IMG/VR virus record: IMGVR_UViG_3300045051_001398
Location: 1-62,678 of that record
Source of the DNA: a virus
Reading direction: 5' to 3' (one strand)
Length of the DNA: 62,678 nucleotides
Positions 1 to 62,678 of this stretch are shown here, piece after piece. The position numbers and the translations under genes are program-made. How positions within the stretch are numbered: the first letter of the stretch is position 1; every line of letters starts with the position of its first letter. The notes beneath the pieces were generated by a model, which had not been told where the DNA came from, ran no database searches, and was given only the letters and a program-made list of their open reading frames with translations.

Positions 1-872
1 AGATTCCGACCGAGTACGCAACCTTTACCAATGACACGGGAACACCCGTATCATTCTGGCAGGAAGTGATCGATAATGCTTTTGCTCTCGAAGGTGAAAA
101 CCTCAAAACAAAGGTGATGGATCCACCTTTGCCACCGCCTCCTCCCAATACTTCGTCAACACCTGAAGTCAATCCTGAAAAGATCAGGGAACTGACCTCT
201 GGAATGCTGAAACTCTCGGAAGAGAATGCGAACCTTAAAATGCAAATATCCCAGCAGGGATCAGAGATAGGATCGCTGCAGTTTGCCCTTAGCGAAAAGG
301 ACAAAGAGCTGCAATTCCTTAGGGATAACCCTGTAAAAGCAGCACAGGCATTTCCTCCGAGTGATGTACTCGGAACAATGGTTGCTATCATAGGCACCGG
401 TGTAATGAAGAACAAGGCAGTCATCACAATGGTTGCCGTAGAAAACCTCAATACGGTATCTGCAAAGATCGATGATTTTCCCACGCTCAGTGAATCGGGA
501 AACAAACCGATCCTTGAACTGGACATCGAACTGGGTAAAACCATTACACAGGCTTATTCCGAGAACGGAATCCGTATTCAGACCATTCAATCTTTCACCG
601 ACCAGTTGAAGGATATGGAAAAAGAATTAGCTAAAAAGGTCAAGAAGGCTTCTGCTCCTGAAGAAAAAGAGAAAAAGGATGAAAAGAAGAAAAAGACTGA
701 TCTTCCTGCAACTCCTGCACCGGCTCCCAGTCTGCCCGAGGAGTCGTTCATGGCGGGTGCTGCGACTCCACCGGACGAAGAAGAAGCGCCTTCTCCCAAA
801 TTACCTGATGACGAACCGCCTTCCGATGGTGTCGCACAGCGTATCGAAGGACTGAAAGACGAAAAATTCTGA
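1..872 (+). CDS. PRTRC system protein E-like, 5' end outside the window
   Basis: The reading frame is open from the first base, so the start lies upstream. A GTG at 66 is possible but the frame before it reads like coding sequence. Visible parts are a proline stretch (PPLPPPPP), a coiled coil of about 40 residues, a beta-rich block (VAIIGTGVMKNKAVITMVAV), a helix ending in QLKDMEKELAKKVKKA, a very Lys/Glu-rich linker and a Pro/acid-rich tail. The helix followed by a charged tail resembles PRTRC protein E, and the gene sits directly before a clear PRTRC C, as E does in plasmid cassettes. The function of E is not known. The E assignment is mostly by position and could be wrong; an unrelated coiled-coil protein is the alternative. 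Confidence 0.45.
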   Translation, partial: IPTEYATFTNDTGTPVSFWQEVIDNAFALEGENLKTKVMDPPLPPPPPNTSSTPEVNPEKIRELTSGMLKLSEENANLKMQISQQGSEIGSLQFALSEKDKELQFLRDNPVKAAQAFPPSDVLGTMVAIIGTGVMKNKAVITMVAVENLNTVSAKIDDFPTLSESGNKPILELDIELGKTITQAYSENGIRIQTIQSFTDQLKDMEKELAKKVKKASAPEEKEKKDEKKKKTDLPATPAPAPSLPEESFMAGAATPPDEEEAPSPKLPDDEPPSDGVAQRIEGLKDEKF

Positions 873-875
873 TCA

Positions 876-1073
876 ATGAGGCTGGAAAGGGTATTTGTCG
901 TCGGGGGTAAAGAGTTGAAAGATCCCGCCCCGACGGTTGGCGACATAAGCACGTTGAAAAAGCTTTTGTCTTCTGAAAATCCCGAAGTCCTGAACTGTTC
1001 GCATATAATAACGATCAAGGACAATAAGGAACGCTACGAGTTCTCGGCCGCAAAGGTCGGGACACACGGATAA
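876..1073 (+). CDS. PRTRC system protein C, ubiquitin-like
   Basis: This 65-residue protein starts 3 bases after the stop of the E-like gene. It begins with LERVFVVGGKELKDPAPT and ends with a strand pair and the tail KVGTHG. That is the pattern of PRTRC protein C: an early (L)xRVF strand, a G-x-E-L-x-DP turn, and a C-terminus close to VGTKG. The family has a predicted ubiquitin-like beta-grasp fold and is thought to be the modifier or carrier handled by the neighbouring ThiF/E1-like and B/E2-like proteins. The exposed C-terminal glycine fits adenylation by an E1, but no target is known. A strong terminator follows, so E and C may be made in excess over the downstream members. Confidence 0.8.
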   Translation: MRLERVFVVGGKELKDPAPTVGDISTLKKLLSSENPEVLNCSHIITIKDNKERYEFSAAKVGTHG

Positions 1074-1112
1074 AGTACAGGTTGCGGATGCTGTACTTAC
1101 GCACTGTACTTT
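1072..1112 (+). promoter_or_regulatory. Alternative hairpins after PRTRC C
   Basis: The segment AAAGTACAG (1072-1080) overlaps the PRTRC C stop. It can pair with CTGTACTT at 1091-1098 (8 bp) or with CTGTACTTT at 1104-1112 (9 bp). The two pairings exclude each other and lie directly before the terminator at 1115-1157. This resembles an attenuator or mRNA 3'-end element. A regulatory role is inference. Confidence 0.35.
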
Positions 1113-1114
1113 CA

Positions 1115-1157
1115 AGAAACGACGGGCTCCTGCAGGGAGTAGTCGTTTCTTTTTTTT
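1115..1157 (+). terminator. Rho-independent terminator after PRTRC C
   Basis: A 9-bp stem AGAAACGAC/GTCGTTTCT (1115-1123 with 1142-1150) encloses a smaller CTCC/GGAG hairpin and is followed by an unbroken T run to 1157. It separates E and C from the rest of the cassette. Confidence 0.8.
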
Positions 1158-1181
1158 GGTATAACTAAAAACTTTACAACA

Positions 1182-1451
1182 ATGAATCTGAAACTAAAAG
1201 AAAGAAAGGAATTTTTCCTTGTCAAGTCAATCATCGTGTTTGTAGGAAAAAAATTAAAATCCTCGCTGATGATTAACACCCGCCACGACCACCTCTTGAG
1301 TAAACAAGAACTCTACGACCTTATCCTGGATTCAGTACCGAGGGGAGAGACTCCGCAGAATGCCGTATGTTATCACTATCTGGTCAACGATGAACGCAAG
1401 TATCTCCAAACTACGGAAGTTATTACGGACTCAAAATTTACCGAACAATGA
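1182..1451 (+). CDS. Hypothetical protein, 89 aa
   Basis: A small basic N-terminal half is followed by a helix (LLSKQELYDLILDSVPRG) and a strand pair near the end. The start is an ATG 25 bases after the T run of the upstream terminator, and the stop overlaps the next gene by ATGA, which supports translation coupled to the HD-domain gene. No family is recognised. It lies inside the PRTRC cassette between C and F, a place where accessory genes are inserted, so a link to that system is possible but not shown. Confidence 0.6.
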   Translation: MNLKLKERKEFFLVKSIIVFVGKKLKSSLMINTRHDHLLSKQELYDLILDSVPRGETPQNAVCYHYLVNDERKYLQTTEVITDSKFTEQ

Positions 1452-1969
1452 GAATAGGAACAAAATCCCTGATCTTCGGGGCGCACCAGTTCCTGATCCA
1501 TCCGTTCTTCGTATTCCTGGGATGGTGGAAACTGTTCGGGTTTCCATGGGATCCCCGATTGTGGATTGCTTTTATCGTTCACGACTGGGGATACTGGGGA
1601 ATGAGATGGATCGACAGGGGAGAGGGAATACTTCACCCGTTTTTAGGCGCCAGAATCATGAGGGCACTTTTCGGAACCAAATGGTTTAAGTTTTGCGCTT
1701 TTCATTCCCGTGATGTGGCAGAAATCAATAGCGTAACACCGTCGAAGCTCTGTTACGCAGACAAGATGGCATTTGTCCTCGAACCAGGATGGCTGTATCT
1801 TCCCAGGGTAAAAGCATCGGGAGAGATACATGAATTCATGATTAACTGGCTTGTTAAAAAAGAAAAACTTCCTGATCTTATTAATGATGATATTCAGCAT
1901 ACATGGCATATACATGCAACAGAGCATACCCTTAAATGGTTAAAAGAAAATGAATGGAACGAACAATGA
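1448..1969 (+). CDS. HD-domain phosphohydrolase-like protein
   Basis: This 173-residue protein carries an ordered set of metal-ligand motifs of the HD superfamily: HDWGYWG near residue 42, HPFLGARI near 60, FHSRD near 83, and an Asp in LCYADKMAF near 101. Such enzymes hydrolyse phosphate bonds in nucleotides or signalling molecules; the substrate here cannot be read from sequence. The aromatic N-terminal segment before the HD motif is hydrophobic and could be buried core or a weak membrane contact. The gene overlaps both neighbours by ATGA, so it is translated with the PRTRC cassette. An HD enzyme is not a standard PRTRC member. Confidence 0.65.
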   Translation: MRIGTKSLIFGAHQFLIHPFFVFLGWWKLFGFPWDPRLWIAFIVHDWGYWGMRWIDRGEGILHPFLGARIMRALFGTKWFKFCAFHSRDVAEINSVTPSKLCYADKMAFVLEPGWLYLPRVKASGEIHEFMINWLVKKEKLPDLINDDIQHTWHIHATEHTLKWLKENEWNEQ

Positions 1970-2130
1970 AGTTTGCACAATACTGCGACTACCTTGCAAA
2001 GGCAAAAAAAGAAGGTACTGCGCCTCACCGGGATATCGCAGAAGAGATCATAAAAATTCTGGAAGGAACAGAGTCGGAAGATCTCCCGTGGAAAGACAAA
2101 CAACTCTTGAATATCTATCCAGAGCTGTGA
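1966..2130 (+). CDS. Hypothetical protein, 54 aa
   Basis: This short frame begins MKFAQYCDYLAKAKKEG and ends at a TGA that overlaps the GTG start of the next gene. It also overlaps the stop of the HD-domain gene by ATGA. Its composition (helical, acidic C-half, LPWKDKQLLNIYPEL) looks like a real small soluble protein, whereas the competing frame over the same bases is Arg-rich and unnatural. No family is recognised. Confidence 0.65.
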   Translation: MKFAQYCDYLAKAKKEGTAPHRDIAEEIIKILEGTESEDLPWKDKQLLNIYPEL

Positions 2131-3359
2131 CTTTTTTCAGGAAACTGAATAATTATTCCGAACACCTTCCAAAACAACAGGTTCCAATAAAAATAACAGG
2201 GATAAATCATATCCCTGTTCTCGGATTTGACAACCATGCGTATCTTCTTACCCAGTGTTTCTATGAATTAAGGCATAGGATGAAGGATATCGATATTGAT
2301 ATAAACAATCAATGGTGCAGTTCATCAAGAAGTTATTTCGAGAATTTTATCCGGGAAGAACTGGATACTGATGTCGAACTGTCATCCCATGGAGATGATA
2401 TCGTTATTGAAATAAAGTTTTTAACCGATGAACTTCAGTGGCTGATCCTTGAACTGGATTCATTTGATGATCTGGTTGAAAAGGATAGCCTCATGGCGCT
2501 TGCATACATGAAGATTCTCTCCATGATGAATTGCATCGACGCTTCATTTGATTTTGGCGCTGACAATTCGACTCATCCCGATTTTTCATATATGGAAGAA
2601 GTACTAATGGATCAATTGGATGGAGATGCAGTTGAAGATATGGAAAAAATGTATCATGAGATTTTAAAACAGACAAGGCGGGATTTCTACGGTTATCCTT
2701 ATCATTACGGAAAACTGGTTGAACAGCTTATGTTTTACGAATTTGATTTCGAGAAGTTCTTTGCATTGTTTGACGAGTATGAATGGGAATATAAAGATAT
2801 TTTCCGTCTCACACTTGAACTCTCACGGTGTGAGAATCCCATGTTGATTGCCACAAGAATTGCAAAAGACGAATCGGCGATAGTGGATATCAATATCGAT
2901 ATGGGCCCTTGGGTCTATGTTTGTTATAAAGAGTATTGGACTGAGTATCACACTCTCACTTCACTTGGAAATAAACTGGAATATACGCAGTCGTCTTTTG
3001 AAAACTGTGAGTTCAATGGGATTCATTTCGCTTTTACCATTCATCCTGCTCATCCGTTTCCGATGGATGTACTTACAAAAATTTCTAACGAATTAAAAAA
3101 TTCTGATTATGCTAAAACCTTATTCAGGTTGCAAGACCAGTGGTGCGCTTCGTTTCACAGGTACCAGACCAAGGAAACCAAACCACTTACTAATGATGTC
3201 ATCGAAAATTACTGTAAGAAAAATAATTGTTCTGTTTTCAGCTGGCTTAAGCCAGGAAATTACGATGGGAGAACTGGAGATCTTTCCAAGTGGAATTCCT
3301 TCCGGGATTTCAATACTCAATGGAATTACCATGAGAGAGATTGGCCGTTTACTGAATAA
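2127..3359 (+). CDS. PRTRC system protein F-like
   Basis: This 410-residue protein sits between C and B, the place of F in plasmid PRTRC cassettes. A GTG at 2127 is chosen because it makes a GTGA overlap with the upstream stop. The frame extends back to 1950, but that part (many Arg and Gly, reading across a better small gene) looks spurious. The protein is acidic and helical with many aromatics and no catalytic motif that I can name. F is known only as a conserved cassette member of unknown function. The last ~55 residues (NYCKKNNCSVFSWLKPG onward) overlap the start of B in another frame, which is unusually long. The F name rests on order and size rather than a diagnostic motif. Confidence 0.5.
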   Translation: MTFFRKLNNYSEHLPKQQVPIKITGINHIPVLGFDNHAYLLTQCFYELRHRMKDIDIDINNQWCSSSRSYFENFIREELDTDVELSSHGDDIVIEIKFLTDELQWLILELDSFDDLVEKDSLMALAYMKILSMMNCIDASFDFGADNSTHPDFSYMEEVLMDQLDGDAVEDMEKMYHEILKQTRRDFYGYPYHYGKLVEQLMFYEFDFEKFFALFDEYEWEYKDIFRLTLELSRCENPMLIATRIAKDESAIVDINIDMGPWVYVCYKEYWTEYHTLTSLGNKLEYTQSSFENCEFNGIHFAFTIHPAHPFPMDVLTKISNELKNSDYAKTLFRLQDQWCASFHRYQTKETKPLTNDVIENYCKKNNCSVFSWLKPGNYDGRTGDLSKWNSFRDFNTQWNYHERDWPFTE

Positions 3360-3924
3360 TATCAGTAACAGGAAATCCGATGAAATCAAAAAGCCGGCAG
3401 CGGGAATACTTCCCAAGGGAACACTGTTTTTTCATCATGACAGGCATCGGTTTGCCATGGTTTTTACTGTTGCTCCCGATCTTCGTACCATACAGGTATA
3501 CCAGCCTGACAAATCAAAAATCGATGTTGTCGTAGATATGCCGGAGCTATTGATTATCTTTCAGGCTCCTTCTACTATCAATGTACTGTGCGTTATCAAG
3601 GGAATGGTTCACATTCCCGCACTGAGAAACCTTGGAAGCGATGATGGACTGCTTTGCGTAGGCAATTGTCCGCTTCCCGTGTACGATGAAAGGACGCCTA
3701 TACAGATACGCAATTCCGTTCTTGAAACGATCTTTGACGGGGCATTCTCCGATGACATGAACTCGTTCGGTTTTTCCATGAACGAGTTCTCGGAGATACT
3801 TAAAAAGACCAAAGACCGAAAGGTAAACGTTACAAGAGAAGAATTCAGTGCACGGTGCAAAAATCTTAAGATCAACTATTGTCCGTTGATTGAGAAACTT
3901 GCCAATTCCTTCAGCAATGGATAA
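3193..3924 (+). CDS. PRTRC system protein B, E2-like
   Basis: PRTRC B belongs to a predicted prokaryotic E2-like family. The expected order of elements is present: an N-terminal strand (RKIIVLFSAG), a second strand (GELEIFPSG), the helix ITMREIGRLLNNIS, the block GILPKGTLFFHHDRHRF, two strands, and the conserved motif around GLLCVGNCPLP near the middle, whose Cys is the candidate thiol-ester residue. The start could be ATG 3193, 3196 or 3265. I prefer 3193 because the first strand precedes 3265, although 3265 has the better leader (AGGAAAT). The gene ends inside the start of ThiF (8-base overlap). With ThiF and C it makes an E1-E2-modifier set. Confidence 0.7.
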   Translation: MMSSKITVRKIIVLFSAGLSQEITMGELEIFPSGIPSGISILNGITMREIGRLLNNISNRKSDEIKKPAAGILPKGTLFFHHDRHRFAMVFTVAPDLRTIQVYQPDKSKIDVVVDMPELLIIFQAPSTINVLCVIKGMVHIPALRNLGSDDGLLCVGNCPLPVYDERTPIQIRNSVLETIFDGAFSDDMNSFGFSMNEFSEILKKTKDRKVNVTREEFSARCKNLKINYCPLIEKLANSFSNG

Positions 3925-4672
3925 GATTATTATCAAACTGGATGAGTACATCCTGAGAAATGTGCATCCGGTAACTATAATCGTCTACGGCGCGGGAGGA
4001 ACAGGATCACATCTCGTATGGCATCTGGCAAGGGTAAACGCCGCTCTTCTTATGATGGGACTCAAAGGTATCGATCTCTCTGTAGTGGATTTTGATTCCG
4101 TTGGCGCTACAACACCTGTGCGTGCCATGCTCAACTACAGCGGGATAGGATTTTCCAAAGCATTATCACTGGTATCGGGTATCAATGCTTCCTTTGGTAT
4201 CAAATGGAAAGCTTATCCCAGGTATATACGTTCTGCCGATTTCATTATACTGTGTACCGACACGGTAAGGTCAAGGCGAATGATACTTGATGAATATGTG
4301 AAGACAAGCAATTACAAGTATTACATCGACTGCGGCAACACATCGGATTCGGGTCAGATCATCCTTGGGACAAGTAAAAATGAATACCTCAACATGAAAA
4401 AATCCAGTAAATCATTCTGGTATGTTCCCGATTTTTTTGACATGTTCCCCGATGTGCAGGATGAAGATGTAAGGGAAAGTTGCAGCGTATTTGAATCAGT
4501 GCAGCGCCAGGGTATCTTTGTCAACAGCATTATCGCCAATCTTGCGGGTCAGATGATTTACGAGCTTCTGGCAGAACACGCGATAGATCATCATGGATAT
4601 TTCATGAACATGGAAAACGGATGGTCTAAGATTCCTGTCGAATTACGAAAACTTGAAAAGAAAAAGAAATGA
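3917..4672 (+). CDS. PRTRC system ThiF family protein, E1-like
   Basis: This 251-residue Rossmann-fold protein carries the nucleotide loop GAGGTGSHLVWHLARVN near residue 25. The strand and acidic pair LSVVDFDSV follow, then DCGNTSDSGQIILG and the block ESCSVFESVQRQGIFVNS. The last two are typical of the PRTRC branch rather than of MoeB or ThiF proper. The family is predicted to adenylate the C-terminal glycine of the ubiquitin-like partner, here protein C. The usual Asn and Arg-Gln after the acidic pair read T and RA here (TTPVRAML), so activity may be altered. ATG 3917 is used; a TTG at 3890 would add nine residues. The stop overlaps the next start by ATGA. Confidence 0.8.
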   Translation: MDKIIIKLDEYILRNVHPVTIIVYGAGGTGSHLVWHLARVNAALLMMGLKGIDLSVVDFDSVGATTPVRAMLNYSGIGFSKALSLVSGINASFGIKWKAYPRYIRSADFIILCTDTVRSRRMILDEYVKTSNYKYYIDCGNTSDSGQIILGTSKNEYLNMKKSSKSFWYVPDFFDMFPDVQDEDVRESCSVFESVQRQGIFVNSIIANLAGQMIYELLAEHAIDHHGYFMNMENGWSKIPVELRKLEKKKK

Positions 4673-5325
4673 AAATTCAGTACAAGGTCACAACGTGGAT
4701 AAATATAGAACTCGATGAGTCTGTAACCAGCGAGCAGATCCATGAAGTCATCGGCAAAGGCGCCGATATAGAAGATTTCAAGGATCTTGACGCTACGGAG
4801 GTCGAGGAAATAGTCGACCTCAGAACCTGCATGGCAGTCAAAGACAACGACTCTGCGTGTACCATTGAATGGCGGGATGACAACGGACGCATTATCTGGG
4901 ACAATGCCAATGGTTTTAACCAGCCCGAGGAAGAGATGGAAGACGATTATTTGCTGGAACTGGATAAAGTAAAGCATTCTTACCAGGCGATCATCCTTAA
5001 AGATCCTCCGATGATTGACTGTTTCTTTGCTTTTAATAATAAACAGTTCGAGGAAGGGATTGAAAAGTGCAATCTGCAGGGTAAGAAAATTTGTTCTCAC
5101 GCTGCAGGGCTCTATGGCACCAGGGAAGGAATCGAGAAATTCCTTGAAGGTTATGACAAACGCGACGAGATCATCAAAAAGAACTGCAATCCGCAGGATG
5201 TGTACAATTACGAGTATTACAACCATGAGTGCGATTACACCAATGATGATCGCAAAGTCCTTGACATTGTGGAACGTATTTTCGGTGAGAATGTAAAAAT
5301 AAAACGAAAATACGAGCAAGGATGA
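4669..5325 (+). CDS. DUF7659-like protein of Bacteroidota mobile elements
   Basis: A 218-residue acidic protein with two parts. The N-terminal ~100 residues are a charged domain with the conserved-looking DSACTIEWRDDNGRIIW. The C-terminal half has the run CFFAFNNKQFEEGIEKC, then AAGLYGTREGIEKFL, NPQDVYNYEYYNHEC and a final helix. The second part resembles a domain of unknown function common in Bacteroidota phages and plasmids, which I recall as DUF7659; the name is from memory. It is coupled to ThiF by a 4-base overlap and is the last gene of this operon before a terminator. Confidence 0.55.
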   Translation: MKIQYKVTTWINIELDESVTSEQIHEVIGKGADIEDFKDLDATEVEEIVDLRTCMAVKDNDSACTIEWRDDNGRIIWDNANGFNQPEEEMEDDYLLELDKVKHSYQAIILKDPPMIDCFFAFNNKQFEEGIEKCNLQGKKICSHAAGLYGTREGIEKFLEGYDKRDEIIKKNCNPQDVYNYEYYNHECDYTNDDRKVLDIVERIFGENVKIKRKYEQG

Positions 5326-5345
5326 AAGGATACAGATATTAATCT

Positions 5346-5353
5346 TATATTTG
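5346..5353 (+). promoter_or_regulatory. Bacteroidota -7 element (TATATTTG) in intergenic space
   Basis: TATATTTG matches the -7 consensus TAnnTTTG of the main Bacteroidota sigma factor. No good TTTG is seen 19-21 bases upstream, so it would be a weak or activator-dependent promoter. Initiation about 7 bases downstream would give a transcript of roughly 70 nt ending at the terminator at 5393-5431. Confidence 0.35.
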
Positions 5354-5359
5354 CATACC

Positions 5360-5431
5360 TTGTTTACACGAGTTTTGATTAAACCATGTCTGCAATCCTG
5401 CTCTCCTTCCATGGGCAGGATTGTTTTTTTT
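5360..5431 (+). ncRNA. Possible small RNA with its own terminator
   Basis: The region between the -7 element at 5346 and the T run ending at 5431 has no coding sequence and finishes in a perfect intrinsic terminator. It could be an independent transcript of about 72 nt, or simply the 3' untranslated end of the PRTRC operon. No family was recognised. Confidence 0.25.
5393..5431 (+). terminator. Rho-independent terminator of the PRTRC operon
   Basis: A 9-bp perfect stem CAATCCTGC/GCAGGATTG (5393-5401 with 5415-5423) with a 13-base loop is followed by eight T. Confidence 0.85.
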
Positions 5432-5453
5432 GAATAATAAATAATCTATTTCT

Positions 5454-5484
5454 TTTGCAGTATTCTGCAATTCTTCTATATTTG
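5454..5484 (+). promoter_or_regulatory. Bacteroidota-type promoter
   Basis: TTTG at 5454-5457, a 19-base spacer, and TATATTTG at 5477-5484 match the -33 and -7 elements of Bacteroidota promoters. The start codon of the next gene lies 21 bases further on. This starts the nuclease and small-gene operon. Confidence 0.75.
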
Positions 5485-5505
5485 CCTTAGATTAAAACTT
5501 AACTC

Positions 5506-6135
5506 ATGGAGGGATTCGAAGCAAGGGAAAAGGAGTGGTACCTATGGAAGGGTAAGCTCAGAGAAAAGAGTCCCTACGACAGTGATGACGAGTATTATAT
5601 GGAAACATGGCTTCAGGAAGCGCTGCAGAGGGGACTTATTAAACACTACACTTTTAAACCCAGTTACTACCGGCTTTACGATCAGGTCCACCGCAGGGCG
5701 GGGAAAAAAGACGACCTCTTGTTTACCGAACTGATTTATACTCCTGACTTCGACTGCACTTTTTGCAGTATAGGAGAAGGAATCCTTTGGGATCATATCA
5801 ACGGATCGGTTAAAAAAAGCCAGGTGGAGTTTCTTACCGATGACGACCGTTTTGCCGTGATTGATGTCAAGCCATCTTATGTCGACCGGTACGGGTCATC
5901 AAGAGATTTCAGGTATATTCAAAGGCTGATGTATGACCGGTACGGCATTTATGTCAATAAGACGATCATTCTTGACGGCACCATGAAAAATAAGTTCTTT
6001 GCATGGACCTTTGTGCCAAGGAAATACCTCTTGCGAAACCGAAGGGACGGCAGGGGATTCCTGAAAGTAAGTGTCAAAACTGACAATATAAGAACATCGG
6101 AACAATATTTAAGTCAATTAACCAAAACAAAATGA
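5506..6135 (+). CDS. Putative PD-(D/E)XK nuclease
   Basis: A 209-residue protein with the linear motif of the restriction-endonuclease fold: LIYTPDF (Asp near residue 85) and then FAVIDVKPS (Asp-x-Lys near 124), followed by a helix and the strand pattern GIYVNKTIILDG. This arrangement occurs in small phage nucleases that resolve junctions or process replication intermediates, and also in TnsA-like enzymes. Its place ahead of the replication block and its own promoter suggest early expression. The exact substrate is unknown. Confidence 0.6.
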   Translation: MEGFEAREKEWYLWKGKLREKSPYDSDDEYYMETWLQEALQRGLIKHYTFKPSYYRLYDQVHRRAGKKDDLLFTELIYTPDFDCTFCSIGEGILWDHINGSVKKSQVEFLTDDDRFAVIDVKPSYVDRYGSSRDFRYIQRLMYDRYGIYVNKTIILDGTMKNKFFAWTFVPRKYLLRNRRDGRGFLKVSVKTDNIRTSEQYLSQLTKTK

Positions 6136-6503
6136 ATAAAATTTCAAATGAACATATTTCCTTTATGTTGCAGAAATACGCTGTTTCCAGGAATATAGAT
6201 CCTAAAAATATTGCAATAATCAGTGGTGTGTCTTTTGACCAAGGAGGATCCGTTATTAAAAAATCACATAAGGTGTTATTTAGTTTTACCAATGAAGATG
6301 ACCTGGTAAAAAAACTTGAAGAGAAGCCAAGGATATTAACAATAGAAAGAGTCCGTAGATTCTTATCTGTATTTATAATCATATCAACAGGTGGAATGGT
6401 TTCGAGTCTTTTAATTCGTAATGATAATTATTGGAAACTAATCCTGTGCCTTATATTAATTGCATTATCTCTATTATTAACTGTTTTTAATAAAGAAAAA
6501 TGA
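6132..6503 (+). CDS. Small membrane protein, two transmembrane helices
   Basis: A 123-residue protein with a soluble N-terminal ~75 residues and two C-terminal hydrophobic segments: FIIISTGGMVSSLL and, after RNDNYWK, LILCLILIALSLLLTVF. The topology is a hairpin with the N-terminal domain in the cytoplasm or periplasm. Overlap with the upstream stop is ATGA. Composition is clearly more AT-rich than the PRTRC operon. It could act on the host envelope, such as in superinfection exclusion, but no family supports this. Confidence 0.6.
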   Translation: MNKISNEHISFMLQKYAVSRNIDPKNIAIISGVSFDQGGSVIKKSHKVLFSFTNEDDLVKKLEEKPRILTIERVRRFLSVFIIISTGGMVSSLLIRNDNYWKLILCLILIALSLLLTVFNKEK

Positions 6504-6805
6504 GCGAGGGAACATTTAACGAAAGAATAACGAGGCTTGAAAAACATATCAAGTCTCTGATCAATCAGCCGATCTGTGAATTTCAGGAAAACGAGGGAAT
6601 TAAAATATCCAAAATCAATATATTCAAAATACCGTCAGAAGATAATTTTTCGATTGATACTATACAGATAATCCTTGACCATGGAATATGCAAAAAATGC
6701 CAGTGGATACACAGCACGGAATGTTTTTTGGGTTTTAATGGTTATAAGCCCAGGAAATATCCCAAAAATGGATGTGATAAATTCAAATCTTTTCCAAAAG
6801 AATAA
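6500..6805 (+). CDS. Hypothetical protein with C-terminal Cys cluster
   Basis: 101 residues. The second half has CKKCQWIHSTEC and later GCDKF, four cysteines and a histidine spaced like a small zinc-binding knuckle. The first part is helical. It overlaps the membrane-protein gene by ATGA. No family is recognised; the zinc site is inferred from the cysteines only. Confidence 0.55.
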   Translation: MSEGTFNERITRLEKHIKSLINQPICEFQENEGIKISKINIFKIPSEDNFSIDTIQIILDHGICKKCQWIHSTECFLGFNGYKPRKYPKNGCDKFKSFPKE

Positions 6806-6821
6806 CATAAAGAATCAGGAA

Positions 6822-6971
6822 ATGAAAAATTTACAATATGTAATCGGTAGGTTTTACGATGACAAAGGTATTTATCTTGGTATAATAAAAGGAAAACATA
6901 AATTTCAGCGTCATACAGCTGATAAGTCCTTTAAAGAGTACGGACCTAAATATCATTACGAAAAACCATGA
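6822..6971 (+). CDS. Hypothetical protein, 49 aa
   Basis: The start at 6822 (MKNLQYVIGRFYDDKG) follows an AGGA-type leader (ATCAGGAA). The frame runs further upstream but there it crosses the preceding gene and looks unnatural. The protein is small and basic with a beta pattern (YVIGRFYDDKGIYLGIIKG). No family is recognised. Confidence 0.45.
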   Translation: MKNLQYVIGRFYDDKGIYLGIIKGKHKFQRHTADKSFKEYGPKYHYEKP

Positions 6972-6984
6972 AAAGTATAAAAAA

Positions 6985-7152
6985 ATGGACAACCTTCAAT
7001 TTTTTGATACTGTCAGGGAAATGAGGCACTGGCAGAAAGAATATTTCAGATCACGCAGCAAACAAGATCTTGAAACGGCAAAACAACTTGAAAAGAAAGT
7101 TGACCAGATGATTATTGAATTATCTGATCCTCAGAAAAAAATGGAATTATGA
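6985..7152 (+). CDS. Small helical protein, 55 aa
   Basis: A short frame beginning MDNLQFFDTVREMRHWQKEY and ending DPQKKMEL. It is almost wholly helical and charged and may be a coiled coil. Its stop overlaps the next ATG by ATGA, which supports it. No family is recognised. Confidence 0.55.
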   Translation: MDNLQFFDTVREMRHWQKEYFRSRSKQDLETAKQLEKKVDQMIIELSDPQKKMEL

Positions 7153-7478
7153 GAAAATGGAAGCCGAGCAAAAGCGCAAGGCGCGAATTTGCACAGAACA
7201 TGCAGAATGAGACATTTGCAAGTAATTATTACGCACGCAAAGAGGCCAGGGCAGAAAATCGCAGATCAACAAGCCAGTTTGATTATGAAACTGCAGGCGG
7301 GAATTATATCCCTACTCAATATCAGCATGATTTTTGCCTGGATCACTACGATCTTTTTAATACTCCAGAAAAGAGGAACGCCGCCAACATGGTTATGTCT
7401 GGATATTCCTGTCAGGATAAAGTACATCATGATTATATTCACATAGTAAATGAAATTATAAGGCATAATTCAATATGA
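7149..7478 (+). CDS. Hypothetical protein conserved-looking in Bacteroidota elements
   Basis: 109 residues: a basic N-terminal stretch with many Arg, then FDYETAGGNYIPTQYQHDF and the C-terminal block GYSCQDKVHHDYIHIVNEI with a His-Asp-His cluster that could bind metal. The style resembles small proteins shared among Bacteroidota phages, but I cannot name a family. It overlaps both neighbours by ATGA and is translated with the helicase. Confidence 0.6.
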   Translation: MRKWKPSKSARREFAQNMQNETFASNYYARKEARAENRRSTSQFDYETAGGNYIPTQYQHDFCLDHYDLFNTPEKRNAANMVMSGYSCQDKVHHDYIHIVNEIIRHNSI

Positions 7479-10400
7479 AAGAATGGAAATGGAGACCTTA
7501 CCAGGCTGATTGTCTTGAATCGGTCATTAATGGATTCAGAAAAGGGATTAATAAACAGCTTTGCGTACTCGCAACAGGATCAGGTAAGCGCAGTTTAGCG
7601 GTTTGGCTATCCGGAAGAACTGCTAAAACACTTTTTTATGCTCACAACGAAGAATTAATTGATCAGGCCTATGAGGACTTTTCAAGGATTTATGGCTTCA
7701 TGAATGTTGGTATTGTTAAAGGTCCACGTATGGAGATCGACAAGCGTTTTGTTGTTGCCTCTCCGCAAACCATGATCAACCGCCTGAATAAAGTGCCGAA
7801 GAACACTTTTTCTCTTGTACAAATAGATGAATGTTTTCCTATAGGAACTTTTATAGATGGAGTTCATATTAAGGATATACAAGTTGGAATGATGATTAAT
7901 TCATATAATCACTACACTAATACTATTGAAAAAAAAAAGGTATTATCCGTCTTTTCTAAATTATATGATGATGATTTTATTTCAATTGGGAATCAATTAA
8001 CAACAAAGAATCACCCGTATTATACTATAGAATATGGATATATTCCCGCATTGTTTCTTACTAAGATAAAACCTAATTTTATTTACAATTATAGTCAACT
8101 GCACAATTTGCAACAAGGAGTTTGTAATTCAAGGAAGCCGAATAAGTGTATACAAGAAATACGGAAATTCTTATTGTTCGAAAGAATGCTTGTTAATATC
8201 GAAACGTTTGAAACGAAAACCTATTATTGGGAACTGTTCAATATGTGGGAATCATGCCGAAGCCTGGACGAAATCCCAAAAAGCAAGATGGTATCAAAGT
8301 TTAAGGATTTATTGCACAAAAGAATGTGCATTGAAATCCAAACAAGATCGAATCAGGCTTATTCATCCGGATCTTCAAAAATGTTCAGAAAGGATGAAAA
8401 ACAACAATCCAATGAGCAATCCTTTAACTCTTCAAAAGATGAAGGACAAGTTAAAAGGAAGAACATTTTTGTCGCGTGGAGGGAATGGCCAAAAAACAAA
8501 ACAGCAAATCATCCTTCACAAGGCAATTGGATATCCTATGGAATATACAATTTTATGCAAACCTGCCTTTGGATTATTCGAAAGTCTGCCTTATTGTTAC
8601 AAGGTAGATCTTGCTATTCCGGAAGTCAAGTTGGCAATAGAAGTGGATGGAAAAACCCACAAACTAAAAAAGTGGAAATTCCTGGACAAAAGAAAAACAG
8701 AGATTTTAGCGGTTTTGGGTTGGGATGTGCTACGGTTTACAAACGAAGAAGTGGACAACGAATTGAAATCAGTACTGGAAAAAATATGGTTTACAATATC
8801 GAAGTTGAAGGAAACCAAAATTATTTCGTCGATGGAAAATTAGTCCACAATTGTCACAGGTATATGGCGCGTACCTTCCATGATTGCGTGAACCATTTCA
8901 ATGCCAAGCGCATCGGATGGACGGCGACTCCCCGCAGGCTTGACGGGTTATCCTTAATGGATCTGTTCGATGAAAAAATCTTTGAATACAATATCATCGA
9001 TGGAATCCGTGATGGTTTCTTGTGCGAATTGGATGGGATAAAAGTGAAAACTGAAATATCCCTGGACTCGGTAGGAAAGAAATTCGGCGACTTCAATGAA
9101 ACGCAGCTTGGTAATGTAGTCAACTGTCCCAGGCGCAATAACCTGATCGTTCAGTCTTACCTGAAATATGCAAGGGACAGACAGTTTATAGCTTTCTGCG
9201 TCAATACACAGCATGCTATTGATCTTAAATCTCATTTCGATGATTTGCAGATACCGGTAGAGATCATCTCTTCGGATACAACGGTCTGCCCTGACCGCAA
9301 GTATGCCATAGGCGCTTTCAAATGCAAATCCGTCAAGGGGCTGATCAATGTGAACATCCTTTGCCTTGATCTTGATACAGAAATCTTAACTAATTCAGGA
9401 TGGAAAAGACACGATCAGATGACCATGCAAGATAAGGTAGCCAATTGGAATTTTGATGGTAAAATATACTTTAAGGAACCAGAAGAGATAGTAAAACGCA
9501 ATTTGTATGATTTTGAAAACATGGTAAGCGTTAAATCTAAAACTTCAGATATTAGAGTTACAAATACCCATCGAATGATTTATATTAATTATTCAAATAC
9601 GAAAAATTCAATTTGGAAAAAGTGTCCGGCAAGTGAACTTGTTCAGAAAAACTGGTCATATCCTTTGGTTGGTATTGCAGAACCTAGTGATATACTTACT
9701 GAACAGAAATTTATCAGTAATCCATCAAGAAGAATTATTGCAAATGCTTATGCCTTGCGAAAGAATAATGGATTATCTAAAACCGAATCACTAAAAGTTG
9801 CAATAAAAAGATTAAATCGTAAATGCAATTTAAAATACAAAAACCCAAGTGAATTAACACTTGATGAATGCAGATTTATTGGGTTCTGGTTAGGAGATGG
9901 TTCAATAAATAGATTAAAAAGACAAGGAGTAGAGTATACTCTATGTCAATCAAAGGTTTATCCAAACATTGTAAATTATGTAGATAAGCTTATTAAAAAT
10001 ATTGGATTACACTCAATAAAAAGAGATAAGGGAGATTATTTTGTTTGGAGTCTTAATAGAGGAACTGGATTTATTGATTCAAAATTGGGATTATATTCAT
10101 ATGAACCCTATCTTGATAAAAATGGCAGTCAATTACTTTGGGGATTATCCCGTATTCAATTAGAGGCCTTAATTGAAGGATTATGGTTTGCGGATGGTTT
10201 ACATAGACAAGCAGAAAAAGTTCCTGAAACAAAATTAATTGGTTCTACATTTTATGAATTATTATCACTCTTACAGGCTGTTGCTGTTTGTCGTGGAATA
10301 AGTGCAAATATGTATTTAGGTTCCAATCATAAAGTCAAAGATTACTTTAAAAAACTTTGGTATATATCTTTTCAAAACAGGTCTTCAAGAGCATTATCTT

Positions 10401-11200
10401 CTAGTAAATCAGAAAATTTACTATCCAATGAGCCTTTTAAACAAGAACAGGTTTGGTGTGTAAAAACAGAAACGAAAAACATAATTACAAGAAGGAATGG
10501 TCGTGTTTGTATAATGGGTAATACCGAAGGATTCGATTACAGCGATGTAGGAGCCGTTCTAATGGCGCGTCCCACACAATCCGAAGTGATCTATTTTCAG
10601 GCTATCGGTAGGGGAACGCGTCTTAAGTCAGACGATTTCGAAAAGAAATTCGGCATCCGCAACTGTGTTATCCTCGACTTTGTGGACAATACCTCAAAAC
10701 ATAAACTGGTCAATACCTTTGAACTTGACAGGGGAAAAAGCGCCATTAACAAGGTTTTTGTCAAGAAAGAGGACCGTGAAAAGCTTCTCAATACCGAACG
10801 GCAGCGTTCCGAGCGCACTATCGATTCAGTGGTGCTGGAAGATAAAAAGATCAAACTGATCCAGCTTCCGGATATCAAGATCTTTGATTCTCCCAAAATG
10901 AATGATCCTGCAACGGACAAGCAGATAGCCTACCTCAGAAGACTGGGAATATGGGATGAATTTGATCCTGACGGAAATCCCATCTATTACACGAAACTCA
11001 TGGCCTCCGAAGCTATCAATGCAGCGCCCGCAGAGCCGGATATGATCGTTAAGCTGATCAATTGGGGATATAATCCCGAAGGGGCAACGGTAGGGCATTT
11101 CGGTATGATCAAAACCAAGATGGAGATCAGGGAAAACCTGTCGGGAAACAAATTTATACCGAAAGCGCCTCCGAATCCGATCATTGCAAAATACCGGTAG
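7475..11200 (+). CDS. SF2 DEAD/DEAH-type DNA helicase with two inteins
   Basis: The 1241-residue precursor contains a 514-residue helicase of the SSL2/RAD25-like kind and two inteins (7832-8851 and 9362-10522). Helicase motifs outside the inteins are: the N-terminal WRPYQADC motif; Walker A ATGSGKRS, with Arg where Thr or Ser is usual; motif II DECH, split after DE by intein 1; motif III GWTATP; motif V NIL-TEGFDYS, split by intein 2; and motif VI QAIGRGTRLK. After splicing the extein pieces are 119, 170 and 225 residues. The enzyme would unwind DNA during phage replication or recombination. Both inteins sit in the most conserved ATPase motifs, so the helicase cannot work until both are removed. 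It overlaps the upstream gene by ATGA. Confidence 0.85.
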   Translation: MKEWKWRPYQADCLESVINGFRKGINKQLCVLATGSGKRSLAVWLSGRTAKTLFYAHNEELIDQAYEDFSRIYGFMNVGIVKGPRMEIDKRFVVASPQTMINRLNKVPKNTFSLVQIDECFPIGTFIDGVHIKDIQVGMMINSYNHYTNTIEKKKVLSVFSKLYDDDFISIGNQLTTKNHPYYTIEYGYIPALFLTKIKPNFIYNYSQLHNLQQGVCNSRKPNKCIQEIRKFLLFERMLVNIETFETKTYYWELFNMWESCRSLDEIPKSKMVSKFKDLLHKRMCIEIQTRSNQAYSSGSSKMFRKDEKQQSNEQSFNSSKDEGQVKRKNIFVAWREWPKNKTANHPSQGNWISYGIYNFMQTCLWIIRKSALLLQGRSCYSGSQVGNRSGWKNPQTKKVEIPGQKKNRDFSGFGLGCATVYKRRSGQRIEISTGKNMVYNIEVEGNQNYFVDGKLVHNCHRYMARTFHDCVNHFNAKRIGWTATPRRLDGLSLMDLFDEKIFEYNIIDGIRDGFLCELDGIKVKTEISLDSVGKKFGDFNETQLGNVVNCPRRNNLIVQSYLKYARDRQFIAFCVNTQHAIDLKSHFDDLQIPVEIISSDTTVCPDRKYAIGAFKCKSVKGLINVNILCLDLDTEILTNSGWKRHDQMTMQDKVANWNFDGKIYFKEPEEIVKRNLYDFENMVSVKSKTSDIRVTNTHRMIYINYSNTKNSIWKKCPASELVQKNWSYPLVGIAEPSDILTEQKFISNPSRRIIANAYALRKNNGLSKTESLKVAIKRLNRKCNLKYKNPSELTLDECRFIGFWLGDGSINRLKRQGVEYTLCQSKVYPNIVNYVDKLIKNIGLHSIKRDKGDYFVWSLNRGTGFIDSKLGLYSYEPYLDKNGSQLLWGLSRIQLEALIEGLWFADGLHRQAEKVPETKLIGSTFYELLSLLQAVAVCRGISANMYLGSNHKVKDYFKKLWYISFQNRSSRALSSSKSENLLSNEPFKQEQVWCVKTETKNIITRRNGRVCIMGNTEGFDYSDVGAVLMARPTQSEVIYFQAIGRGTRLKSDDFEKKFGIRNCVILDFVDNTSKHKLVNTFELDRGKSAINKVFVKKEDREKLLNTERQRSERTIDSVVLEDKKIKLIQLPDIKIFDSPKMNDPATDKQIAYLRRLGIWDEFDPDGNPIYYTKLMASEAINAAPAEPDMIVKLINWGYNPEGATVGHFGMIKTKMEIRENLSGNKFIPKAPPNPIIAKYR
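7832..8851 (+). mobile_element. Intein 1, in helicase motif II (DE^CH)
   Basis: 340 residues from Cys1 (CFPIGTFIDG) to the terminal His-Asn, followed by Cys as first residue of the C-extein. Block A (CFPIGT), block B with NHPYYT, block F (VYNIEVEGNQNYFVDGK) and block G (VHN) are all present in one frame, so splicing should be possible. The middle ~230 codons in this frame are Ser/Arg/Gln-rich with no domain character, because the real endonuclease coding is in the +1 frame (separate entry). Base composition is more AT-rich than the helicase. Confidence 0.85.
8070..8843 (+). CDS. Intein 1 homing endonuclease coding, out of frame with the intein
   Basis: The +1 frame encodes a complete modular endonuclease: a zinc finger NCTICNKEF...YCSKEC, a second finger NCSICG...YCTKEC, a NUMOD3-like segment NPMSNPLTLQKMKDKLKG, and a Vsr/DUF559-like PD-(D/E)XK nuclease with KVDLAIPEVKLAIEVDGK and LGWDVLRFTNEEV. 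There is no ATG before the first finger; the first usable start, a TTG at 8190, would drop it. So this is best seen as the endonuclease domain of intein 1 displaced by one base near 8090-8100 and by a compensating base at the A6 run 8779-8784. Whether it is made by frameshifting or is a relic is unknown. Useful coding ends near 8781; the frame stops at 8843. Confidence 0.7.
   Translation, partial: NLILFTIIVNCTICNKEFVIQGSRISVYKKYGNSYCSKECLLISKRLKRKPIIGNCSICGNHAEAWTKSQKARWYQSLRIYCTKECALKSKQDRIRLIHPDLQKCSERMKNNNPMSNPLTLQKMKDKLKGRTFLSRGGNGQKTKQQIILHKAIGYPMEYTILCKPAFGLFESLPYCYKVDLAIPEVKLAIEVDGKTHKLKKWKFLDKRKTEILAVLGWDVLRFTNEEVDNELKSVLEKIWFTISKLKETKIISSMEN
9362..10522 (+). mobile_element. Intein 2 with LAGLIDADG endonuclease, in helicase motif V
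   Basis: 387 residues from Cys1 (CLDLDTEILTNSGW) to Gly-Asn (VCIMGN), with Thr as first C-extein residue. Block B has the TNTHRM motif. The penultimate residue is Gly in place of the usual His, a variant known in some inteins. An in-frame endonuclease has the paired LAGLIDADG motifs RFIGFWLGDGSI and EALIEGLWFADG, each followed by its catalytic acid. The insertion splits NIL^TEGFDYS of motif V. Composition is AT-rich compared with the helicase, consistent with a mobile insertion. Confidence 0.9.
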
Positions 11201-11208
11201 GATAATCC

Positions 11209-11232
11209 CTTACCGCTGACGTAAGTTTAATT
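11209..11232 (+). terminator. Weak terminator-like hairpin after the helicase
   Basis: A short stem CTTAC/GTAAG with a 7-base loop is followed by TTTAATTTTT. The stem is only 5 bp, so termination would be partial at best. Confidence 0.3.
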
Positions 11233-11259
11233 TTTCTCAACAAATTAATTCAATATTTT

Positions 11260-11949
11260 ATGAAACAGACTACAATAATCCGGCACGACGTCCGGCACAA
11301 GGCAAGTCTAACCATATCCGAATATGTTGTCCTCGCGTTTCTGGATGACATGAAAGAATCCTCGCTTCCCATTAATGATGCAACCTGCGAGGGATCGATC
11401 CATGTCAGTCAGTCGACTGTCAGAGGAGTCATTGCCGACCTGATGCGCAAGGGTTATGTCATAACATCGGCAAGGGGAATACCGGATATTGTCACGACAG
11501 AGAAATGGAGCAGCCTGTTCACTATTGATCAGTCATTTGTCACCAAATTTCTGCAGCCTATAGAGATCAATGACAAAAGGGTTATCTGGGGACCTTCGTC
11601 GAGACGCAAGGTGGAGGACCTGATCAAGAAAATGCCTCATAAGGTATCCATAACAGAGATACTTGATGGAAAAATCCGTTATTTCTGTTTCCTTGCCCAT
11701 ATCGATTACGAGCGCACGCCTGTAGCTGCCGAAGTGTTTATCGGGCATCAGGAGAAGTGGAAATCCGATTGGTGGATACAGTCCAGCGATTTTGTCTCGT
11801 CCTACCGCAGCGTCTCGAAATACATCAATCCCGAGTTTAATTGCGAGCAGGTTATCGATGCGCACAGGGAAGTGAAAGCTCCACTACCTCCCAGGACAGT
11901 TCCGCTTCCCGAAGAAGAAGAAGATCCACGAAGTAAAATGTACCACTGA
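11260..11949 (+). CDS. Winged helix-turn-helix protein
   Basis: 229 residues. The N-terminal ~75 residues form a winged-helix pattern: helix SEYVVLAFLDDM, a second helix, recognition helix VSQSTVRGVIADLMRKGYV, then the wing. The middle is a beta-rich domain with FCFLAHIDYER and the C-terminus is a Pro/Glu-rich tail. It could be a replication initiator or a transcription regulator; the 1-base overlap (TGATG) with the primase-helicase favours a role with replication. No specific family is named. Confidence 0.6.
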   Translation: MKQTTIIRHDVRHKASLTISEYVVLAFLDDMKESSLPINDATCEGSIHVSQSTVRGVIADLMRKGYVITSARGIPDIVTTEKWSSLFTIDQSFVTKFLQPIEINDKRVIWGPSSRRKVEDLIKKMPHKVSITEILDGKIRYFCFLAHIDYERTPVAAEVFIGHQEKWKSDWWIQSSDFVSSYRSVSKYINPEFNCEQVIDAHREVKAPLPPRTVPLPEEEEDPRSKMYH

Positions 11950-13895
11950 TGACAGAAAAGATCGCTACCCCGAGAGGCATGATGCACATTGAAGTGAACA
12001 GGACATCTGCCAACGTAAAGGGTGAAGTGGCCTGTATCTGTCCGATCTGTACCCCGGGAAGGGAACCTCAGCATCAGAAAGAGAAAAAGCTTTCGGTCAA
12101 CATTTTTTCCAATGCCTGGCGATGTAATCATTGCGGGGCAGCGGGATATATCCTTAAGGATGTGCCCGACCGGAGTAACGGCGAGAAAATCGCCTATCTC
12201 CGCAGGGCGCTTCCGATGGAAGAGAAAGACCATAATGCTGAAAACTTATGGACATGGTATGAGAGGACAAGAGGGATTCCGCGTTCCGTAGCGATATGGC
12301 TGGGATCCTATGTCACCATCAAAGAGCTTACTCTCAAACATGCCCCTGAAGGTTATGAATCACTCGTAGGACAGAAGGTTAAGCAGCATGTTCTCGCTTT
12401 TCCTTTTCTCAACGACGGTGCGGTTGTCGACTGTCAGTACCGTGACTGGCTGAAAAACTTTACCATGGAATATGGTACCGATAAAATCTTTTATAATCTT
12501 GATTCGGTCAAGGGAAAGACAAAGGTTTTAATCACCGAAGGAATGATCGATGTGGCTTCTATTTATACCGCTATCGGTATGGATACGGACTGGGCAGTTG
12601 TATCGGTTCCCAACGGAGCTACCATATCGCCCGCAGAAGAGGAGATATTCAAACAGACCGGTAACGTGGAGGTCATCAACGAGGTTAATCTGAGCTACTA
12701 TCTTGTCTGTCAACCCAAATTTGAAAAGATCGTTGAATACTGTTTTGCCGGTGATGCCGATGCTGCAGGAATTAAACTGAGAAAATCATTTTTCAGGATC
12801 CTGTCAGCCGACACGACAAAAACATTATCATGGGTGGATTGGGCTCAGGTCAAGCGTGCCGACGGCAGTAATTGCAAAGATGCAAACGACGTGTTGCTTG
12901 TCGACCCGACTAAGATCATCTACTGCATCAATACACGAAAATTTACCGGTTCTACATCGGTAAGAACAGCCATCGACTGCAAACCAGAGATCATATCTCA
13001 CTACTTTAACGGTCTGACCATGGCGCTTAAATCGGGATATCCCAAATTTGACTACCATTTCGGCATCAAGGCGGGTGACCTGGTTATCGGTACAGGGTGG
13101 CAGGGTGCGGGGAAAACTTCATTTACCCTTAACCTCATGCTGTGTTATGCATGGCACTATAACTGGAAATGGGCAATATGGTCACCCGAAAATTATCCTG
13201 AATCCCTGATTTACGAACAGATATCTGAAATTCTGATGAACAAGTCGATGGATCGCAAATCGGATGTTAAGTTCACCGTGGCGCAGATCGAGAGAGCTCT
13301 CGTATGGATACACGATCACTTCTACTGTATCGAGATGAAAAAGGATATCACCTATACTCCTGCGGATATCAGGGTTATTGCAACCAAGATGGTGCAGATG
13401 TACGGCATCAACGGTATCCTGATCGATCCCTGGAACTCGCTTCTTGAAGATGACACCTATTACAAGCTAGGCGGGCATAAATGGCTCGAAAACCAGCTTA
13501 CCCTTCAGAATGCTTTTTCCAAGCAGTACAGTGTTACTTCGATCATCCTTGCCCATCCGATCACACTGGACAGTAAGGACAGAAAAGGTAATGACGACGG
13601 ATCGTTCCGGCATCCCACCATTTATCAAATCGACGGAGGTAAAATATGGTCGGCAAAGGCAGATGTCTATTTCACCGTTCACCGTCCCAACTCATCCAAC
13701 AAAACGGATGTGGTTACCGAAGTGTACGTACAAAAATTAAAAGTATGGAAATTGTACGGCATCCCTACCGGAGAGATCAATCCTGTCGTTTTTACGATGG
13801 ATCCCACAACCGGCAGGTTCAAGATCGGCGATCAGTTCCCGATCGATAGTTCAACAATGCTTAATGATGACAAACAAACAGAAATAAATTTTTAA
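11949..13895 (+). CDS. Primase-helicase, T7 gp4-like
   Basis: 648 residues joining primase and replicative helicase. The N-terminal zinc ribbon is CICPIC...CNHCG (about residues 28-62). The TOPRIM core has KVLITEGMIDVASIY near residue 195 and FAGDADAAGIKLRKSF near 265. The DnaB/RecA-type motor has Walker A GTGWQGAGKTS near 381, ILIDPWNSLL as Walker B near 490, and the later IILAHP motif. The protein would make primers and unwind the fork. Its start is joined to the winged-helix gene by one base. Confidence 0.9.
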   Translation: MTEKIATPRGMMHIEVNRTSANVKGEVACICPICTPGREPQHQKEKKLSVNIFSNAWRCNHCGAAGYILKDVPDRSNGEKIAYLRRALPMEEKDHNAENLWTWYERTRGIPRSVAIWLGSYVTIKELTLKHAPEGYESLVGQKVKQHVLAFPFLNDGAVVDCQYRDWLKNFTMEYGTDKIFYNLDSVKGKTKVLITEGMIDVASIYTAIGMDTDWAVVSVPNGATISPAEEEIFKQTGNVEVINEVNLSYYLVCQPKFEKIVEYCFAGDADAAGIKLRKSFFRILSADTTKTLSWVDWAQVKRADGSNCKDANDVLLVDPTKIIYCINTRKFTGSTSVRTAIDCKPEIISHYFNGLTMALKSGYPKFDYHFGIKAGDLVIGTGWQGAGKTSFTLNLMLCYAWHYNWKWAIWSPENYPESLIYEQISEILMNKSMDRKSDVKFTVAQIERALVWIHDHFYCIEMKKDITYTPADIRVIATKMVQMYGINGILIDPWNSLLEDDTYYKLGGHKWLENQLTLQNAFSKQYSVTSIILAHPITLDSKDRKGNDDGSFRHPTIYQIDGGKIWSAKADVYFTVHRPNSSNKTDVVTEVYVQKLKVWKLYGIPTGEINPVVFTMDPTTGRFKIGDQFPIDSSTMLNDDKQTEINF

Positions 13896-13904
13896 TGTAA
13901 AAAA

Positions 13905-14906
13905 ATGGAAAATACGACTATTGCTACAATTGACTACAGCAAAAAAGTGCTCGAAGATCTCTTCAGGCCCTATGCTACCGAACTGGTAAAATTTTCAGAT
14001 TCGGCAACCATCATCAAGATCGATGATGACAACAAACTGGCAACGGCCAAGGCTAATGTCAAAAAAGTAACCGACATCAAAAGTGCCGTCGAGGAGCTTC
14101 ATAAGATAAAAAAGAAACCGGCGCTGCTGTTTTCCAAAGCCATCGACGCCGAAAAGAAAAAGATTGATGAAGAAGCCGACCGCATCATTTCCACTTTGAA
14201 AACACGTATCACCTCTTATCAGGAAGTACAGCAAGCCGCGGCCAATGCCGAGGCTATCAGGAAATCCGAGGAACTGGAAAAGAAAACCAGGAAGATAGCG
14301 GAGGAAAAGAATGATATCGTGCGGATGACCTACAAGATGGATGCCATGATCAAAGGGGGAACCTATCTTGATCCGAACGGCACACCAAGATCGGTTACCG
14401 CACCGCGAAATGAAGAGGAATACAACAATGTCCGCAATATCTTCCTGAACAATCTTCCAAAGAAGGAATCGTTTTCGGAAGAGTTGAGGGATCACTGGAC
14501 ACAAATTGTTTCCGAAATGATCTCACTGATCGACAAAAAAATCGAGGCACTGAAAATTCCGCCTCTTCCCGATGACGAGGAGAATTTAAGGGAAGAGAAA
14601 TCGAGTATTGTCGTGACTTTATCGCAGATGGAATCTTCAATCGACAAATCAATAAAGAAAGAGGAAAAAGCCATTGTCAGCGAGGTCAAATCGGCCGGCA
14701 AGGGACTGATCGTTTCACTTCAGTTCAATATAGTCGATCAGGCACAGGTGCCTGCCATTTTCCTTCAGGTATCACAAGAAAAAGTCAACGAGTATCTTCG
14801 TCAGAACAAACAATCAATCCTTGAACAGCTCAAAAACGGAGTAGGAAACTACGATATCATCAAAGGACTTCATGTTACTGCAGTGAACAGCGTGAGGGTA
14901 TCGTGA
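13905..14906 (+). CDS. Coiled-coil replication or recombination-associated protein
   Basis: 333 residues: an N-terminal region, a long Lys/Glu/Ala-rich coiled coil (about residues 55-150), a second helical region, and a compact C-terminal block (KGLIVSLQFNIVDQAQVPAIFL onward) ending KGLHVTAVNSVRV. The layout resembles DUF1351-type proteins that sit beside phage single-strand annealing and SSB genes. Here the SSB-like gene is two genes downstream. Function is inferred from layout and position only. Confidence 0.5.
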   Translation: MENTTIATIDYSKKVLEDLFRPYATELVKFSDSATIIKIDDDNKLATAKANVKKVTDIKSAVEELHKIKKKPALLFSKAIDAEKKKIDEEADRIISTLKTRITSYQEVQQAAANAEAIRKSEELEKKTRKIAEEKNDIVRMTYKMDAMIKGGTYLDPNGTPRSVTAPRNEEEYNNVRNIFLNNLPKKESFSEELRDHWTQIVSEMISLIDKKIEALKIPPLPDDEENLREEKSSIVVTLSQMESSIDKSIKKEEKAIVSEVKSAGKGLIVSLQFNIVDQAQVPAIFLQVSQEKVNEYLRQNKQSILEQLKNGVGNYDIIKGLHVTAVNSVRVS

Positions 14907-15220
14907 GACGCAATGAATCACAACTCATAAAGGAAACGTCAGAACTGACCGGTATCCCGAAAGAAAAAGTCAGACGTATCATCGAAGGCTATTACGCGGC
15001 CATGGACACGCGGTACTTCTCCAGGTTTGGAGAATTTACCGACAAATGGTTCGTGTATAGGCTTTCGGGGTACGGTAGACGTAAGTTTATTTTTCTTTTG
15101 AAAGAGATGATCCGTTCATACAATGAAGTGAAACATCAGAGAAGAGTTATAGAAAAGTACAAAAAAACATACAGAATATTTTTGCAGTTTATTGCAAAAA
15201 TGTTAAATTTGAATCTTTAA
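14903..15220 (+). CDS. Small basic DNA-binding-like protein
   Basis: 105 residues, strongly basic and helical. The first 30 residues (QLIKETSELTGIPKEKVRRI) resemble the helical hairpin of HU/IHF proteins, which crAss-like phages often encode, but the beta arms are missing. The rest is Lys/Arg/Tyr-rich. The ATGA-type overlap with the upstream gene shows coupling. HU-like function is a weak guess. Confidence 0.4.
   Translation: MRRNESQLIKETSELTGIPKEKVRRIIEGYYAAMDTRYFSRFGEFTDKWFVYRLSGYGRRKFIFLLKEMIRSYNEVKHQRRVIEKYKKTYRIFLQFIAKMLNLNL
15181..15211 (+). promoter_or_regulatory. Bacteroidota-type promoter for the SSB-like gene
   Basis: TTTG at 15181-15184, a 19-base spacer, and TAAATTTG at 15204-15211 match the -33 and -7 consensus. 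The SSB-like ATG lies 28 bases downstream of the -7 box. It overlaps the end of the preceding gene. Confidence 0.7.
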
Positions 15221-15238
15221 TCATTTTAATCATTAACT

Positions 15239-16372
15239 ATGGAAATAGGAGACAGATTGCAAAGAGAATCATCGATCAGCCCCGAGGAACAGGCACGGCG
15301 CAATGCCGCCATGCCCAAAAACGGCTCGTACCTGGCAAGATGTATCGGTTTGTGGAATATCGGGGTACAGGACGAGGAATGGAAGGGTGAGAAGAAAAAG
15401 ACACCCAAACTATGCCTTAACTTCGAACTCTACGGGCCTAACATGCTTTACACCTTCGATCCGGCAAAAGGGCCTCAGCCATGGACTACTTTTATAAGAG
15501 TTACCTTTTCTAAGGGTACCCAGGCTAACCTTACCAAGATCCTTAAGGCATGGTACAACGGAGATCCCGTCGAAATGGCACAGGTTAACAGCGGGAAATT
15601 TGCCATGGAAAAAGTGCTGGGTAAACCTGCAATGGTAGGAGTCGAACAGAAGGATTCCAAGAAAAATCCCGGACAGTATTATCTCTCCATCGAAACGATA
15701 ACCGCGCCGGTATCAGGAATGGAAGCCAACATGCCCGCTCAGCCTTATAATGAACCCTTCATGTTTGACATTGATAAGTTCGATATCAACAACCCGACGT
15801 TCATGGATAGCTTTTTCAGGCTTCCTTATTTGATCAAGACAATGGCTTGCGAATCGCACGATCTTCGCGAAAAGGGAATCACACTGACAATGATCAAAGA
15901 GCGTTATCCCGACAAGTTCATCAAGAATTCCTCTGTGGCAGGCAATATTCAAAAGATCATGACCGCAAAGGCGGGAGGAGCAACCTATGATCAGTTTATC
16001 AAGGGAGGATGGACAGATGAAGCAATGATCGCACAGGGTTACCTGCAAGTGATAACTGTTGCGCCTCAGGCTGCACCTGCTGTTCCGGTCATGGCACCGC
16101 CACTGCAGCCGCCACAACAGTCACTGTTAATGACTCCGGCTTATGCAGCAGCCAACATGGCACCACCATCAGCATCACCCGGAACTGCAGCACCACTCTC
16201 ACCGCCACCACAAGCTGCACCTGCGGCTCCGGCACATCAGATGACGGCAAAAGCAGGTGTGTTCACTTACGAACAAATGAGGGCAGCAGGATGGAGTGAT
16301 CAGATGCTGCTGGAAAACGGGTATATGGTACAGCCTTTTGGTAAACCAGAAGGAGGAGATATTCCTTTCTAA
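15239..16372 (+). CDS. Single-stranded DNA-binding protein-like
   Basis: 377 residues with three parts. The N-terminal ~170 residues look like an OB-type domain with alternating strands (GSYLARCIGLWNIGV, KLCLNFELYGPNMLY, FIRVTFSKGTQANL). A helical middle follows, with a repeated motif (GGATYDQFIKGGWTDEAMIAQGY, seen again near the end as FTYEQMRAAGWSDQMLLENGY) on either side of a long Pro/Ala linker. The tail ends GGDIPF, the same tip as bacterial SSB (DDDIPF), which recruits replication partners. It should coat single strands at the phage fork. It has its own promoter and terminator, which fits high expression. Confidence 0.7.
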   Translation: MEIGDRLQRESSISPEEQARRNAAMPKNGSYLARCIGLWNIGVQDEEWKGEKKKTPKLCLNFELYGPNMLYTFDPAKGPQPWTTFIRVTFSKGTQANLTKILKAWYNGDPVEMAQVNSGKFAMEKVLGKPAMVGVEQKDSKKNPGQYYLSIETITAPVSGMEANMPAQPYNEPFMFDIDKFDINNPTFMDSFFRLPYLIKTMACESHDLREKGITLTMIKERYPDKFIKNSSVAGNIQKIMTAKAGGATYDQFIKGGWTDEAMIAQGYLQVITVAPQAAPAVPVMAPPLQPPQQSLLMTPAYAAANMAPPSASPGTAAPLSPPPQAAPAAPAHQMTAKAGVFTYEQMRAAGWSDQMLLENGYMVQPFGKPEGGDIPF

Positions 16373-16376
16373 TAAC

Positions 16377-16410
16377 AGGTTCCGGGGAGAAATTCCCGGA
16401 ACCCTTTTTA
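16377..16410 (+). terminator. Rho-independent terminator after the SSB-like gene
   Basis: The stem GGTTCCGGG/CCCGGAACC (16378-16386 with 16395-16403) is followed by a T run. The next gene starts 9 bases after it, so some read-through is likely. Confidence 0.8.
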
Positions 16411-16419
16411 ATTTCAGGA

Positions 16420-16866
16420 ATGGAAGACCTTAAATTAAGACACGACGCACTGGTAACGGGAAGAAACCTGAGATGGGATAATTTCGATCTGTGGTGCAAG
16501 GAACTTGATTCTCTTGACAGAGAAGAGGTATCGGTACTTATCTACCGCAAGGAAGATTTAAAACCGATCACGACAAAGGACTTTGCCTACTATTTCGGCG
16601 CATTGATCCATCACATCAAGCACTCGGACTTCTTTATCGATCACTCTCCCGAAGCAGTCCATCACAGACTGATGGAAATGTTCTGGGCAGAGAAAATTGT
16701 CACCAACGGAAAGGAAGATACCTATGTGCCGCATCTGGCTAAGTTTAATCAGCGACAGTACAAGCTTCACTGCGACAAGGTAAAACATTTTGCAGCCGAA
16801 GATCTGGGAATAAAACTTTTGGACAGGGATGAATATTATGCAACCAAAAAATTCAGAATGTCATGA
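16420..16866 (+). CDS. NinB-like recombination protein (tentative)
   Basis: 148 residues. The C-terminal third, HLAKFNQRQYKLHCDKVKHF followed by AAEDLGIKLLDRDEYY, follows the pattern of NinB-type proteins, which end with a helix, an AAE-x-x-GI turn and an acidic Pro/Asp-rich tip. The N-terminal part is less clear. NinB proteins bind single strands and aid recombination, which would suit the place after the SSB-like gene. Confidence 0.45.
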   Translation: MEDLKLRHDALVTGRNLRWDNFDLWCKELDSLDREEVSVLIYRKEDLKPITTKDFAYYFGALIHHIKHSDFFIDHSPEAVHHRLMEMFWAEKIVTNGKEDTYVPHLAKFNQRQYKLHCDKVKHFAAEDLGIKLLDRDEYYATKKFRMS

Positions 16867-17177
16867 AAAAATTTGACCTGTTATTCCAGGCTCCTCATTT
16901 GAGAGAGAAAATCCAAAGAAAAATGGAGAAGGATAAGATCACAACCAAACAGCTCTGCGATGAAGCATCTGAATTGGGTGTAAAGGGACTTAATCCATCA
17001 TCCATGTCACGTTTTTTTTCCGACGACAAAGGAAAAAGAGAAGGAGCGATCACTCAGGGAGTACTGGTATACGTTATGATGAGGCTCGGACTGACCATTG
17101 ATATTTATATCAGGGACAGTCACGATCCCATGATTGAAGAAAAGGCAAAGATTTTTGCCAAGACTTATATCCTATGA
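16863..17177 (+). CDS. Hypothetical HTH-like protein
   Basis: 104 residues. The segment ITTKQLCDEASELGVKGLNP followed by SSMSRFFSDDKGKREGAIT resembles a Cro/CI-type helix-turn-helix, with a later helix GVLVYVMMRLGL as in XRE repressors. It overlaps both neighbours by ATGA. It may regulate early genes; the assignment is tentative. Confidence 0.45.
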   Translation: MKKFDLLFQAPHLREKIQRKMEKDKITTKQLCDEASELGVKGLNPSSMSRFFSDDKGKREGAITQGVLVYVMMRLGLTIDIYIRDSHDPMIEEKAKIFAKTYIL

Positions 17178-18022
17178 CTTTTAAAGAACTGAAAGATAAA
17201 TTTCTCAATTCACTGGAAGGTTACTCTATCAGGGAAAAAGTGTCCGAAGCAAGAAAAACGGGAATGGTATTTCCCGCACCCGACAAACTGTTTGCCGCTT
17301 TTGATGACGATCTTCTTCCCATCGAAAAAGTAAAAATCGTTATTGTAGGACAAGATCCTTACCCCACCCCCGGACAGGCCAATGGCTTTGCTTTTTCGAG
17401 CGATACGCTTCCCGTGCCCTACTCGCTGAAAGTGATCTTCGAGGAGATCCGCCGGCAGCTTTATCCCTACATGGGTCCGGATTCATTTGGTGCATCATTT
17501 GCAAGCGCCAACCTTATGCCATGGACCAGGCAGGGAATACTGCTTATGAACAGGATACTGACCGTTGAATCCGGAAAAGCCGAAAGCCATAAATCTTTCG
17601 GATGGCAGGTTTTCACCAATTCAGTCATCGCAGCTCTTGATGCAGACGATAACCCAAAGGTATTCATGCTCTGGGGAGCCAAGGCAAGGGATGTAAAACC
17701 GTTGATCGTTAATCCGAAACATCTTGTTCTTGAAGCCGGGCATCCTGCATCCGAAGCGTATGCTCCGGGAAAATTCACGGGTAATGATCATTTCATAAAA
17801 GCCGATGCTTTTCTGTATGATCACGGATTATTCGAGGATATTCCAATGAATCTGTCAGGTCTGATAACCGAAGAAGCGCTGTTCAATCATGTGCAGAATC
17901 TGATGATCACAAAACGGATTTGTGTACCGATTGATTCTGCGGATATGATGAAGAAAAAAATACGCAATCTTATGAATTTCAATTGTGTCAAAGTAATTGA
18001 TTACAGAACCGTTAATGTTTAA
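17174..18022 (+). CDS. ung: Uracil-DNA glycosylase, family 1-like
   Basis: 282 residues. The active-site motif is GQDPYPTPGQANGFAFS near residue 56, with the catalytic Asp present and Pro instead of the usual His after DPY. The NLMPWTRQGILLMN block, FMLWGAKA, and the DNA-intercalation loop GHPASEAYAPGKFTGNDHF (canonical HPSPLS altered to HPASEA) follow. The enzyme removes uracil from DNA. The last ~60 residues are an extra domain beyond the usual ~225-residue length. Several crAss-like phages carry this gene. It overlaps the upstream gene by ATGA. Confidence 0.85.
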   Translation: MTFKELKDKFLNSLEGYSIREKVSEARKTGMVFPAPDKLFAAFDDDLLPIEKVKIVIVGQDPYPTPGQANGFAFSSDTLPVPYSLKVIFEEIRRQLYPYMGPDSFGASFASANLMPWTRQGILLMNRILTVESGKAESHKSFGWQVFTNSVIAALDADDNPKVFMLWGAKARDVKPLIVNPKHLVLEAGHPASEAYAPGKFTGNDHFIKADAFLYDHGLFEDIPMNLSGLITEEALFNHVQNLMITKRICVPIDSADMMKKKIRNLMNFNCVKVIDYRTVNV

Positions 18023-18040
18023 TCCTTTTAAAATTAATTT

Positions 18041-18538
18041 ATGAAAGATTCACCAAAGAAATCATTCAACATTCCCGACACCATCATGGAACCGGATCCG
18101 GGGTCGGCCTTTGTTTACACCCTCGATCTGGAAGAGAAGACCACCAAGGGAGGCATCATCGTTCCCCCGAAGCTGAATATCGCCTATGAGAGGCAAAGCA
18201 GGGTTCCTACCGAAGTCAAGGTCAAAAGAAGAATTTTGATCAAGACAGGATACCAGTTCCAAAAAGCGCTCAGTTATCCGGTCCTGAAGATTACAAGATT
18301 TACCGTTCTGAGGATAATACCAAGGCCAGGTGACGAAATTATCCGGATGGAGCATGACGAAATGGCCTCGCGTTCTCCCAAGATGAGAGATCCCAATTCA
18401 CTCGAGGATTTCGAATTGTTTCACAACATGGAAGTCAGGGGAATCATCTTTAATTCACAGATCAATCGTCCCTGGTGGGAAAAGATGGCTATTTCAAGGA
18501 TACTGAAACTTAAGCCGATGTGCGTAAGGATACTTTAA
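18041..18538 (+). CDS. GroES-like co-chaperonin candidate
   Basis: 165 residues. The stretch FVYTLDLEEKTTKGGIIVPP near residue 25 closely follows the GroES N-terminal strand plus mobile loop (EEKTxGGIxxP). A later strand PRPGDEIIRM could match the GroES VGDxV strand. The middle insertion and the C-terminal WEKMAISRILKLKPM are unlike GroES, so this may be a divergent phage version or an unrelated protein with a chance match. A phage co-chaperonin would help the host GroEL fold capsid proteins. It is the last gene of the + arm. Confidence 0.4.
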   Translation: MKDSPKKSFNIPDTIMEPDPGSAFVYTLDLEEKTTKGGIIVPPKLNIAYERQSRVPTEVKVKRRILIKTGYQFQKALSYPVLKITRFTVLRIIPRPGDEIIRMEHDEMASRSPKMRDPNSLEDFELFHNMEVRGIIFNSQINRPWWEKMAISRILKLKPMCVRIL

Positions 18539-18540
18539 TC

Positions 18541-18573
18541 AAAAAGCCCGGGATAATCCGGGCTTTTCTTTTT
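18541..18573. terminator. Bidirectional terminator between the two arms
   Basis: AAAAAGCCCGG, a short AT loop, and CCGGGCTTTT form a GC-rich stem flanked by A and T runs on both sides. It lies between the convergent genes ending at 18538 (+) and 18589 (-) and can stop transcripts from either side. Confidence 0.9.
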
Positions 18574-18588
18574 GCAAGGTTCAATCAA

Positions 18589-19107
18589 TTAATCATCGCT
18601 AAACTTGGACTTTCGCTTTTTTTTATAACCGACATCCTGTCCTGTTTCATCTTCGATCTTTTTGCGCACTATGTTTGCTATTCCCGCAAACGCCTTCCAG
18701 TTCGTAATATAATAACCGTTTTCAAGGATCGAAATTAATAATAATCCCGAGAAAAACCACCCTGCGATCTTATAAGTTGAAATATAGTCCTCGAAAAGAC
18801 AATCCCAAATATAAGTTCCTATAATAACGCTCAGCGCAAAGACAATTCTCGGTGCAGTATGGTTCCATATAATCTTTACCTTAAAACGTTCGCCTTTTAT
18901 TTTATGGGCTGCCCAGTAACCGAATACTACATCCAAAAAGAACAGGAATAAGATGAAATGAACAATATTCCTTATCGGAAGAAAATATCCCAGTGCAGTC
19001 ATGATCAGTGAAAAAACAAACGCCGAAAAACTTTCATAGATTTTATGAAACCATTCAATAATAGTGGTTAGGTTCATATCTTCTGCTTTTTGTGTTGTTA
19101 TGTCCAT
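18589..19107 (-). CDS. Phage holin
   Basis: 172 residues with hydrophobic segments FSAFVFSLIMTALGYFL, HFILFLFFLDVVFGYWAA, IVFALSVIIGTYIW and IAGWFFSGLLLISILENGYY, and a charged Lys-rich tail (KKKRKSKFSDD). The DVVFGYWAAHKIKGE segment, a conserved Asp and Gly between two helices, is typical of the phage holin 4 family. The holin opens the inner membrane at the end of infection. The gene is the last of the - arm. A TATTTTTG box at 19145-19138 could provide its own promoter, but no -33 match is seen. Confidence 0.75.
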   Translation of the reverse strand: MDITTQKAEDMNLTTIIEWFHKIYESFSAFVFSLIMTALGYFLPIRNIVHFILFLFFLDVVFGYWAAHKIKGERFKVKIIWNHTAPRIVFALSVIIGTYIWDCLFEDYISTYKIAGWFFSGLLLISILENGYYITNWKAFAGIANIVRKKIEDETGQDVGYKKKRKSKFSDD

Positions 19108-19137
19108 AAATTCCCTTTTTTACTCCCTTTACAACAT

Positions 19138-19145
19138 CAAAAATA
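19138..19145 (-). promoter_or_regulatory. Possible -7 element before the holin gene
   Basis: On the - strand the sequence reads TATTTTTG, which fits TAnnTTTG, and lies 30 bases before the holin start. No TTTG occurs at the usual distance upstream, so it is a weak call. Confidence 0.3.
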
Positions 19146-19153
19146 GAATGACA

Positions 19154-20620
19154 TTAAAATGTAACTCCTACATTCTCCTTCAACCAATTGGCATCCGATA
19201 TGCCGTTGCCTTCAATGGTATAGTATTTAAAATTACTGTCAGCAAGCATTGTACCAGGACCCGCAACGGTACCGTCGACACCACCGGTAAACAGGTCATC
19301 CACTGAATCATCCGTAATGTCACCCGGAACAACAAGATTATTGACATAACCTACCGCGTTCCCGATTACACCTTTTGTCTTGTACCCAATGGTAGCGACT
19401 TCGTTGAGGTTTGAAACACTGGTAGAAGAGAAAGCTGAAATGTCAAGTTTCAACTTCGCAACCAAAGCAGCCGCTATCTGTGTCATCGTAGCTGCAGCAG
19501 CAGTGGCTATTTTCTTGCACAACGGGTAATCCGTTTCAGGATCTTCCAGTGCTGAATCGGCAAAGACATAATCGATACCGTTAATGGTCAGGTAACTCTT
19601 TACTTCATCGGTTCCACCAAGAGTTGTTTTAACTCCTCCCGCACCGTCGGTAATCCTTGCACCGTCAACATTATAAGCCTGATTGTTTCCTGCAGCACCG
19701 TTCACAACCGCACTAATGTCAACATCGGCGCCATCGGCAACGAGCGTATAAAGCGCCTGCGGACCGGTAGCTGCGATATTGGCCGCCGTCCCTTCCTGAT
19801 CTGCGCCAAGGGCTATTTCGTTTATGCCAGGTACTTCACCTTCAGGAATAAAAGTATAGGTAACTCCGTTTAATGTAATGGTATCTGCGGTTACTCCATT
19901 TGTAAGGGTTCCTGCACCCGATACGGCGATACCGGTTGCATTGGTGGTAAGAACGATTACATTTCCTCCCGCTCCCACGTAAGGAGCCTCTTCGATAGCC
20001 GTTACCGTCACCACATTCTCAACAACTTCAGGAATAACCTCCTCGACATCTGCAAGAATCGCTGCTGCAATATTGGCAGCCTGTACATCGTTGTCTGCAT
20101 CGATGGTTATTTCGCCTGCACCGGAGCGCAGGGCCTTGAAATGGAATTCGACATCGAACACAGCAAGATGTTCATCAACCTGCGGAGTTCCGGCTACTGT
20201 TATTGTTCCGTCTGCCTGAACATTGACGTTCGGCTGAGTGACAACGGTAATCGAGCTGGATGCCCTTTTTAGTTTGACGTAATCGTCCGGACGTGAATTA
20301 ACAGTTGCTACAACCTTGGCAGCAACGGCGTTTACAGGAGTTCCTGGTTGAATGCCTCCGCTACGGGAGGCACTAACGAAAAAACCGTCGCTCCCCGTTT
20401 TAAATGCAGCCAGTGAAGCATAAGCATCACCATTGACATCACAAAAATCAGAGTAATGTCCCTGTATAAGCAGGTTCAGGTCGTTCTCAGGCATTCCGAC
20501 TTTATAGACCCTGATAAAATCGTTTGCATCGATTTTACGGTAGTACATCCCCGAGGGTATGGCATCGAAATCGCCAACCGAGAAGACACCGTTTGATAGG
20601 AAAAATTTTTTAAGTGCCAT
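19154..20620 (-). CDS. Virion surface or fibre-like protein with N-terminal anchor module
   Basis: 488 residues. Residues 1-85 (KKFFLSNGVFSVGDFDAIPS to FFVSAS) form a module shared with the 118-residue protein at 21720-22076. The remainder is Ala/Gly/Thr/Val-rich and beta-type, with an INGxxYxF-like element in two places (TLNGVTYTF and TINGIDYVF) and helical segments (AANIAA) as in phage head-decoration and fibre repeats. Composition is more GC-rich than the two fibre genes next to it. Likely an exposed structural protein; no catalytic motif is seen. Confidence 0.6.
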   Translation of the reverse strand: MALKKFFLSNGVFSVGDFDAIPSGMYYRKIDANDFIRVYKVGMPENDLNLLIQGHYSDFCDVNGDAYASLAAFKTGSDGFFVSASRSGGIQPGTPVNAVAAKVVATVNSRPDDYVKLKRASSSITVVTQPNVNVQADGTITVAGTPQVDEHLAVFDVEFHFKALRSGAGEITIDADNDVQAANIAAAILADVEEVIPEVVENVVTVTAIEEAPYVGAGGNVIVLTTNATGIAVSGAGTLTNGVTADTITLNGVTYTFIPEGEVPGINEIALGADQEGTAANIAATGPQALYTLVADGADVDISAVVNGAAGNNQAYNVDGARITDGAGGVKTTLGGTDEVKSYLTINGIDYVFADSALEDPETDYPLCKKIATAAAATMTQIAAALVAKLKLDISAFSSTSVSNLNEVATIGYKTKGVIGNAVGYVNNLVVPGDITDDSVDDLFTGGVDGTVAGPGTMLADSNFKYYTIEGNGISDANWLKENVGVTF

Positions 20621-20689
20621 TGTCTTTTTTTTAATTATTAGTAATTACTTTTAAGTTTTCTCTTTATCAAAAATTAATTATCGCTTCAA

Positions 20690-20720
20690 AAATTATTTAT
20701 TCCTCAGATATAAATAATTT
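20690..20720 (-). terminator. AT-rich inverted repeat between fibre genes
   Basis: A perfect 11-bp stem AAATTATTTAT/ATAAATAATTT with a 9-base loop lies after the 321-residue protein in the - direction and is followed by a short T run. It could be a weak terminator. Confidence 0.4.
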
Positions 20721-20746
20721 CAAAGAACGTTATGCTGTTGCATCTA

Positions 20747-21712
20747 CTAAGTTCCTGTTTTCATTACAGGGGCATCATTTACACCACTACTCCAAGTACC
20801 CGTGATATTACCGTTATTTATATTACTTGAAATATCGTATGTTCCACCTATATTATTATTAATACTACCATTATTATTATTATTTGAAATATTACCATTG
20901 AAATTATTGTTGTCAATAACTCCATTATTACAATTATTGTTAATTTGCAAACATGAATTATTACTTATTGATCCATTATTTCTATTGTTCAATATTTTTG
21001 TATTGGAATTATTCCAAATATCACCCCTGTTTCTATTCTCTATAATATCAATATTTGAATTTTCATATATAAAACCATAATTGATATTCATAATAATATT
21101 TCCAGTGCAACTATTATTAAAAACAAATTGGCATTTGTTTCCAAAAAACACATTCCCAGATGATGAATAATTCCAATCACAAGCATCAATTAAATTAGGA
21201 GTATCTGACCACCACCATTTAAAAGAGGTTTTATCCATACCAAACTCATTGCCTTTAGTATCCCATTGTTTTACCACCCAATCATCTACAATATCATAAT
21301 TTACATTGAAAATCATTGAAACGTATTCGTGATTGGTAAACGATTCTTTAGGTATGACAACCCAATTATCAGCATCAAGAGAGAAATCATCAACTTTTGT
21401 TCCCACTGATCCCGTAAGGTTTTTCCAAACCAACCCACCCCAAATAGTCAGATCGTCTTCCGAGGGTGTCCTATTGGCGTTCCAAACACCGATCCAGTTA
21501 TTTCCATAAGTGTCTTCGTGAATTGCGTAATCAGCAGGACAAAGCATCGTTCTTAACCCATCGGGGTTGAATTTCGTTGTACTGATTGCTGTAAGCCTTA
21601 TTCCTCTATCGGTAATATTATATTGAAGCCCTTCTTCCAAACCTGCTCCTGAAATCAGGGTATCTAATTCTGATTTTGTTATGTCTCTGATAATCGCTTC
21701 TCCTATTGCCAT
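20747..21712 (-). CDS. Asn-rich beta-solenoid fibre protein
   Basis: 321 residues. The N-terminal ~150 residues resemble fibre-attachment domains (GLEEGLQYNITDRGIRLTAI). The last ~140 residues are an Asn/Ile/Gly repeat with about ten residues per turn (ENSNIDIIENRNRGDIWNNS and similar), the pattern of a beta-solenoid with Asn ladders. The DNA is correspondingly rich in ATT/AAT triplets. The protein is likely a receptor-binding or surface fibre. Such triplet-rich repeats can change length by slippage. Confidence 0.65.
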   Translation of the reverse strand: MAIGEAIIRDITKSELDTLISGAGLEEGLQYNITDRGIRLTAISTTKFNPDGLRTMLCPADYAIHEDTYGNNWIGVWNANRTPSEDDLTIWGGLVWKNLTGSVGTKVDDFSLDADNWVVIPKESFTNHEYVSMIFNVNYDIVDDWVVKQWDTKGNEFGMDKTSFKWWWSDTPNLIDACDWNYSSSGNVFFGNKCQFVFNNSCTGNIIMNINYGFIYENSNIDIIENRNRGDIWNNSNTKILNNRNNGSISNNSCLQINNNCNNGVIDNNNFNGNISNNNNNGSINNNIGGTYDISSNINNGNITGTWSSGVNDAPVMKTGT

Positions 21713-21719
21713 GATATTG

Positions 21720-22076
21720 TTATTTAGTTATTAAATATTCTGAACCGTCTTTATTTGTAATATATTTACTCCCATCTTTATTTGTGATCGCATTAAGGGG
21801 GGCTTCACCGCCACCCCCTTCGGAAACATTAATTTTTTTTCTACTAACACCAATTCCTCGAACTGATGATTCAAAGGATTCTATATCTTGATAAGCAATC
21901 CCATTTTCATCACAAAAGTCATTAAATTTACCCTGAACAATAATATTTTCAGGATCATTAAGAAAATAAACTTCATATATTCCGTTTTGATTAACTTTCC
22001 TGATTAGTGGAATAATGGGTATAGCATCAATATCACCAACAGTCAATAAACCATCCTTTATGTAATATTTTTTCAT
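21720..22076 (-). CDS. Short paralogue of the fibre anchor module
   Basis: 118 residues. Residues 1-80 (KKYYIKDGLLTVGDIDAIPI, IVQGKFNDFCDENGIAYQ) match the N-terminal module of the 488-residue protein at 19154-20620 position by position. A Gly/Glu linker is followed by a short tandem repeat (ITNKDGSKY, ITNKDGSEY). It looks like an anchor without its own fibre body, possibly acting with the fibre protein 8 bases downstream. Confidence 0.6.
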   Translation of the reverse strand: MKKYYIKDGLLTVGDIDAIPIIPLIRKVNQNGIYEVYFLNDPENIIVQGKFNDFCDENGIAYQDIESFESSVRGIGVSRKKINVSEGGGGEAPLNAITNKDGSKYITNKDGSEYLITK

Positions 22077-22079
22077 GAT

Positions 22080-22607
22080 TCATATAAATAATTCCTTATA
22101 TTCATCCGGGATCCTCTTGAATAGCACAGTCCTTATTTCACTCTTCTCAATATCCAGATCTTTGTTGATGTCAAATATAGGATTCTGTTTGGCAACTATA
22201 TCCGGGGTGATGCGATAATTTTCAGGTTTTCCCACAGCGGCTGGCCAAAAGATCGAACAGTAGAGATCAAGCCAATTTTTACATTTTCCCTTGAAAGGAC
22301 TTAAATACATCCGAACATACTCCATTTGCTCATAATTTGTCATTTCCCGCAATTTTTGGTTATTTGTACCCAAAGAAATTGAAGAAAACGGCATAAACTG
22401 GATTAATCCGGTGGCTCTTTTAAGACAACGGACTGCAGGATCGGGATCATCACCTGGTTGAAAATTAACAATCCTGTGGTTCCATCTTGATTCAAACCAG
22501 ATCAAAAATGACAACCAATCGGTCTTTACCCCGATATAGGAAGCAACCCTGATTGTTGCAATGATGGTTTTGGTACGGTTTTCTTTGATGTATTCGTCTA
22601 AAATCAT
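22080..22607 (-). CDS. Lytic transglycosylase / lysozyme-like protein
   Basis: 175 residues. The catalytic Glu motif is LIWFESRWNHRIVN near residue 40, followed by ATGLIQFMPFSS near 66 and the helix YEQMEYVRMYLSPF. This is the order of SLT-type transglycosylases. It would cut peptidoglycan, either for DNA entry or for release. It lies directly after the giant virion protein and before the fibre genes. There is no signal peptide, so export would need the holin or a place in the virion. Confidence 0.75.
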   Translation of the reverse strand: MILDEYIKENRTKTIIATIRVASYIGVKTDWLSFLIWFESRWNHRIVNFQPGDDPDPAVRCLKRATGLIQFMPFSSISLGTNNQKLREMTNYEQMEYVRMYLSPFKGKCKNWLDLYCSIFWPAAVGKPENYRITPDIVAKQNPIFDINKDLDIEKSEIRTVLFKRIPDEYKELFI

Positions 22608-22625
22608 GGTCTTTTCATTTTTAGG

Positions 22626-25600
22626 TTATTTTTTAAGGAGTTTATCTATAAAATCACTCTCCTTTTTCATTCTGTCATGTACTCTTTCGAGACCTTTTCC
22701 CTTCCACATGTTCTCAACAGCATTGACCTGAGATTCCATATACGTTCCCTGCTGATACTGTTTATTTTCGAGTAGTCCGATCTGAATATTATACATTTTT
22801 TCAATGGTACTCTTCATTAACTCGATATCTGCATCCGTTGGTTCCCTGTCTTTGAATTGGATGGCAAAGGCATTTTCCACTTCCCTGACCACTTTTCCGA
22901 GAACCACGCCCCTGCGGTACTGATCCCCGTAAACATTATAAAGATCAATAAAAGATTTTGAAAAATAAGATCCTCCGATTGGATTGATCTTTGCCAGGTC
23001 GCCTATCCATTTGGATTGTCCTTCCACCCTTGCATACTGAGGCTGTGTTTCCTCGTATTTGGCATTAGTAAAGAAATCATATAAGAATTTACCCATATTG
23101 ACACCCATCATTACCGTAGGGGGAGTACGGAACGACATGGCTGAATTTGAATAATTGGTACCCTTGAAAGCATCCATATTGATCAGCATCGGTACTGTTC
23201 CTGCAGCTGGGAGCAAAAGATCAGCGGTAACTGCATTTACCACTTTCTGGAATCCTCCTGTGACATACAAAAAACTTCTTTCCCATGGAGTAAGTAGTTC
23301 ATAAGGAATTTCGCCACCTGTATTGCCTTTGTTTTTAAAAAACAACACGTTCCATTTGGCATTTTCAAGGGCCACCGAAAGCCAGTTCTCTCCCAGTTTT
23401 TTATACATGTCCTTATCGGGATCATCACCTCCCCTTAACAATCCGTGCTGAACAGCATACATCATCACCTGAAGAGCTACATTGATCAGGCCTCCGATAG
23501 AAGCCAGCGCAAGAATCCTGAGCGCCTTGTTTCTGTTTGCAATATCGGCTTCCGATAACAGGTAATGTTTTTTATTACCGTTCTTATCGATGGTGAAGTC
23601 ACGTTCCTTTTCCGCAAACAGGCTTTCCGCGGCCATGTAATTCCAGAACGAAATCATATTTTCATCCGCGATTACTGCATATCCGTTTACACCTTCAAGT
23701 TGTACGATCCTCGGATTGATCGCTTTTCCGTTGACAACAAGGTTTTCAGCGTGCTTTTCTGCCAGTTCCCTATTGTCAAAGCGTATGATATCGGCATTTT
23801 TATATGCTTTTTCAACTATTTCAATGCGTTTTTTCTTTGAAATCTGATTGATCGCCCAGAATGCCGTTACCCTTACAGCATCAGAGAGGGATTGGAGCAT
23901 TCCTTTCCTGAATTCGCCGTAATAGTTCACCCGTCCCCTTCCGAGATATTGTTCGGAAGCTGCAGTATACCATCCGAAGAAGAACTGACCTATCAGGGAA
24001 AAGAAAAGATTGTTCGCATACAGACTCCTGTTAAAACCGTAATCGCCGTGAAGAGCTGTTGTTACCGATTCAAGATGGTTAATCCTCTCATCAGACAAGG
24101 TTCTGTCAAAGGATATGGGATTACCATTTTTGTCATACATATTAAACTCTTCATCAGTCAGTGCATTGGTAAATGCTATACCCTGATTGATATGTTCGAT
24201 GATCTCAGTAGGCATGAACATAAACTTAATATAGGCACCAAATATTTCCTGTCCCTTGGTATAGTAAACATCATCAAGGATGGTGCCGATGTTTTCGTTT
24301 TTCATCATTTTGTTGATCTTGCCCATATTTCCCAGATATCTTGCAATTCCCTTGACAAACAAACGGTCTTTTTTATTAACTATATCCGATCCGATACCTG
24401 CAGCGAGGTTACCAACACCCGATATCAGGTTCTGCCCTAGAGAAACAACGGCTGTCCACGTGACAAAGAATCCTTTTGCTGCAGAGAATTCCATGTCGTC
24501 GATATTGTTCTGATGAAATATTTTAGTATCAATATATTCGGTGACATATTCCTTTGCCATCTCCACTTCTTTTTGCCGGTTAGCATACATGTTCTCTATG
24601 TATTCTGCATAAGGATGAATTTGTGCAGTATAATGATTGGCAATGACAGAATTAATATAATTAATGAATCCCTCATGTGTCTTCTTGCTATGCATGAGCT
24701 GATAAGGATTGTATTTGTTTGCCGGCCGGTATCTCCTTGAATTGGGTTTGTATACACTCTTGGCATCCTTGACAACTTTCATGATATAGGTAATTTTTTC
24801 AATCGAATCCTGGATGCGCTTCATTGACTCTTCTTCGGTATAATAATCCACCCTATCATTTTGCTGAGGAAGCGGGAGATCAGACTTCTCGAAAGCCATA
24901 TTTTCAAGGTTCTGTTTTGCCCTCGCGAGCATGGTATGCTGACGTATCGATGAATAACTTTTTGTTTCGCTCTGTCCTGCAAGTCTTGGAATATTGAAAC
25001 GGCTTCTTTCAAGATCGAAGCGTTCTTGTGCGTTAGCAGCGGACATCTTTCTGTCACGCAATCCCGAAGATACCCTGTTTTGCATATCCTGTAACGATTC
25101 CAGAAGAATTGCCTTATCGTAATTAGGCTTATACAGCGTTTCATCTTTCAGTAGTGTCCCGGAAAAGACATTTTTCCCGGATTTCAGAATATCATCTATC
25201 ATCTGCTGATAAATATCATAGACGGTCTGTATCCTGGTACCCAGTGAAAGATTGTAATTACGTACTGCATTGGAAAACCTGTAAGCTTTTAAATTGGTTG
25301 ATTCTCCCAGCTTATGCCAGTTTTTTTGATTTACATCAAGCCATGATTCATTTTGCTGAATGAATCTTTCCATGGCTTCTTCCATAAGAGCGTCCCCATC
25401 AATGAAAAAAGGATTAGCAAAACCTCCGAGTTGTTTATATAAATACGACTTGCCCATCCCCGGAGAGGCATAGATCAGATATCCTCTCTTTCGCGGCTTG
25501 AACAAAGCGTTAAACCTGATTCCTGACCGTTGGGCTATAGTTGTTTGTTTGACACGGATATATTCTCTGCGAAACAGATTATACCGGATCTCCTCAAATG

Positions 25601-28600
25601 ACATATGATTGAACTGCAGGTATTCAGGATTATCAGTTTCAAATACCATACCATCAATGGATTGCGGCTTAAAGATGTTATGAAGTTTCCTTGCCAGCTT
25701 CCCGAATTTCGTATAGGGTGTTGAAACCTGTATCTTTGACAGGTCGTACATTTTCCTGAGTTCATCGGCAAATTCCCCTGAAAATGCTGTATAGTTCCAT
25801 GTAGCCATCGGAAAAATATCAGGTGCAAAAGCCACTCCTTCATTGGCATATTCATAGACCGAACTGCGATACTTGAAGTCATATTTCATCATACTCTCCC
25901 TTAAAAATTCGATGTAGTCAAATCCTGCCTGGGAAAGTTTTCCGTCTTTTAAAAGATCAGCGGCTTCTGAAAGGGTGATCAGTATTCTGCGTCCGAACCA
26001 TGTACCAACAACTTCATATGGATTTATCTGCTCTTCGTAACCTTCTTCTTTCTTGGCGCCATACTCACGGATCATCACATTACGATCCTCGTCAGTAAGA
26101 AGTTCATTCAGTTTATCCAGTTTATCCCTTGTCATCCGGCTTTCGGCTATAATCTTGCGGTGAATGGTAAACGAAAGTTCATTCATCAGCATAATAGCAG
26201 GGTTCTCATTGGCATCGAATGATCTTGATCTTACGGTATTTTTGTGATATTCCTGAAGTCTTAACCATCCTGTTTTGAAACGGTGTCCGGTAAAAAGTTC
26301 AAAATTGATATCCTTGAGCCATCCGTTTTCAGGATTTGAAATAATCCTGTGCAGAAGATCTGTCCATGCCCTCACATCTTTATTGTTAGCCTGCTCATCA
26401 ATGATACCCAGCTGAAGGCGTTTGATCATCAATTGTGAAAGAACTGTATCATACAATCCCGATTTATTCACTCCGTCAAGCTGATCAATACGTTGGAAGA
26501 GGTCAATAAGGTAATCCATTTGTGATTCAATAGCAGACTTACCCGTAAGGTCCTCCGATAGTGTTTCATTAGTGATTTTTGCCTCAAAATCCTTTATCGT
26601 TCCCAGTTCCTCCCAGAGAGAGCGTGCATGTTCATAGTTCTTCCTGTAAGTCGAGTAAACCTTGTTATGATCGAGAAATGAGAAAGATTTGTAAATTTCT
26701 TCAATTTTGCTGGTTTCATTTTTCTTGGATATATTTTTCTCAACTTCATCATAACTGGTAAGCATATTACCGGTATAGAAGCTGTGAATGATCGTATTGT
26801 AGAAATAGTTATTCGTTCCGATCAACTTATACCCTGGAGATTCTTCAGTCAGTCTGCGGATTACATCATCATGAAGGGCTTCAGTCGTTTTCTTTCCCCA
26901 CTTCTTCTGACGTTCTTCGGGTATCATTTGCAACTGTTCCTGAATCATCAAAGACTGACGCTTTTTAATGAGATCCTGACGATAAGCTTCTACTCTTTCC
27001 TTTGTAATCCGATACTTTTCCTTTGTCTTTTCATCGATCCAGTACATATTTCGAATCATATGCAGTGACAACATATCCAGTCCTGTAATCTTGTCATCGG
27101 AATAGATATCGTCATAGGTCCAGTCAAGATCATTGTCATTTATCACGTCACTGACCATGTGGTGATAACCGATATTGATGGCTGAACCGATCTGTGAAGT
27201 GGTTACAAGGGAAGGATCAGTAACATTGAATCGTTCCCTGACAAAATCTATTGCTCTGGCAGCTGCAGTCCTGGCTACCCTTAGTTTACGATCGGTCTTT
27301 CTGGACAGGTCCTGAGTGACCGGAAGAGCTGCATTTTTCTTCTGGCGTGTCAGTTCACGGATCCTTTTGGCAGCTTCATAGGTTGATCTGCGGTCTTCGG
27401 GATTAAAATCATGAGTGACAGTCCTGGGTGATATAGTGATATCGACAGGCGAACCGCCCTTATCCGTGTTGATCTTGACCGGAAGGATTTGCATGCCTCC
27501 CTTGATCCTCATCTTACGGATCGTGCCATCATCTCTCCTCGTGGTTCCCAGAAGCCATGAATAGATTGATAACTGCAACTTGTGCTTCCTCATCTTGGAA
27601 GCGCCCCCGTAATGTGCAAACGGACTTCCTGCCTTGAACGATCCTCTTGATTTGGTATAGTCATTAGTCATTTTATCATTTTCATCAAACACATCAGCGG
27701 TTGAACTCTTTACATCAATGATTACATGTTCACCATTGACATACTCAATCATAACATCCGGCCGGCCGTATATGCCAAACTCAGCATTGTAAAGCTCATG
27801 TTCGGTGTATACCCTTTTAACCTTTGGATCACTCTTCCATATATTTAACTGGTCATTGATTGCCTTGATAACCTTTTTCCATCCATCTCCGGAGAATACT
27901 TCCCCTAATGGAAATAACAATCCATTAAAATCAAACAACGGAGATCCGGAAACCTCTTTTGAGTGTTGCTCGTCGAGATAAACTTTTCCTGTTGCATCAT
28001 CCCAATATAGATCGCCTTTGTTGAGCATATTAAAAACAGCAGATACAGCCGTTCCGTTCTTGCGTGTTTCATTGGCTTCACGTTTCATCAGCGTGAGGAA
28101 ATCACTGAAATTGTCGAGTGTGGCTTCAATCTCGGGAGTGATCTGAACCTCCGCATTCTTCAGTTTCTCTCCCTTCTTGCGAAGATCACGGTACTGTTCA
28201 AACTGACTGCGCATGGCCTTTTCAAAATCGGCAGCATCTTCAGAGAACTTTTCAATGATCCTCGAAGCGCTAAACACGGTCTTTCCTGCTGCATCCGTAT
28301 CAAGCGGGAATGATTCGGAAGGAATATCGGCCCATGCTCCCCTGTTGATCTTCATGTGCCTGACAGCGATCTTTGCCATGGCATCTTCACTGATTCCCGC
28401 ATGGTTATTCCATACTTCCCATGCAAAATGTTCTATTGCCGTTTTAAGTCTGTAATCAGCCAGTTCGGTCTTTGCCATCTTCGAGAACAAGGCCTTGACA
28501 GCAAGCCAGAATTCTTTCAGCGCTGCCTTGAATCCCGGTTTATTTATCTCCTGCTCGTCGGTGAATGACTGGCTTCCTGCCTGCCCTACATATTTGACTG

Positions 28601-31600
28601 CCATTTCCTCAACATCATCAATCTGCTGCTGTGACATCCCTGAGTGCCATCCGAAATGTTTCATCAGTTTCATCTTGGCAGGGTGACTGTCCGGCAATGC
28701 GCCCCAGTAGATATGAGCAAACTCATGGAATACCACTTCCTGTCGAGCATCACTGGAAAGATATACACCATTAGAAAAAGCGGCTCCCATGGCAGAAAAG
28801 TCAAAATCAGCGCCAAAGGATGAGGACTTCTCTACAAACCTTACAAAATCCTCTGCCGAATTAAAGATACTGACTCCCGGAAACATTTTTTTGAAATGGT
28901 CAAGCATTTTGTTGAACACCTCGGTATCCCCATTTGCGAGGACTTCTGTTATCCCATCTGCCGCCGAAGCAAAATATTTAACAGACCTGATTTTTTTCCG
29001 CTGTTCGATTTCCTTACCAATAGCCTCTTTCGTTGAATTGTCTTTGAATTTATCCTTTATATTACGAATAAAATCAACCATTTTCTCGCTTGATATTCCA
29101 GAAAGTTTCCTGAATGTTGAATATTTGGCATCAGCCTCTTCCTGGTTTTTCTCGCGAAGCTCATAAATATTTTTGAGTTCATCCAGTTGTTCATCCGACA
29201 CTTTCGGACTTTGCATATCATCAAACTGAATATGTCCCTGAAGAATAACCTTGCCGGTTGAATCGGTAATATTATGACGGACAAATTTGCCGTTACGGAT
29301 AAAATTATCAACTGCAATGTTAAGCGGGGTACCCATCTGCGTACGGGTACGAATCCTCTCTTTGGCATCGGCAAAGGATTGCTGCAGTTTCAGTCTTGTA
29401 TCCATATCAAACAGGTCAAAGTAACCACCCGCAGCCATCGATGACGATGTTCCGTACTGCAGGAGCTGATACTGGACAAAGATCATGCGCCATGATGCGG
29501 GAAGTTTTGCAAAATCCTCGCGGATTGCTTGTTTATCCTCAACGGACATCTCTGTAAAACGGCCCACTTCGGTAAGTGATACCTTTTTTATATTACCACT
29601 TTTGTCCTTATCGGCATAAAGCATGTCAAGGAATTTATTCTGCCATCCTCTTTGAACAGCCTCGCCAAGTTTATGCAAGAATGGGTATTCTTGTTCGTTA
29701 AGTGGTTTTTTCTTATCAGATACCAGTACCGAAGGATCGATTTGGGTAATTCCATGGTAAGCCTCTACATATTTGGCTGCCCGTTTCTGAATATCGGCAA
29801 ACTTCTCTGAACGGTCTGCTATTGCTTCACTTGCAATGACAAAATTCAGAAGCGGTACGATACCTGAACGGTCTATCTTGATCTCCTGTTGTTCCTTTTC
29901 TCCCCATTCGCCGGTGATATCTTCATCATCGATGCCATCCTCAAACAGGGATTGTTCATATTGTGTTTGTGATATATAATCCTCAACTTTCTGAGCCAGC
30001 TCAATAAGAAGATCAGAATTGGCCACATCATGAAATACATTGTTGGCAAGTGCCATTGCCATTTTGGTAGGAGCCATAGCCTCTGAAAATCCAAGTACCG
30101 GATGAAGATTGGATGTATCGATCGCCTTTTTCTTTCCGTTCAGATTGTTGGGTCCTTCAAAATTATCATACTGCCTGAAAAGCATCGCAAATTCATAGGC
30201 ATTATCAGGAATACCATCAGATATACCATGAATCCTTTTGGTATTAAACAGTTCTTGTCCTCCGTTAAACGACTTACGAAACTTCGCCTTTTGTTCCTTT
30301 GAGAAATCATTACTCTGTCTTATCCGCTTGAGGATCATTCCCCTGGTATCTCTTGACATTGGAGAAGCACTCTTGCGCAGTTCCCTGACATAGTAAGCTA
30401 CAAGAGTATCGTGCGAGGGATTGATCGGGGAATATTTCTGGGCTATCCTGCGGATGACGTCAAGTGTTTTTGCCTTCATCTCTTCAATATCCTTTTCTTG
30501 GTTGCCTGAAGGTGTAAATCCTACAAGCGAAGGATCCGTGATCAGGTCATAAACAAACATATTGGCCGTTGCCTCGTTGAATCCCAGTTTCTCAATCTTT
30601 GGATCGGCTGCGTTATCAAAAGATAGGTTTAAGAGACAATCGATATAATGCTTGATAATTCCCAGGTCATCTTTAGCAATCCCGGGAACATTGTGTGACG
30701 AAAGAAGGCTGAATGCAGCGTTGAGATTGGTGACAACCCCTTTCATGGTTACACCGGTCAGGTTATTCTTCCTGGCATCGTTCAGGGCAAGGATATCATC
30801 GGCATCATCCTTGTCAAAATTATTGATTCTTGACTTTTCAAGGTGTTCAATCTCTTCAAGGATCCCGTCAAAAGCATGGACATTGATCGGAGCAGTAATC
30901 TTGTTAAAGTTGGCAGGGTTCTCGTACTGATCCATCAATGCACGGAATACGGCATTCATCCGGCGGGCATGTTTGCTGTCGGCATCATCCCTTACCCAGT
31001 TGAAACGTTGGTCACCGTCAAAGTCAGATCCTGACCGTGCGTGCGATTCCCTGTCGAGCATGGTAAAGTTGCCCGTCTCGATCCTGAATTTGGCCCTTGC
31101 AATGGTATGGGCATTGAGATTACCAGAAGGAATACGCGTGGACATGACCGGTTCTCCCGGAACTACCCATCTACCCTGTCTGTCCTCATAGATTTGCCAG
31201 AACTGAGGTTTCAGCCTTGCCCTGTTCACATCAGGAAATACCCTGCGGTTACGCTGAGTCTGTACTTCAGGTGACTTGGTTTCCTCAATTCCTGCGGATT
31301 TTTCATAGACATTGCGGATAGCGAGCATGCCGTCCTCATTGATCTCTCGGGTTCCTATCCCTGCAAAGTTATGAGTCAGTATAGGAGTATCTTCCTTCTC
31401 AAATTGGGTTCCGTTCCACGTAAACCATCCCTTGCGGAACTGATCGTACACATGAACGGGTTTTCCCTCGTTAATAGCCATCTGTACGGCATAACCAGTA
31501 CCGCCGTCAACCTGTTGTTGATAGGTATTATTTTTGAATCCCTTCTCTCCGTATTTCCACGGATCGGTAATGGTTCCCACGGCAAATATGGCATCGGCAT

Positions 31601-34600
31601 TTTTTACCTGTGCCCAGTTGCGTATTTGGTATTCTGCATTATCATCGGACAGTTTGCGGCCCATTTGTTTTGCTGCAACAGCAACTTTTTTCTTTCCCTC
31701 TGCATAGAGTTCTTCGGATATCGGCTCTGCTGATACACCGGCTGCTTTGAGTTCCCTAGAGTCAACCTCACGGATGGTTTTCTCGATCCATTTCTCGGCT
31801 CCCGTCTTGCCTTTTTGTTTCAAACGTTCCTTGAGTTTGGCACGTCTGACTTCTAAAGGTTCACGGTAATGATGACTATCGGTAACACCAAACTGACGAC
31901 CTGTGAGATCCCATGCGGTATCACTACCCGAAGCGCCTCCCGAATGGTTGGAATATCCCTCAAGTTTTTTGGTATCAGTTTTTTTATTATTTACTTTTTG
32001 ATATTTTTCAAATCCTTCAATATCTGACTTTGATCCTAATATATGGATTTGACTGGGATCTGGAATCACCCAATGACTTTCACCTTGCTCATGTAAACTT
32101 CCTTCACCTGTTATATGTAAAACTGAATCATGATTGCCAAACTCGCCATTTAAAATATCCTTTTTAGTTGAAGATTCCTTATAATTAGTGATATTATCTA
32201 TATAACCTAATTCTTTGGCTTCTTCAACTGTTATATCCCAAATAAATGGATTTTTTATATTTAATAAAACCGCATAGACTCTTCTATCTTTATCTAAATT
32301 TTCCTGTCCCAACCAAGAAGCCATTTCTGGATCTTGTCTTGATGTTAATTGTTCATAAGCAATGCGTGCTGTAGTTTTATTATTTGTAAAATAAAATCCT
32401 TTTCCATAAGAGTTTGCACCTTCACCTGTAAGTAATTTGGATTTATCAAATTTATCAATACCAACTTTACCGCCATGATAAACAATATTTTTTACATTAC
32501 TATTAGGAAATATAGTACTCAAATATGCAGAGTATTCTTCCTGAGTACCAATCTTTGCCAATTCAGGATTCTGTCTGAATACATAATCTATACCATTTTC
32601 TACTTTATTTTCTTCTAAAACTTCGGGTTCATAATCAAATTCGCAAAGATCCTGAAGCTTCATGAAATTTTCAGATAGAAACGCCATTGCCTCTTCCTGG
32701 GTATCAAAAGTCTGTGCATATCTGATCCCCGGTATATTAATGGCAATCTCAGCCAGTCTTGTATGTTTACCATCCTCGGTCTTGTGCATGGGAGTAAGTA
32801 CACCCATAGCATCGGGAAATTCCTGAGTCGTCTGGCGCTTGATTGGTATCTCAAGCAGTCTGCGGTTGATGGCATAGGTTATCGACCGCATCATGGAAGC
32901 GGAGATGAACGGATCATTCTCGTCCAGTCCGGAGTCAATCAGATCGATCAACTCGGCATCTTTGACAGGATTGAGTGAATCCCTTAAGAATCCCATACGA
33001 TCTTCAGATGTTGCAAAGCCATTGTAGATCGCCTGCAGGTAGTCATAGTTATCATTTACCGTATCACTGATAGTAGAAGAGATGGCAGGGAAAATATCCT
33101 TGAAGGTCATCACGTTGGGCCATAGCTGTGTCGGAGCATCGGCATATTCTGTCTCTACTTCATGACGAAGATCTTGCTGAACATAGAGCATTGAAGTAGG
33201 AATATTCTCGATTATCGGCTTGACCTGATCATTATCGATCAATTCCTTTTGCCACAAACGTTCGGTAAACAGTTCCGATAAGGCTCTTGCCACATTAAAA
33301 TTATCCGTTATTCCCGGATGCCATAGCTTTTGTCCGTCCTTAAGATTAGAGAAAGCCATCATCAGGGCATCACGGTTCTCTTCAAAACTGTTACTTACAA
33401 CTTCCTTGAGTTCATCATAGGTATATTCATCAGGAAGTTGCTGAAGAACACCATTGATATATTTCTTATTGATCTCAAAGTTCTGAATCGTATTGACTTT
33501 TTTATCAACATAACTGGACTCTTCAGACCATTCAGCGGGATTGAGGAATAAGGTATTGAGTTTCGTCTTATCAAAAGCTTTTGCAGCCGAAGGGAATGTT
33601 AGAATATCAATATCATGTTTTTCAAGGTAAGCTTTCAGTTTATGCCATATCCCATTAGGATCTTGTTCAGTTGCCACGGCCACATCGATCGATACGAAAT
33701 TGGCCTTTATAATCTTACGATAATTGGCATCATCCTTCACATCGATCCCTGATATCACCGATTTGGTAGAGGTCAGGTCACCGAATTCATTCTCCCTGGA
33801 ATAGGATTCACCCATTGAGATCTGCATTTTCTTTGCCATGTTGGATGACAAGATGGCAAGACCGTTGGCTGCCTCATCGGATAGTCCCAATTCGTCAAAT
33901 CCAAATATTTCGTTGGAATAGAAAACTTTCATCGTATGCCCCACACCGCCCTCGATATTCTCATTGAGTTTCCACCCGGGAGATACAGAAGTACCGGTAC
34001 GCTTGATCATCTTGATCAGTGATCCATAGTTTTCCTTCAGCGATCCATAGAGCGCCTCATTGAGATAATGACTATTAATGATAAAGTTCATAACAAACTC
34101 CTCGGCAAGTGTTTTTAAGTCCTGATCGGTAAATATTCCCCTATGCTGAGCGAGAACCATATCCTTTATAAACTTTACATCTTTATTGTAATTTTTAGAA
34201 AATGATTGTGCAAGCGCAATGTTCTCGGGAGTATATTCCCATTTTTTTGCAGTGATCAGAAATACCGAAGATTTGTCTGATGGTTGACCGGTAAACTGAC
34301 GATAAGTATCGATCCTGCGTGCATCGGCAAAAGCCCTGAGCAGAACAGCCCAGAACGCATGTTCGGGAAGCTTGTGCGATTCAGCCTTTTCCCCTGTGAT
34401 AGCTGAATAGATACCATCAAAACGCATCATATCAACCTTGTGTGTGCTGTAGAATTCTTTCAGACGATCATCCCTGACCTGATTGACAAGATTTAAAGAC
34501 GAAGTATGAATATCGCTGTCAAAAACCATTGACGAAAAACGTTTGCCCATAACACCTGCACCGGATAATCCCAGACCTGCAGCACGGTTAACGGCAAGGT

Positions 34601-37600
34601 TGATGGCCCCGATATTGGATACGCCGCCCGAACGGCCATCCATGAACTTCTGAATAGAATAAATGGCCCTGTCAGAGAAATAGTCACTGTTTGTTGTGTT
34701 CGAAATGAACTTACTAACCATTGGAGTATTCTGCAACTGCTGATATCCCGAACGTGTTTTGTAGAATACGGTCTGCAGGTTATCCTGCATCTTTGCAAGG
34801 TCAGCGTAGGTTAACTCATTGGATAACTTTTCGTGTTGACCATCCTTGATCACATAGAAATCCTGTCTGAAATTCTTAATCTGATCATGATAATATTTTT
34901 CAATAGTATCAAGATGAATACCAGTCATAGCAGAAAGCAGTACCATTTCCTTATAAAGGGTATCAGAATTGAAAACTCTTTCAACTGAATTTCTTATATC
35001 CTTGACAGCTTCACTTACCCTGTCATGATAATCTTTTAAATCTTTTTTATTGGCAATCGTCTTACGGATAAATGCTCTGAACTTCAGAAGAGCCGAATTG
35101 TCAATGTTAAGCGAGTTCTGCGTATAGAATTCGGCCTTATCTGTCTCTTCGGAAACAAAGAATCCCAGGTTCTCGTCGAAATCCTGACTGTCAGAAGCTA
35201 TACTCCTGACTTTCATCCCTATCCTTCTTTCCAAGTGAACAGAGGAATAGAAATTCTGAAGGGATATATATCTACCAAATCCGTAAAGGTTTTTACCGAG
35301 CAGGTTGGTGCGTTTGACAACTTCCAGAAATGCCTTGTGAACAGGTTTGGTCGAGTCTGCAGTCTCTTCAAGGGTTTTGATCCAGTTGTCTTCGTTTACC
35401 TCAGAGGTCTTTGGATTATGCATCCAATCGATCAGTTCAATCTCCACGGCCTCTTTTGACTCTTTGGACACTTTTGATACTTCCTCGATGATGTACTTGT
35501 GCACCTGACGTTGTGAGTCAAGCTTTTGTTCGGCATTCATAGCCACACCAGTATTCCCGGTAAGGATAAATGAATCAGTTGCAGGATCATAATCAAGGAC
35601 TCTTCTTTTAAGATATTTCTGTGCCAGTTCCCGGGCATAGTTCAGCCATATGTCACGTTCCTTCTCGTCAAGGTTCTTGTAGAATTCTGTTTTCTTTATG
35701 TCAGAAACAACCTTTTCAGTTTCCTTTTTCAGAAGATCCTTGCTTTTTTTCTCTGCATTGGCATAACGCTTCATGGCTTCCAAAAGAACAGGTTCAAGGG
35801 TTTCCCTGAATTCCAGCCGCCTTGATATCTGTTCAGTACCATTGTACTGATTGAACGACCTCATGGAAGGATAATACTCACTTACCAAATGGTTATATCT
35901 CCCTCTTTGTATCTTATCGGCCAATTGAAAAAGCCTGGTATCGTAACTGACAGAAATCCCGAACAATTTATTCATCAGGATCTTTATTCCGTTCCACAAA
36001 CGGTTTAGTCCTGACTTAACTTTTGAGTCAGCGATCAGTTTTGTTTCCTGTAAACCAAGCATCTCCACGATCACCTCATTGCGCAAAAGATCACTGCCAT
36101 AAAGTTTTTGTTTCTGTTCGATGATCTTCTTTCCGTCTTCCGACTGCTGAATATCCTTCCATAAGTCATTGATCATGGCAGGATTCATCAATGAAAGCAT
36201 CTCGACAATAGGGTGCGAATACTCATGAAACGGAGTATCTGCAGAGGCATGAGCAAGGTTCACCCATATAGTACCATTTACGATCTTTCCCTTACGCTCA
36301 TCGGAATTGCGGTGATAGAATATAATATTCAGTCCGGATACTTTTCTTATGGCTGAAGCAACAGCAAAAAGAGGTTTCTTATTGGGATCTGCTGACAGCA
36401 CGGAATCATCAGGAACAATCCTCTGATCAAAAGCCGCAGAGAGACTCCCTTCCTGAACCATGAGGGCCAGTTCAGACATATAAGCATCAGGATTGGTGTT
36501 TTCAAGATCGGCAAGCCAGACATCCATATCATGATTGTCAATTTTTGTCTTTTCCTTCTCCTTATCAATAAGTTTCTGCCTTAGGTTATTCTTAAATTCA
36601 ATTTCAGTGCCTTTGGCAAGATAAACCATCCACGTCTTACCTATTTTGACAGGCATCCGCACATGATCCTTGCCATAACGGTCAACCATTTTACGGTACT
36701 CCTCTTTTGCCTTGTCGATCGTAGCGAAAAAAATTTTTCCTACCCTACCTCTTTTCTGATTAAACTGTTGCCATTCCTGGTCGATGAATTTTTCTTGTTC
36801 ATCGGATAGCTGGGCGAACTCTTTTTGCTTTGATTTCGGATTGATCTCAAGTAGTCCATGTAAACCGGTCTTGGTCTTTCCGGATAATCGTTCCTGGATA
36901 AACCTGTCAATGATCTTTTTGGTCTGCTTATTGGCATGGCGCAGTACACCTTCGCCATTCTCCCCGACACTTTTCCAGAACTTTTCAATGATCTCTTTTT
37001 CAGTCAGCACAGGATTGTTAAGATCATCCTTAAGCTGTTTTTCAAGAGAATCCACTTCTCCTTGAAGAGTATCCTTCATCTGATCAATTGAATCATTATT
37101 CTCAGGATTTGTTTTAACTGCATTCTGAATGACTCGTGTCCAAAGATTTCTTGTTTTTGCAGTTATTTGGTTCATTTGGTTCAGGGAACGCTTGTCTACC
37201 TTGCCCTCGGCAAAGAATATCTGGTCATATCCCGATTTAGCACTGACAACCATCTGGGATCCGTCATTGCGCTGTATGAGAACGGTATTGTTTTCCGGAT
37301 TGCGCTTGACAATGATTCCGTGTATCTCAGGAAGTTTGCTGTCCTTACTGCTTTTCAGAACTACCTTCTGTCCTTGATCTTCTTTATAGATATCGGCTAT
37401 CGGCGTAGCTTCATCTGCAACATTCTGATTGGTATTGTATTTTGCCTCGTAATCTGCTTTTATCTTTGACTGTGCCTCGATATCCTTACCGATTTTCTCA
37501 AGCTGGGCCTGTGATGCTTCTGTAGGATTGGCTTCATGATCGGCTTCAGCCTTCAATTTCTCTGTTTCAAGGTTTTTAAGGTTGGATATAGTATTGCCGT

Positions 37601-40016
37601 ACTGCATAGTTTCCTTCTTCACGGTCAGCGGATTACCGTTCCATGTCTGTTTTCTCTGAAGGGAATTAACTAATTTGGTTCTGTCAGCTACATCAGCCAA
37701 TAATTCCTCACGTCTTGATAAGTCAGCAATTTCAGTCTGAATTTTAACCTTATCCTCTCCGGTTGCATTTTTAAGTTCCTCGCGTTTTTCTAAAAGTTCA
37801 GATCTTGTTTTGTCAAGAGAAACGATTACATCCTCAACCTTTGGTTCAGATCCGTGTTCAGATTCAATTTGCTTGTGTGCCTCGGTATAAGGAGCTTCCA
37901 TGACTTCCTTGTAATCCTTCTTGATCTTTTCAAAGAACTCACCAGAATCCATCTTACTATCGATATCGGTCAATCCTTCGCTCATTCCATCAAAATAGGT
38001 CTTGCGAACTGCAAAGTGATAAAGTTTTTGCCTCATCTCAGGATCGGCAATATAGTTTTCCTGACCAATCTTCTGAACCGCTTTCATTCTGTCAGCAAGG
38101 TTATCCACGGATAAGGCCGCCTTAACCTGTTGCCATACCTCATCACCCATCCCTTTCTTCAGGTCATTGCGCATGACACGCATACCGTTCCACCGGTCAA
38201 GCTGGGAGATCCTTGAAGGAACTGATATAAACTGCCCGATCAGTCCTATCCCAAGAGCAATATCAATAAATTCTTTTTCACCTCCGAACCTACCGGTCTG
38301 CGCATTAACATCGGATGGCATATCCATGGCCATTGACACATATTCCTCGGCTATTTCAGGTACGGTACCGTGCCATCCCATTGCATGACCTAATGACTTG
38401 AAAACATCATCAACCTTGTTGAGTTTCAGTTTCGCAGCTTTCCCACTTGCCCATAGTCCGGCCTTTGTACCCTTAAGCCATTTCATGCCACCTACAAGGA
38501 CTTTACCTGTCTGTTCAGAAGCATATTCCTTCCAGGTATTGTAGAGGGCATGAGTGGTTGACTCCATCAGTGACTCTTTTGAAGGAATAAGCATAGGATC
38601 AAGATTATCCTTTGTCACATCGGATGCAAAGACATCTTTTCCCTGGCGCTGTTGTATTTCACGGAAGAGCATCGGGGATATCGGCGTGGTCAGTGCTGCA
38701 TAGATCGATCCTGATCCAAGTCCCGCCACACCTTTTAATAGTGTCCTGCGCACTGACTTCTCTCCCCAGTTCTCGGCAAGTTTCAAGGCCCATTCAAGGC
38801 CTTTCTTTCCTATCTTCTCACCGATCTTTGCTGTTGCGCCAATCGGAAGCATGAAGTCCCAGTTATCCATGAACATCTTTCCTGCCCTGTAACCATAGGA
38901 AGTCTGAATGTCCTGCGCCATGCTGTTTGACAGTCCCATGGACTGCACGAAGAGCTTCTCCTGATCGGTAAGTTTTTCTCCGGCAAAATGTTTTTGTGTT
39001 AACTGAAAAGCTTTTTGACGGTCCTCAAAGTCAATGAATCCCTTCACAAAAGGAATACCCGCATCGGCAACTCCTTCGTTCCATGCATTACTGAGAAAAG
39101 GCAGGATCTGTTCAAAAATATTACCGTTTTGCTCTTTGTCATCCAGAAGGGATTGCATTGCCGTAAGACTTCTTTTAATCTTGTCAGCAATTACAATGTC
39201 CTTATTCATTGAAAGATTATAAGGATTTGTTTCGTTTCCGATGTAATCACCGATCTGTTTGTCAAGTTCCGATCCTTTTCCATAAAGCTTCTCAAATTCA
39301 CCATTCAGGTCATTGAAGTTTTTCCTGTAAGATTCAACGACTTTCTTCTGATAATCCTTTCCCTGCTGTTTATATTTTTCAAGATAGAACGGTATACCGC
39401 TTTTCGCCTTTTCAATTTCCTCTTTCCGCGCAGCAAAATAGGGATCGTTATCCATTTTATCAACAGGAGTTTTCATCATAAAGTCACTGTTCTCCTGATT
39501 GACATCACTCTTCAGCCGGTTAAGCATCTGCCATTTCATGTGATCGGCAATGTAAGGATCCGACTCAATAACTTTCTGATAATAGTCAAATGCCACGGAT
39601 GGCATCTTGATATTATTGAACTCAGTGAGTTTGCTGGATATCTGTTCCTGTTCCTGTATTGTTTTAGGAGTTTTCTTCAGAATATCCTTGTAATCCTTGT
39701 TGAACCCGGTGAATGTCGATGCTACCAATATTTTTTTCTCATCATCAAACTGCGCAGGATCCAGTCCTGTTGACTTGGCAAAAATCTCGTCAGCCGACAT
39801 ATCCTCATACTGGGTATCGTCAACCGATGAAGGCATGGTAATTGGTTCCCTCTTTTCGATCGGAGTTGCTGACACAGGAACTTCAGGACTTCTGAGTGGT
39901 ATTTTTACTTTTGGCTTTTTCTCAAAATTGGTAACTGCCAGTCCCTGGTTGGAGAATATTGCATCCATATAGGGATTGGCATTCTTTGGATTAATCTTAT
40001 CAAATATATCAGCCAT
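22626..40016 (-). CDS. Giant polyvalent virion protein with crAss-type RNA polymerase
   Basis: A single 5796-residue frame. Parts in order: a helical N-terminal ~1200 residues; a first zincin site FHEYSHP near residue 1262; an ADP-ribosyltransferase-like domain near 2500-2640 (VYHGGKVGIDKF, GKGFYFTNN); a SLOG-like Rossmann domain near 2690-2890 (SGGASGSDTAWD, NFAGIGTRE); the RNA polymerase core with SGSDFDGDQRFNW, the metal-binding DFDGD being residues 2998-3002, followed by NAAFSLL and SFDNAADPKIEKLGF as in other crAss polymerases; a second zincin VFHEFAHIYW (HEFAH 3764-3768); a PD-(D/E)XK nuclease near 4083-4110 (GRPDVMI, IIDVKSS, KLQLSIYSWLL); a P-loop ASPGMGKS near 4849; and hydrophobic stretches after 5170. 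The polymerase is expected to enter the host with the DNA and transcribe early genes. The proteases might cleave the polyprotein. Confidence 0.85.
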   Translation of the reverse strand: MADIFDKINPKNANPYMDAIFSNQGLAVTNFEKKPKVKIPLRSPEVPVSATPIEKREPITMPSSVDDTQYEDMSADEIFAKSTGLDPAQFDDEKKILVASTFTGFNKDYKDILKKTPKTIQEQEQISSKLTEFNNIKMPSVAFDYYQKVIESDPYIADHMKWQMLNRLKSDVNQENSDFMMKTPVDKMDNDPYFAARKEEIEKAKSGIPFYLEKYKQQGKDYQKKVVESYRKNFNDLNGEFEKLYGKGSELDKQIGDYIGNETNPYNLSMNKDIVIADKIKRSLTAMQSLLDDKEQNGNIFEQILPFLSNAWNEGVADAGIPFVKGFIDFEDRQKAFQLTQKHFAGEKLTDQEKLFVQSMGLSNSMAQDIQTSYGYRAGKMFMDNWDFMLPIGATAKIGEKIGKKGLEWALKLAENWGEKSVRRTLLKGVAGLGSGSIYAALTTPISPMLFREIQQRQGKDVFASDVTKDNLDPMLIPSKESLMESTTHALYNTWKEYASEQTGKVLVGGMKWLKGTKAGLWASGKAAKLKLNKVDDVFKSLGHAMGWHGTVPEIAEEYVSMAMDMPSDVNAQTGRFGGEKEFIDIALGIGLIGQFISVPSRISQLDRWNGMRVMRNDLKKGMGDEVWQQVKAALSVDNLADRMKAVQKIGQENYIADPEMRQKLYHFAVRKTYFDGMSEGLTDIDSKMDSGEFFEKIKKDYKEVMEAPYTEAHKQIESEHGSEPKVEDVIVSLDKTRSELLEKREELKNATGEDKVKIQTEIADLSRREELLADVADRTKLVNSLQRKQTWNGNPLTVKKETMQYGNTISNLKNLETEKLKAEADHEANPTEASQAQLEKIGKDIEAQSKIKADYEAKYNTNQNVADEATPIADIYKEDQGQKVVLKSSKDSKLPEIHGIIVKRNPENNTVLIQRNDGSQMVVSAKSGYDQIFFAEGKVDKRSLNQMNQITAKTRNLWTRVIQNAVKTNPENNDSIDQMKDTLQGEVDSLEKQLKDDLNNPVLTEKEIIEKFWKSVGENGEGVLRHANKQTKKIIDRFIQERLSGKTKTGLHGLLEINPKSKQKEFAQLSDEQEKFIDQEWQQFNQKRGRVGKIFFATIDKAKEEYRKMVDRYGKDHVRMPVKIGKTWMVYLAKGTEIEFKNNLRQKLIDKEKEKTKIDNHDMDVWLADLENTNPDAYMSELALMVQEGSLSAAFDQRIVPDDSVLSADPNKKPLFAVASAIRKVSGLNIIFYHRNSDERKGKIVNGTIWVNLAHASADTPFHEYSHPIVEMLSLMNPAMINDLWKDIQQSEDGKKIIEQKQKLYGSDLLRNEVIVEMLGLQETKLIADSKVKSGLNRLWNGIKILMNKLFGISVSYDTRLFQLADKIQRGRYNHLVSEYYPSMRSFNQYNGTEQISRRLEFRETLEPVLLEAMKRYANAEKKSKDLLKKETEKVVSDIKKTEFYKNLDEKERDIWLNYARELAQKYLKRRVLDYDPATDSFILTGNTGVAMNAEQKLDSQRQVHKYIIEEVSKVSKESKEAVEIELIDWMHNPKTSEVNEDNWIKTLEETADSTKPVHKAFLEVVKRTNLLGKNLYGFGRYISLQNFYSSVHLERRIGMKVRSIASDSQDFDENLGFFVSEETDKAEFYTQNSLNIDNSALLKFRAFIRKTIANKKDLKDYHDRVSEAVKDIRNSVERVFNSDTLYKEMVLLSAMTGIHLDTIEKYYHDQIKNFRQDFYVIKDGQHEKLSNELTYADLAKMQDNLQTVFYKTRSGYQQLQNTPMVSKFISNTTNSDYFSDRAIYSIQKFMDGRSGGVSNIGAINLAVNRAAGLGLSGAGVMGKRFSSMVFDSDIHTSSLNLVNQVRDDRLKEFYSTHKVDMMRFDGIYSAITGEKAESHKLPEHAFWAVLLRAFADARRIDTYRQFTGQPSDKSSVFLITAKKWEYTPENIALAQSFSKNYNKDVKFIKDMVLAQHRGIFTDQDLKTLAEEFVMNFIINSHYLNEALYGSLKENYGSLIKMIKRTGTSVSPGWKLNENIEGGVGHTMKVFYSNEIFGFDELGLSDEAANGLAILSSNMAKKMQISMGESYSRENEFGDLTSTKSVISGIDVKDDANYRKIIKANFVSIDVAVATEQDPNGIWHKLKAYLEKHDIDILTFPSAAKAFDKTKLNTLFLNPAEWSEESSYVDKKVNTIQNFEINKKYINGVLQQLPDEYTYDELKEVVSNSFEENRDALMMAFSNLKDGQKLWHPGITDNFNVARALSELFTERLWQKELIDNDQVKPIIENIPTSMLYVQQDLRHEVETEYADAPTQLWPNVMTFKDIFPAISSTISDTVNDNYDYLQAIYNGFATSEDRMGFLRDSLNPVKDAELIDLIDSGLDENDPFISASMMRSITYAINRRLLEIPIKRQTTQEFPDAMGVLTPMHKTEDGKHTRLAEIAINIPGIRYAQTFDTQEEAMAFLSENFMKLQDLCEFDYEPEVLEENKVENGIDYVFRQNPELAKIGTQEEYSAYLSTIFPNSNVKNIVYHGGKVGIDKFDKSKLLTGEGANSYGKGFYFTNNKTTARIAYEQLTSRQDPEMASWLGQENLDKDRRVYAVLLNIKNPFIWDITVEEAKELGYIDNITNYKESSTKKDILNGEFGNHDSVLHITGEGSLHEQGESHWVIPDPSQIHILGSKSDIEGFEKYQKVNNKKTDTKKLEGYSNHSGGASGSDTAWDLTGRQFGVTDSHHYREPLEVRRAKLKERLKQKGKTGAEKWIEKTIREVDSRELKAAGVSAEPISEELYAEGKKKVAVAAKQMGRKLSDDNAEYQIRNWAQVKNADAIFAVGTITDPWKYGEKGFKNNTYQQQVDGGTGYAVQMAINEGKPVHVYDQFRKGWFTWNGTQFEKEDTPILTHNFAGIGTREINEDGMLAIRNVYEKSAGIEETKSPEVQTQRNRRVFPDVNRARLKPQFWQIYEDRQGRWVVPGEPVMSTRIPSGNLNAHTIARAKFRIETGNFTMLDRESHARSGSDFDGDQRFNWVRDDADSKHARRMNAVFRALMDQYENPANFNKITAPINVHAFDGILEEIEHLEKSRINNFDKDDADDILALNDARKNNLTGVTMKGVVTNLNAAFSLLSSHNVPGIAKDDLGIIKHYIDCLLNLSFDNAADPKIEKLGFNEATANMFVYDLITDPSLVGFTPSGNQEKDIEEMKAKTLDVIRRIAQKYSPINPSHDTLVAYYVRELRKSASPMSRDTRGMILKRIRQSNDFSKEQKAKFRKSFNGGQELFNTKRIHGISDGIPDNAYEFAMLFRQYDNFEGPNNLNGKKKAIDTSNLHPVLGFSEAMAPTKMAMALANNVFHDVANSDLLIELAQKVEDYISQTQYEQSLFEDGIDDEDITGEWGEKEQQEIKIDRSGIVPLLNFVIASEAIADRSEKFADIQKRAAKYVEAYHGITQIDPSVLVSDKKKPLNEQEYPFLHKLGEAVQRGWQNKFLDMLYADKDKSGNIKKVSLTEVGRFTEMSVEDKQAIREDFAKLPASWRMIFVQYQLLQYGTSSSMAAGGYFDLFDMDTRLKLQQSFADAKERIRTRTQMGTPLNIAVDNFIRNGKFVRHNITDSTGKVILQGHIQFDDMQSPKVSDEQLDELKNIYELREKNQEEADAKYSTFRKLSGISSEKMVDFIRNIKDKFKDNSTKEAIGKEIEQRKKIRSVKYFASAADGITEVLANGDTEVFNKMLDHFKKMFPGVSIFNSAEDFVRFVEKSSSFGADFDFSAMGAAFSNGVYLSSDARQEVVFHEFAHIYWGALPDSHPAKMKLMKHFGWHSGMSQQQIDDVEEMAVKYVGQAGSQSFTDEQEINKPGFKAALKEFWLAVKALFSKMAKTELADYRLKTAIEHFAWEVWNNHAGISEDAMAKIAVRHMKINRGAWADIPSESFPLDTDAAGKTVFSASRIIEKFSEDAADFEKAMRSQFEQYRDLRKKGEKLKNAEVQITPEIEATLDNFSDFLTLMKREANETRKNGTAVSAVFNMLNKGDLYWDDATGKVYLDEQHSKEVSGSPLFDFNGLLFPLGEVFSGDGWKKVIKAINDQLNIWKSDPKVKRVYTEHELYNAEFGIYGRPDVMIEYVNGEHVIIDVKSSTADVFDENDKMTNDYTKSRGSFKAGSPFAHYGGASKMRKHKLQLSIYSWLLGTTRRDDGTIRKMRIKGGMQILPVKINTDKGGSPVDITISPRTVTHDFNPEDRRSTYEAAKRIRELTRQKKNAALPVTQDLSRKTDRKLRVARTAAARAIDFVRERFNVTDPSLVTTSQIGSAINIGYHHMVSDVINDNDLDWTYDDIYSDDKITGLDMLSLHMIRNMYWIDEKTKEKYRITKERVEAYRQDLIKKRQSLMIQEQLQMIPEERQKKWGKKTTEALHDDVIRRLTEESPGYKLIGTNNYFYNTIIHSFYTGNMLTSYDEVEKNISKKNETSKIEEIYKSFSFLDHNKVYSTYRKNYEHARSLWEELGTIKDFEAKITNETLSEDLTGKSAIESQMDYLIDLFQRIDQLDGVNKSGLYDTVLSQLMIKRLQLGIIDEQANNKDVRAWTDLLHRIISNPENGWLKDINFELFTGHRFKTGWLRLQEYHKNTVRSRSFDANENPAIMLMNELSFTIHRKIIAESRMTRDKLDKLNELLTDEDRNVMIREYGAKKEEGYEEQINPYEVVGTWFGRRILITLSEAADLLKDGKLSQAGFDYIEFLRESMMKYDFKYRSSVYEYANEGVAFAPDIFPMATWNYTAFSGEFADELRKMYDLSKIQVSTPYTKFGKLARKLHNIFKPQSIDGMVFETDNPEYLQFNHMSFEEIRYNLFRREYIRVKQTTIAQRSGIRFNALFKPRKRGYLIYASPGMGKSYLYKQLGGFANPFFIDGDALMEEAMERFIQQNESWLDVNQKNWHKLGESTNLKAYRFSNAVRNYNLSLGTRIQTVYDIYQQMIDDILKSGKNVFSGTLLKDETLYKPNYDKAILLESLQDMQNRVSSGLRDRKMSAANAQERFDLERSRFNIPRLAGQSETKSYSSIRQHTMLARAKQNLENMAFEKSDLPLPQQNDRVDYYTEEESMKRIQDSIEKITYIMKVVKDAKSVYKPNSRRYRPANKYNPYQLMHSKKTHEGFINYINSVIANHYTAQIHPYAEYIENMYANRQKEVEMAKEYVTEYIDTKIFHQNNIDDMEFSAAKGFFVTWTAVVSLGQNLISGVGNLAAGIGSDIVNKKDRLFVKGIARYLGNMGKINKMMKNENIGTILDDVYYTKGQEIFGAYIKFMFMPTEIIEHINQGIAFTNALTDEEFNMYDKNGNPISFDRTLSDERINHLESVTTALHGDYGFNRSLYANNLFFSLIGQFFFGWYTAASEQYLGRGRVNYYGEFRKGMLQSLSDAVRVTAFWAINQISKKKRIEIVEKAYKNADIIRFDNRELAEKHAENLVVNGKAINPRIVQLEGVNGYAVIADENMISFWNYMAAESLFAEKERDFTIDKNGNKKHYLLSEADIANRNKALRILALASIGGLINVALQVMMYAVQHGLLRGGDDPDKDMYKKLGENWLSVALENAKWNVLFFKNKGNTGGEIPYELLTPWERSFLYVTGGFQKVVNAVTADLLLPAAGTVPMLINMDAFKGTNYSNSAMSFRTPPTVMMGVNMGKFLYDFFTNAKYEETQPQYARVEGQSKWIGDLAKINPIGGSYFSKSFIDLYNVYGDQYRRGVVLGKVVREVENAFAIQFKDREPTDADIELMKSTIEKMYNIQIGLLENKQYQQGTYMESQVNAVENMWKGKGLERVHDRMKKESDFIDKLLKK
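31965..32640 (-). other. AT-rich ADP-ribosyltransferase-like insert inside the giant gene
   Basis: This stretch, residues about 2460-2685 of the giant protein, encodes the ART-like domain (YHGGKVGIDKFDKS, GEGANSYGKGFYFT, VYAVLLNIKNPFIWD). Its DNA is visibly richer in A and T than the giant gene on both sides, pointing to later insertion. Confidence 0.6.
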
Positions 40017-40019
40017 CGG

Positions 40020-42161
40020 TTAGGCATTTTTAGGTTTGGTTACAAGTTCAAAGAATTTTTTCACATCAGGATCATCCGCAAACATATTCAGATTAGTCAT
40101 TTCCCTTGTCAGTTCAGGAGAAAGAACGATTTGTTTTTTATCTTTTTCGGGCAACAGGGAATTCATGTAAAGCTCTTTCATGTCATTGAACAGTCCCTTT
40201 TCACCTGCATTGTACATTTCCATTGCGTAACCTACCGCTTCATGAGCATTCAAAGGTTTATTTTTAAGCCCGGAAACAATTGCATGCACTTCTCTTTGTC
40301 CTTGGGGATCGACTTTTACACCCATTGAAAATGAAGAGTTGAAATGTTTCGATCTATCCATTGGAATAATCTCATCCACTTTCAGTCCACGATAGAGATC
40401 AACAGTTTGCTTGTCATATTTTTCCGTACCTGTACCTGTTTTGGTATTGTATGCAAGTGCATTACTCTGAGAAAAATTGGCATCAATTGGATGATTGTTG
40501 ACTATGATGTACCGATTAGATTTAGCATCGGTACCATATTTCATTTCAGTCAAGGGATCACTATAACCCGAAGACGACTCCGTACGGTTAGTGGCATTGA
40601 GCTGTCCAATGGTATAGGCAAGGATGGCTTTTCCTGATATATCAATTTTATTTTCATTAAATATTGTTGCCAGATCTTTACTTGCAAGATATTTTTCAAG
40701 GTCACGATTCCTTTTCGCTTTCTGATCTATCGTTTCTGTTTCACTTGCCGGATTTATGAGATCTGCCAATACACCGCCCTGAACTTTTATGTCATTGTCT
40801 TTTACAGTTCCGAGTGTATTGCCGTTAACGACATCATCAGTCAGTAAAGCACTTGTGAATTTTGGATTTTTTGTCAATCCTTCGATGAGAAATTCCTTGA
40901 TATCTTCCTGATCCATTCCAAGGTCCCTGAAGAAACTCTCCTGATTCTTATGATCCAAAGTCACATACTTTGAATTCTCACCTTCAAAGAGACTTCCCGT
41001 TTTTACATATTTACCCACTCTCTCATCTATAGACCTCGTATAGGAACTAACAAGAGAATTTCTCGGATATTGCACTTGACCTTCAAGATAAGGAACCAGT
41101 CCGCTCATATTAAGTCTGGTAGCGCCGATTACTTTTCCTGTACCATCAGTAACCTTTGTATTGAGAAATCCTTTTCCGCGGGATGATACTTCAAGATAAT
41201 CAGGACCTCCCGTTACTGATTTGCGGGGAATCATTTCCTGACGTTCATTGATATTGGCATAATTGATCAGTTCAGGATTGTTTTCTGTCAATTGTCCTTT
41301 CAGTGCCAAACTGGTAGACTCAGGAATTTCCGCTTTTCCATTACCATCACCATCACCATTACCATCGCCTTTATATACTCTTCCGGTCTGTTCCCTGGGA
41401 TTGAGATTATGGATATATTGCTGAATGAAATTACTGTAACCGTCGGCCGAAGGTTTCGTAATACCGTTTTTCTGGCAATATTGCTGATAAGCCAGCCTGA
41501 ATGCCTTGTCAGCCTTATAGTCAGTTGTAATATCCATCGCCATCTGTTTGAGCTGATCGGCATCCCAGTCTATTACGTTGATTCCGGTTTTATAATTCTC
41601 GTTATTTGCCCTGGCATATTTGGAAGCTACTTCAGTTGCATATTCAAGTTCAGTCTTGCGGTCCGGGCGGGCATAATAGAATTTTTCCCTTTCTTCACCA
41701 TTATCCTCTCCCTGAACATAGGCGAGATATTTGTTATAATTGGAATCAAATTCTTCCTTGTCAATCAAATTGGCAGCAAAGTCCTCTTCCATCTGTTTAA
41801 TGTTTGACTTGACACGTTCACCTTCTCTTACCCATTCGTTATCCATGTACTGAGCGCCTATATCCTTGATCTTTTTCATGGCTTCGGCATTCTGGAATGG
41901 ATCACCGTATTCGGCTATGATCGATCCTATCTCTTCGGACTTCTGATCGGAAAACTGTTCCAGTTTGCGGTCGATATAAGGTATCCCAAAAAATTTCGTC
42001 TTCTGAAGATCGGTCAGCTTATCAATCTTGGTCTGGTTCTCTGCCTTGAGCGAATGATCAAGATTGGTCAAATACTGATCTCTCTGGAATTTCTGGTCAT
42101 AATCGATGGTCTGGGCCAGTCCCGTAATCGCTCCGTATAGTCTTTCTCGCTGTTGATACAT
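40020..42161 (-). CDS. Cargo-type virion protein, 713 aa
   Basis: A soluble, highly charged protein with long helices at the N-terminus (LAQTIDYDQKFQRDQYLTN, EQFSDQKSEEIGSIIAEYG), a mixed middle and a short Gly/Asp/Asn repeat (GDGNGDGDGNG). It has no membrane segment and no catalytic motif. Directly after it comes the giant polymerase protein, and before it two small proteins and the muzzle-like protein. In crAss001-type phages this position holds the cargo proteins packed in the capsid and tail. The function is inferred from this order. Confidence 0.55.
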   Translation of the reverse strand: MYQQRERLYGAITGLAQTIDYDQKFQRDQYLTNLDHSLKAENQTKIDKLTDLQKTKFFGIPYIDRKLEQFSDQKSEEIGSIIAEYGDPFQNAEAMKKIKDIGAQYMDNEWVREGERVKSNIKQMEEDFAANLIDKEEFDSNYNKYLAYVQGEDNGEEREKFYYARPDRKTELEYATEVASKYARANNENYKTGINVIDWDADQLKQMAMDITTDYKADKAFRLAYQQYCQKNGITKPSADGYSNFIQQYIHNLNPREQTGRVYKGDGNGDGDGNGKAEIPESTSLALKGQLTENNPELINYANINERQEMIPRKSVTGGPDYLEVSSRGKGFLNTKVTDGTGKVIGATRLNMSGLVPYLEGQVQYPRNSLVSSYTRSIDERVGKYVKTGSLFEGENSKYVTLDHKNQESFFRDLGMDQEDIKEFLIEGLTKNPKFTSALLTDDVVNGNTLGTVKDNDIKVQGGVLADLINPASETETIDQKAKRNRDLEKYLASKDLATIFNENKIDISGKAILAYTIGQLNATNRTESSSGYSDPLTEMKYGTDAKSNRYIIVNNHPIDANFSQSNALAYNTKTGTGTEKYDKQTVDLYRGLKVDEIIPMDRSKHFNSSFSMGVKVDPQGQREVHAIVSGLKNKPLNAHEAVGYAMEMYNAGEKGLFNDMKELYMNSLLPEKDKKQIVLSPELTREMTNLNMFADDPDVKKFFELVTKPKNA
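41338..41373 (-). repeat. Short GGTGAT/GGTAAT-type repeat within the cargo gene
   Basis: Repeated six-base units encode GDGNGDGDGNG. The Asp/Asn/Gly run could bind calcium or be a flexible linker, and the DNA repeat is prone to slippage. Confidence 0.6.
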
Positions 42162-42178
42162 GGTTTGAGATTGTTAAG

Positions 42179-42952
42179 TTATTTCTTTACAGGCCTTTTC
42201 ACGTAAGCGCTGATCGGAAGAATATTCTTGGCTTTTACTCCCGCCTCCTCATCCTTAAATGATTTGTAACTTAAAGTGTCGAGAATATCCCTCATTCCTG
42301 CACCTATCAGTGATGATGATGCTTCTTTCTTGGCAAGATAATCCTGCAGTTCCACTTCCTTGTTAAATTTCATGGTGTCAAGGTTCATTTTCAATCCCTC
42401 GGCCTGCATGTTGGCTGCCGATATATTCCCTTCCATCATGATTTGGGCTGCTTTGGCAGCGGCATCTCCTACCGCCATCTTACCCTGCTCCCCGCTTGCA
42501 ACCATTCCCAAAAGGGCTGCCGTTCCGTTGCCTCCGGATATTCTTCTCGCCTCTGCCGCGTTGGATGCAAAATCCCGGTCGCTGCGGGCAGCCACTACAT
42601 CCATCAATTTAGAAGCCGCCGAATTGGAAGCGTTCTTTACCTCAAGTGCATTGGTATTCATCAAAGCACCGGCTGTGGTATCGATCGGCTGCGGAGATTT
42701 ATTGTTTACATCGGTCAGGATACCGCCCGCCAGCTGTCCTATACCAAGGGCTGTGGCAAGAATATCACCCGTCTTGTCTTGTTGTTTGGGATCCTTTATG
42801 TTCTCTTTATTTGGCTGATTAAATCTTGAAGTAGCCAGTAAAGGCTTCTTGATATCTACAAGAGTTTCTTTACTTTTCATGAGGTCGACACCGCTTGGCG
42901 CATGACCGAAATCGAAAAGTTTTGTTCTTTTGGTGCCGGGAATATTTGCCAT
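42179..42952 (-). CDS. Virion-internal protein, 257 aa (cargo-like)
   Basis: An Ala/Ser/Asn-rich protein with a Gly-rich amphipathic segment (ILATALGIGQLAGGIL), a long helical Ala-rich middle (AASKLMDVVAARSDRDFASN, GDAAAKAAQIMMEGNISAAN) and a basic C-terminus. This composition is common in ejected internal virion proteins that line or form the DNA channel. It lies between the 161-residue protein and the cargo gene. No named family. Confidence 0.5.
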   Translation of the reverse strand: MANIPGTKRTKLFDFGHAPSGVDLMKSKETLVDIKKPLLATSRFNQPNKENIKDPKQQDKTGDILATALGIGQLAGGILTDVNNKSPQPIDTTAGALMNTNALEVKNASNSAASKLMDVVAARSDRDFASNAAEARRISGGNGTAALLGMVASGEQGKMAVGDAAAKAAQIMMEGNISAANMQAEGLKMNLDTMKFNKEVELQDYLAKKEASSSLIGAGMRDILDTLSYKSFKDEEAGVKAKNILPISAYVKRPVKK

Positions 42953-42956
42953 GATG

Positions 42957-43442
42957 TTATTCTGTTAAATTATTTAAATCAATGCCTATTGCAAGGAGTT
43001 TTTCTGCCTCCTCTGCAGTAAATACCATTTCGCCATTGGATACGGCCACCGGTACATCACCGCCACCTTGTGCAATTCCTGTACCTCCGAGATATTTATC
43101 CCTGATCTGTTTTGCCAGTTTGGCATATTTCTTCGGAATAACCATATCTCCGCTGTTAAGTGTTGTCTTGACAGAATCCGAAGTGCCGTCACCCGGGCCC
43201 TTTACAATACCACCCTTTGCCATCTTCTGATAATAGAGATCGGCAGCTTTTGATATCTCTGCCTGTTTCTGCAGTGCAAGTTGCCGTTTAGCCTCGTCAT
43301 AAGCCTGACCGCCCTTGATAAATTCGCTGACAATACCCACGGCGCCTCCCACTGCAGCACCTATAGGACCTCCTATGGATGCACCTGTTGCAGCCATGTC
43401 TCCCACATTTACCAAACTGTTTGTAATATCAGTACCGCTCAT
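42957..43442 (-). CDS. Gly-rich virion-internal protein, 161 aa
   Basis: The N-terminus holds a Gly zipper-like stretch (ATGASIGGPIGAAVGGAVGI) that could insert in a membrane. A helix (AKRQLALQKQAEISKAADLY) and a C-terminal region with two related segments follow (GGIVKGPGDGTSDSVKTTLN and GGGDVPVAVSNGEMVFTAEE). The latter look like the GPGxxTSDSIPxxLSxGE motif of phage tape-measure and internal proteins. It overlaps the muzzle-like gene by 14 bases. Likely ejected with the DNA or packed near the tail. Confidence 0.55.
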   Translation of the reverse strand: MSGTDITNSLVNVGDMAATGASIGGPIGAAVGGAVGIVSEFIKGGQAYDEAKRQLALQKQAEISKAADLYYQKMAKGGIVKGPGDGTSDSVKTTLNSGDMVIPKKYAKLAKQIRDKYLGGTGIAQGGGDVPVAVSNGEMVFTAEEAEKLLAIGIDLNNLTE

Positions 43443-46400
43443 TTCTGTATCCTATTTGAATGTTACGTAAAGCCAGTTGTGTATTTGGATTTATTGTCGT
43501 AAATTTTATCGTAACCTTCAGCCAGTGTCCTCTTACCCTCTCGATGCGCATGCTTCTCTCGTTACGGTTACGTATCCTCATGAGGAAATTTCCGCTGTCA
43601 AAAAAAGAGTGTTTTGCATCCGGCGTCTGACTAAGTGTAGGAATCAGGTCTGATAGATACTGGAAGAGATCGGGCGCCTGGGTAACCCCAAAAAGATTGA
43701 GATTGGTAAATTCCTTTACTTTTTCAGAATCCTTGTTAAAGACAATATCCATGGCGACAGGATCCTGTGACATTACTTCATTGTCCTGTATTCCTATCTC
43801 CGATTCCCCGATGAAGTAAAGCACATCGTCGATTGATATATGATAATCCCTTGCATAGGATGTGCGTCTGCCCTCAAATATTTTCTTTTCAATGTTACAG
43901 GCAAAGGCAACATGAGTATCATCAGCAAATATGGAAGAGATAAAAAGTTCTCTCAGGTGCGGATCATACCAGGTCTTTACATTGCTGTAAATACCCGCAA
44001 AGGCATGGTGATTGGATAGTTTAAACTGGTTCTCAAAATATTTCCTTGCCTTGGTAGCCGATGGTATACTCACCGGCGCCTCGTTTCCTGCCAAAAGGAA
44101 CCAATCGAGATGATCCCTGTCAAACCATGTGAATCCGAACGGAGTATTCTGAAGAGAGAAGAAATCTTCACTTTTAAGTGAAGCGATCAGCGAGAATATA
44201 TCATACCGTGATATTCCCTGCCTCGATGAAACTTCGACCTCTTTTGTACCCGGCATGATAATACGTTCATCCACCGGCAAAAAGGCAATCCCGCGGTCAC
44301 AGAATGCGATTAATTGTTCCCTGTCAACGACGAGTGCATTAATACTGATAAAACTTCCCGGAAGATTGATGTAGTTGGCAACCGGATAACTCATAAAGGT
44401 ATCATACTCCTCTCCGGGTATCTTCTTGTTTGTCCATATGACCATGCAGGGATTCTTCTCAACATACCTGATATCGGGTGAAAGAGAATAATAAAAATTC
44501 CCGGTATGGATAATCTTCAGAAATGAATAACTCTTCAGATTTTCCATTTTCAGGTACTGAGGCGAATTGCCCATGTAAAATGCCCCTATCCCGTAAAAAT
44601 TGGCATCGGTCAGATCGGTATCAGGAGAAGAAACCCTGAGCGCCCTCTCCTTGATCCACTTGTCAGGCGCTATCATGGCATTGTTGACCGTTGCCTGGAT
44701 CGGAACAATTTCTGCATGGGAACACTGGTATTGAGTCTGGTTCCACCAGTCATCCTCGCCAAACATGCGTCCCCTGAATATCCTGTTAACACTAAAAGGT
44801 ACAATGAATGCATCCCCGATAAAAGCCTCGACATCATTGAACACAAACCGTCCTCCGGCTGTCTTGATCTCATTGAGAATGGAAAGGGTTATCTCCTGGT
44901 AATGCCAGCATGACCGGTATCTGGTTCTTGACAGCGCCGCGTCTGTTTCTCCCCCATAATCGGAAAGATCGCCGCTTCGCTCACTCGCCACAGTGACCGT
45001 GTTGTGAAGATAAGAGGCAAAAGAATCAACATCCGTATCTTCCGTAATGATCAGTTTTGTTGCACATCCGTAACCCATGGCAATGGCATTATCGCCTGAT
45101 CCGCTTCCCAATCTGAATCCCCTGTAAGCATTGATAAACTTACGATTTGCAAGCTCTGTCAGGTAAATTGCCTGAGCATTGTGTTCTGATAACGGATTGA
45201 AACAGGGAACATCATAGACTTTTCGCACGTTGATTTCATCATGATTTGCAGGAGTGCGGATATCAGCTCCCGATTCTGTCGATGCCTTGTAATATTTCTG
45301 GAATATACTAATTCCCCTGTATCTCGATGCTTTGTTCGCATGACCGGTTGACCAGTGAAAAGCAGTGAAAGAATCCACACCACCCTTGAACGTACTCATG
45401 CACTGGTTCCATACCGTATATCCGGCCCTGGCTACGTCAGTTGTTGGCAGTACTCTTGTGATTACTCCTTCGTGCTGGCTCTCGATACGCATCTTTGCCG
45501 GAGTGTGTATAACTTCCGTTTCTTTAATCCGGTCAGGAGTATAATAGAGGTACATATTATTAATCCTTACAGGACGTTCGTCACGGTCTCCCCCTCCGTT
45601 CCAGTATCCTGCGGACGGAGCATACAACAGGCCGTAATCTTCGTAAAGCGAAGAGGGAAGCGAATCTCCTATTTCACCCGAGCGGTGACAGGTACCGGGA
45701 AAGATAAACCCTTCGGAAATCCATGATCCTTCCCTTGGTGCCACTACAATATGAAATCCGTCAAGATCACAGGATACGGCGCTTCCTCCGCCGTCAACAG
45801 TAACAAATTCTGTTATATCTATCCCGCCTATTTTGGCCAGAAGAATGTTCATGTTATATTTCGTTCCGGTACCCTTTGAGATAATTGCAGATATTTCCTT
45901 TTCCGGCATGACAATATCCTTAAGCCATCGCACACCCTGCCGTTTACCCCTGTAAACAGGAACCATGCCTATACGATAAGTCTCTCCCCTAATTGCGGTT
46001 TTTGCAACAGTGGAAAGGGATGCTCCCTTGTAGGACTTAAAATCCCCGCAGAATCTTATCGATTCTGTCACATTACTCCCGTTGGCTCTTTTGTACTTAT
46101 TGCGTGTAAGTACCTCTTCTCCGTTCGGATAAGCCGTTATCCCTACAGATACAGGATTAACGGTCAATCCACCCACTTCAAGGGTATTGGAATCCCCGGT
46201 ACCATCAAATTCCACGCTTTTTGTACTGTAACTGACCGAAACGCCGGTTATCTTGTTTCTCAGCACCGCTCCCAGTACCGGCATATCGTTGGAAAGCTGA
46301 GGACCGGCAAGCGCCATCTGACCACGGATAATCGCCATGTCATGTGCAGAGAGAACAGTATAGGAACCAGACAGTGCCTGTGCCATAGTGATCGCATCAA

Positions 46401-47337
46401 TCGTGTATCCGGATGTATGGTTAACGGTCAATGTGGTGATCTCTCCGATATTGTTGCGGTAAAAAATATAACCGGTTTCAGGAATGTCTGATTGTTTTGC
46501 ATAGAAAGCAGCAACCTCTATTTTTGCAAATCCGGCAGGAATGTTCTCAATGGTCAGACTTACCCCTACCGCGGTTACATCACCGGCCTGCTTGCTTCCT
46601 ACGAGTGAATAGAGATCGCCTGTTCCCAGGCTCATACGATCCGGCAGGGCAACGGGTCCCATTACCATCGACCAGTCCGTATAACTGCCCGATTTAGACA
46701 GCATCCTGCAGGCATAGAAGTAAGATCCCGAAGGAAGCGCCCCGGGAATGATCGATCTGAACTTGACGTTGGCATATCCTGCCTCATAGGCAAAGGAAGC
46801 GCCCTCGACCTGTTCGATGGTCATCCCGGGAAACCACCGTATTCCTTTGGGAGGAGTAATCCCATCATTCCAATATATGCCAACCACCTCTTCGTTTTCA
46901 CGGTTAGGGATAATTTTTTTGATCTTACGGGTATCTGAAAACTGAAATACCGAAGAATCGGGATCGGTAATCATATTTATGTAGGTCAGTACGGGTCCTG
47001 CAATAGTCAATTTGCCTATCCTTGATTCGATACCCGATACTAGTGTAATAAGTACAGATCCTTCAAACTCCACGGCTCCTGTTATCTTTGGATTGGGAGG
47101 CATTCCCGAAAGGGTGGCCACCGTGTTTTTTTGCGTATTCTTGACGATAAACGTTCCCTCTTCATAAGACACGAGAACACAGTTCAAAAGATCCTTGATC
47201 AAATCACCAACAGGTGCACCGGAATCGAAATCCGAAACGACACCCTTGTCGAATATGAATAATTTACTGTTTTCCATTAGTTGTTTATCAGTAAGTCGAA
47301 AGATACAATTTGATAGCAAATCACAACCATTAGACAT
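43429..47337 (-). CDS. Muzzle / tail-stabilisation-like protein, 1302 aa
   Basis: A large beta-rich protein with no membrane segment. Features are: an N-terminal region with SVLITLVSGIESRIGKLTIA; the segment GSYFYACRMLSKSGSYTDWS followed by VSLTIENIPAGFAKIEVAAF, a pattern seen in crAss stabilisation proteins where a protomer-like beta domain precedes AISRA-type helices; and a C-terminal half resembling beta-propeller blades (LIAFCDRGIAFLPVDE, REQLIAFC). Position (after ring proteins, before cargo) and size match the crAss muzzle protein that forms the distal short tail. The call is by position plus general pattern. Confidence 0.6.
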   Translation of the reverse strand: MSNGCDLLSNCIFRLTDKQLMENSKLFIFDKGVVSDFDSGAPVGDLIKDLLNCVLVSYEEGTFIVKNTQKNTVATLSGMPPNPKITGAVEFEGSVLITLVSGIESRIGKLTIAGPVLTYINMITDPDSSVFQFSDTRKIKKIIPNRENEEVVGIYWNDGITPPKGIRWFPGMTIEQVEGASFAYEAGYANVKFRSIIPGALPSGSYFYACRMLSKSGSYTDWSMVMGPVALPDRMSLGTGDLYSLVGSKQAGDVTAVGVSLTIENIPAGFAKIEVAAFYAKQSDIPETGYIFYRNNIGEITTLTVNHTSGYTIDAITMAQALSGSYTVLSAHDMAIIRGQMALAGPQLSNDMPVLGAVLRNKITGVSVSYSTKSVEFDGTGDSNTLEVGGLTVNPVSVGITAYPNGEEVLTRNKYKRANGSNVTESIRFCGDFKSYKGASLSTVAKTAIRGETYRIGMVPVYRGKRQGVRWLKDIVMPEKEISAIISKGTGTKYNMNILLAKIGGIDITEFVTVDGGGSAVSCDLDGFHIVVAPREGSWISEGFIFPGTCHRSGEIGDSLPSSLYEDYGLLYAPSAGYWNGGGDRDERPVRINNMYLYYTPDRIKETEVIHTPAKMRIESQHEGVITRVLPTTDVARAGYTVWNQCMSTFKGGVDSFTAFHWSTGHANKASRYRGISIFQKYYKASTESGADIRTPANHDEINVRKVYDVPCFNPLSEHNAQAIYLTELANRKFINAYRGFRLGSGSGDNAIAMGYGCATKLIITEDTDVDSFASYLHNTVTVASERSGDLSDYGGETDAALSRTRYRSCWHYQEITLSILNEIKTAGGRFVFNDVEAFIGDAFIVPFSVNRIFRGRMFGEDDWWNQTQYQCSHAEIVPIQATVNNAMIAPDKWIKERALRVSSPDTDLTDANFYGIGAFYMGNSPQYLKMENLKSYSFLKIIHTGNFYYSLSPDIRYVEKNPCMVIWTNKKIPGEEYDTFMSYPVANYINLPGSFISINALVVDREQLIAFCDRGIAFLPVDERIIMPGTKEVEVSSRQGISRYDIFSLIASLKSEDFFSLQNTPFGFTWFDRDHLDWFLLAGNEAPVSIPSATKARKYFENQFKLSNHHAFAGIYSNVKTWYDPHLRELFISSIFADDTHVAFACNIEKKIFEGRRTSYARDYHISIDDVLYFIGESEIGIQDNEVMSQDPVAMDIVFNKDSEKVKEFTNLNLFGVTQAPDLFQYLSDLIPTLSQTPDAKHSFFDSGNFLMRIRNRNERSMRIERVRGHWLKVTIKFTTINPNTQLALRNIQIGYRNERY

Positions 47338-48052
47338 GCAGTGTTACAGGGATCACTTCCTCGCCGGTTCCTATTATATTAATCTGCCTTACCATAGCCT
47401 GTTTGGCCTTGGTTTTGTAATCGAACTTGAGTTCCTGCGACATCATGCGTATCTGTGGCATATTGGCTTGTTTCTTTCCTCTGACCGATAAAAGCATGTC
47501 ACGTTTCATTACCGTCATCACCACAAATGCAGTAAGACATTCGATCATGAAGTCAGGAACGAGATCGCCCCGCTCGTCTTTAGGCAGCCGTGTGTACAAT
47601 ATGGCTATTCCTGGATTTGTATCACTGGTAAAAGCCAGGTCATTTCTGTCGAAAAAAACCCTGTTTTCCCTTCTGGTATAAAAGAGTCCTTTCGATTTAA
47701 AATCCGCTTCCTGTGAATAGGGATTGGTAAAGTCATAGAACAACGGGTTTCCTGACGAGAAATTGCGTTTGAAGAAATAGTAACTGTCCGCTTCTTTCTG
47801 CAGGATATCTCCCTGGGTAATCTTTGACGGATCGAATGCGCCGATAAGTCCTATACAATCCTCAGGAAGAATGATCGAATTCATGTTATCGGCATATAGG
47901 ATACGGTAAACCGGCAATAAGAACCTCGTCGATACCAGTTTCTCAATTTGCCATCTCAACCTTCTTATGAGATAACCTTGACGATCGGCTGCGTCGTCTC
48001 CCGTCTCTTCCGATCCTGCTACAATTGCCAAGTTCAAAGGTACGTACATCAT
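47330..48052 (-). CDS. Ring / tail-tube-adaptor-like protein, 240 aa
   Basis: Helical N-terminus, then a beta-rich middle with LPEDCIGLIGAFDPSKI, GNPLFYDFTNPYS and FYTRRENRVFFDRND, and a helical C-terminus (MIECLTAFVVMTVMKRDMLL). This layout resembles the adaptor proteins of short-tailed phages (P22 gp4/T7 gp11 kind), whose middle strand describes a position along the tube. It overlaps the muzzle-like start by 8 bases and the upstream gene by 110 bases. Adaptor function is inferred from size and position. Confidence 0.55.
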   Translation of the reverse strand: MMYVPLNLAIVAGSEETGDDAADRQGYLIRRLRWQIEKLVSTRFLLPVYRILYADNMNSIILPEDCIGLIGAFDPSKITQGDILQKEADSYYFFKRNFSSGNPLFYDFTNPYSQEADFKSKGLFYTRRENRVFFDRNDLAFTSDTNPGIAILYTRLPKDERGDLVPDFMIECLTAFVVMTVMKRDMLLSVRGKKQANMPQIRMMSQELKFDYKTKAKQAMVRQINIIGTGEEVIPVTLHV

Positions 48053-48461
48053 GATGTCTTACTATTTTATGAGTGAGTTCCTTTTCTGATCCGTACCGGA
48101 TACCGCAAAATATCGCATGACGCACACGGGATGCTGATTGTTCGGTTAGATCAACTTTATAATAAATATTCCTGTTGAAAAATATACTGGTGAAAAAATA
48201 TCTTTCAGGATAATAGGGATGAACGATATATCCTCTCTCTTTATCCTTCTTTGCACATATCCTGCAATCCAGGAAGAGCTTCATAAACGAGAAAAGCCGG
48301 ACTTCAAAATTCCGGCAAAGATATCCGATCAGTAACGAGTGGAAGACATTCAAAACCTTCATGGTCGTGTAATAGTCGCTTCCGGATCTCTTGGCCGCAT
48401 CGCCGGCAAGGATTACCGTACGGTCAGGAAGTCTACCTATGTCACTGTCGGTCATTTTCAT
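47943..48461 (-). CDS. Structural protein, 172 aa, with long 3' overlap
   Basis: The first ~130 residues (PDRTVILAGDAAKRSGSDYY, RYFFTSIFFNRNIYYKVDL) look like a normal mixed protein of a tail or connector block. The last ~35 residues are Arg/Ser-rich (RIGRDGRRRSRSSRLSHKK) and lie over the start of the next gene in another frame. The true protein could end earlier by frameshift, or the overlap may be real. The ATGA overlap with the 216-residue gene shows coupling. Confidence 0.5.
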   Translation of the reverse strand: MKMTDSDIGRLPDRTVILAGDAAKRSGSDYYTTMKVLNVFHSLLIGYLCRNFEVRLFSFMKLFLDCRICAKKDKERGYIVHPYYPERYFFTSIFFNRNIYYKVDLTEQSASRVRHAIFCGIRYGSEKELTHKIVRHHDVRTFELGNCSRIGRDGRRRSRSSRLSHKKVEMAN

Positions 48462-49108
48462 TTTTCCTTATTGTTGAGAATCAGTAATTGATCTTTCATA
48501 TCAGAAACAATATCCGATACCGCTGCGGCATTGAGCTGAAAATCTTTTGTCAGTATCTGCAGAATGGCATCCCTGAGTGATTGAGCGCTCATTCCGAGAT
48601 CAGTATCCATTCCAAAAGCATCGATACTGACAGGCATCAATGGAGGAATGACTGCCACCAGAATATACTGAATATCCGGATAGATATAGACAAATCTTCC
48701 GGTAAGATAAGCCAGTGATACCGCGTCGAGGATCGGATCATTGTTGATGATACTCATATTAAACATCTCGTAGGATACGATATCAATATGGCGCTGTCCT
48801 GAAGCTGCAGAGATCGAAGGATAAAGATTGCGTTTCGGTGATTTGTAATAATCGGGAAGATATCCCCTTGACAGTTTGATGTCATTAAGCGGGATATCCG
48901 CCGGAGTCACCATTACCGTTTCGATGGATTGTGCCTGTGTCCAGTATTCATCCGGAACTTTTTCCTGATCATAAACAGTTTCAAGAAAGGCAGAACGGGC
49001 AAGAAGGATTTTCCAGGCAATATCACGATCACTGATCCGGTCTGACATCTCACCCGAAAAGTTGAGCATCTTTTTAATATCGGCTACTGCGTGACGTAAA
49101 TTATTCAT
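48458..49108 (-). CDS. Ring or connector protein, 216 aa
   Basis: Mostly helical start (RHAVADIKKMLNFSGEMSDR, DIAWKILLARSAFLETVY), then strands in the middle (YIYPDIQYILVAVIPPLMPV) and a C-terminal helix. The SDRISDRDIAWKILLARSAF pattern resembles the ring/connector proteins of crAss-like phages, which sit under the portal. There is no catalytic motif. It is the first gene of the ring-muzzle-cargo-polymerase run, after a 274-base gap with an operator-like palindrome. Confidence 0.5.
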   Translation of the reverse strand: MNNLRHAVADIKKMLNFSGEMSDRISDRDIAWKILLARSAFLETVYDQEKVPDEYWTQAQSIETVMVTPADIPLNDIKLSRGYLPDYYKSPKRNLYPSISAASGQRHIDIVSYEMFNMSIINNDPILDAVSLAYLTGRFVYIYPDIQYILVAVIPPLMPVSIDAFGMDTDLGMSAQSLRDAILQILTKDFQLNAAAVSDIVSDMKDQLLILNNKEK

Positions 49109-49382
49109 TTGAGGTTCAGTTTAACAGATTTTCCAAATTATTAACAGAAAATGTTAATTAAAAATGTTTTCTATCTGTATTCAGTCTGATGAATACGTAA
49201 AACTAATACATATTTTCAGAATTGATTCACTTTTGCCAAAGAACTTTACAGGGGAATTTTTAACCTTCCCCTGTTCACTCCTAAAAATTTCATCAGTTTA
49301 CAGGTAAATCCCTTTATTTCCCTGATTGGAACAGAGATCAGAAGAGATTTCTTTACCGGCGTGAACCGTTTAAAATAATCGG
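49109..49382. other. Largest gap between genes; palindromes, no gene seen
   Basis: The 274 bases hold no supported frame. They contain TTAACAGAAAATGTTAA at 49141-49157 (6-bp arms), a second TTAACAG exactly 20 bases away at 49121, and a 9-bp hairpin ACAGGGGAA/TTCCCCTGT at 49248-49274 without a T run. A clear TAnnTTTG box was not found on the - strand. Confidence 0.6.
49121..49157. promoter_or_regulatory. Operator-like palindrome before the ring genes
   Basis: TTAACAG occurs twice, 20 bases apart (two helical turns), and the second copy is part of the palindrome TTAACA-GAAAA-TGTTAA. It lies 13-49 bases before the start of the 216-residue gene in the - direction, where a regulator or late-gene polymerase could bind. 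No regulator is identified. Confidence 0.3.
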
Positions 49383-49865
49383 TCATGCGGCCATAGGAAG
49401 AATCTTCAGTTCAAACCTATTCTTCCATGCATATTCGGAAATACCGAATGCTTCACCGATAGAAAGTTTTCCGTCAGAGAGTGCAACCAGGATCATAGAA
49501 CAGAGGTTGTGGAAGAACATAGCCTGAGAGTTTTCGGGACTGACCTTGATGATTTCAAGGATAGCCTGAAGCTGAAGGTTCTTGTCTTCGATCTCTGCAA
49601 TCTCTTTGATAAGGTACATCGATGAAAGAACAATCGGAAGAGCTTTGTCTACCGCCTTACTTAACGTATCGATAAAAATATCATCGGCTGTGCCGGGAAT
49701 AGCCGCCTTAACAACAGAAAGAACGATGTCATCAACAGGACCGTCCTTGATTTTTTTAAATTCCTCGACTATTCTGATAGCCGTTGGAACGTGATCTTTT
49801 ACTTCTTGACTTGCTTTTGAAAACAAACCTTTTACAAAGGCCCATACATTTTTCAGAATTTTCAT
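49383..49865 (-). CDS. Hypothetical helical protein, 160 aa
   Basis: All-helical pattern with an amphipathic N-terminus (MKILKNVWAFVKGLFSKAS) and hydrophobic-helical segments (FFHNLCSMILVALSDGKLSI). It starts 2 bases after the holin-like gene, so the two are co-translated, and it may be a lysis partner or inner-membrane associated protein. No family is recognised. Confidence 0.5.
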   Translation of the reverse strand: MKILKNVWAFVKGLFSKASQEVKDHVPTAIRIVEEFKKIKDGPVDDIVLSVVKAAIPGTADDIFIDTLSKAVDKALPIVLSSMYLIKEIAEIEDKNLQLQAILEIIKVSPENSQAMFFHNLCSMILVALSDGKLSIGEAFGISEYAWKNRFELKILPMAA

Positions 49866-49867
49866 GA

Positions 49868-50233
49868 TTACTGATTTTGATTGTTTATACTTTTCTGTAT
49901 CACGGAAGCCGTAAATGGCAATTTTTCGGAATCAATACTAGTATACAATTTATCTTCATGATCAAGTTCAGGAACTGCCTGTACGGTAAATTGAAGGGCA
50001 AAAGCAGCACCTGCGGATATGAGTCCGAGATAATGACCTATGACCCCTGCCGAGAGATCAATAGGGGTCATACCCGCCTGTTCCAATATCGTGTTGATAA
50101 TTCCAGGAAGAAATTCCACAACAGCAAAAATCCCGCCAAGGATTATCTGCCAGATAACAAAAAATTTTGGGGATTTCTTAAAAAACCTTCCAAAGGTTTC
50201 CCTGATAAAAAGAGATACGAGCATTTTTTTCAT
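49868..50233 (-). CDS. Putative second holin-like membrane protein
   Basis: 121 residues with two hydrophobic segments (FFVIWQIILGGIFAVVEFLP and AGVIGHYLGLISAGAAFALQ), a positively charged N-terminus (RETFGRFFKKSPKFF) and a polar tail. This is the form of a class II holin. A different holin exists at 18589-19107, so it could be an antiholin or serve another membrane role. Confidence 0.5.
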   Translation of the reverse strand: MKKMLVSLFIRETFGRFFKKSPKFFVIWQIILGGIFAVVEFLPGIINTILEQAGMTPIDLSAGVIGHYLGLISAGAAFALQFTVQAVPELDHEDKLYTSIDSEKLPFTASVIQKSINNQNQ

Positions 50234-50268
50234 AATTTTTAACTTAAGTGAATATTAAATACTTTTGA

Positions 50269-51480
50269 TTAGTATAATGCTTTGCCGTTTTTAACTACTA
50301 CCTTTCTATTTTTTACATAAACCTTTATTCCGTATTCGTAAGCCCCGATATCGGGGAGCCCTATTAAACTGCGACCCACATAGTCATAAGTTAGTCCAAC
50401 GTCAGCCCCAGAGTTAATAGCCACACTGTTTGCTGTCAGGTGAAAATCCGGCGTACTGCCCCTTATAGCTGATACCAGCAGTGGGTCAACTTCCGAGTTT
50501 TCACAGTCCGTCTGACCGTAATTCCCCCCGTCCATAGCGGCAATGGTTCCTGCGTTGGTGTAACAATTCATCCTTGCTCCGTAGACGATATTGTTTTTAA
50601 TCGACCATCCAGAATAAGTGGGATTTGCCTCTGTCCAAATCGCAAATGATTCATCGTTACTATCTAAAAGGAAAATATTGTTCGCAAGCGTTAATCCTGT
50701 TACCGATAGGTCGATTGCAAGAGAGGCAGACCCTCCGAATGCGTTGTAATTAGACCATGCAACTATATTATTTGCTATAAGGTCGTCGTTAGAGCCGGTT
50801 GTGATTCCGACACCGGAACAGTTGTATATTACATTATAAACAATAGAGATATGATGAGCATAAACCCCACCGGTGATCTCCCCAGTGTAGATGGCGTGAT
50901 CCTTATTCATATAGTTATCCGAGGATGTGCGACCTATATTGTAAAATAAATTTCTCGCTATATTAATATAGGAACATCCGTGAGTAATGTAGATTCCGTC
51001 CCTTCCGTAATCCCCGTTGTCCGCTACCCTTCCTATGTCATGGATTTTACATCCAGATATTTCAATATAAGAATTAGTATATCCTGAATGATTGATGTCA
51101 AATCCCGCCCACAGGAAATTTCTGATCTCAAAATCCAGGAATTTTAAGTAGGATACTCCGTACCACAGGGAGAAACAAAAATCCGATACGTTATCCCCGT
51201 TAAGTACAGCACCGTATTTGTGTTCTGACCTAAAGATTACCGGACTTTCCCCGTTGCCTCCTGAATAGAGTACGACCATCATGTCTGCCGTACTTACATA
51301 AGTTCCATCCCTGACTATGACGATATCCCCTGCGCTTATATTATCGGCTGCGTGTTGTAATGTTAACCACTCACTACCTGAGCTTCCGTTATTTGAATCA
51401 CTGCCGTTAGTTGCTACATAATAAGTAGTAGCTCTTAGGCTAAGGGAGAAAAAAAGAAGTATGATAAGTAGTGTTTTCAT
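50269..51480 (-). CDS. Secreted-type right-handed beta-helix protein
   Basis: 403 residues. A signal peptide of about 17 residues (MKTLLIILLFFSLSLRA) is followed by YYVATNGSDSNNGSSGSEWL, the DUF1565-type start of beta-helix enzymes, and then turns of a right-handed helix with N-x-I/V strands (ISIVYNVIYNCSGVGITTGS) up to about 370. A short C-terminal YVKNRKVVVKNGK module closes it. This fold occurs in pectate lyase-like enzymes and in phage depolymerases. It overlaps the FISUMP-domain gene by 4 bases. The presence of a signal peptide is unusual for a virion protein. Confidence 0.7.
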   Translation of the reverse strand: MKTLLIILLFFSLSLRATTYYVATNGSDSNNGSSGSEWLTLQHAADNISAGDIVIVRDGTYVSTADMMVVLYSGGNGESPVIFRSEHKYGAVLNGDNVSDFCFSLWYGVSYLKFLDFEIRNFLWAGFDINHSGYTNSYIEISGCKIHDIGRVADNGDYGRDGIYITHGCSYINIARNLFYNIGRTSSDNYMNKDHAIYTGEITGGVYAHHISIVYNVIYNCSGVGITTGSNDDLIANNIVAWSNYNAFGGSASLAIDLSVTGLTLANNIFLLDSNDESFAIWTEANPTYSGWSIKNNIVYGARMNCYTNAGTIAAMDGGNYGQTDCENSEVDPLLVSAIRGSTPDFHLTANSVAINSGADVGLTYDYVGRSLIGLPDIGAYEYGIKVYVKNRKVVVKNGKALY

Positions 51481-52205
51481 TCAAATACGTTACTATCAGT
51501 ATTATTGTAACTGCAATATCCTTCAGTAGTTAATCCACTCCAAGTTGTTCCGTTAGTTACTTTTGTTAATGCGTCACCATTTCTGAATTTTGTCTCAACT
51601 AAATTATCTGCCAGCCACCACTGGGATCCAATCAAGGTACATCTATATCGGGTCAGATCGTTCCCAACATAAACCGCGTAAGTTCCATTTATTTCTATTG
51701 GGGTATCTATAATAAGACGAAGAGCGCAACCGTGAGTAGTCGCTATTCCACTCCCACTACCATATAGCATATTAAACGTAGAGGACAATCTTCTATATTT
51801 TCCACTTTCTGCCCCCCAAAAGTAAACGTCAGACAAAAACATTTCAAATGTACCCGCCGATGTTCTCCTACCACCACCCCTTCCATTAAATCCGGTTGAA
51901 TTTGTTGCTCCCGTATTTGGACTTCCCCAGTGAACAGTACCCACTTCCTTTAATGCTAATCCTGCCGTAGTGTTACCACCTAAATATGTTCCAAGTGTTG
52001 TCCACTCCGCATCTGTTGGTACATGAGCGTTACTCGCCGTAATGTGTCTTGCATCATTTACTGTATGCCAGTTATATAAATAACCGTAATTTATTGACGC
52101 TACGGCGACATTTGCAGGTGGTTTACAGTAATAAGGGTTCTTCCTTACCGTCTGGCACTGACAACTAAGACTGAAAAAAAGTAATATGATTAGTAATTTA
52201 TTCAT
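51477..52205 (-). CDS. Signal-bearing FISUMP-domain protein
   Basis: 242 residues. The N-terminus MNKLLIILLFFSLSCQC has a hydrophobic core and a Cys after LS, like a lipoprotein signal. The rest is a FISUMP domain: YGYLYNWHTVNDARHI, VPTDAEWTTLGTYLGG, GFNGRGGGRR, CALRLI, common in Bacteroidota and Fibrobacterota outer surface proteins. In phages this domain is seen in fibre tips. It overlaps both neighbours (4 and 8 bases), so it is made with them. Confidence 0.75.
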   Translation of the reverse strand: MNKLLIILLFFSLSCQCQTVRKNPYYCKPPANVAVASINYGYLYNWHTVNDARHITASNAHVPTDAEWTTLGTYLGGNTTAGLALKEVGTVHWGSPNTGATNSTGFNGRGGGRRTSAGTFEMFLSDVYFWGAESGKYRRLSSTFNMLYGSGSGIATTHGCALRLIIDTPIEINGTYAVYVGNDLTRYRCTLIGSQWWLADNLVETKFRNGDALTKVTNGTTWSGLTTEGYCSYNNTDSNVFE

Positions 52206-55200
52206 AATGACCGACTAAACTTACTGATACGTATGTTGGTTTTCTTTTTAAAGCATCTGCGGGAACATAAGGAAAACTCATCCAGACCATTTTGCCTGGT
52301 GGTATCTCGTGATTGTCGAAAGTGGCATCGACCTGACCGACTGTTAAACTTACATTAGTCCCTGAAATTCTCCCTACTGCTAAAGTTGTTGTGTTAATCT
52401 TAGTTGGAACTACCGCTTTTAATGTGTCACTCCAACTGATCTGAACTCCTAAAGTGTCAAGCCCCGCTCCGTGAATCATACTTACTACCATTGAATCAGC
52501 GTGAAAAGTCTTATTGCCTCCGTGATAAAAACTACCGTAGATTCCCGTACTGCTTAAACTGATTGTGTCTCCCGCATTACCCGAGCCGTAACCAAAAGTA
52601 AAATGAGTTTGAACGTCTGCGTATTTTTTAACCAATGATTTTAGAGCAAGTGTATCTGTCCCCGCTTTCCATACAGTAGCACTGCTTTTTATCTCTGTTA
52701 CATTGATATCTCCAAGTACGACCTGATTGGAAGCCGAAGGCACTGAATTAGCCCCTAAGACTGTTGTATTGGTATAAGAGTATTGAGGGGTTAGGGTGTG
52801 TCCTGTGCCTGTGCCTGCGGCAGTGATATTGACACCATGCTTTACTGCCCCTGTTATGGTTTCATAGAAACCCAGTGTGTTTGCATCTATTATCTTTACT
52901 TGATAGATAGCATTGCTTACCAATCCTGTAATTGGTGATGTTCCTTCTGTATATTTTAAATGAATCCATTCCCCTGTACTCCCAAATCCATGTGTAGTCA
53001 CGGTAATTCTATCTGAGGTTGCATCTATCGCTGTATAATCAAAGGTTTTATTGCCAGAGGTATTATCATAAAATCCAGCCCAGGCATAAGAACCAACGGC
53101 TGTATTGTTTGCCTTTTCATTATAGTTCAAGGTGTAATTTCCAAATCCATTGCCATCTTCTCCGGTGTTAGCACCTAAAGAATTATTACCAAAACCGTTT
53201 GAATCTCCACCTGTATTAACATACATAGACCAAGCTCCAAATCCGCTTGAATTTGCACCGATATTCCAGTATAAGGCGTTGCTTCCAAATCCATTCGCAG
53301 AGGCTCCGGTATTCATAAGCATAACCCAATAACCAAAACCACTTGATTCCGTACCAATATTATATTTTAAAGCACCATGACCTAATCCGCTTGAATAATT
53401 ACCTGTGTTGCCATATAATGCTTCAGCCCCAAATCCGCTACTGTTTGCTCCTGTATTGCTATTTAACGCTGTATAACCAAATCCACTGCTATATGCACCT
53501 GTATTCTCATATAGAGCCCAATGCCCGAATCCACTTGAATAAGTGCCTGTATTGTTGTATAAAGCATATTCACCGTAACCTGTTGCCCGTAAACCCTTAT
53601 TGTTATCCCCTGCATACCTTCCAAGAAACGTTCCGTAAGTGGCAGTAAAACTTGAACCATTCCAATAATGAGTTTGATATTTAATAATTGGGACATTAGC
53701 CGAATCGGTCAGGAAAGAGATATATTTATTCTTCGTTGATACTGTTCCTACATCACCATATAGTTTTAATGATTTGTCAAATGATTTTTTCCCTGTTATC
53801 ATTTCCGTCAGTGATCGGTGAACATAGGTGCTATCCGCTACCTTAGCCTTAATATTTGTGTAATATCCTGAATTAGCAGTACTGTCATTTTTTTGCTTGT
53901 AAGACAAGGCATCGAAATTTGTAAAATACCCGCTGTTGGCTGTTGAATCTGACTTTAACTTATAAGCCGACATATCAGGTGGGGCAAGGGATAAAAGATC
54001 GTACTGAGTTGCATAACCTGTATTGCTTACTGTATCTGATTTTAGTTTATATAAAGTTAAGAGTGCGTCAATACTTGTTGTATCGTGAACATGGATGAAT
54101 GAATCCATTGCCATAGCGTAGTCTATCTTGGATGATAAGTCATATTGAGTAGCATAACCCGATAATACTACTGAATCAGTTTTTAACTTGTAAAGAGAAG
54201 TATTAATCCCAGCAAGTTTTGTTGAGTCTGCATCTGAGAAATTATTATCTGAAAGTGCTTTTCCTGCGACTTTATCTACTTTTTGGTTTATGGCATTATA
54301 GACATAGGTAGTGTCAAAAGAACCTCCTTCGATTAAGGTTAAATCTTTTTTTGTGGCTATTTTAGTAATGGTGTCTGAAAACTGAACAGGTGCATCTTTA
54401 TAGATTATATTTTTTCGTGAGTCAGTAGTAAGCCATTTGGAGGCTACCCCGTTTGCGAGATAAATTGAGTCCATTTTAATGGTGAACTTCTTGTCTTTAT
54501 CGTCAATCTTGATATATTGTTTGGTGTGATAGATTGATGAATTGAGTTTAACCCCTCCTATATAAATTGGGACAGATTGATAACTAAGACCTCCGTAAGT
54601 TATATGAGTGTAGGCGTTCCATGAAACAGTGTCCGATGTGGTGGATGTGGACATTGATGGATAGTCTGCCGATACCCCATCCCCTCCTATTGAGAGCGTT
54701 CCCCTTGAAAAATTATTATACCCCGTTATCCCGAACTGATTGGCGTAGAACATCCCGTCATAGTTTAACCTTGTATAGTGATTGTATAAAGGATAAGTCG
54801 AAGAATTATCAAATTTACCGGACTGTTGGGCCGGGTAAGGGGTGTATTTATCTACTGACCAATCGAAAATATCATCAACGGGGTCGTTGACGGTTAATGA
54901 GTCGTGCAGTTGTTTTGGGGTGACGTATTTTATTGTGCTGTCCCCCTGAACAATTGGATTAGTCAGTAAATTTTGTTTTAGTCCCAATTGATCATATAAC
55001 AATTTAGCAGAAGGATATTGAACGTCTGTTGAACCACTTGAAATAGAAGTTACTTTATTTGATTTATCCTCCTTAGCCAATAAGTCATAAATAGTTGCCG
55101 TACCCGAATTGTTTATAGTGTCGGCTTTTAATCTTAAAGTCGGTTTTTCGGCGTAATAAAAAGGATCAGTTTCGAGTTTTACTATTGGTGGTATAGTTCC

Positions 55201-56283
55201 GTTTTGAAAATAGACATTATCAAAGTCAATACTCATTACTCCTGTTGGAAATGTTCCGGTTAAATCAACTTGCAGGGTATTGATGTAGTTTCCGTTTGGC
55301 ACAAAATCTGCAATAGGAATAGTAATGGTTTGATACGATGTATTTGCTGCAAAATCATATCGTCCAATTCCAATTCTTACAGATTGTCCCACTGTTGTTG
55401 AAAAAGATTTTAATGTAATAAGGATATTAGCCTTATTTCCTAACGCGATTCCAGTTCTGATTGATAATATCAAATTAGAACCTTGTATATTATAAGTATT
55501 CCCACTTATATATCGAAAGGATTTTGATCCGAAAGAACTGACTGTTTTAGATATTCTTGTCTGATAGGTTCCAACAAAAGGTGTTGTGGTATTATTAAAT
55601 GAAATAGTTACTCCTGCTATAGATGATCCGTCAATACCTATCCATTCGACATTTTCATTGTATACCAATTCATTTGTTATTCTTCCTGGAACAGAAGAAT
55701 TGGCAGGTATTTCAATATGAGTAACCTCCAACTGGCTTAAAGGATCACAAACCGGCTTATGAGGACTTGCCTCTGCCTCTCCTTTTATGATAGATACAAT
55801 ACCTAAGGTATCAACAACAATAATATCGATCCTTGGATAAATTGCGTCTGCTGCATCGGAAATTATACTTCCTGCAACATTATTATATCCCTTTCCTTGT
55901 ATGAGATATTGTCCTATTCCTACATCAAAAGATAATCCTGAAGTCCATACAACCGAAGGTACATGAATAAACTGATTAAGATTTGGATCAAAAATCAGGT
56001 TCTTGATCGAATCCATCTGTGCAGGGGATATATAGGCCGTACTATCCCTGTTAACAGCCAATACAACCCACTTGTTAACCGTTTTATAGTAAAGTGAGTC
56101 ATTGAATACTGCTATTGATCCTGTGAGTTTATTCTTTACCGTATCGGTAGGTGTGACAAGGATAGAATCGCTTTTTAACCCGTTGTACCGGAACCCGTAT
56201 CTGTACGGAACCCTGTTCCATGATTGGGCCTGCAATCCAATATATAAAAACGAAAATAGTAGTATGATAATTATCTTTTTCAT
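52198..56283 (-). CDS. Large fibre/adhesin with signal peptide and tandem repeats
   Basis: 1361 residues. A signal peptide (MKKIIIILLFSFLYIGLQAQ) is followed by beta-rich domains, then GYATQYDL/GYFTNFDAL repeats (about residues 700-815) and a tract of ~18-residue repeats of the type NTGxYSSGFGxxAL (about 900-1060). The C-terminal ~120 residues are a beta domain with IPPGKMVWMSFPYVPADA that may cap or trimerise the fibre. The repeats resemble trimeric adhesin or fibre shafts. It overlaps the 442-residue fibre gene by 4 bases. The DNA is AT-rich compared with the capsid region. Confidence 0.7.
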   Translation of the reverse strand: MKKIIIILLFSFLYIGLQAQSWNRVPYRYGFRYNGLKSDSILVTPTDTVKNKLTGSIAVFNDSLYYKTVNKWVVLAVNRDSTAYISPAQMDSIKNLIFDPNLNQFIHVPSVVWTSGLSFDVGIGQYLIQGKGYNNVAGSIISDAADAIYPRIDIIVVDTLGIVSIIKGEAEASPHKPVCDPLSQLEVTHIEIPANSSVPGRITNELVYNENVEWIGIDGSSIAGVTISFNNTTTPFVGTYQTRISKTVSSFGSKSFRYISGNTYNIQGSNLILSIRTGIALGNKANILITLKSFSTTVGQSVRIGIGRYDFAANTSYQTITIPIADFVPNGNYINTLQVDLTGTFPTGVMSIDFDNVYFQNGTIPPIVKLETDPFYYAEKPTLRLKADTINNSGTATIYDLLAKEDKSNKVTSISSGSTDVQYPSAKLLYDQLGLKQNLLTNPIVQGDSTIKYVTPKQLHDSLTVNDPVDDIFDWSVDKYTPYPAQQSGKFDNSSTYPLYNHYTRLNYDGMFYANQFGITGYNNFSRGTLSIGGDGVSADYPSMSTSTTSDTVSWNAYTHITYGGLSYQSVPIYIGGVKLNSSIYHTKQYIKIDDKDKKFTIKMDSIYLANGVASKWLTTDSRKNIIYKDAPVQFSDTITKIATKKDLTLIEGGSFDTTYVYNAINQKVDKVAGKALSDNNFSDADSTKLAGINTSLYKLKTDSVVLSGYATQYDLSSKIDYAMAMDSFIHVHDTTSIDALLTLYKLKSDTVSNTGYATQYDLLSLAPPDMSAYKLKSDSTANSGYFTNFDALSYKQKNDSTANSGYYTNIKAKVADSTYVHRSLTEMITGKKSFDKSLKLYGDVGTVSTKNKYISFLTDSANVPIIKYQTHYWNGSSFTATYGTFLGRYAGDNNKGLRATGYGEYALYNNTGTYSSGFGHWALYENTGAYSSGFGYTALNSNTGANSSGFGAEALYGNTGNYSSGLGHGALKYNIGTESSGFGYWVMLMNTGASANGFGSNALYWNIGANSSGFGAWSMYVNTGGDSNGFGNNSLGANTGEDGNGFGNYTLNYNEKANNTAVGSYAWAGFYDNTSGNKTFDYTAIDATSDRITVTTHGFGSTGEWIHLKYTEGTSPITGLVSNAIYQVKIIDANTLGFYETITGAVKHGVNITAAGTGTGHTLTPQYSYTNTTVLGANSVPSASNQVVLGDINVTEIKSSATVWKAGTDTLALKSLVKKYADVQTHFTFGYGSGNAGDTISLSSTGIYGSFYHGGNKTFHADSMVVSMIHGAGLDTLGVQISWSDTLKAVVPTKINTTTLAVGRISGTNVSLTVGQVDATFDNHEIPPGKMVWMSFPYVPADALKRKPTYVSVSLVGHYE
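53140..53575 (-). repeat. 54-base tandem repeats in the large fibre gene
   Basis: About eight diverged units of 54 bases encode NTGxYSSGFGxxALY-type repeats. The repetition is coding, not CRISPR. Units are similar enough to recombine, which could change fibre length. Confidence 0.7.
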
Positions 56284-57608
56284 GCCAGTTTCTTATAAAT
56301 AAAATAAAGTGTCTCACCTGCATCAAGTGGAGTGGGAAGTGTTGTCTTTCCAAGTGCCGGATCAAAGACAAATCCTACTGTAGGAATTAAAGGCTGAATA
56401 TTCCGTATGATCTGGATAATCTCATTTCCGATCAGTTCCATCAATACCACTTGTGATTCCCCGCCAAGTGCAGAAGTGTAATAGGTCTGCACCACTTCGC
56501 GATAAGTGCCAAGATTGGTGAATATCCCGTGATGATTTAGTACTCCCTGTTTTGTCATTACACCTTCCCTTAATGACCAGAACTCAATATCCACACTTTC
56601 AATACCCGCCTCGTTCTCTGCTATCACAAATGATATAAATCCACCTAATCGTTCTGATTGACTGGGAAGTATCCATCCCGAAACAGGAATAAAGGCTTCC
56701 ATGTTAAGGCCAAATCCTACGTTTCCACCATTCATATGTTCCGAGTCGGCTCTTATGGATAACCCTGCTCTTTTTCCTCCGGCTGTAGTATTAAGACTAG
56801 CCCCTTGAAGTGGCATTTTTTTTGCCGCTGCAAATACTCCGTATGAATCTTCTGCTGCATTTGTGACAGCTATTCCTACAGCATAACCATTTTCATCAGG
56901 GACGGGATTAACAACCATCTGTCCCTGATCGTCTATTGTTGCAAGTGAATCTTCAATCTCTTTGCCTGATGTACCCTTAAACCGGGCTATAGCATGATCA
57001 GTTGACAATCCTCTGTTTACGACAAGATTATCGATTAACTCTTCCGATGGTATTCTCGGCTTATTTTTGATGAAATCTTTCAGGACATCGTTTTCCTGGT
57101 TCCAATCTGACTGAATCTGATCGTCCGGAATATTACTCAATGCCAGATTGACTTCTGAAACCCAGTTATCATAAGCGATCTTGTCAATAATATCGGGCTT
57201 GTTTTTAATATAATCCTTTAAAATATTGTTTGACTGGTTCCAATCTGATTGCAACTGTTCAATAAGCGCAGGTGGCTTGTTTTTGATAAAATCCCGTTCC
57301 TGATCATTCTGCTGGTTCCAGTCTGACTGAATCTGTGCCGCGGGAATCTGTGGCTTGTTGAAAATTTCCGAAACCCCGTTTTCAGAATTCCAGTCGGCAT
57401 TAACCTGTCCATCAGGAATTTCTATATCCGATATCAGTCGTTCAACCTGTTCAAGCCTCACGGCGTCATTCGGGTCTTCTGCAGCCAATAAATCCTTCAG
57501 TTGTGTACCGCCAAAACTGATCGATGTGCCGGTTAGCGGTTTTATGAGATTGGTAACGATTTTGGTCGTTGCCTGGAATATACTTCGGATAAATGATTCA
57601 GCGCTCAT
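56280..57608 (-). CDS. Tail-fibre protein with QSDWNQ repeats
   Basis: 442 residues. The N-terminal ~55 residues look like an attachment segment. Four units of the kind QSDWNQxNDxxKDFIKNKP (about residues 63-190; two complete copies use QSDWNQQND and QSDWNQEND) form the shaft, a repeat well known from phage tail fibres. A C-terminal beta domain follows (GVFAAAKKMPLQG, GGNVGFGLNMEAFIPVSGW). It likely builds the fibre with the 1361-residue protein encoded directly downstream. No signal peptide is present here. Confidence 0.75.
   Translation of the reverse strand: MSAESFIRSIFQATTKIVTNLIKPLTGTSISFGGTQLKDLLAAEDPNDAVRLEQVERLISDIEIPDGQVNADWNSENGVSEIFNKPQIPAAQIQSDWNQQNDQERDFIKNKPPALIEQLQSDWNQSNNILKDYIKNKPDIIDKIAYDNWVSEVNLALSNIPDDQIQSDWNQENDVLKDFIKNKPRIPSEELIDNLVVNRGLSTDHAIARFKGTSGKEIEDSLATIDDQGQMVVNPVPDENGYAVGIAVTNAAEDSYGVFAAAKKMPLQGASLNTTAGGKRAGLSIRADSEHMNGGNVGFGLNMEAFIPVSGWILPSQSERLGGFISFVIAENEAGIESVDIEFWSLREGVMTKQGVLNHHGIFTNLGTYREVVQTYYTSALGGESQVVLMELIGNEIIQIIRNIQPLIPTVGFVFDPALGKTTLPTPLDAGETLYFIYKKLA
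57060..57420 (-). repeat. QSDWNQ fibre repeats
   Basis: Four diverged coding repeats, each around NKP and SDWNQ, spaced about 25-35 codons apart except for one wider gap. They form the shaft of the fibre protein. Confidence 0.7.
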
Positions 57609-57609
57609 C

Positions 57610-58200
57610 TTACTGGAATTTTATTGCAGTATAATAGATCGTTGCCAATTCACCTGCCGGAACGGTTACTTCAAATGACGAGAGATCGGCAGGATCATCT
57701 GTCGGTTCAATCACCTCGTCAAAAACATCGAATCCATTCTGGGTGATCTGGACGTGATTGTTAAAGTTTTTATCGGTAAACGGCCGGGAAAAAGTGATCC
57801 TGTAAGTCCCGACGGGCATGTTGACATGTTTTCCCTCCCTGATACCCGCATCGACAAGAACCGTTGCCGCAGCCGCAACTGAAGGAGTGCTGACAACACT
57901 TGGAACAAACTGTCTAAGATCGTTATTTGTTATTCCCTGGCCTTCATATTCATGGATCAAGTAAATAATACTCATCATCCACTCTTCTGTCAATGGTACA
58001 CCTTTACAGTAGTAGACATCCCCTTCGAGGGTTATGGCACGCAGAAAACGCACGGCCGAATCCAGTTCCACGCATCCCTGCCATATCTTTTGCTCTGAAG
58101 CCGTGCTTAATGAATGAGACTGTAGATACAGATTGGTGTATTCGAGAAATATATTCTCGCATAACGCAAGTTCTGATGCCAGAAATGCTGCAGTTATCAT
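57610..58200 (-). CDS. Structural protein, 196 aa, unknown
   Basis: Helical N-terminal ~100 residues (FLASELALCENIFLEYTNLY) and a C-terminal beta domain (GTYRITFSRPFTDKNFNNHV, SFEVTVPAGELATIYYTAIK). It is placed between fibre and head-like genes, so it may be a fibre adaptor or connector. It starts inside the stop of the 172-residue gene upstream. No family is recognised. Confidence 0.5.
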   Translation of the reverse strand: MITAAFLASELALCENIFLEYTNLYLQSHSLSTASEQKIWQGCVELDSAVRFLRAITLEGDVYYCKGVPLTEEWMMSIIYLIHEYEGQGITNNDLRQFVPSVVSTPSVAAAATVLVDAGIREGKHVNMPVGTYRITFSRPFTDKNFNNHVQITQNGFDVFDEVIEPTDDPADLSSFEVTVPAGELATIYYTAIKFQ

Positions 58201-58715
58201 GAGAAATCCCTTTTAAGAAGTTTAATCCTGAAGACAACTGAAATTTCCTTGTCGATGGTAAGGTTTTCGGAAAGAATCCTCAGACCATCCATGATTATAA
58301 GGGCGCGGGACAATCGTCTCATCAGAGATGACTTGTCAGTCATTTCTATTGGAGCGAGCATGTTTCTACTTACGATTCCTTCGGTGATATAACTTGAAAA
58401 GAAAGCATCGATATTGGATGTCAGGACAGAATTCCCTCCAGCATCCCTTCCGATAAGATATACCTTATAAAAATCATCCGGCGCAAATAATTGCGAATAG
58501 ATATCGTTCAGGTTGAGATCTACATAACTGTTCTCTCCAGTTAAGAGAGTTGCAATACTGGCTCCCGAAAGCGTCACATCCTTGGTGACAGCCGATAGTG
58601 ACCCAGTTATATATACTTTGATACTGTTCGGTGAAGCAAGGTTACCGGTCTTATTCATTATGCGTATACTCTTGCCATCTGCATTGAGAGTAACGCCAAT
58701 CTGTACCGTTGCCAT
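58197..58715 (-). CDS. Structural protein, 172 aa, unknown
   Basis: The first half is beta-rich with an Ig- or collar-like alternation (ATVQIGVTLNADGKSIRIMN, VDLNLNDIYSQLF), the second half helical (LMRRLSRALIIMDGLRILSE). Follows a terminator and overlaps the next gene by 4 bases. Likely a connector or tail component; no family is recognised. Confidence 0.45.
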   Translation of the reverse strand: MATVQIGVTLNADGKSIRIMNKTGNLASPNSIKVYITGSLSAVTKDVTLSGASIATLLTGENSYVDLNLNDIYSQLFAPDDFYKVYLIGRDAGGNSVLTSNIDAFFSSYITEGIVSRNMLAPIEMTDKSSLMRRLSRALIIMDGLRILSENLTIDKEISVVFRIKLLKRDFS

Positions 58716-58727
58716 GATTGAAAATTT

Positions 58728-58761
58728 TAAAAAAGGGCAGAAAGCTGTTCACTCCTGCCCT
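58728..58761 (-). terminator. Rho-independent terminator on the - strand
   Basis: On the - strand AGGGCAG pairs with CTGCCCT across a 14-base loop and is followed by a run of six T. It lies after the 167-residue protein gene and separates the capsid-region genes from the connector and fibre genes. Confidence 0.8.
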
Positions 58762-58789
58762 CCCTGATTAGATTAAGGTTCCTTTTATC

Positions 58790-59293
58790 TTAAGTAAGAC
58801 CTCCGGCGGCAATAACACCAGGAATATTATCGGCAAGAGCGCTTTCGAATGCAGTTGCCCTGGCAGCATCGGTCGTCTGATTTACATACAGGTATATCTT
58901 CGGACGCAGTGCCGGAATATATCCTCCGTGATCAGAAGAAACGGGCGTGAATTCGAATTCGTAAAGCCGGTAAGTGATACCTGTAACGGGGTCTTTTTCA
59001 TAATCGCCCGAAAGATCCTGTCCGGTACGTGCTTCGGTCGCTGAAGTGGTAGTCTTCTTCGAGATATTGGCGATCGGATCGCCATAGGAATCCCTTTTGA
59101 ACCTTTTGGCGAGGAGATTGGCCCCCGTCTCAGTTTCAAGTTTGGTGATTTTCAGCCCGATGTAGTTCAGGGAAAACTTGTTGACACCAGCTTCCTGAAT
59201 GGAAACCCTCTGCAGGGTAGCATCCACAACCACGTCGGCACCTGCAGCAGCCAATGCTGCAAGTATAAAAAATGGACTTTGTTGATAGATCAT
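58790..59293 (-). CDS. Structural protein, 167 aa
   Basis: Begins with a hydrophobic Ala-rich segment (SPFFILAALAAAGADVVVDA), then beta strands (GLKITKLETETGANLL, YRLYEFEFTPVSSDHGGYIP) and a C-terminal helix with Ala. Its position right after two head-type genes and before a strong terminator suggests an abundant virion protein such as a head decoration or tail component. No catalytic motif; no family is recognised. Confidence 0.5.
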   Translation of the reverse strand: MIYQQSPFFILAALAAAGADVVVDATLQRVSIQEAGVNKFSLNYIGLKITKLETETGANLLAKRFKRDSYGDPIANISKKTTTSATEARTGQDLSGDYEKDPVTGITYRLYEFEFTPVSSDHGGYIPALRPKIYLYVNQTTDAARATAFESALADNIPGVIAAGGLT

Positions 59294-59311
59294 CGCATTG
59301 AGATTTAAAGA

Positions 59312-60088
59312 TTATTCATTTTTACTTTTTTTACCGAAAAAATTATCGACCAGCAAGGCTGATTCGGTAATCACTTTTGGATATATGTGTTCAGGAATCA
59401 CAAGATTGGCATACTGGTAGACTACAGAACCGATGGTAAGCTTTGATGAATCAAAATTTGTTATCACTTCACCTCGTTCGTAAACTACATTGTTATAGGT
59501 ACAAGTCTCAGTCCAGACGATGGCTTCGGCCGATACCTTGCCGTTTTCTCCTGATCTTACTTCGTGTCCCGAATCAATATCCGGATTAACAAGACAATTG
59601 TAACTTACTCCGGTAATCATGGCATCCGTCGGTTTCATCACCCACATTGTTGATCCTATAAGAGATACATAAAGCTTCTTTGGATAAACCAGTGTAGGCT
59701 TGTCAAACGGATCATCCTCCTTAAGGATCATCTGACTGTAATCTACCGGTGTTGCATAAACCTGCGATCCCGGGGCAACAGTAGTGATCACATCAAAGAT
59801 ATACCTGAACGTGTGGATGATCTCCTTCGAAAAATAGAGTCCCGCAGCCGGAGCAATTTGGAGTGTCTTGGGAAGCACATATTCCTTAAGTTGTTGTTTA
59901 ACCATCATGGTAAGTTCGGGAGACTTGATCAGTTTTCCCTTTTCGCCGGGATAGTCATCCAGCACTTCGGACACGGTTTTATGAATACCAATCCTTAAAA
60001 AGGAATCCATCATCAGCCTCGAAACAAGAGGAAGCTGATACTGGTCCAGCAAGGATTCAACCGCCATATGTGCTTCAACTATATTCAT
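59312..60088 (-). CDS. Head or connector protein, 258 aa
   Basis: Helical first third (NIVEAHMAVESLLDQYQLPL), a middle rich in strands (KLYVSLIGSTMWVMKPTDAM, TIGSVVYQYANLVIPEHIYP) and a basic C-terminus. It starts 3 bases after the 318-residue gene, so they are co-translated, between the capsid protein and the terminator at 58728. This place is used by connectors in crAss-like phages. No family is recognised. Confidence 0.5.
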   Translation of the reverse strand: MNIVEAHMAVESLLDQYQLPLVSRLMMDSFLRIGIHKTVSEVLDDYPGEKGKLIKSPELTMMVKQQLKEYVLPKTLQIAPAAGLYFSKEIIHTFRYIFDVITTVAPGSQVYATPVDYSQMILKEDDPFDKPTLVYPKKLYVSLIGSTMWVMKPTDAMITGVSYNCLVNPDIDSGHEVRSGENGKVSAEAIVWTETCTYNNVVYERGEVITNFDSSKLTIGSVVYQYANLVIPEHIYPKVITESALLVDNFFGKKSKNE

Positions 60089-60091
60089 TTT

Positions 60092-61048
60092 TTAAAATTT
60101 CTTTTCATCCTCATCATCGGGAAGAATTTCCTCTTTCTTATGACTCACCTCTTTCTCGAGACGTATAGCAATCTTGTCAGCGCTTTTTGACTGAACGGAA
60201 ATAAGCTGAAAAGTCTTGCTGTCTGCCTGAAGTGTAGCAATCACTTCGGCATTGGTACGTCCCAGAAGATTGCCTTTGTAGGTGAAACCCATATGGTCCT
60301 GAAAAATAATCCCGCCATAAATAGCAGAAGAGACAACGGCCTGAATAGCGGCCGATGAGCTTGATACAATCTCAAGCACTCTCTTGGGATCATCGATTGC
60401 TGCACGGAGAACAAACCCTGATATCTCGTCGTAACCGAGGTTCTTCTCGATTCCCGGGATAACAGGAAGTCCCAGTTGGCGTGCAACCATCAGGAGCATA
60501 TCGGTATTAAGCTTTTTCACCTTCTCGATCATATCCACAACCAGACCGGCATTGGACAACCCTTCCAACATCTCCGATTTTTCATCCTTGATGTAGAAGA
60601 ACGGTTTCTCGCCCATAAGATTATAGAAATGCGATCCTTTGAGGTTCTTGAAGAGCCTGATGACCATCCAGTCCGCCAGGTCATTCTCTTTTTCAAGATC
60701 GTAGGTTCTCGGGATACTGGTAATATTCACCGGTGTCCAGACATGGGTATCGTTGCGCATTCCCATGTACCTTCCGAAATAGATCCCCGTGAAGGGACAT
60801 ATCGCATTGCCGAGGGTAATATCGAGGTTCTTCATTTTCCCGAGGTTCGGGTTGGGCATGATCTGAATGGTTGTGCCCAGTTTGTTTTTGTCACGGTAAT
60901 CCAGAACGATAGCCTGGGCTTTTTTGATATTACTGTAAACGAGTGGCATCGGGCCTTTGGCTTCGATGGTGTTTTCAGTAGTGGCAAGTCTTTCTGCCTC
61001 TTCTTTGCCGTAGATGTAATTCGGTTCTGGTAAATTATTCTTGTCCAT
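60092..61048 (-). CDS. Capsid-associated protein, 318 aa
   Basis: 318 residues with mixed helices and strands, a conserved-looking RYMGMRNDTHVWTPVNITSI segment and an acidic tail (EILPDDEDEKKF). It follows the capsid gene across 61 bases containing a hairpin. It may be a head auxiliary or scaffold-like protein. No family is recognised and no catalytic motif is seen. Confidence 0.5.
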   Translation of the reverse strand: MDKNNLPEPNYIYGKEEAERLATTENTIEAKGPMPLVYSNIKKAQAIVLDYRDKNKLGTTIQIMPNPNLGKMKNLDITLGNAICPFTGIYFGRYMGMRNDTHVWTPVNITSIPRTYDLEKENDLADWMVIRLFKNLKGSHFYNLMGEKPFFYIKDEKSEMLEGLSNAGLVVDMIEKVKKLNTDMLLMVARQLGLPVIPGIEKNLGYDEISGFVLRAAIDDPKRVLEIVSSSSAAIQAVVSSAIYGGIIFQDHMGFTYKGNLLGRTNAEVIATLQADSKTFQLISVQSKSADKIAIRLEKEVSHKKEEILPDDEDEKKF

Positions 61049-61063
61049 GATTTCTTTTGTTAG

Positions 61064-61096
61064 CCGGGAGCAGGTCTTAAACCCGCTCTCCGGTAG
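61064..61096 (-). other. Hairpin after the capsid gene
   Basis: CCGGAGAGCGGG and CCTGCTCCCGG (- strand) form an imperfect GC-rich hairpin directly after the capsid gene. There is no T run, so it may be a processing or stabilising structure instead of a terminator. Confidence 0.4.
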
Positions 61097-61109
61097 GTTT
61101 ATATATCAA

Positions 61110-62654
61110 TTAAAATACGTATTCTGAAACTTTCGGATAGATGATACCGCAAGTTTCCGGACGACCGACAGTGACGATGACTTCGGAAAGCATTTCATAA
61201 GCCAGTTCGTCAACAGGAGACAAAGGTTGAGAAACCCCGTTCTTTCCAGTCATACCGTCAAACCATCCCATGACAAGTTCACGGTCAACCTGGTCATTGC
61301 GTACTGCAGACATTGTAAGGTTTTTACCGCCGTCGGGAAGAAGTGTGAAGTCAAACAGGTAACCGGTGTAATCCCATACCAGCGAACCGTCAGCCAGCTT
61401 TGTGAATGACCGCTCGGGATCAGACATCATATGGTTAATGACCATATAAACAGTCTCTCCTGCAATGGTCAGTTTCTCTGAACGGAAACCGAATTCAAGC
61501 AGTGCCGGATCATCGGTTCCTGAAGGAGTAACGATCTGTGTCAGGGTTACATTGGCTTTCACGTTGGCAACGTGCAGTGTATGGATATGATTGGCGTGCT
61601 CCTTACCCACAACAAGGACAAAAGCCTGGTTGTTGTATCCCGGTTCACGTTTGGATGTGGCCTTACGTACAAGTGATTCAAGATCGGCCCATGTGGTTTT
61701 TCCTCCTGCACCGGAAGCTTCCACATCATTGTATCCTGATATCTGAGCCTCAACACCGTCGCCGCGATAGACAAAGTTGCCGCGTTCATCCAGTTCATAA
61801 GGAACATCCAGCAGGTTGCCGAAAGCATCGCGCATCGTGGAATAGGATTTCCATGCGGTCATCTCTCGTTCCAGGTTGAACTGACGACGTGCGATAACCT
61901 CTGCGTTTGACGTGATGACGTTGACCTGTTCGCCCTGACCTCCGTTGATGGTATATTTCACCGAAGTTCCCTTTACCAGTGCATCTCCTGAAAGGTTGAA
62001 ACCCTTACGTTGCGTGATGGTATGGTTGATGTAGGTATTGGGCTGATAAAAGGTCGTGTAACCCTTGCGGGAACGCTCACCCACTGAAGTGTAACCTCCG
62101 AATAGTTTCTTTCCGGCTTCGACCGTTCCCATCCATGTTGCCCATGTAAAGGTTTGCCCAGGAGCCGTCTGGAAAGTGTAAAGGAAACCGCCTGACCACC
62201 GTTTAGGCTCGGAAAGGACACGCGCTTGTTTGCCAGCAGGGAAAGTTGTGACCATTTCCGGCGCCAGTTCGTTGGTGGTGCATACCAGCGAAAACTCACC
62301 GCCCCTGGTATTGGAAGCAGGGATAATGGTTCCGACCTCTGCGGTGCCCACAACGGTCACTGCTCTCTGGATCCTTCCGTAAACACGGGTTTTAACTTCC
62401 TTACCGTTAATACTTCCCATCGGGATGGCGGGAATCCTTGTAGCGACAGTACTGCCGCTATAACCCGGCAAATAACCTGAAGTGTGATAATTTTTGCTGA
62501 ACGCGCCCGATACGAGCATCGTAAAGCAAAAACGCTGTTCGGCATAGAGTACGATATCTATCGCTTTTCCTACTCCTGCCTTCATCCATGATTGCAGATG
62601 GTACATATTCAGTTCCCCGTTGGAGAATGTACCTGTTTCAACTTGAATTCGCAT
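61110..62654 (-). CDS. Major capsid protein, crAss-like
   Basis: 514 residues. It has long beta-rich regions, a helix typical of HK97-fold capsids (ADLESLVRKATSKREPGYNN followed by FVLVVGKEH), the segment NVTLTQIVTPSGTD, and a C-terminal AYEMLSEVIVTVGRPETCGI that resembles the CG-containing end of crAss-like capsid proteins. The protein begins 24 bases inside the window edge and is followed by head-type genes, the expected place. Capsid identity rests on length, position and pattern; portal and terminase would lie to the right, outside the window. Confidence 0.65.
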   Translation of the reverse strand: MRIQVETGTFSNGELNMYHLQSWMKAGVGKAIDIVLYAEQRFCFTMLVSGAFSKNYHTSGYLPGYSGSTVATRIPAIPMGSINGKEVKTRVYGRIQRAVTVVGTAEVGTIIPASNTRGGEFSLVCTTNELAPEMVTTFPAGKQARVLSEPKRWSGGFLYTFQTAPGQTFTWATWMGTVEAGKKLFGGYTSVGERSRKGYTTFYQPNTYINHTITQRKGFNLSGDALVKGTSVKYTINGGQGEQVNVITSNAEVIARRQFNLEREMTAWKSYSTMRDAFGNLLDVPYELDERGNFVYRGDGVEAQISGYNDVEASGAGGKTTWADLESLVRKATSKREPGYNNQAFVLVVGKEHANHIHTLHVANVKANVTLTQIVTPSGTDDPALLEFGFRSEKLTIAGETVYMVINHMMSDPERSFTKLADGSLVWDYTGYLFDFTLLPDGGKNLTMSAVRNDQVDRELVMGWFDGMTGKNGVSQPLSPVDELAYEMLSEVIVTVGRPETCGIIYPKVSEYVF

Positions 62655-62678
62655 TTTGTGCTTTTTTTAGGTTTAACA

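Follow-up and report, generated by a model that had tools for sequence, protein, structure and literature searches.

What is a ubiquitin-like (Ubl) gene cassette of the PRTRC type doing on a crAss-like phage, and could the phage use it to conjugate proteins? The question is raised by the first 5.3 kb of IMG/VR virus record IMGVR_UViG_3300045051_001398, in the early/replication arm of the phage. The window is the whole stretch analysed from this record, 62,678 nucleotides. The cassette region holds the following features.

3..872 (+), E-like gene, truncated at the 5' side by the window edge; suggestive match to PRTRC E
876..1073 (+), PRTRC protein C (65 aa), the ubiquitin-like modifier
1114..1158 (+), intrinsic terminator downstream of C; RNA fold of -24.3 kcal/mol (z -5.1), then a T run
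1182..1451 (+), 89-aa ORF; opens the second transcription unit and shares 4 b with the gene that follows
1448..1969 (+), HD-like protein of 173 aa; conserved H, HD, H, H, D pattern and tblastn relatives
1966..2130 (+), 54-aa ORF; start and stop overlap both neighbours
2127..3359 (+), F-like gene of 410 aa with a GTG start; named by position and length
about 3193-3924 (+), PRTRC protein B, E2-like; by hhalign profile comparison, with an invariant Cys155
3917..4672 (+), PRTRC ThiF, E1-like
4669..5325 (+), 218-aa protein whose gene closes the operon; Pfam DUF7659 at 42.6 bits (cut-off 27)
5392..5432 (+), intrinsic terminator closing the enzyme operon; RNA fold of -19.6 kcal/mol (z -3.2) and a T run

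ThiF is the E1-like member of the cassette. The NCBI profile PRTRC_ThiF (TIGR03736) places it in the PRTRC family with 163.2 bits, above the cut-off of 144.75. Its open reading frame begins at TTG 3890, and the ATG at 3917 fits the family start. Numbered from 3890, the GxGGxG loop (residues 34-39), D67, D69, R78, K90, D124 and C198 are kept, and C198 is invariant in the family. The protein departs from positions that are 98-99% conserved (N75T, Q79A and an N-terminal His), and its branch is long (1.63).

Protein C, the predicted modifier, ends in VGTHG, with the codon for the C-terminal glycine at 1068-1070; its last Lys stands just ahead of this end. Among 102 C proteins, this glycine is kept in 96% and G62 in 99%. 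C scores 26.3 bits against Pfam Prok_Ub (cut-off 25), matches a profile built from PRTRC loci with an E value of 2.8e-11, and scores 57.1 in hhalign, where shuffles reach at most 15.5. With TIGR03738 it reaches 24.3 bits (E 2.5e-5), under the cut-off of 45.95.

B is supported as the E2-like PRTRC B by profile comparison. No hit was returned by hmmscan for TIGR03737 or Prok-E2_D; hhalign gave an E value of 3e-5 and a score of 40.0, where shuffles reach at most 20.5, in an alignment that spans the invariant Cys. Candidate starts are the ATG codons at 3193, 3196 and 3265, and the Cys155 codon lies at 3655-3657. P117, N146 and C155 are invariant in the alignment, and the conserved His is missing. 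Iyer et al. 2006 (PMC1779556) describe this His as absolutely conserved in the E2 type concerned. An AF2 model of B has a pLDDT of 79. Foldseek against the PDB did not place it with E2s and is uninformative either way, because a canonical PRTRC B used as control failed likewise. Against viral models, the top Foldseek matches were of B-like length and nameless.

The two remaining members are less recognisable. On contig IMGVR_UViG_3300045051_001472 the start of the E-like gene lies 133 b further to the left (L013:414), which gives a protein of about 334 aa with an N-terminal coiled coil and an E-like C-terminal half. Its hhalign score against PRTRC E is suggestive (24.0 vs a shuffle maximum of 19.7, E 0.0034), and hmmscan with TIGR03741 gave no hit. 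The F-like gene had no hmmscan hit with TIGR03742 and an hhalign score of 18.6 vs a shuffle maximum of 23.1; neither HMM, hhalign nor clustering established it as F. An ORF of 250-560 aa stands directly before B in 152 loci, and the gene may be a fast-evolving F by its position, length and order. A preliminary description of this DNA had named all five genes in the plasmid order. ThiF, C, B and the order, which is that of 61 of the 80 bacterial loci (E-C-F-B-ThiF), hold up; E and F are placed here by position.

The three extra genes (89, 173 and 54 aa) and the strong terminator at 1114..1158 sit between C and F, and the terminator parts E-C from the enzyme genes. Because E-C is transcribed separately from the enzyme operon, the levels of modifier and enzymes could differ. 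The 89-aa ORF matched no family in profile searches that included Pfam. In the alignment of the HD-like protein, H13, H18, H45-D46, H63, H86 and D105 are invariant; Pfam gives no hit. The protein is common to phages and to Deinococcus and Thermobacillus plasmids, and its best tblastn matches are 45-47% identical. The HD-domain enzyme of the preliminary description is not a consistent partner of the cassette, as its family also occurs on other phages and plasmids and lies near PRTRC genes in no more than a single Deinococcus plasmid.

Protein A, the JAB peptidase, and ParB were reported as not seen in this region. That observation extends to the continuing contig. A second IMG/VR contig, G001, overlaps the window at both ends (1-281, 98.2%; 62426-62678, 99.6%), and the two would form a circle of about 88.6 kb. 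ParB_N, ParA and tyrosine integrase are absent from the window contig and from G001 by searches that were positive in controls, and Prok-JAB, found in control phages, is absent from both. This absence is no special loss but the ordinary state of Bacteroidota cassettes, which have the order E-C-F-B-ThiF and are mostly without ParB or A (80 bacterial loci). With both missing, the cassette is filed with the ParB- and A-less variant of Bacteroidota and not with full PRTRC, and a divergent variant of PRTRC is the best reading of its sequence.

Cassettes on Bacteroidota mobile elements (such as the plasmids NZ_OY725769 of Parabacteroides distasonis and NZ_CP120684 of Tunicatimonas pelagia) share the gene order and the lack of A and ParB, with ThiF 32% identical. 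Unlike these cassettes, the window has the genes and terminator inserted between C and F, an E and F unrecognisable by sequence, a B without the conserved His, and a crAss-like carrier. The canonical PRTRC of Proteobacteria plasmids (Cupriavidus EM10 plasmid, L005) and operon class 6d of Iyer et al. 2006 (PMC1779556) likewise combine Ubl, E1 and E2-like genes with a fast-evolving helical protein; the canonical set differs in also carrying ParB and protein A, the JAB peptidase.

The carrier is marked by two large genes further along the window.

22626..40016 (-), giant protein of 5796 aa; DFDGD motif of the virion RNA polymerase type and an ADP-ribosyltransferase-like stretch
43429..47337 (-), Crassvirus muzzle protein; Pfam PF25731 at 118.4 bits (cut-off 27)

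SDFDGDQR at residue 2997 of the giant protein is a DxDGD-type motif of crAss-like phages. The ART-PolyVal match on the same protein is slightly under its cut-off (30.8 bits vs 31.2). G001 holds portal- and terminase-type genes, and its terminase matches those of the crAss-like phages cr124_1 and cr131_1 in tblastn (E 3e-6 and 9e-6). The muzzle gene, the terminase similar to those of crAss-like phages and the giant protein with DxDGD support a genuine crAss-like phage, and with the profile matches of ThiF and C they uphold the original description of a PRTRC cassette on such a phage. A PDB sequence search gave no match for the MCP or the giant protein, and G001 was the sole relative to turn up in scans with the HD-like protein, the primase and the portal.

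How the cassette would work we infer from residues of the family; its target and its benefit to the phage are likewise inferences. Using ATP, ThiF would activate C at its C-terminal glycine. From there, probably by way of Cys198 in ThiF, activated C would reach Cys155 in the E2-like B, which would then join C to lysines of target proteins, perhaps picked or bridged by E and F. With no JAB on either phage contig, removal of C would rest on the host or not happen. We regard it as rather probable that this divergent Bacteroidota-type cassette acts as an early-expressed Ubl-conjugation module without its own deconjugase. The likeliest job is to modify, at an early stage of infection, proteins of replication or of host takeover, because of the early-gene location and the recurrence of such cassettes on mobile elements that replicate; their place in the early arm argues against a role in virion assembly. 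The further step, that a virulent crAss-like phage uses working Ubl conjugation of its own to tag host or replication proteins during infection, is put forward tentatively. In the literature searched, no PRTRC conjugation and no experimental study of PRTRC function were found. So far, Ubl conjugation in bacteria has mostly been associated with defence against phages. Phages with Ubl, E1-like and E2-like genes of their own would invert this picture, and the same chemistry may serve the invader. If so, tailed phages, plasmids and conjugative elements would have protein tagging in common as a tool that has been overlooked.

The tag could instead be turned on competitors, as counter-defence or superinfection exclusion. 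The cassette would then tag proteins of competing phages, as Bil does, or tag or decoy host defence proteins, a reading we consider rather unlikely. Bil systems include a deconjugase. Unlike Bil and CBASS type II, the cassette is without deconjugase and nucleotide cyclase, and no defence island was seen around it. Its ThiF and B are separate proteins, unlike the E1-E2 proteins modelled in PADLOC for Bil and CBASS; PADLOC E1-E2 matches are weak for ThiF (E 0.0026), at chance level for B and lacking for C and F. Neither a JAB on the two contigs nor a Bil or E1-E2 model hit of note in PADLOC links the cassette to Bil. In favour of this reading, the conjugation logic is the same: Bil uses Ubl, E1 and E2 against phage assembly (PMC12135933), E1-E2 conjugation also operates in CBASS (PMC10097602), and PRTRC cassettes are patchy and mobile over phages, plasmids and chromosomal elements. 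As a separate comparison, lambda encodes a ubiquitin-like protein, tail assembly protein I, which goes with the JAB/NlpC protein K (Iyer et al. 2006); lambda I/K lie in the tail cluster without E1 or E2, whereas the window genes lie in the early arm with both E1 and E2-like genes.

Somewhat less likely again is a partition or episome-maintenance module, which would keep the phage in a plasmid-like carrier state. PRTRC on Proteobacteria plasmids includes ParB, and two further IMG/VR contigs with PRTRC-type ThiF and crAss muzzle genes carry ParA (G039) or an integrase (G028). The absence of ParA, ParB and tyrosine integrase from both contigs of the window phage argues against it, as does the lack of ParB in most Bacteroidota cassettes. 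G028 is an isolate-derived record and an apparent prophage.

The long ThiF branch, its changes at conserved positions and the missing His of B could also mark a decaying remnant, in which C, ThiF and B diverge since the system is inactive. Every frame is open, however, and neither the start-stop overlaps nor the terminators are broken; C retains its terminal Gly, and the enzymes have preserved the nucleotide-binding loop and the catalytic Cys residues, which makes decay improbable. A misassembly that fused a plasmid cassette to a phage contig, suggested by the fact that plasmids are the best-known home of PRTRC and that G001 covers only 281 b on the cassette side, is very improbable because G001 joins the E gene to phage portal and terminase, GC content and strand run on unbroken, and the same cassette occurs in the two other crAss-muzzle records.

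PRTRC carriage is not unique to the window phage, and related sets are common on other phages: at least 132 IMG/VR contigs and the isolated Burkholderia phage BgVeeders33 (OK665841) carry it. The IMG/VR contigs were found by PRTRC-type ThiF in an alignment-based search; the window ThiF as single query returned nothing from IMG/VR. Two further ThiF hits, MT835919 and MT839883, come from short scaffolds of faecal origin that are unverified; they were left out of the phage evidence. In the literature searched, no account of PRTRC on phages was found. BgVeeders33 carries E-C-F-B-A-ThiF beside replication genes, unannotated as PRTRC. It and related IMG/VR phages are likewise tailed phages with a cassette, but BgVeeders33 is a tail-sheath phage of Proteobacteria, has the JAB protein A and is not crAss-like. 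BgVeeders33 and the apparent prophage G028 open PRTRC function to phage genetics and mass spectrometry. An assignment of BgVeeders33-like records to Mu phages was unsupported; the Mu portal search was positive nowhere and so proves little. Thirty of 50 tested records share a terminase with BgVeeders33, and its capsid protein matches only one of 50 records in a partly different set.

On the evidence of its predicted proteins, the window holds a real, divergent ubiquitin-like (Ubl) cassette on a crAss-like phage. The IMG/VR record, which the window spans entirely, is 62,678 b and linear.

3-5325, + strand: cassette genes, in the order E-like (truncated at the window edge), C, 89-aa, HD-like, 54-aa, F-like, B, ThiF, DUF7659

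A strong terminator follows C (1114-1158; RNA fold -24.3 kcal/mol, z -5.1) and a second lies 3' of the DUF7659 gene, thus separating E-C from the 89aa-HD-54aa-F-B-ThiF-DUF7659 transcription unit, an operon in which neighbouring genes are joined by start-stop overlaps.

The preliminary description placed C, B and ThiF in PRTRC families, and profile searches bear this out in part. With TIGR03736, ThiF reaches 163.2 bits, above the cut-off of 144.75. C stays below the cut-off of TIGR03738 (24.3 bits against 45.95) but exceeds that of Prok_Ub (26.3 bits against 25), and a custom profile derived from PRTRC loci recovers it at E 2.8e-11. B has no direct match in HMM family searches; profile comparison recovers it at E 3e-5 (score 40.0 vs a maximum of 20.5 from shuffled controls). 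For the E-like gene, a comparison score of 24.0 (shuffle maximum 19.7) is suggestive of PRTRC E. The F-like gene has no sequence support, its score of 18.6 lying under the shuffle maximum of 23.1. F evolves fast in accepted cassettes too, where the two main clusters barely match one another, and the helical protein of class 6d operons is likewise remarked as fast-evolving (Iyer et al. 2006; PMC1779556). Position and length fit, a 250-560-aa ORF standing before B in 152 loci.

The window ThiF retains GxGGxG, D67, D69, R78, K90, D124 and C198, each essentially invariant across the family; it carries T75 and A79 where 98-99% of the family have N and Q, and its branch is long. B retains P117, N146 and C155, invariant among 55 sequences, and lacks the His present in at least 90% of the aligned family; the His C-terminal to the cysteine is absolutely conserved according to Iyer et al. 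(PMC1779556). C terminates in VGTHG, and 96% of C proteins (n=102) share the final glycine. The kept residues indicate that the window copy has the components that activation and transfer require, but in divergent form, and a Ubl-type conjugation mechanism is plausible. The E2-like fold of B is predicted and rests on earlier placement of the family (Iyer et al. 2006; NCBI name E2 ligase family D), since neither its AF2 model (mean pLDDT 79) nor that of the canonical Phocaeicola B (mean pLDDT 89) matches any PDB entry at E <= 0.001; for both, E2 enzymes are among the weak structure matches only.

The carrier of the cassette is crAss-like. The - strand encodes a Crassvirus muzzle gene (118 bits) and a 5796-aa protein containing SDFDGDQR, a motif of the kind that marks the crAss RNA polymerase, where it is written DxDxD (PMC7886860). 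This protein (22626-40016) also has, besides its DxDGD motif, an ADP-ribosyltransferase-like stretch (ART-PolyVal, just below cut-off). The two-arm layout fits a crAss-like phage, and the gene at 51477-52205, which we take to be FISUMP-like, fits a Bacteroidota host. Misassembly of a plasmid with a phage is made unlikely by a second contig, G001 (IMGVR_UViG_3300045051_001472; 26,437 b), which joins the cassette end to phage genes: the E gene starts on G001 and finishes in the window. G001 overlaps window 1-281 (98.2%) and 62426-62678 (99.6%), so that both contigs would close a circle of ~88,581 b. Its terminase- and portal-type genes were assigned by position and length, and the terminase resembles its counterparts in crAss-like cr124_1 and cr131_1. 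Because the overlaps hold mismatches, the two contigs may be close strains, not one genome. The G001 gene just upstream of E (L013:750-1706) has a weak, below-cut-off match to DUF3871, which is described from Bacteroides.

ParB and protein A, noted earlier as unseen in the window and possibly lying beyond its left edge, are absent from G001 as well: ParB_N and Prok-JAB searches gave no match on either contig, nor did ParA-type AAA_31 or Phage_integrase, the same searches being positive in other phages and control genomes. E-C-F-B-ThiF occurs without A and ParB in 61 of 80 bacterial loci, and this absence is usual for the lineage. PRTRC is strictly defined as a ParB-related, ThiF-related cassette; with two defining parts absent, the window cassette is classed as a variant lacking ParB and A and not as a full PRTRC system.

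PRTRC on a phage is not unique to the window, which is one case of an apparently unreported wider phage occurrence. At least 132 IMG/VR contigs carry a ThiF relative (alignment-based scan). Among the 80 kept for analysis, genes for E, C, B and ThiF repeatedly appear in this order and A is present in most Proteobacteria-type records; 30 of 50 tested records have a terminase in common with the isolated Burkholderia phage BgVeeders33. Of the other IMG/VR contigs, some could be conjugative elements miscalled as viral. BgVeeders33 (OK665841, L004) itself bears an unannotated E-C-F-B-A-ThiF cassette, entered as hypothetical proteins and a dinucleotide-utilizing enzyme, and is a tractable model for phage-borne PRTRC; tblastn among 50,697 deposited phage records found only this phage and two unverified scaffolds. 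G028, an isolate-genome-named record (L185; G028:47000-66975) with a tyrosine integrase, a full crAss muzzle protein (114 bits) and a PRTRC cassette, is apparently a crAss-related prophage. G039, a 139-kb phage record with a crAss muzzle gene (76 bits), ParA (L183:14779-15588) and a PRTRC cassette, hints at a crAss-related phage-plasmid. Literature searches that paired PRTRC with phage, covered PRTRC papers from 2022 onwards, or combined crAss with either ubiquitin or ThiF returned no report on phages and no biochemical study of PRTRC; both absences are provisional, subscription papers being thinly covered. Neither of two crAss genome papers refers to PRTRC, ThiF or ubiquitin.

The cassette shares its strand with helicase, primase-helicase and uracil-DNA glycosylase genes, opposite the virion genes, which argues for a putative early role. 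Early phage genes generally are replication genes, so the position is context, not proof. Other phage cassettes lie near ORFs that, read by eye, are presumably DnaB, primase, sliding clamp or dCTP deaminase. With this setting, a role in modifying replication or takeover proteins would fit better than one in tail assembly, to which a Ubl is linked in lambda. By analogy with Bil or CBASS, the cassette may have a defence-like use, and it may also have a maintenance role.

The ResIII helicase ORF (7475-11200) seems to be interrupted by two inteins, the first of which encloses, in a different reading frame, an intact DUF559 (Vsr-like) endonuclease ORF (8190-8843; 50 bits), apparently a nested homing endonuclease. 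The uracil-DNA glycosylase family gene spans 17174-18022 (Pfam UDG, 35.6 bits). The early arm of G001 encodes a short radical-SAM protein (L013:3297-3773) and a protein made up of regular ISGDAQIYGNA-type repeats (L013:6596-7270). The Tunicatimonas plasmid (L011), which gives the best ThiF match by E-value in one of the searches, carries a second Ubl system of multiubiquitin, ThiF and DUF6527 (L011:31489-33689), several kb away.
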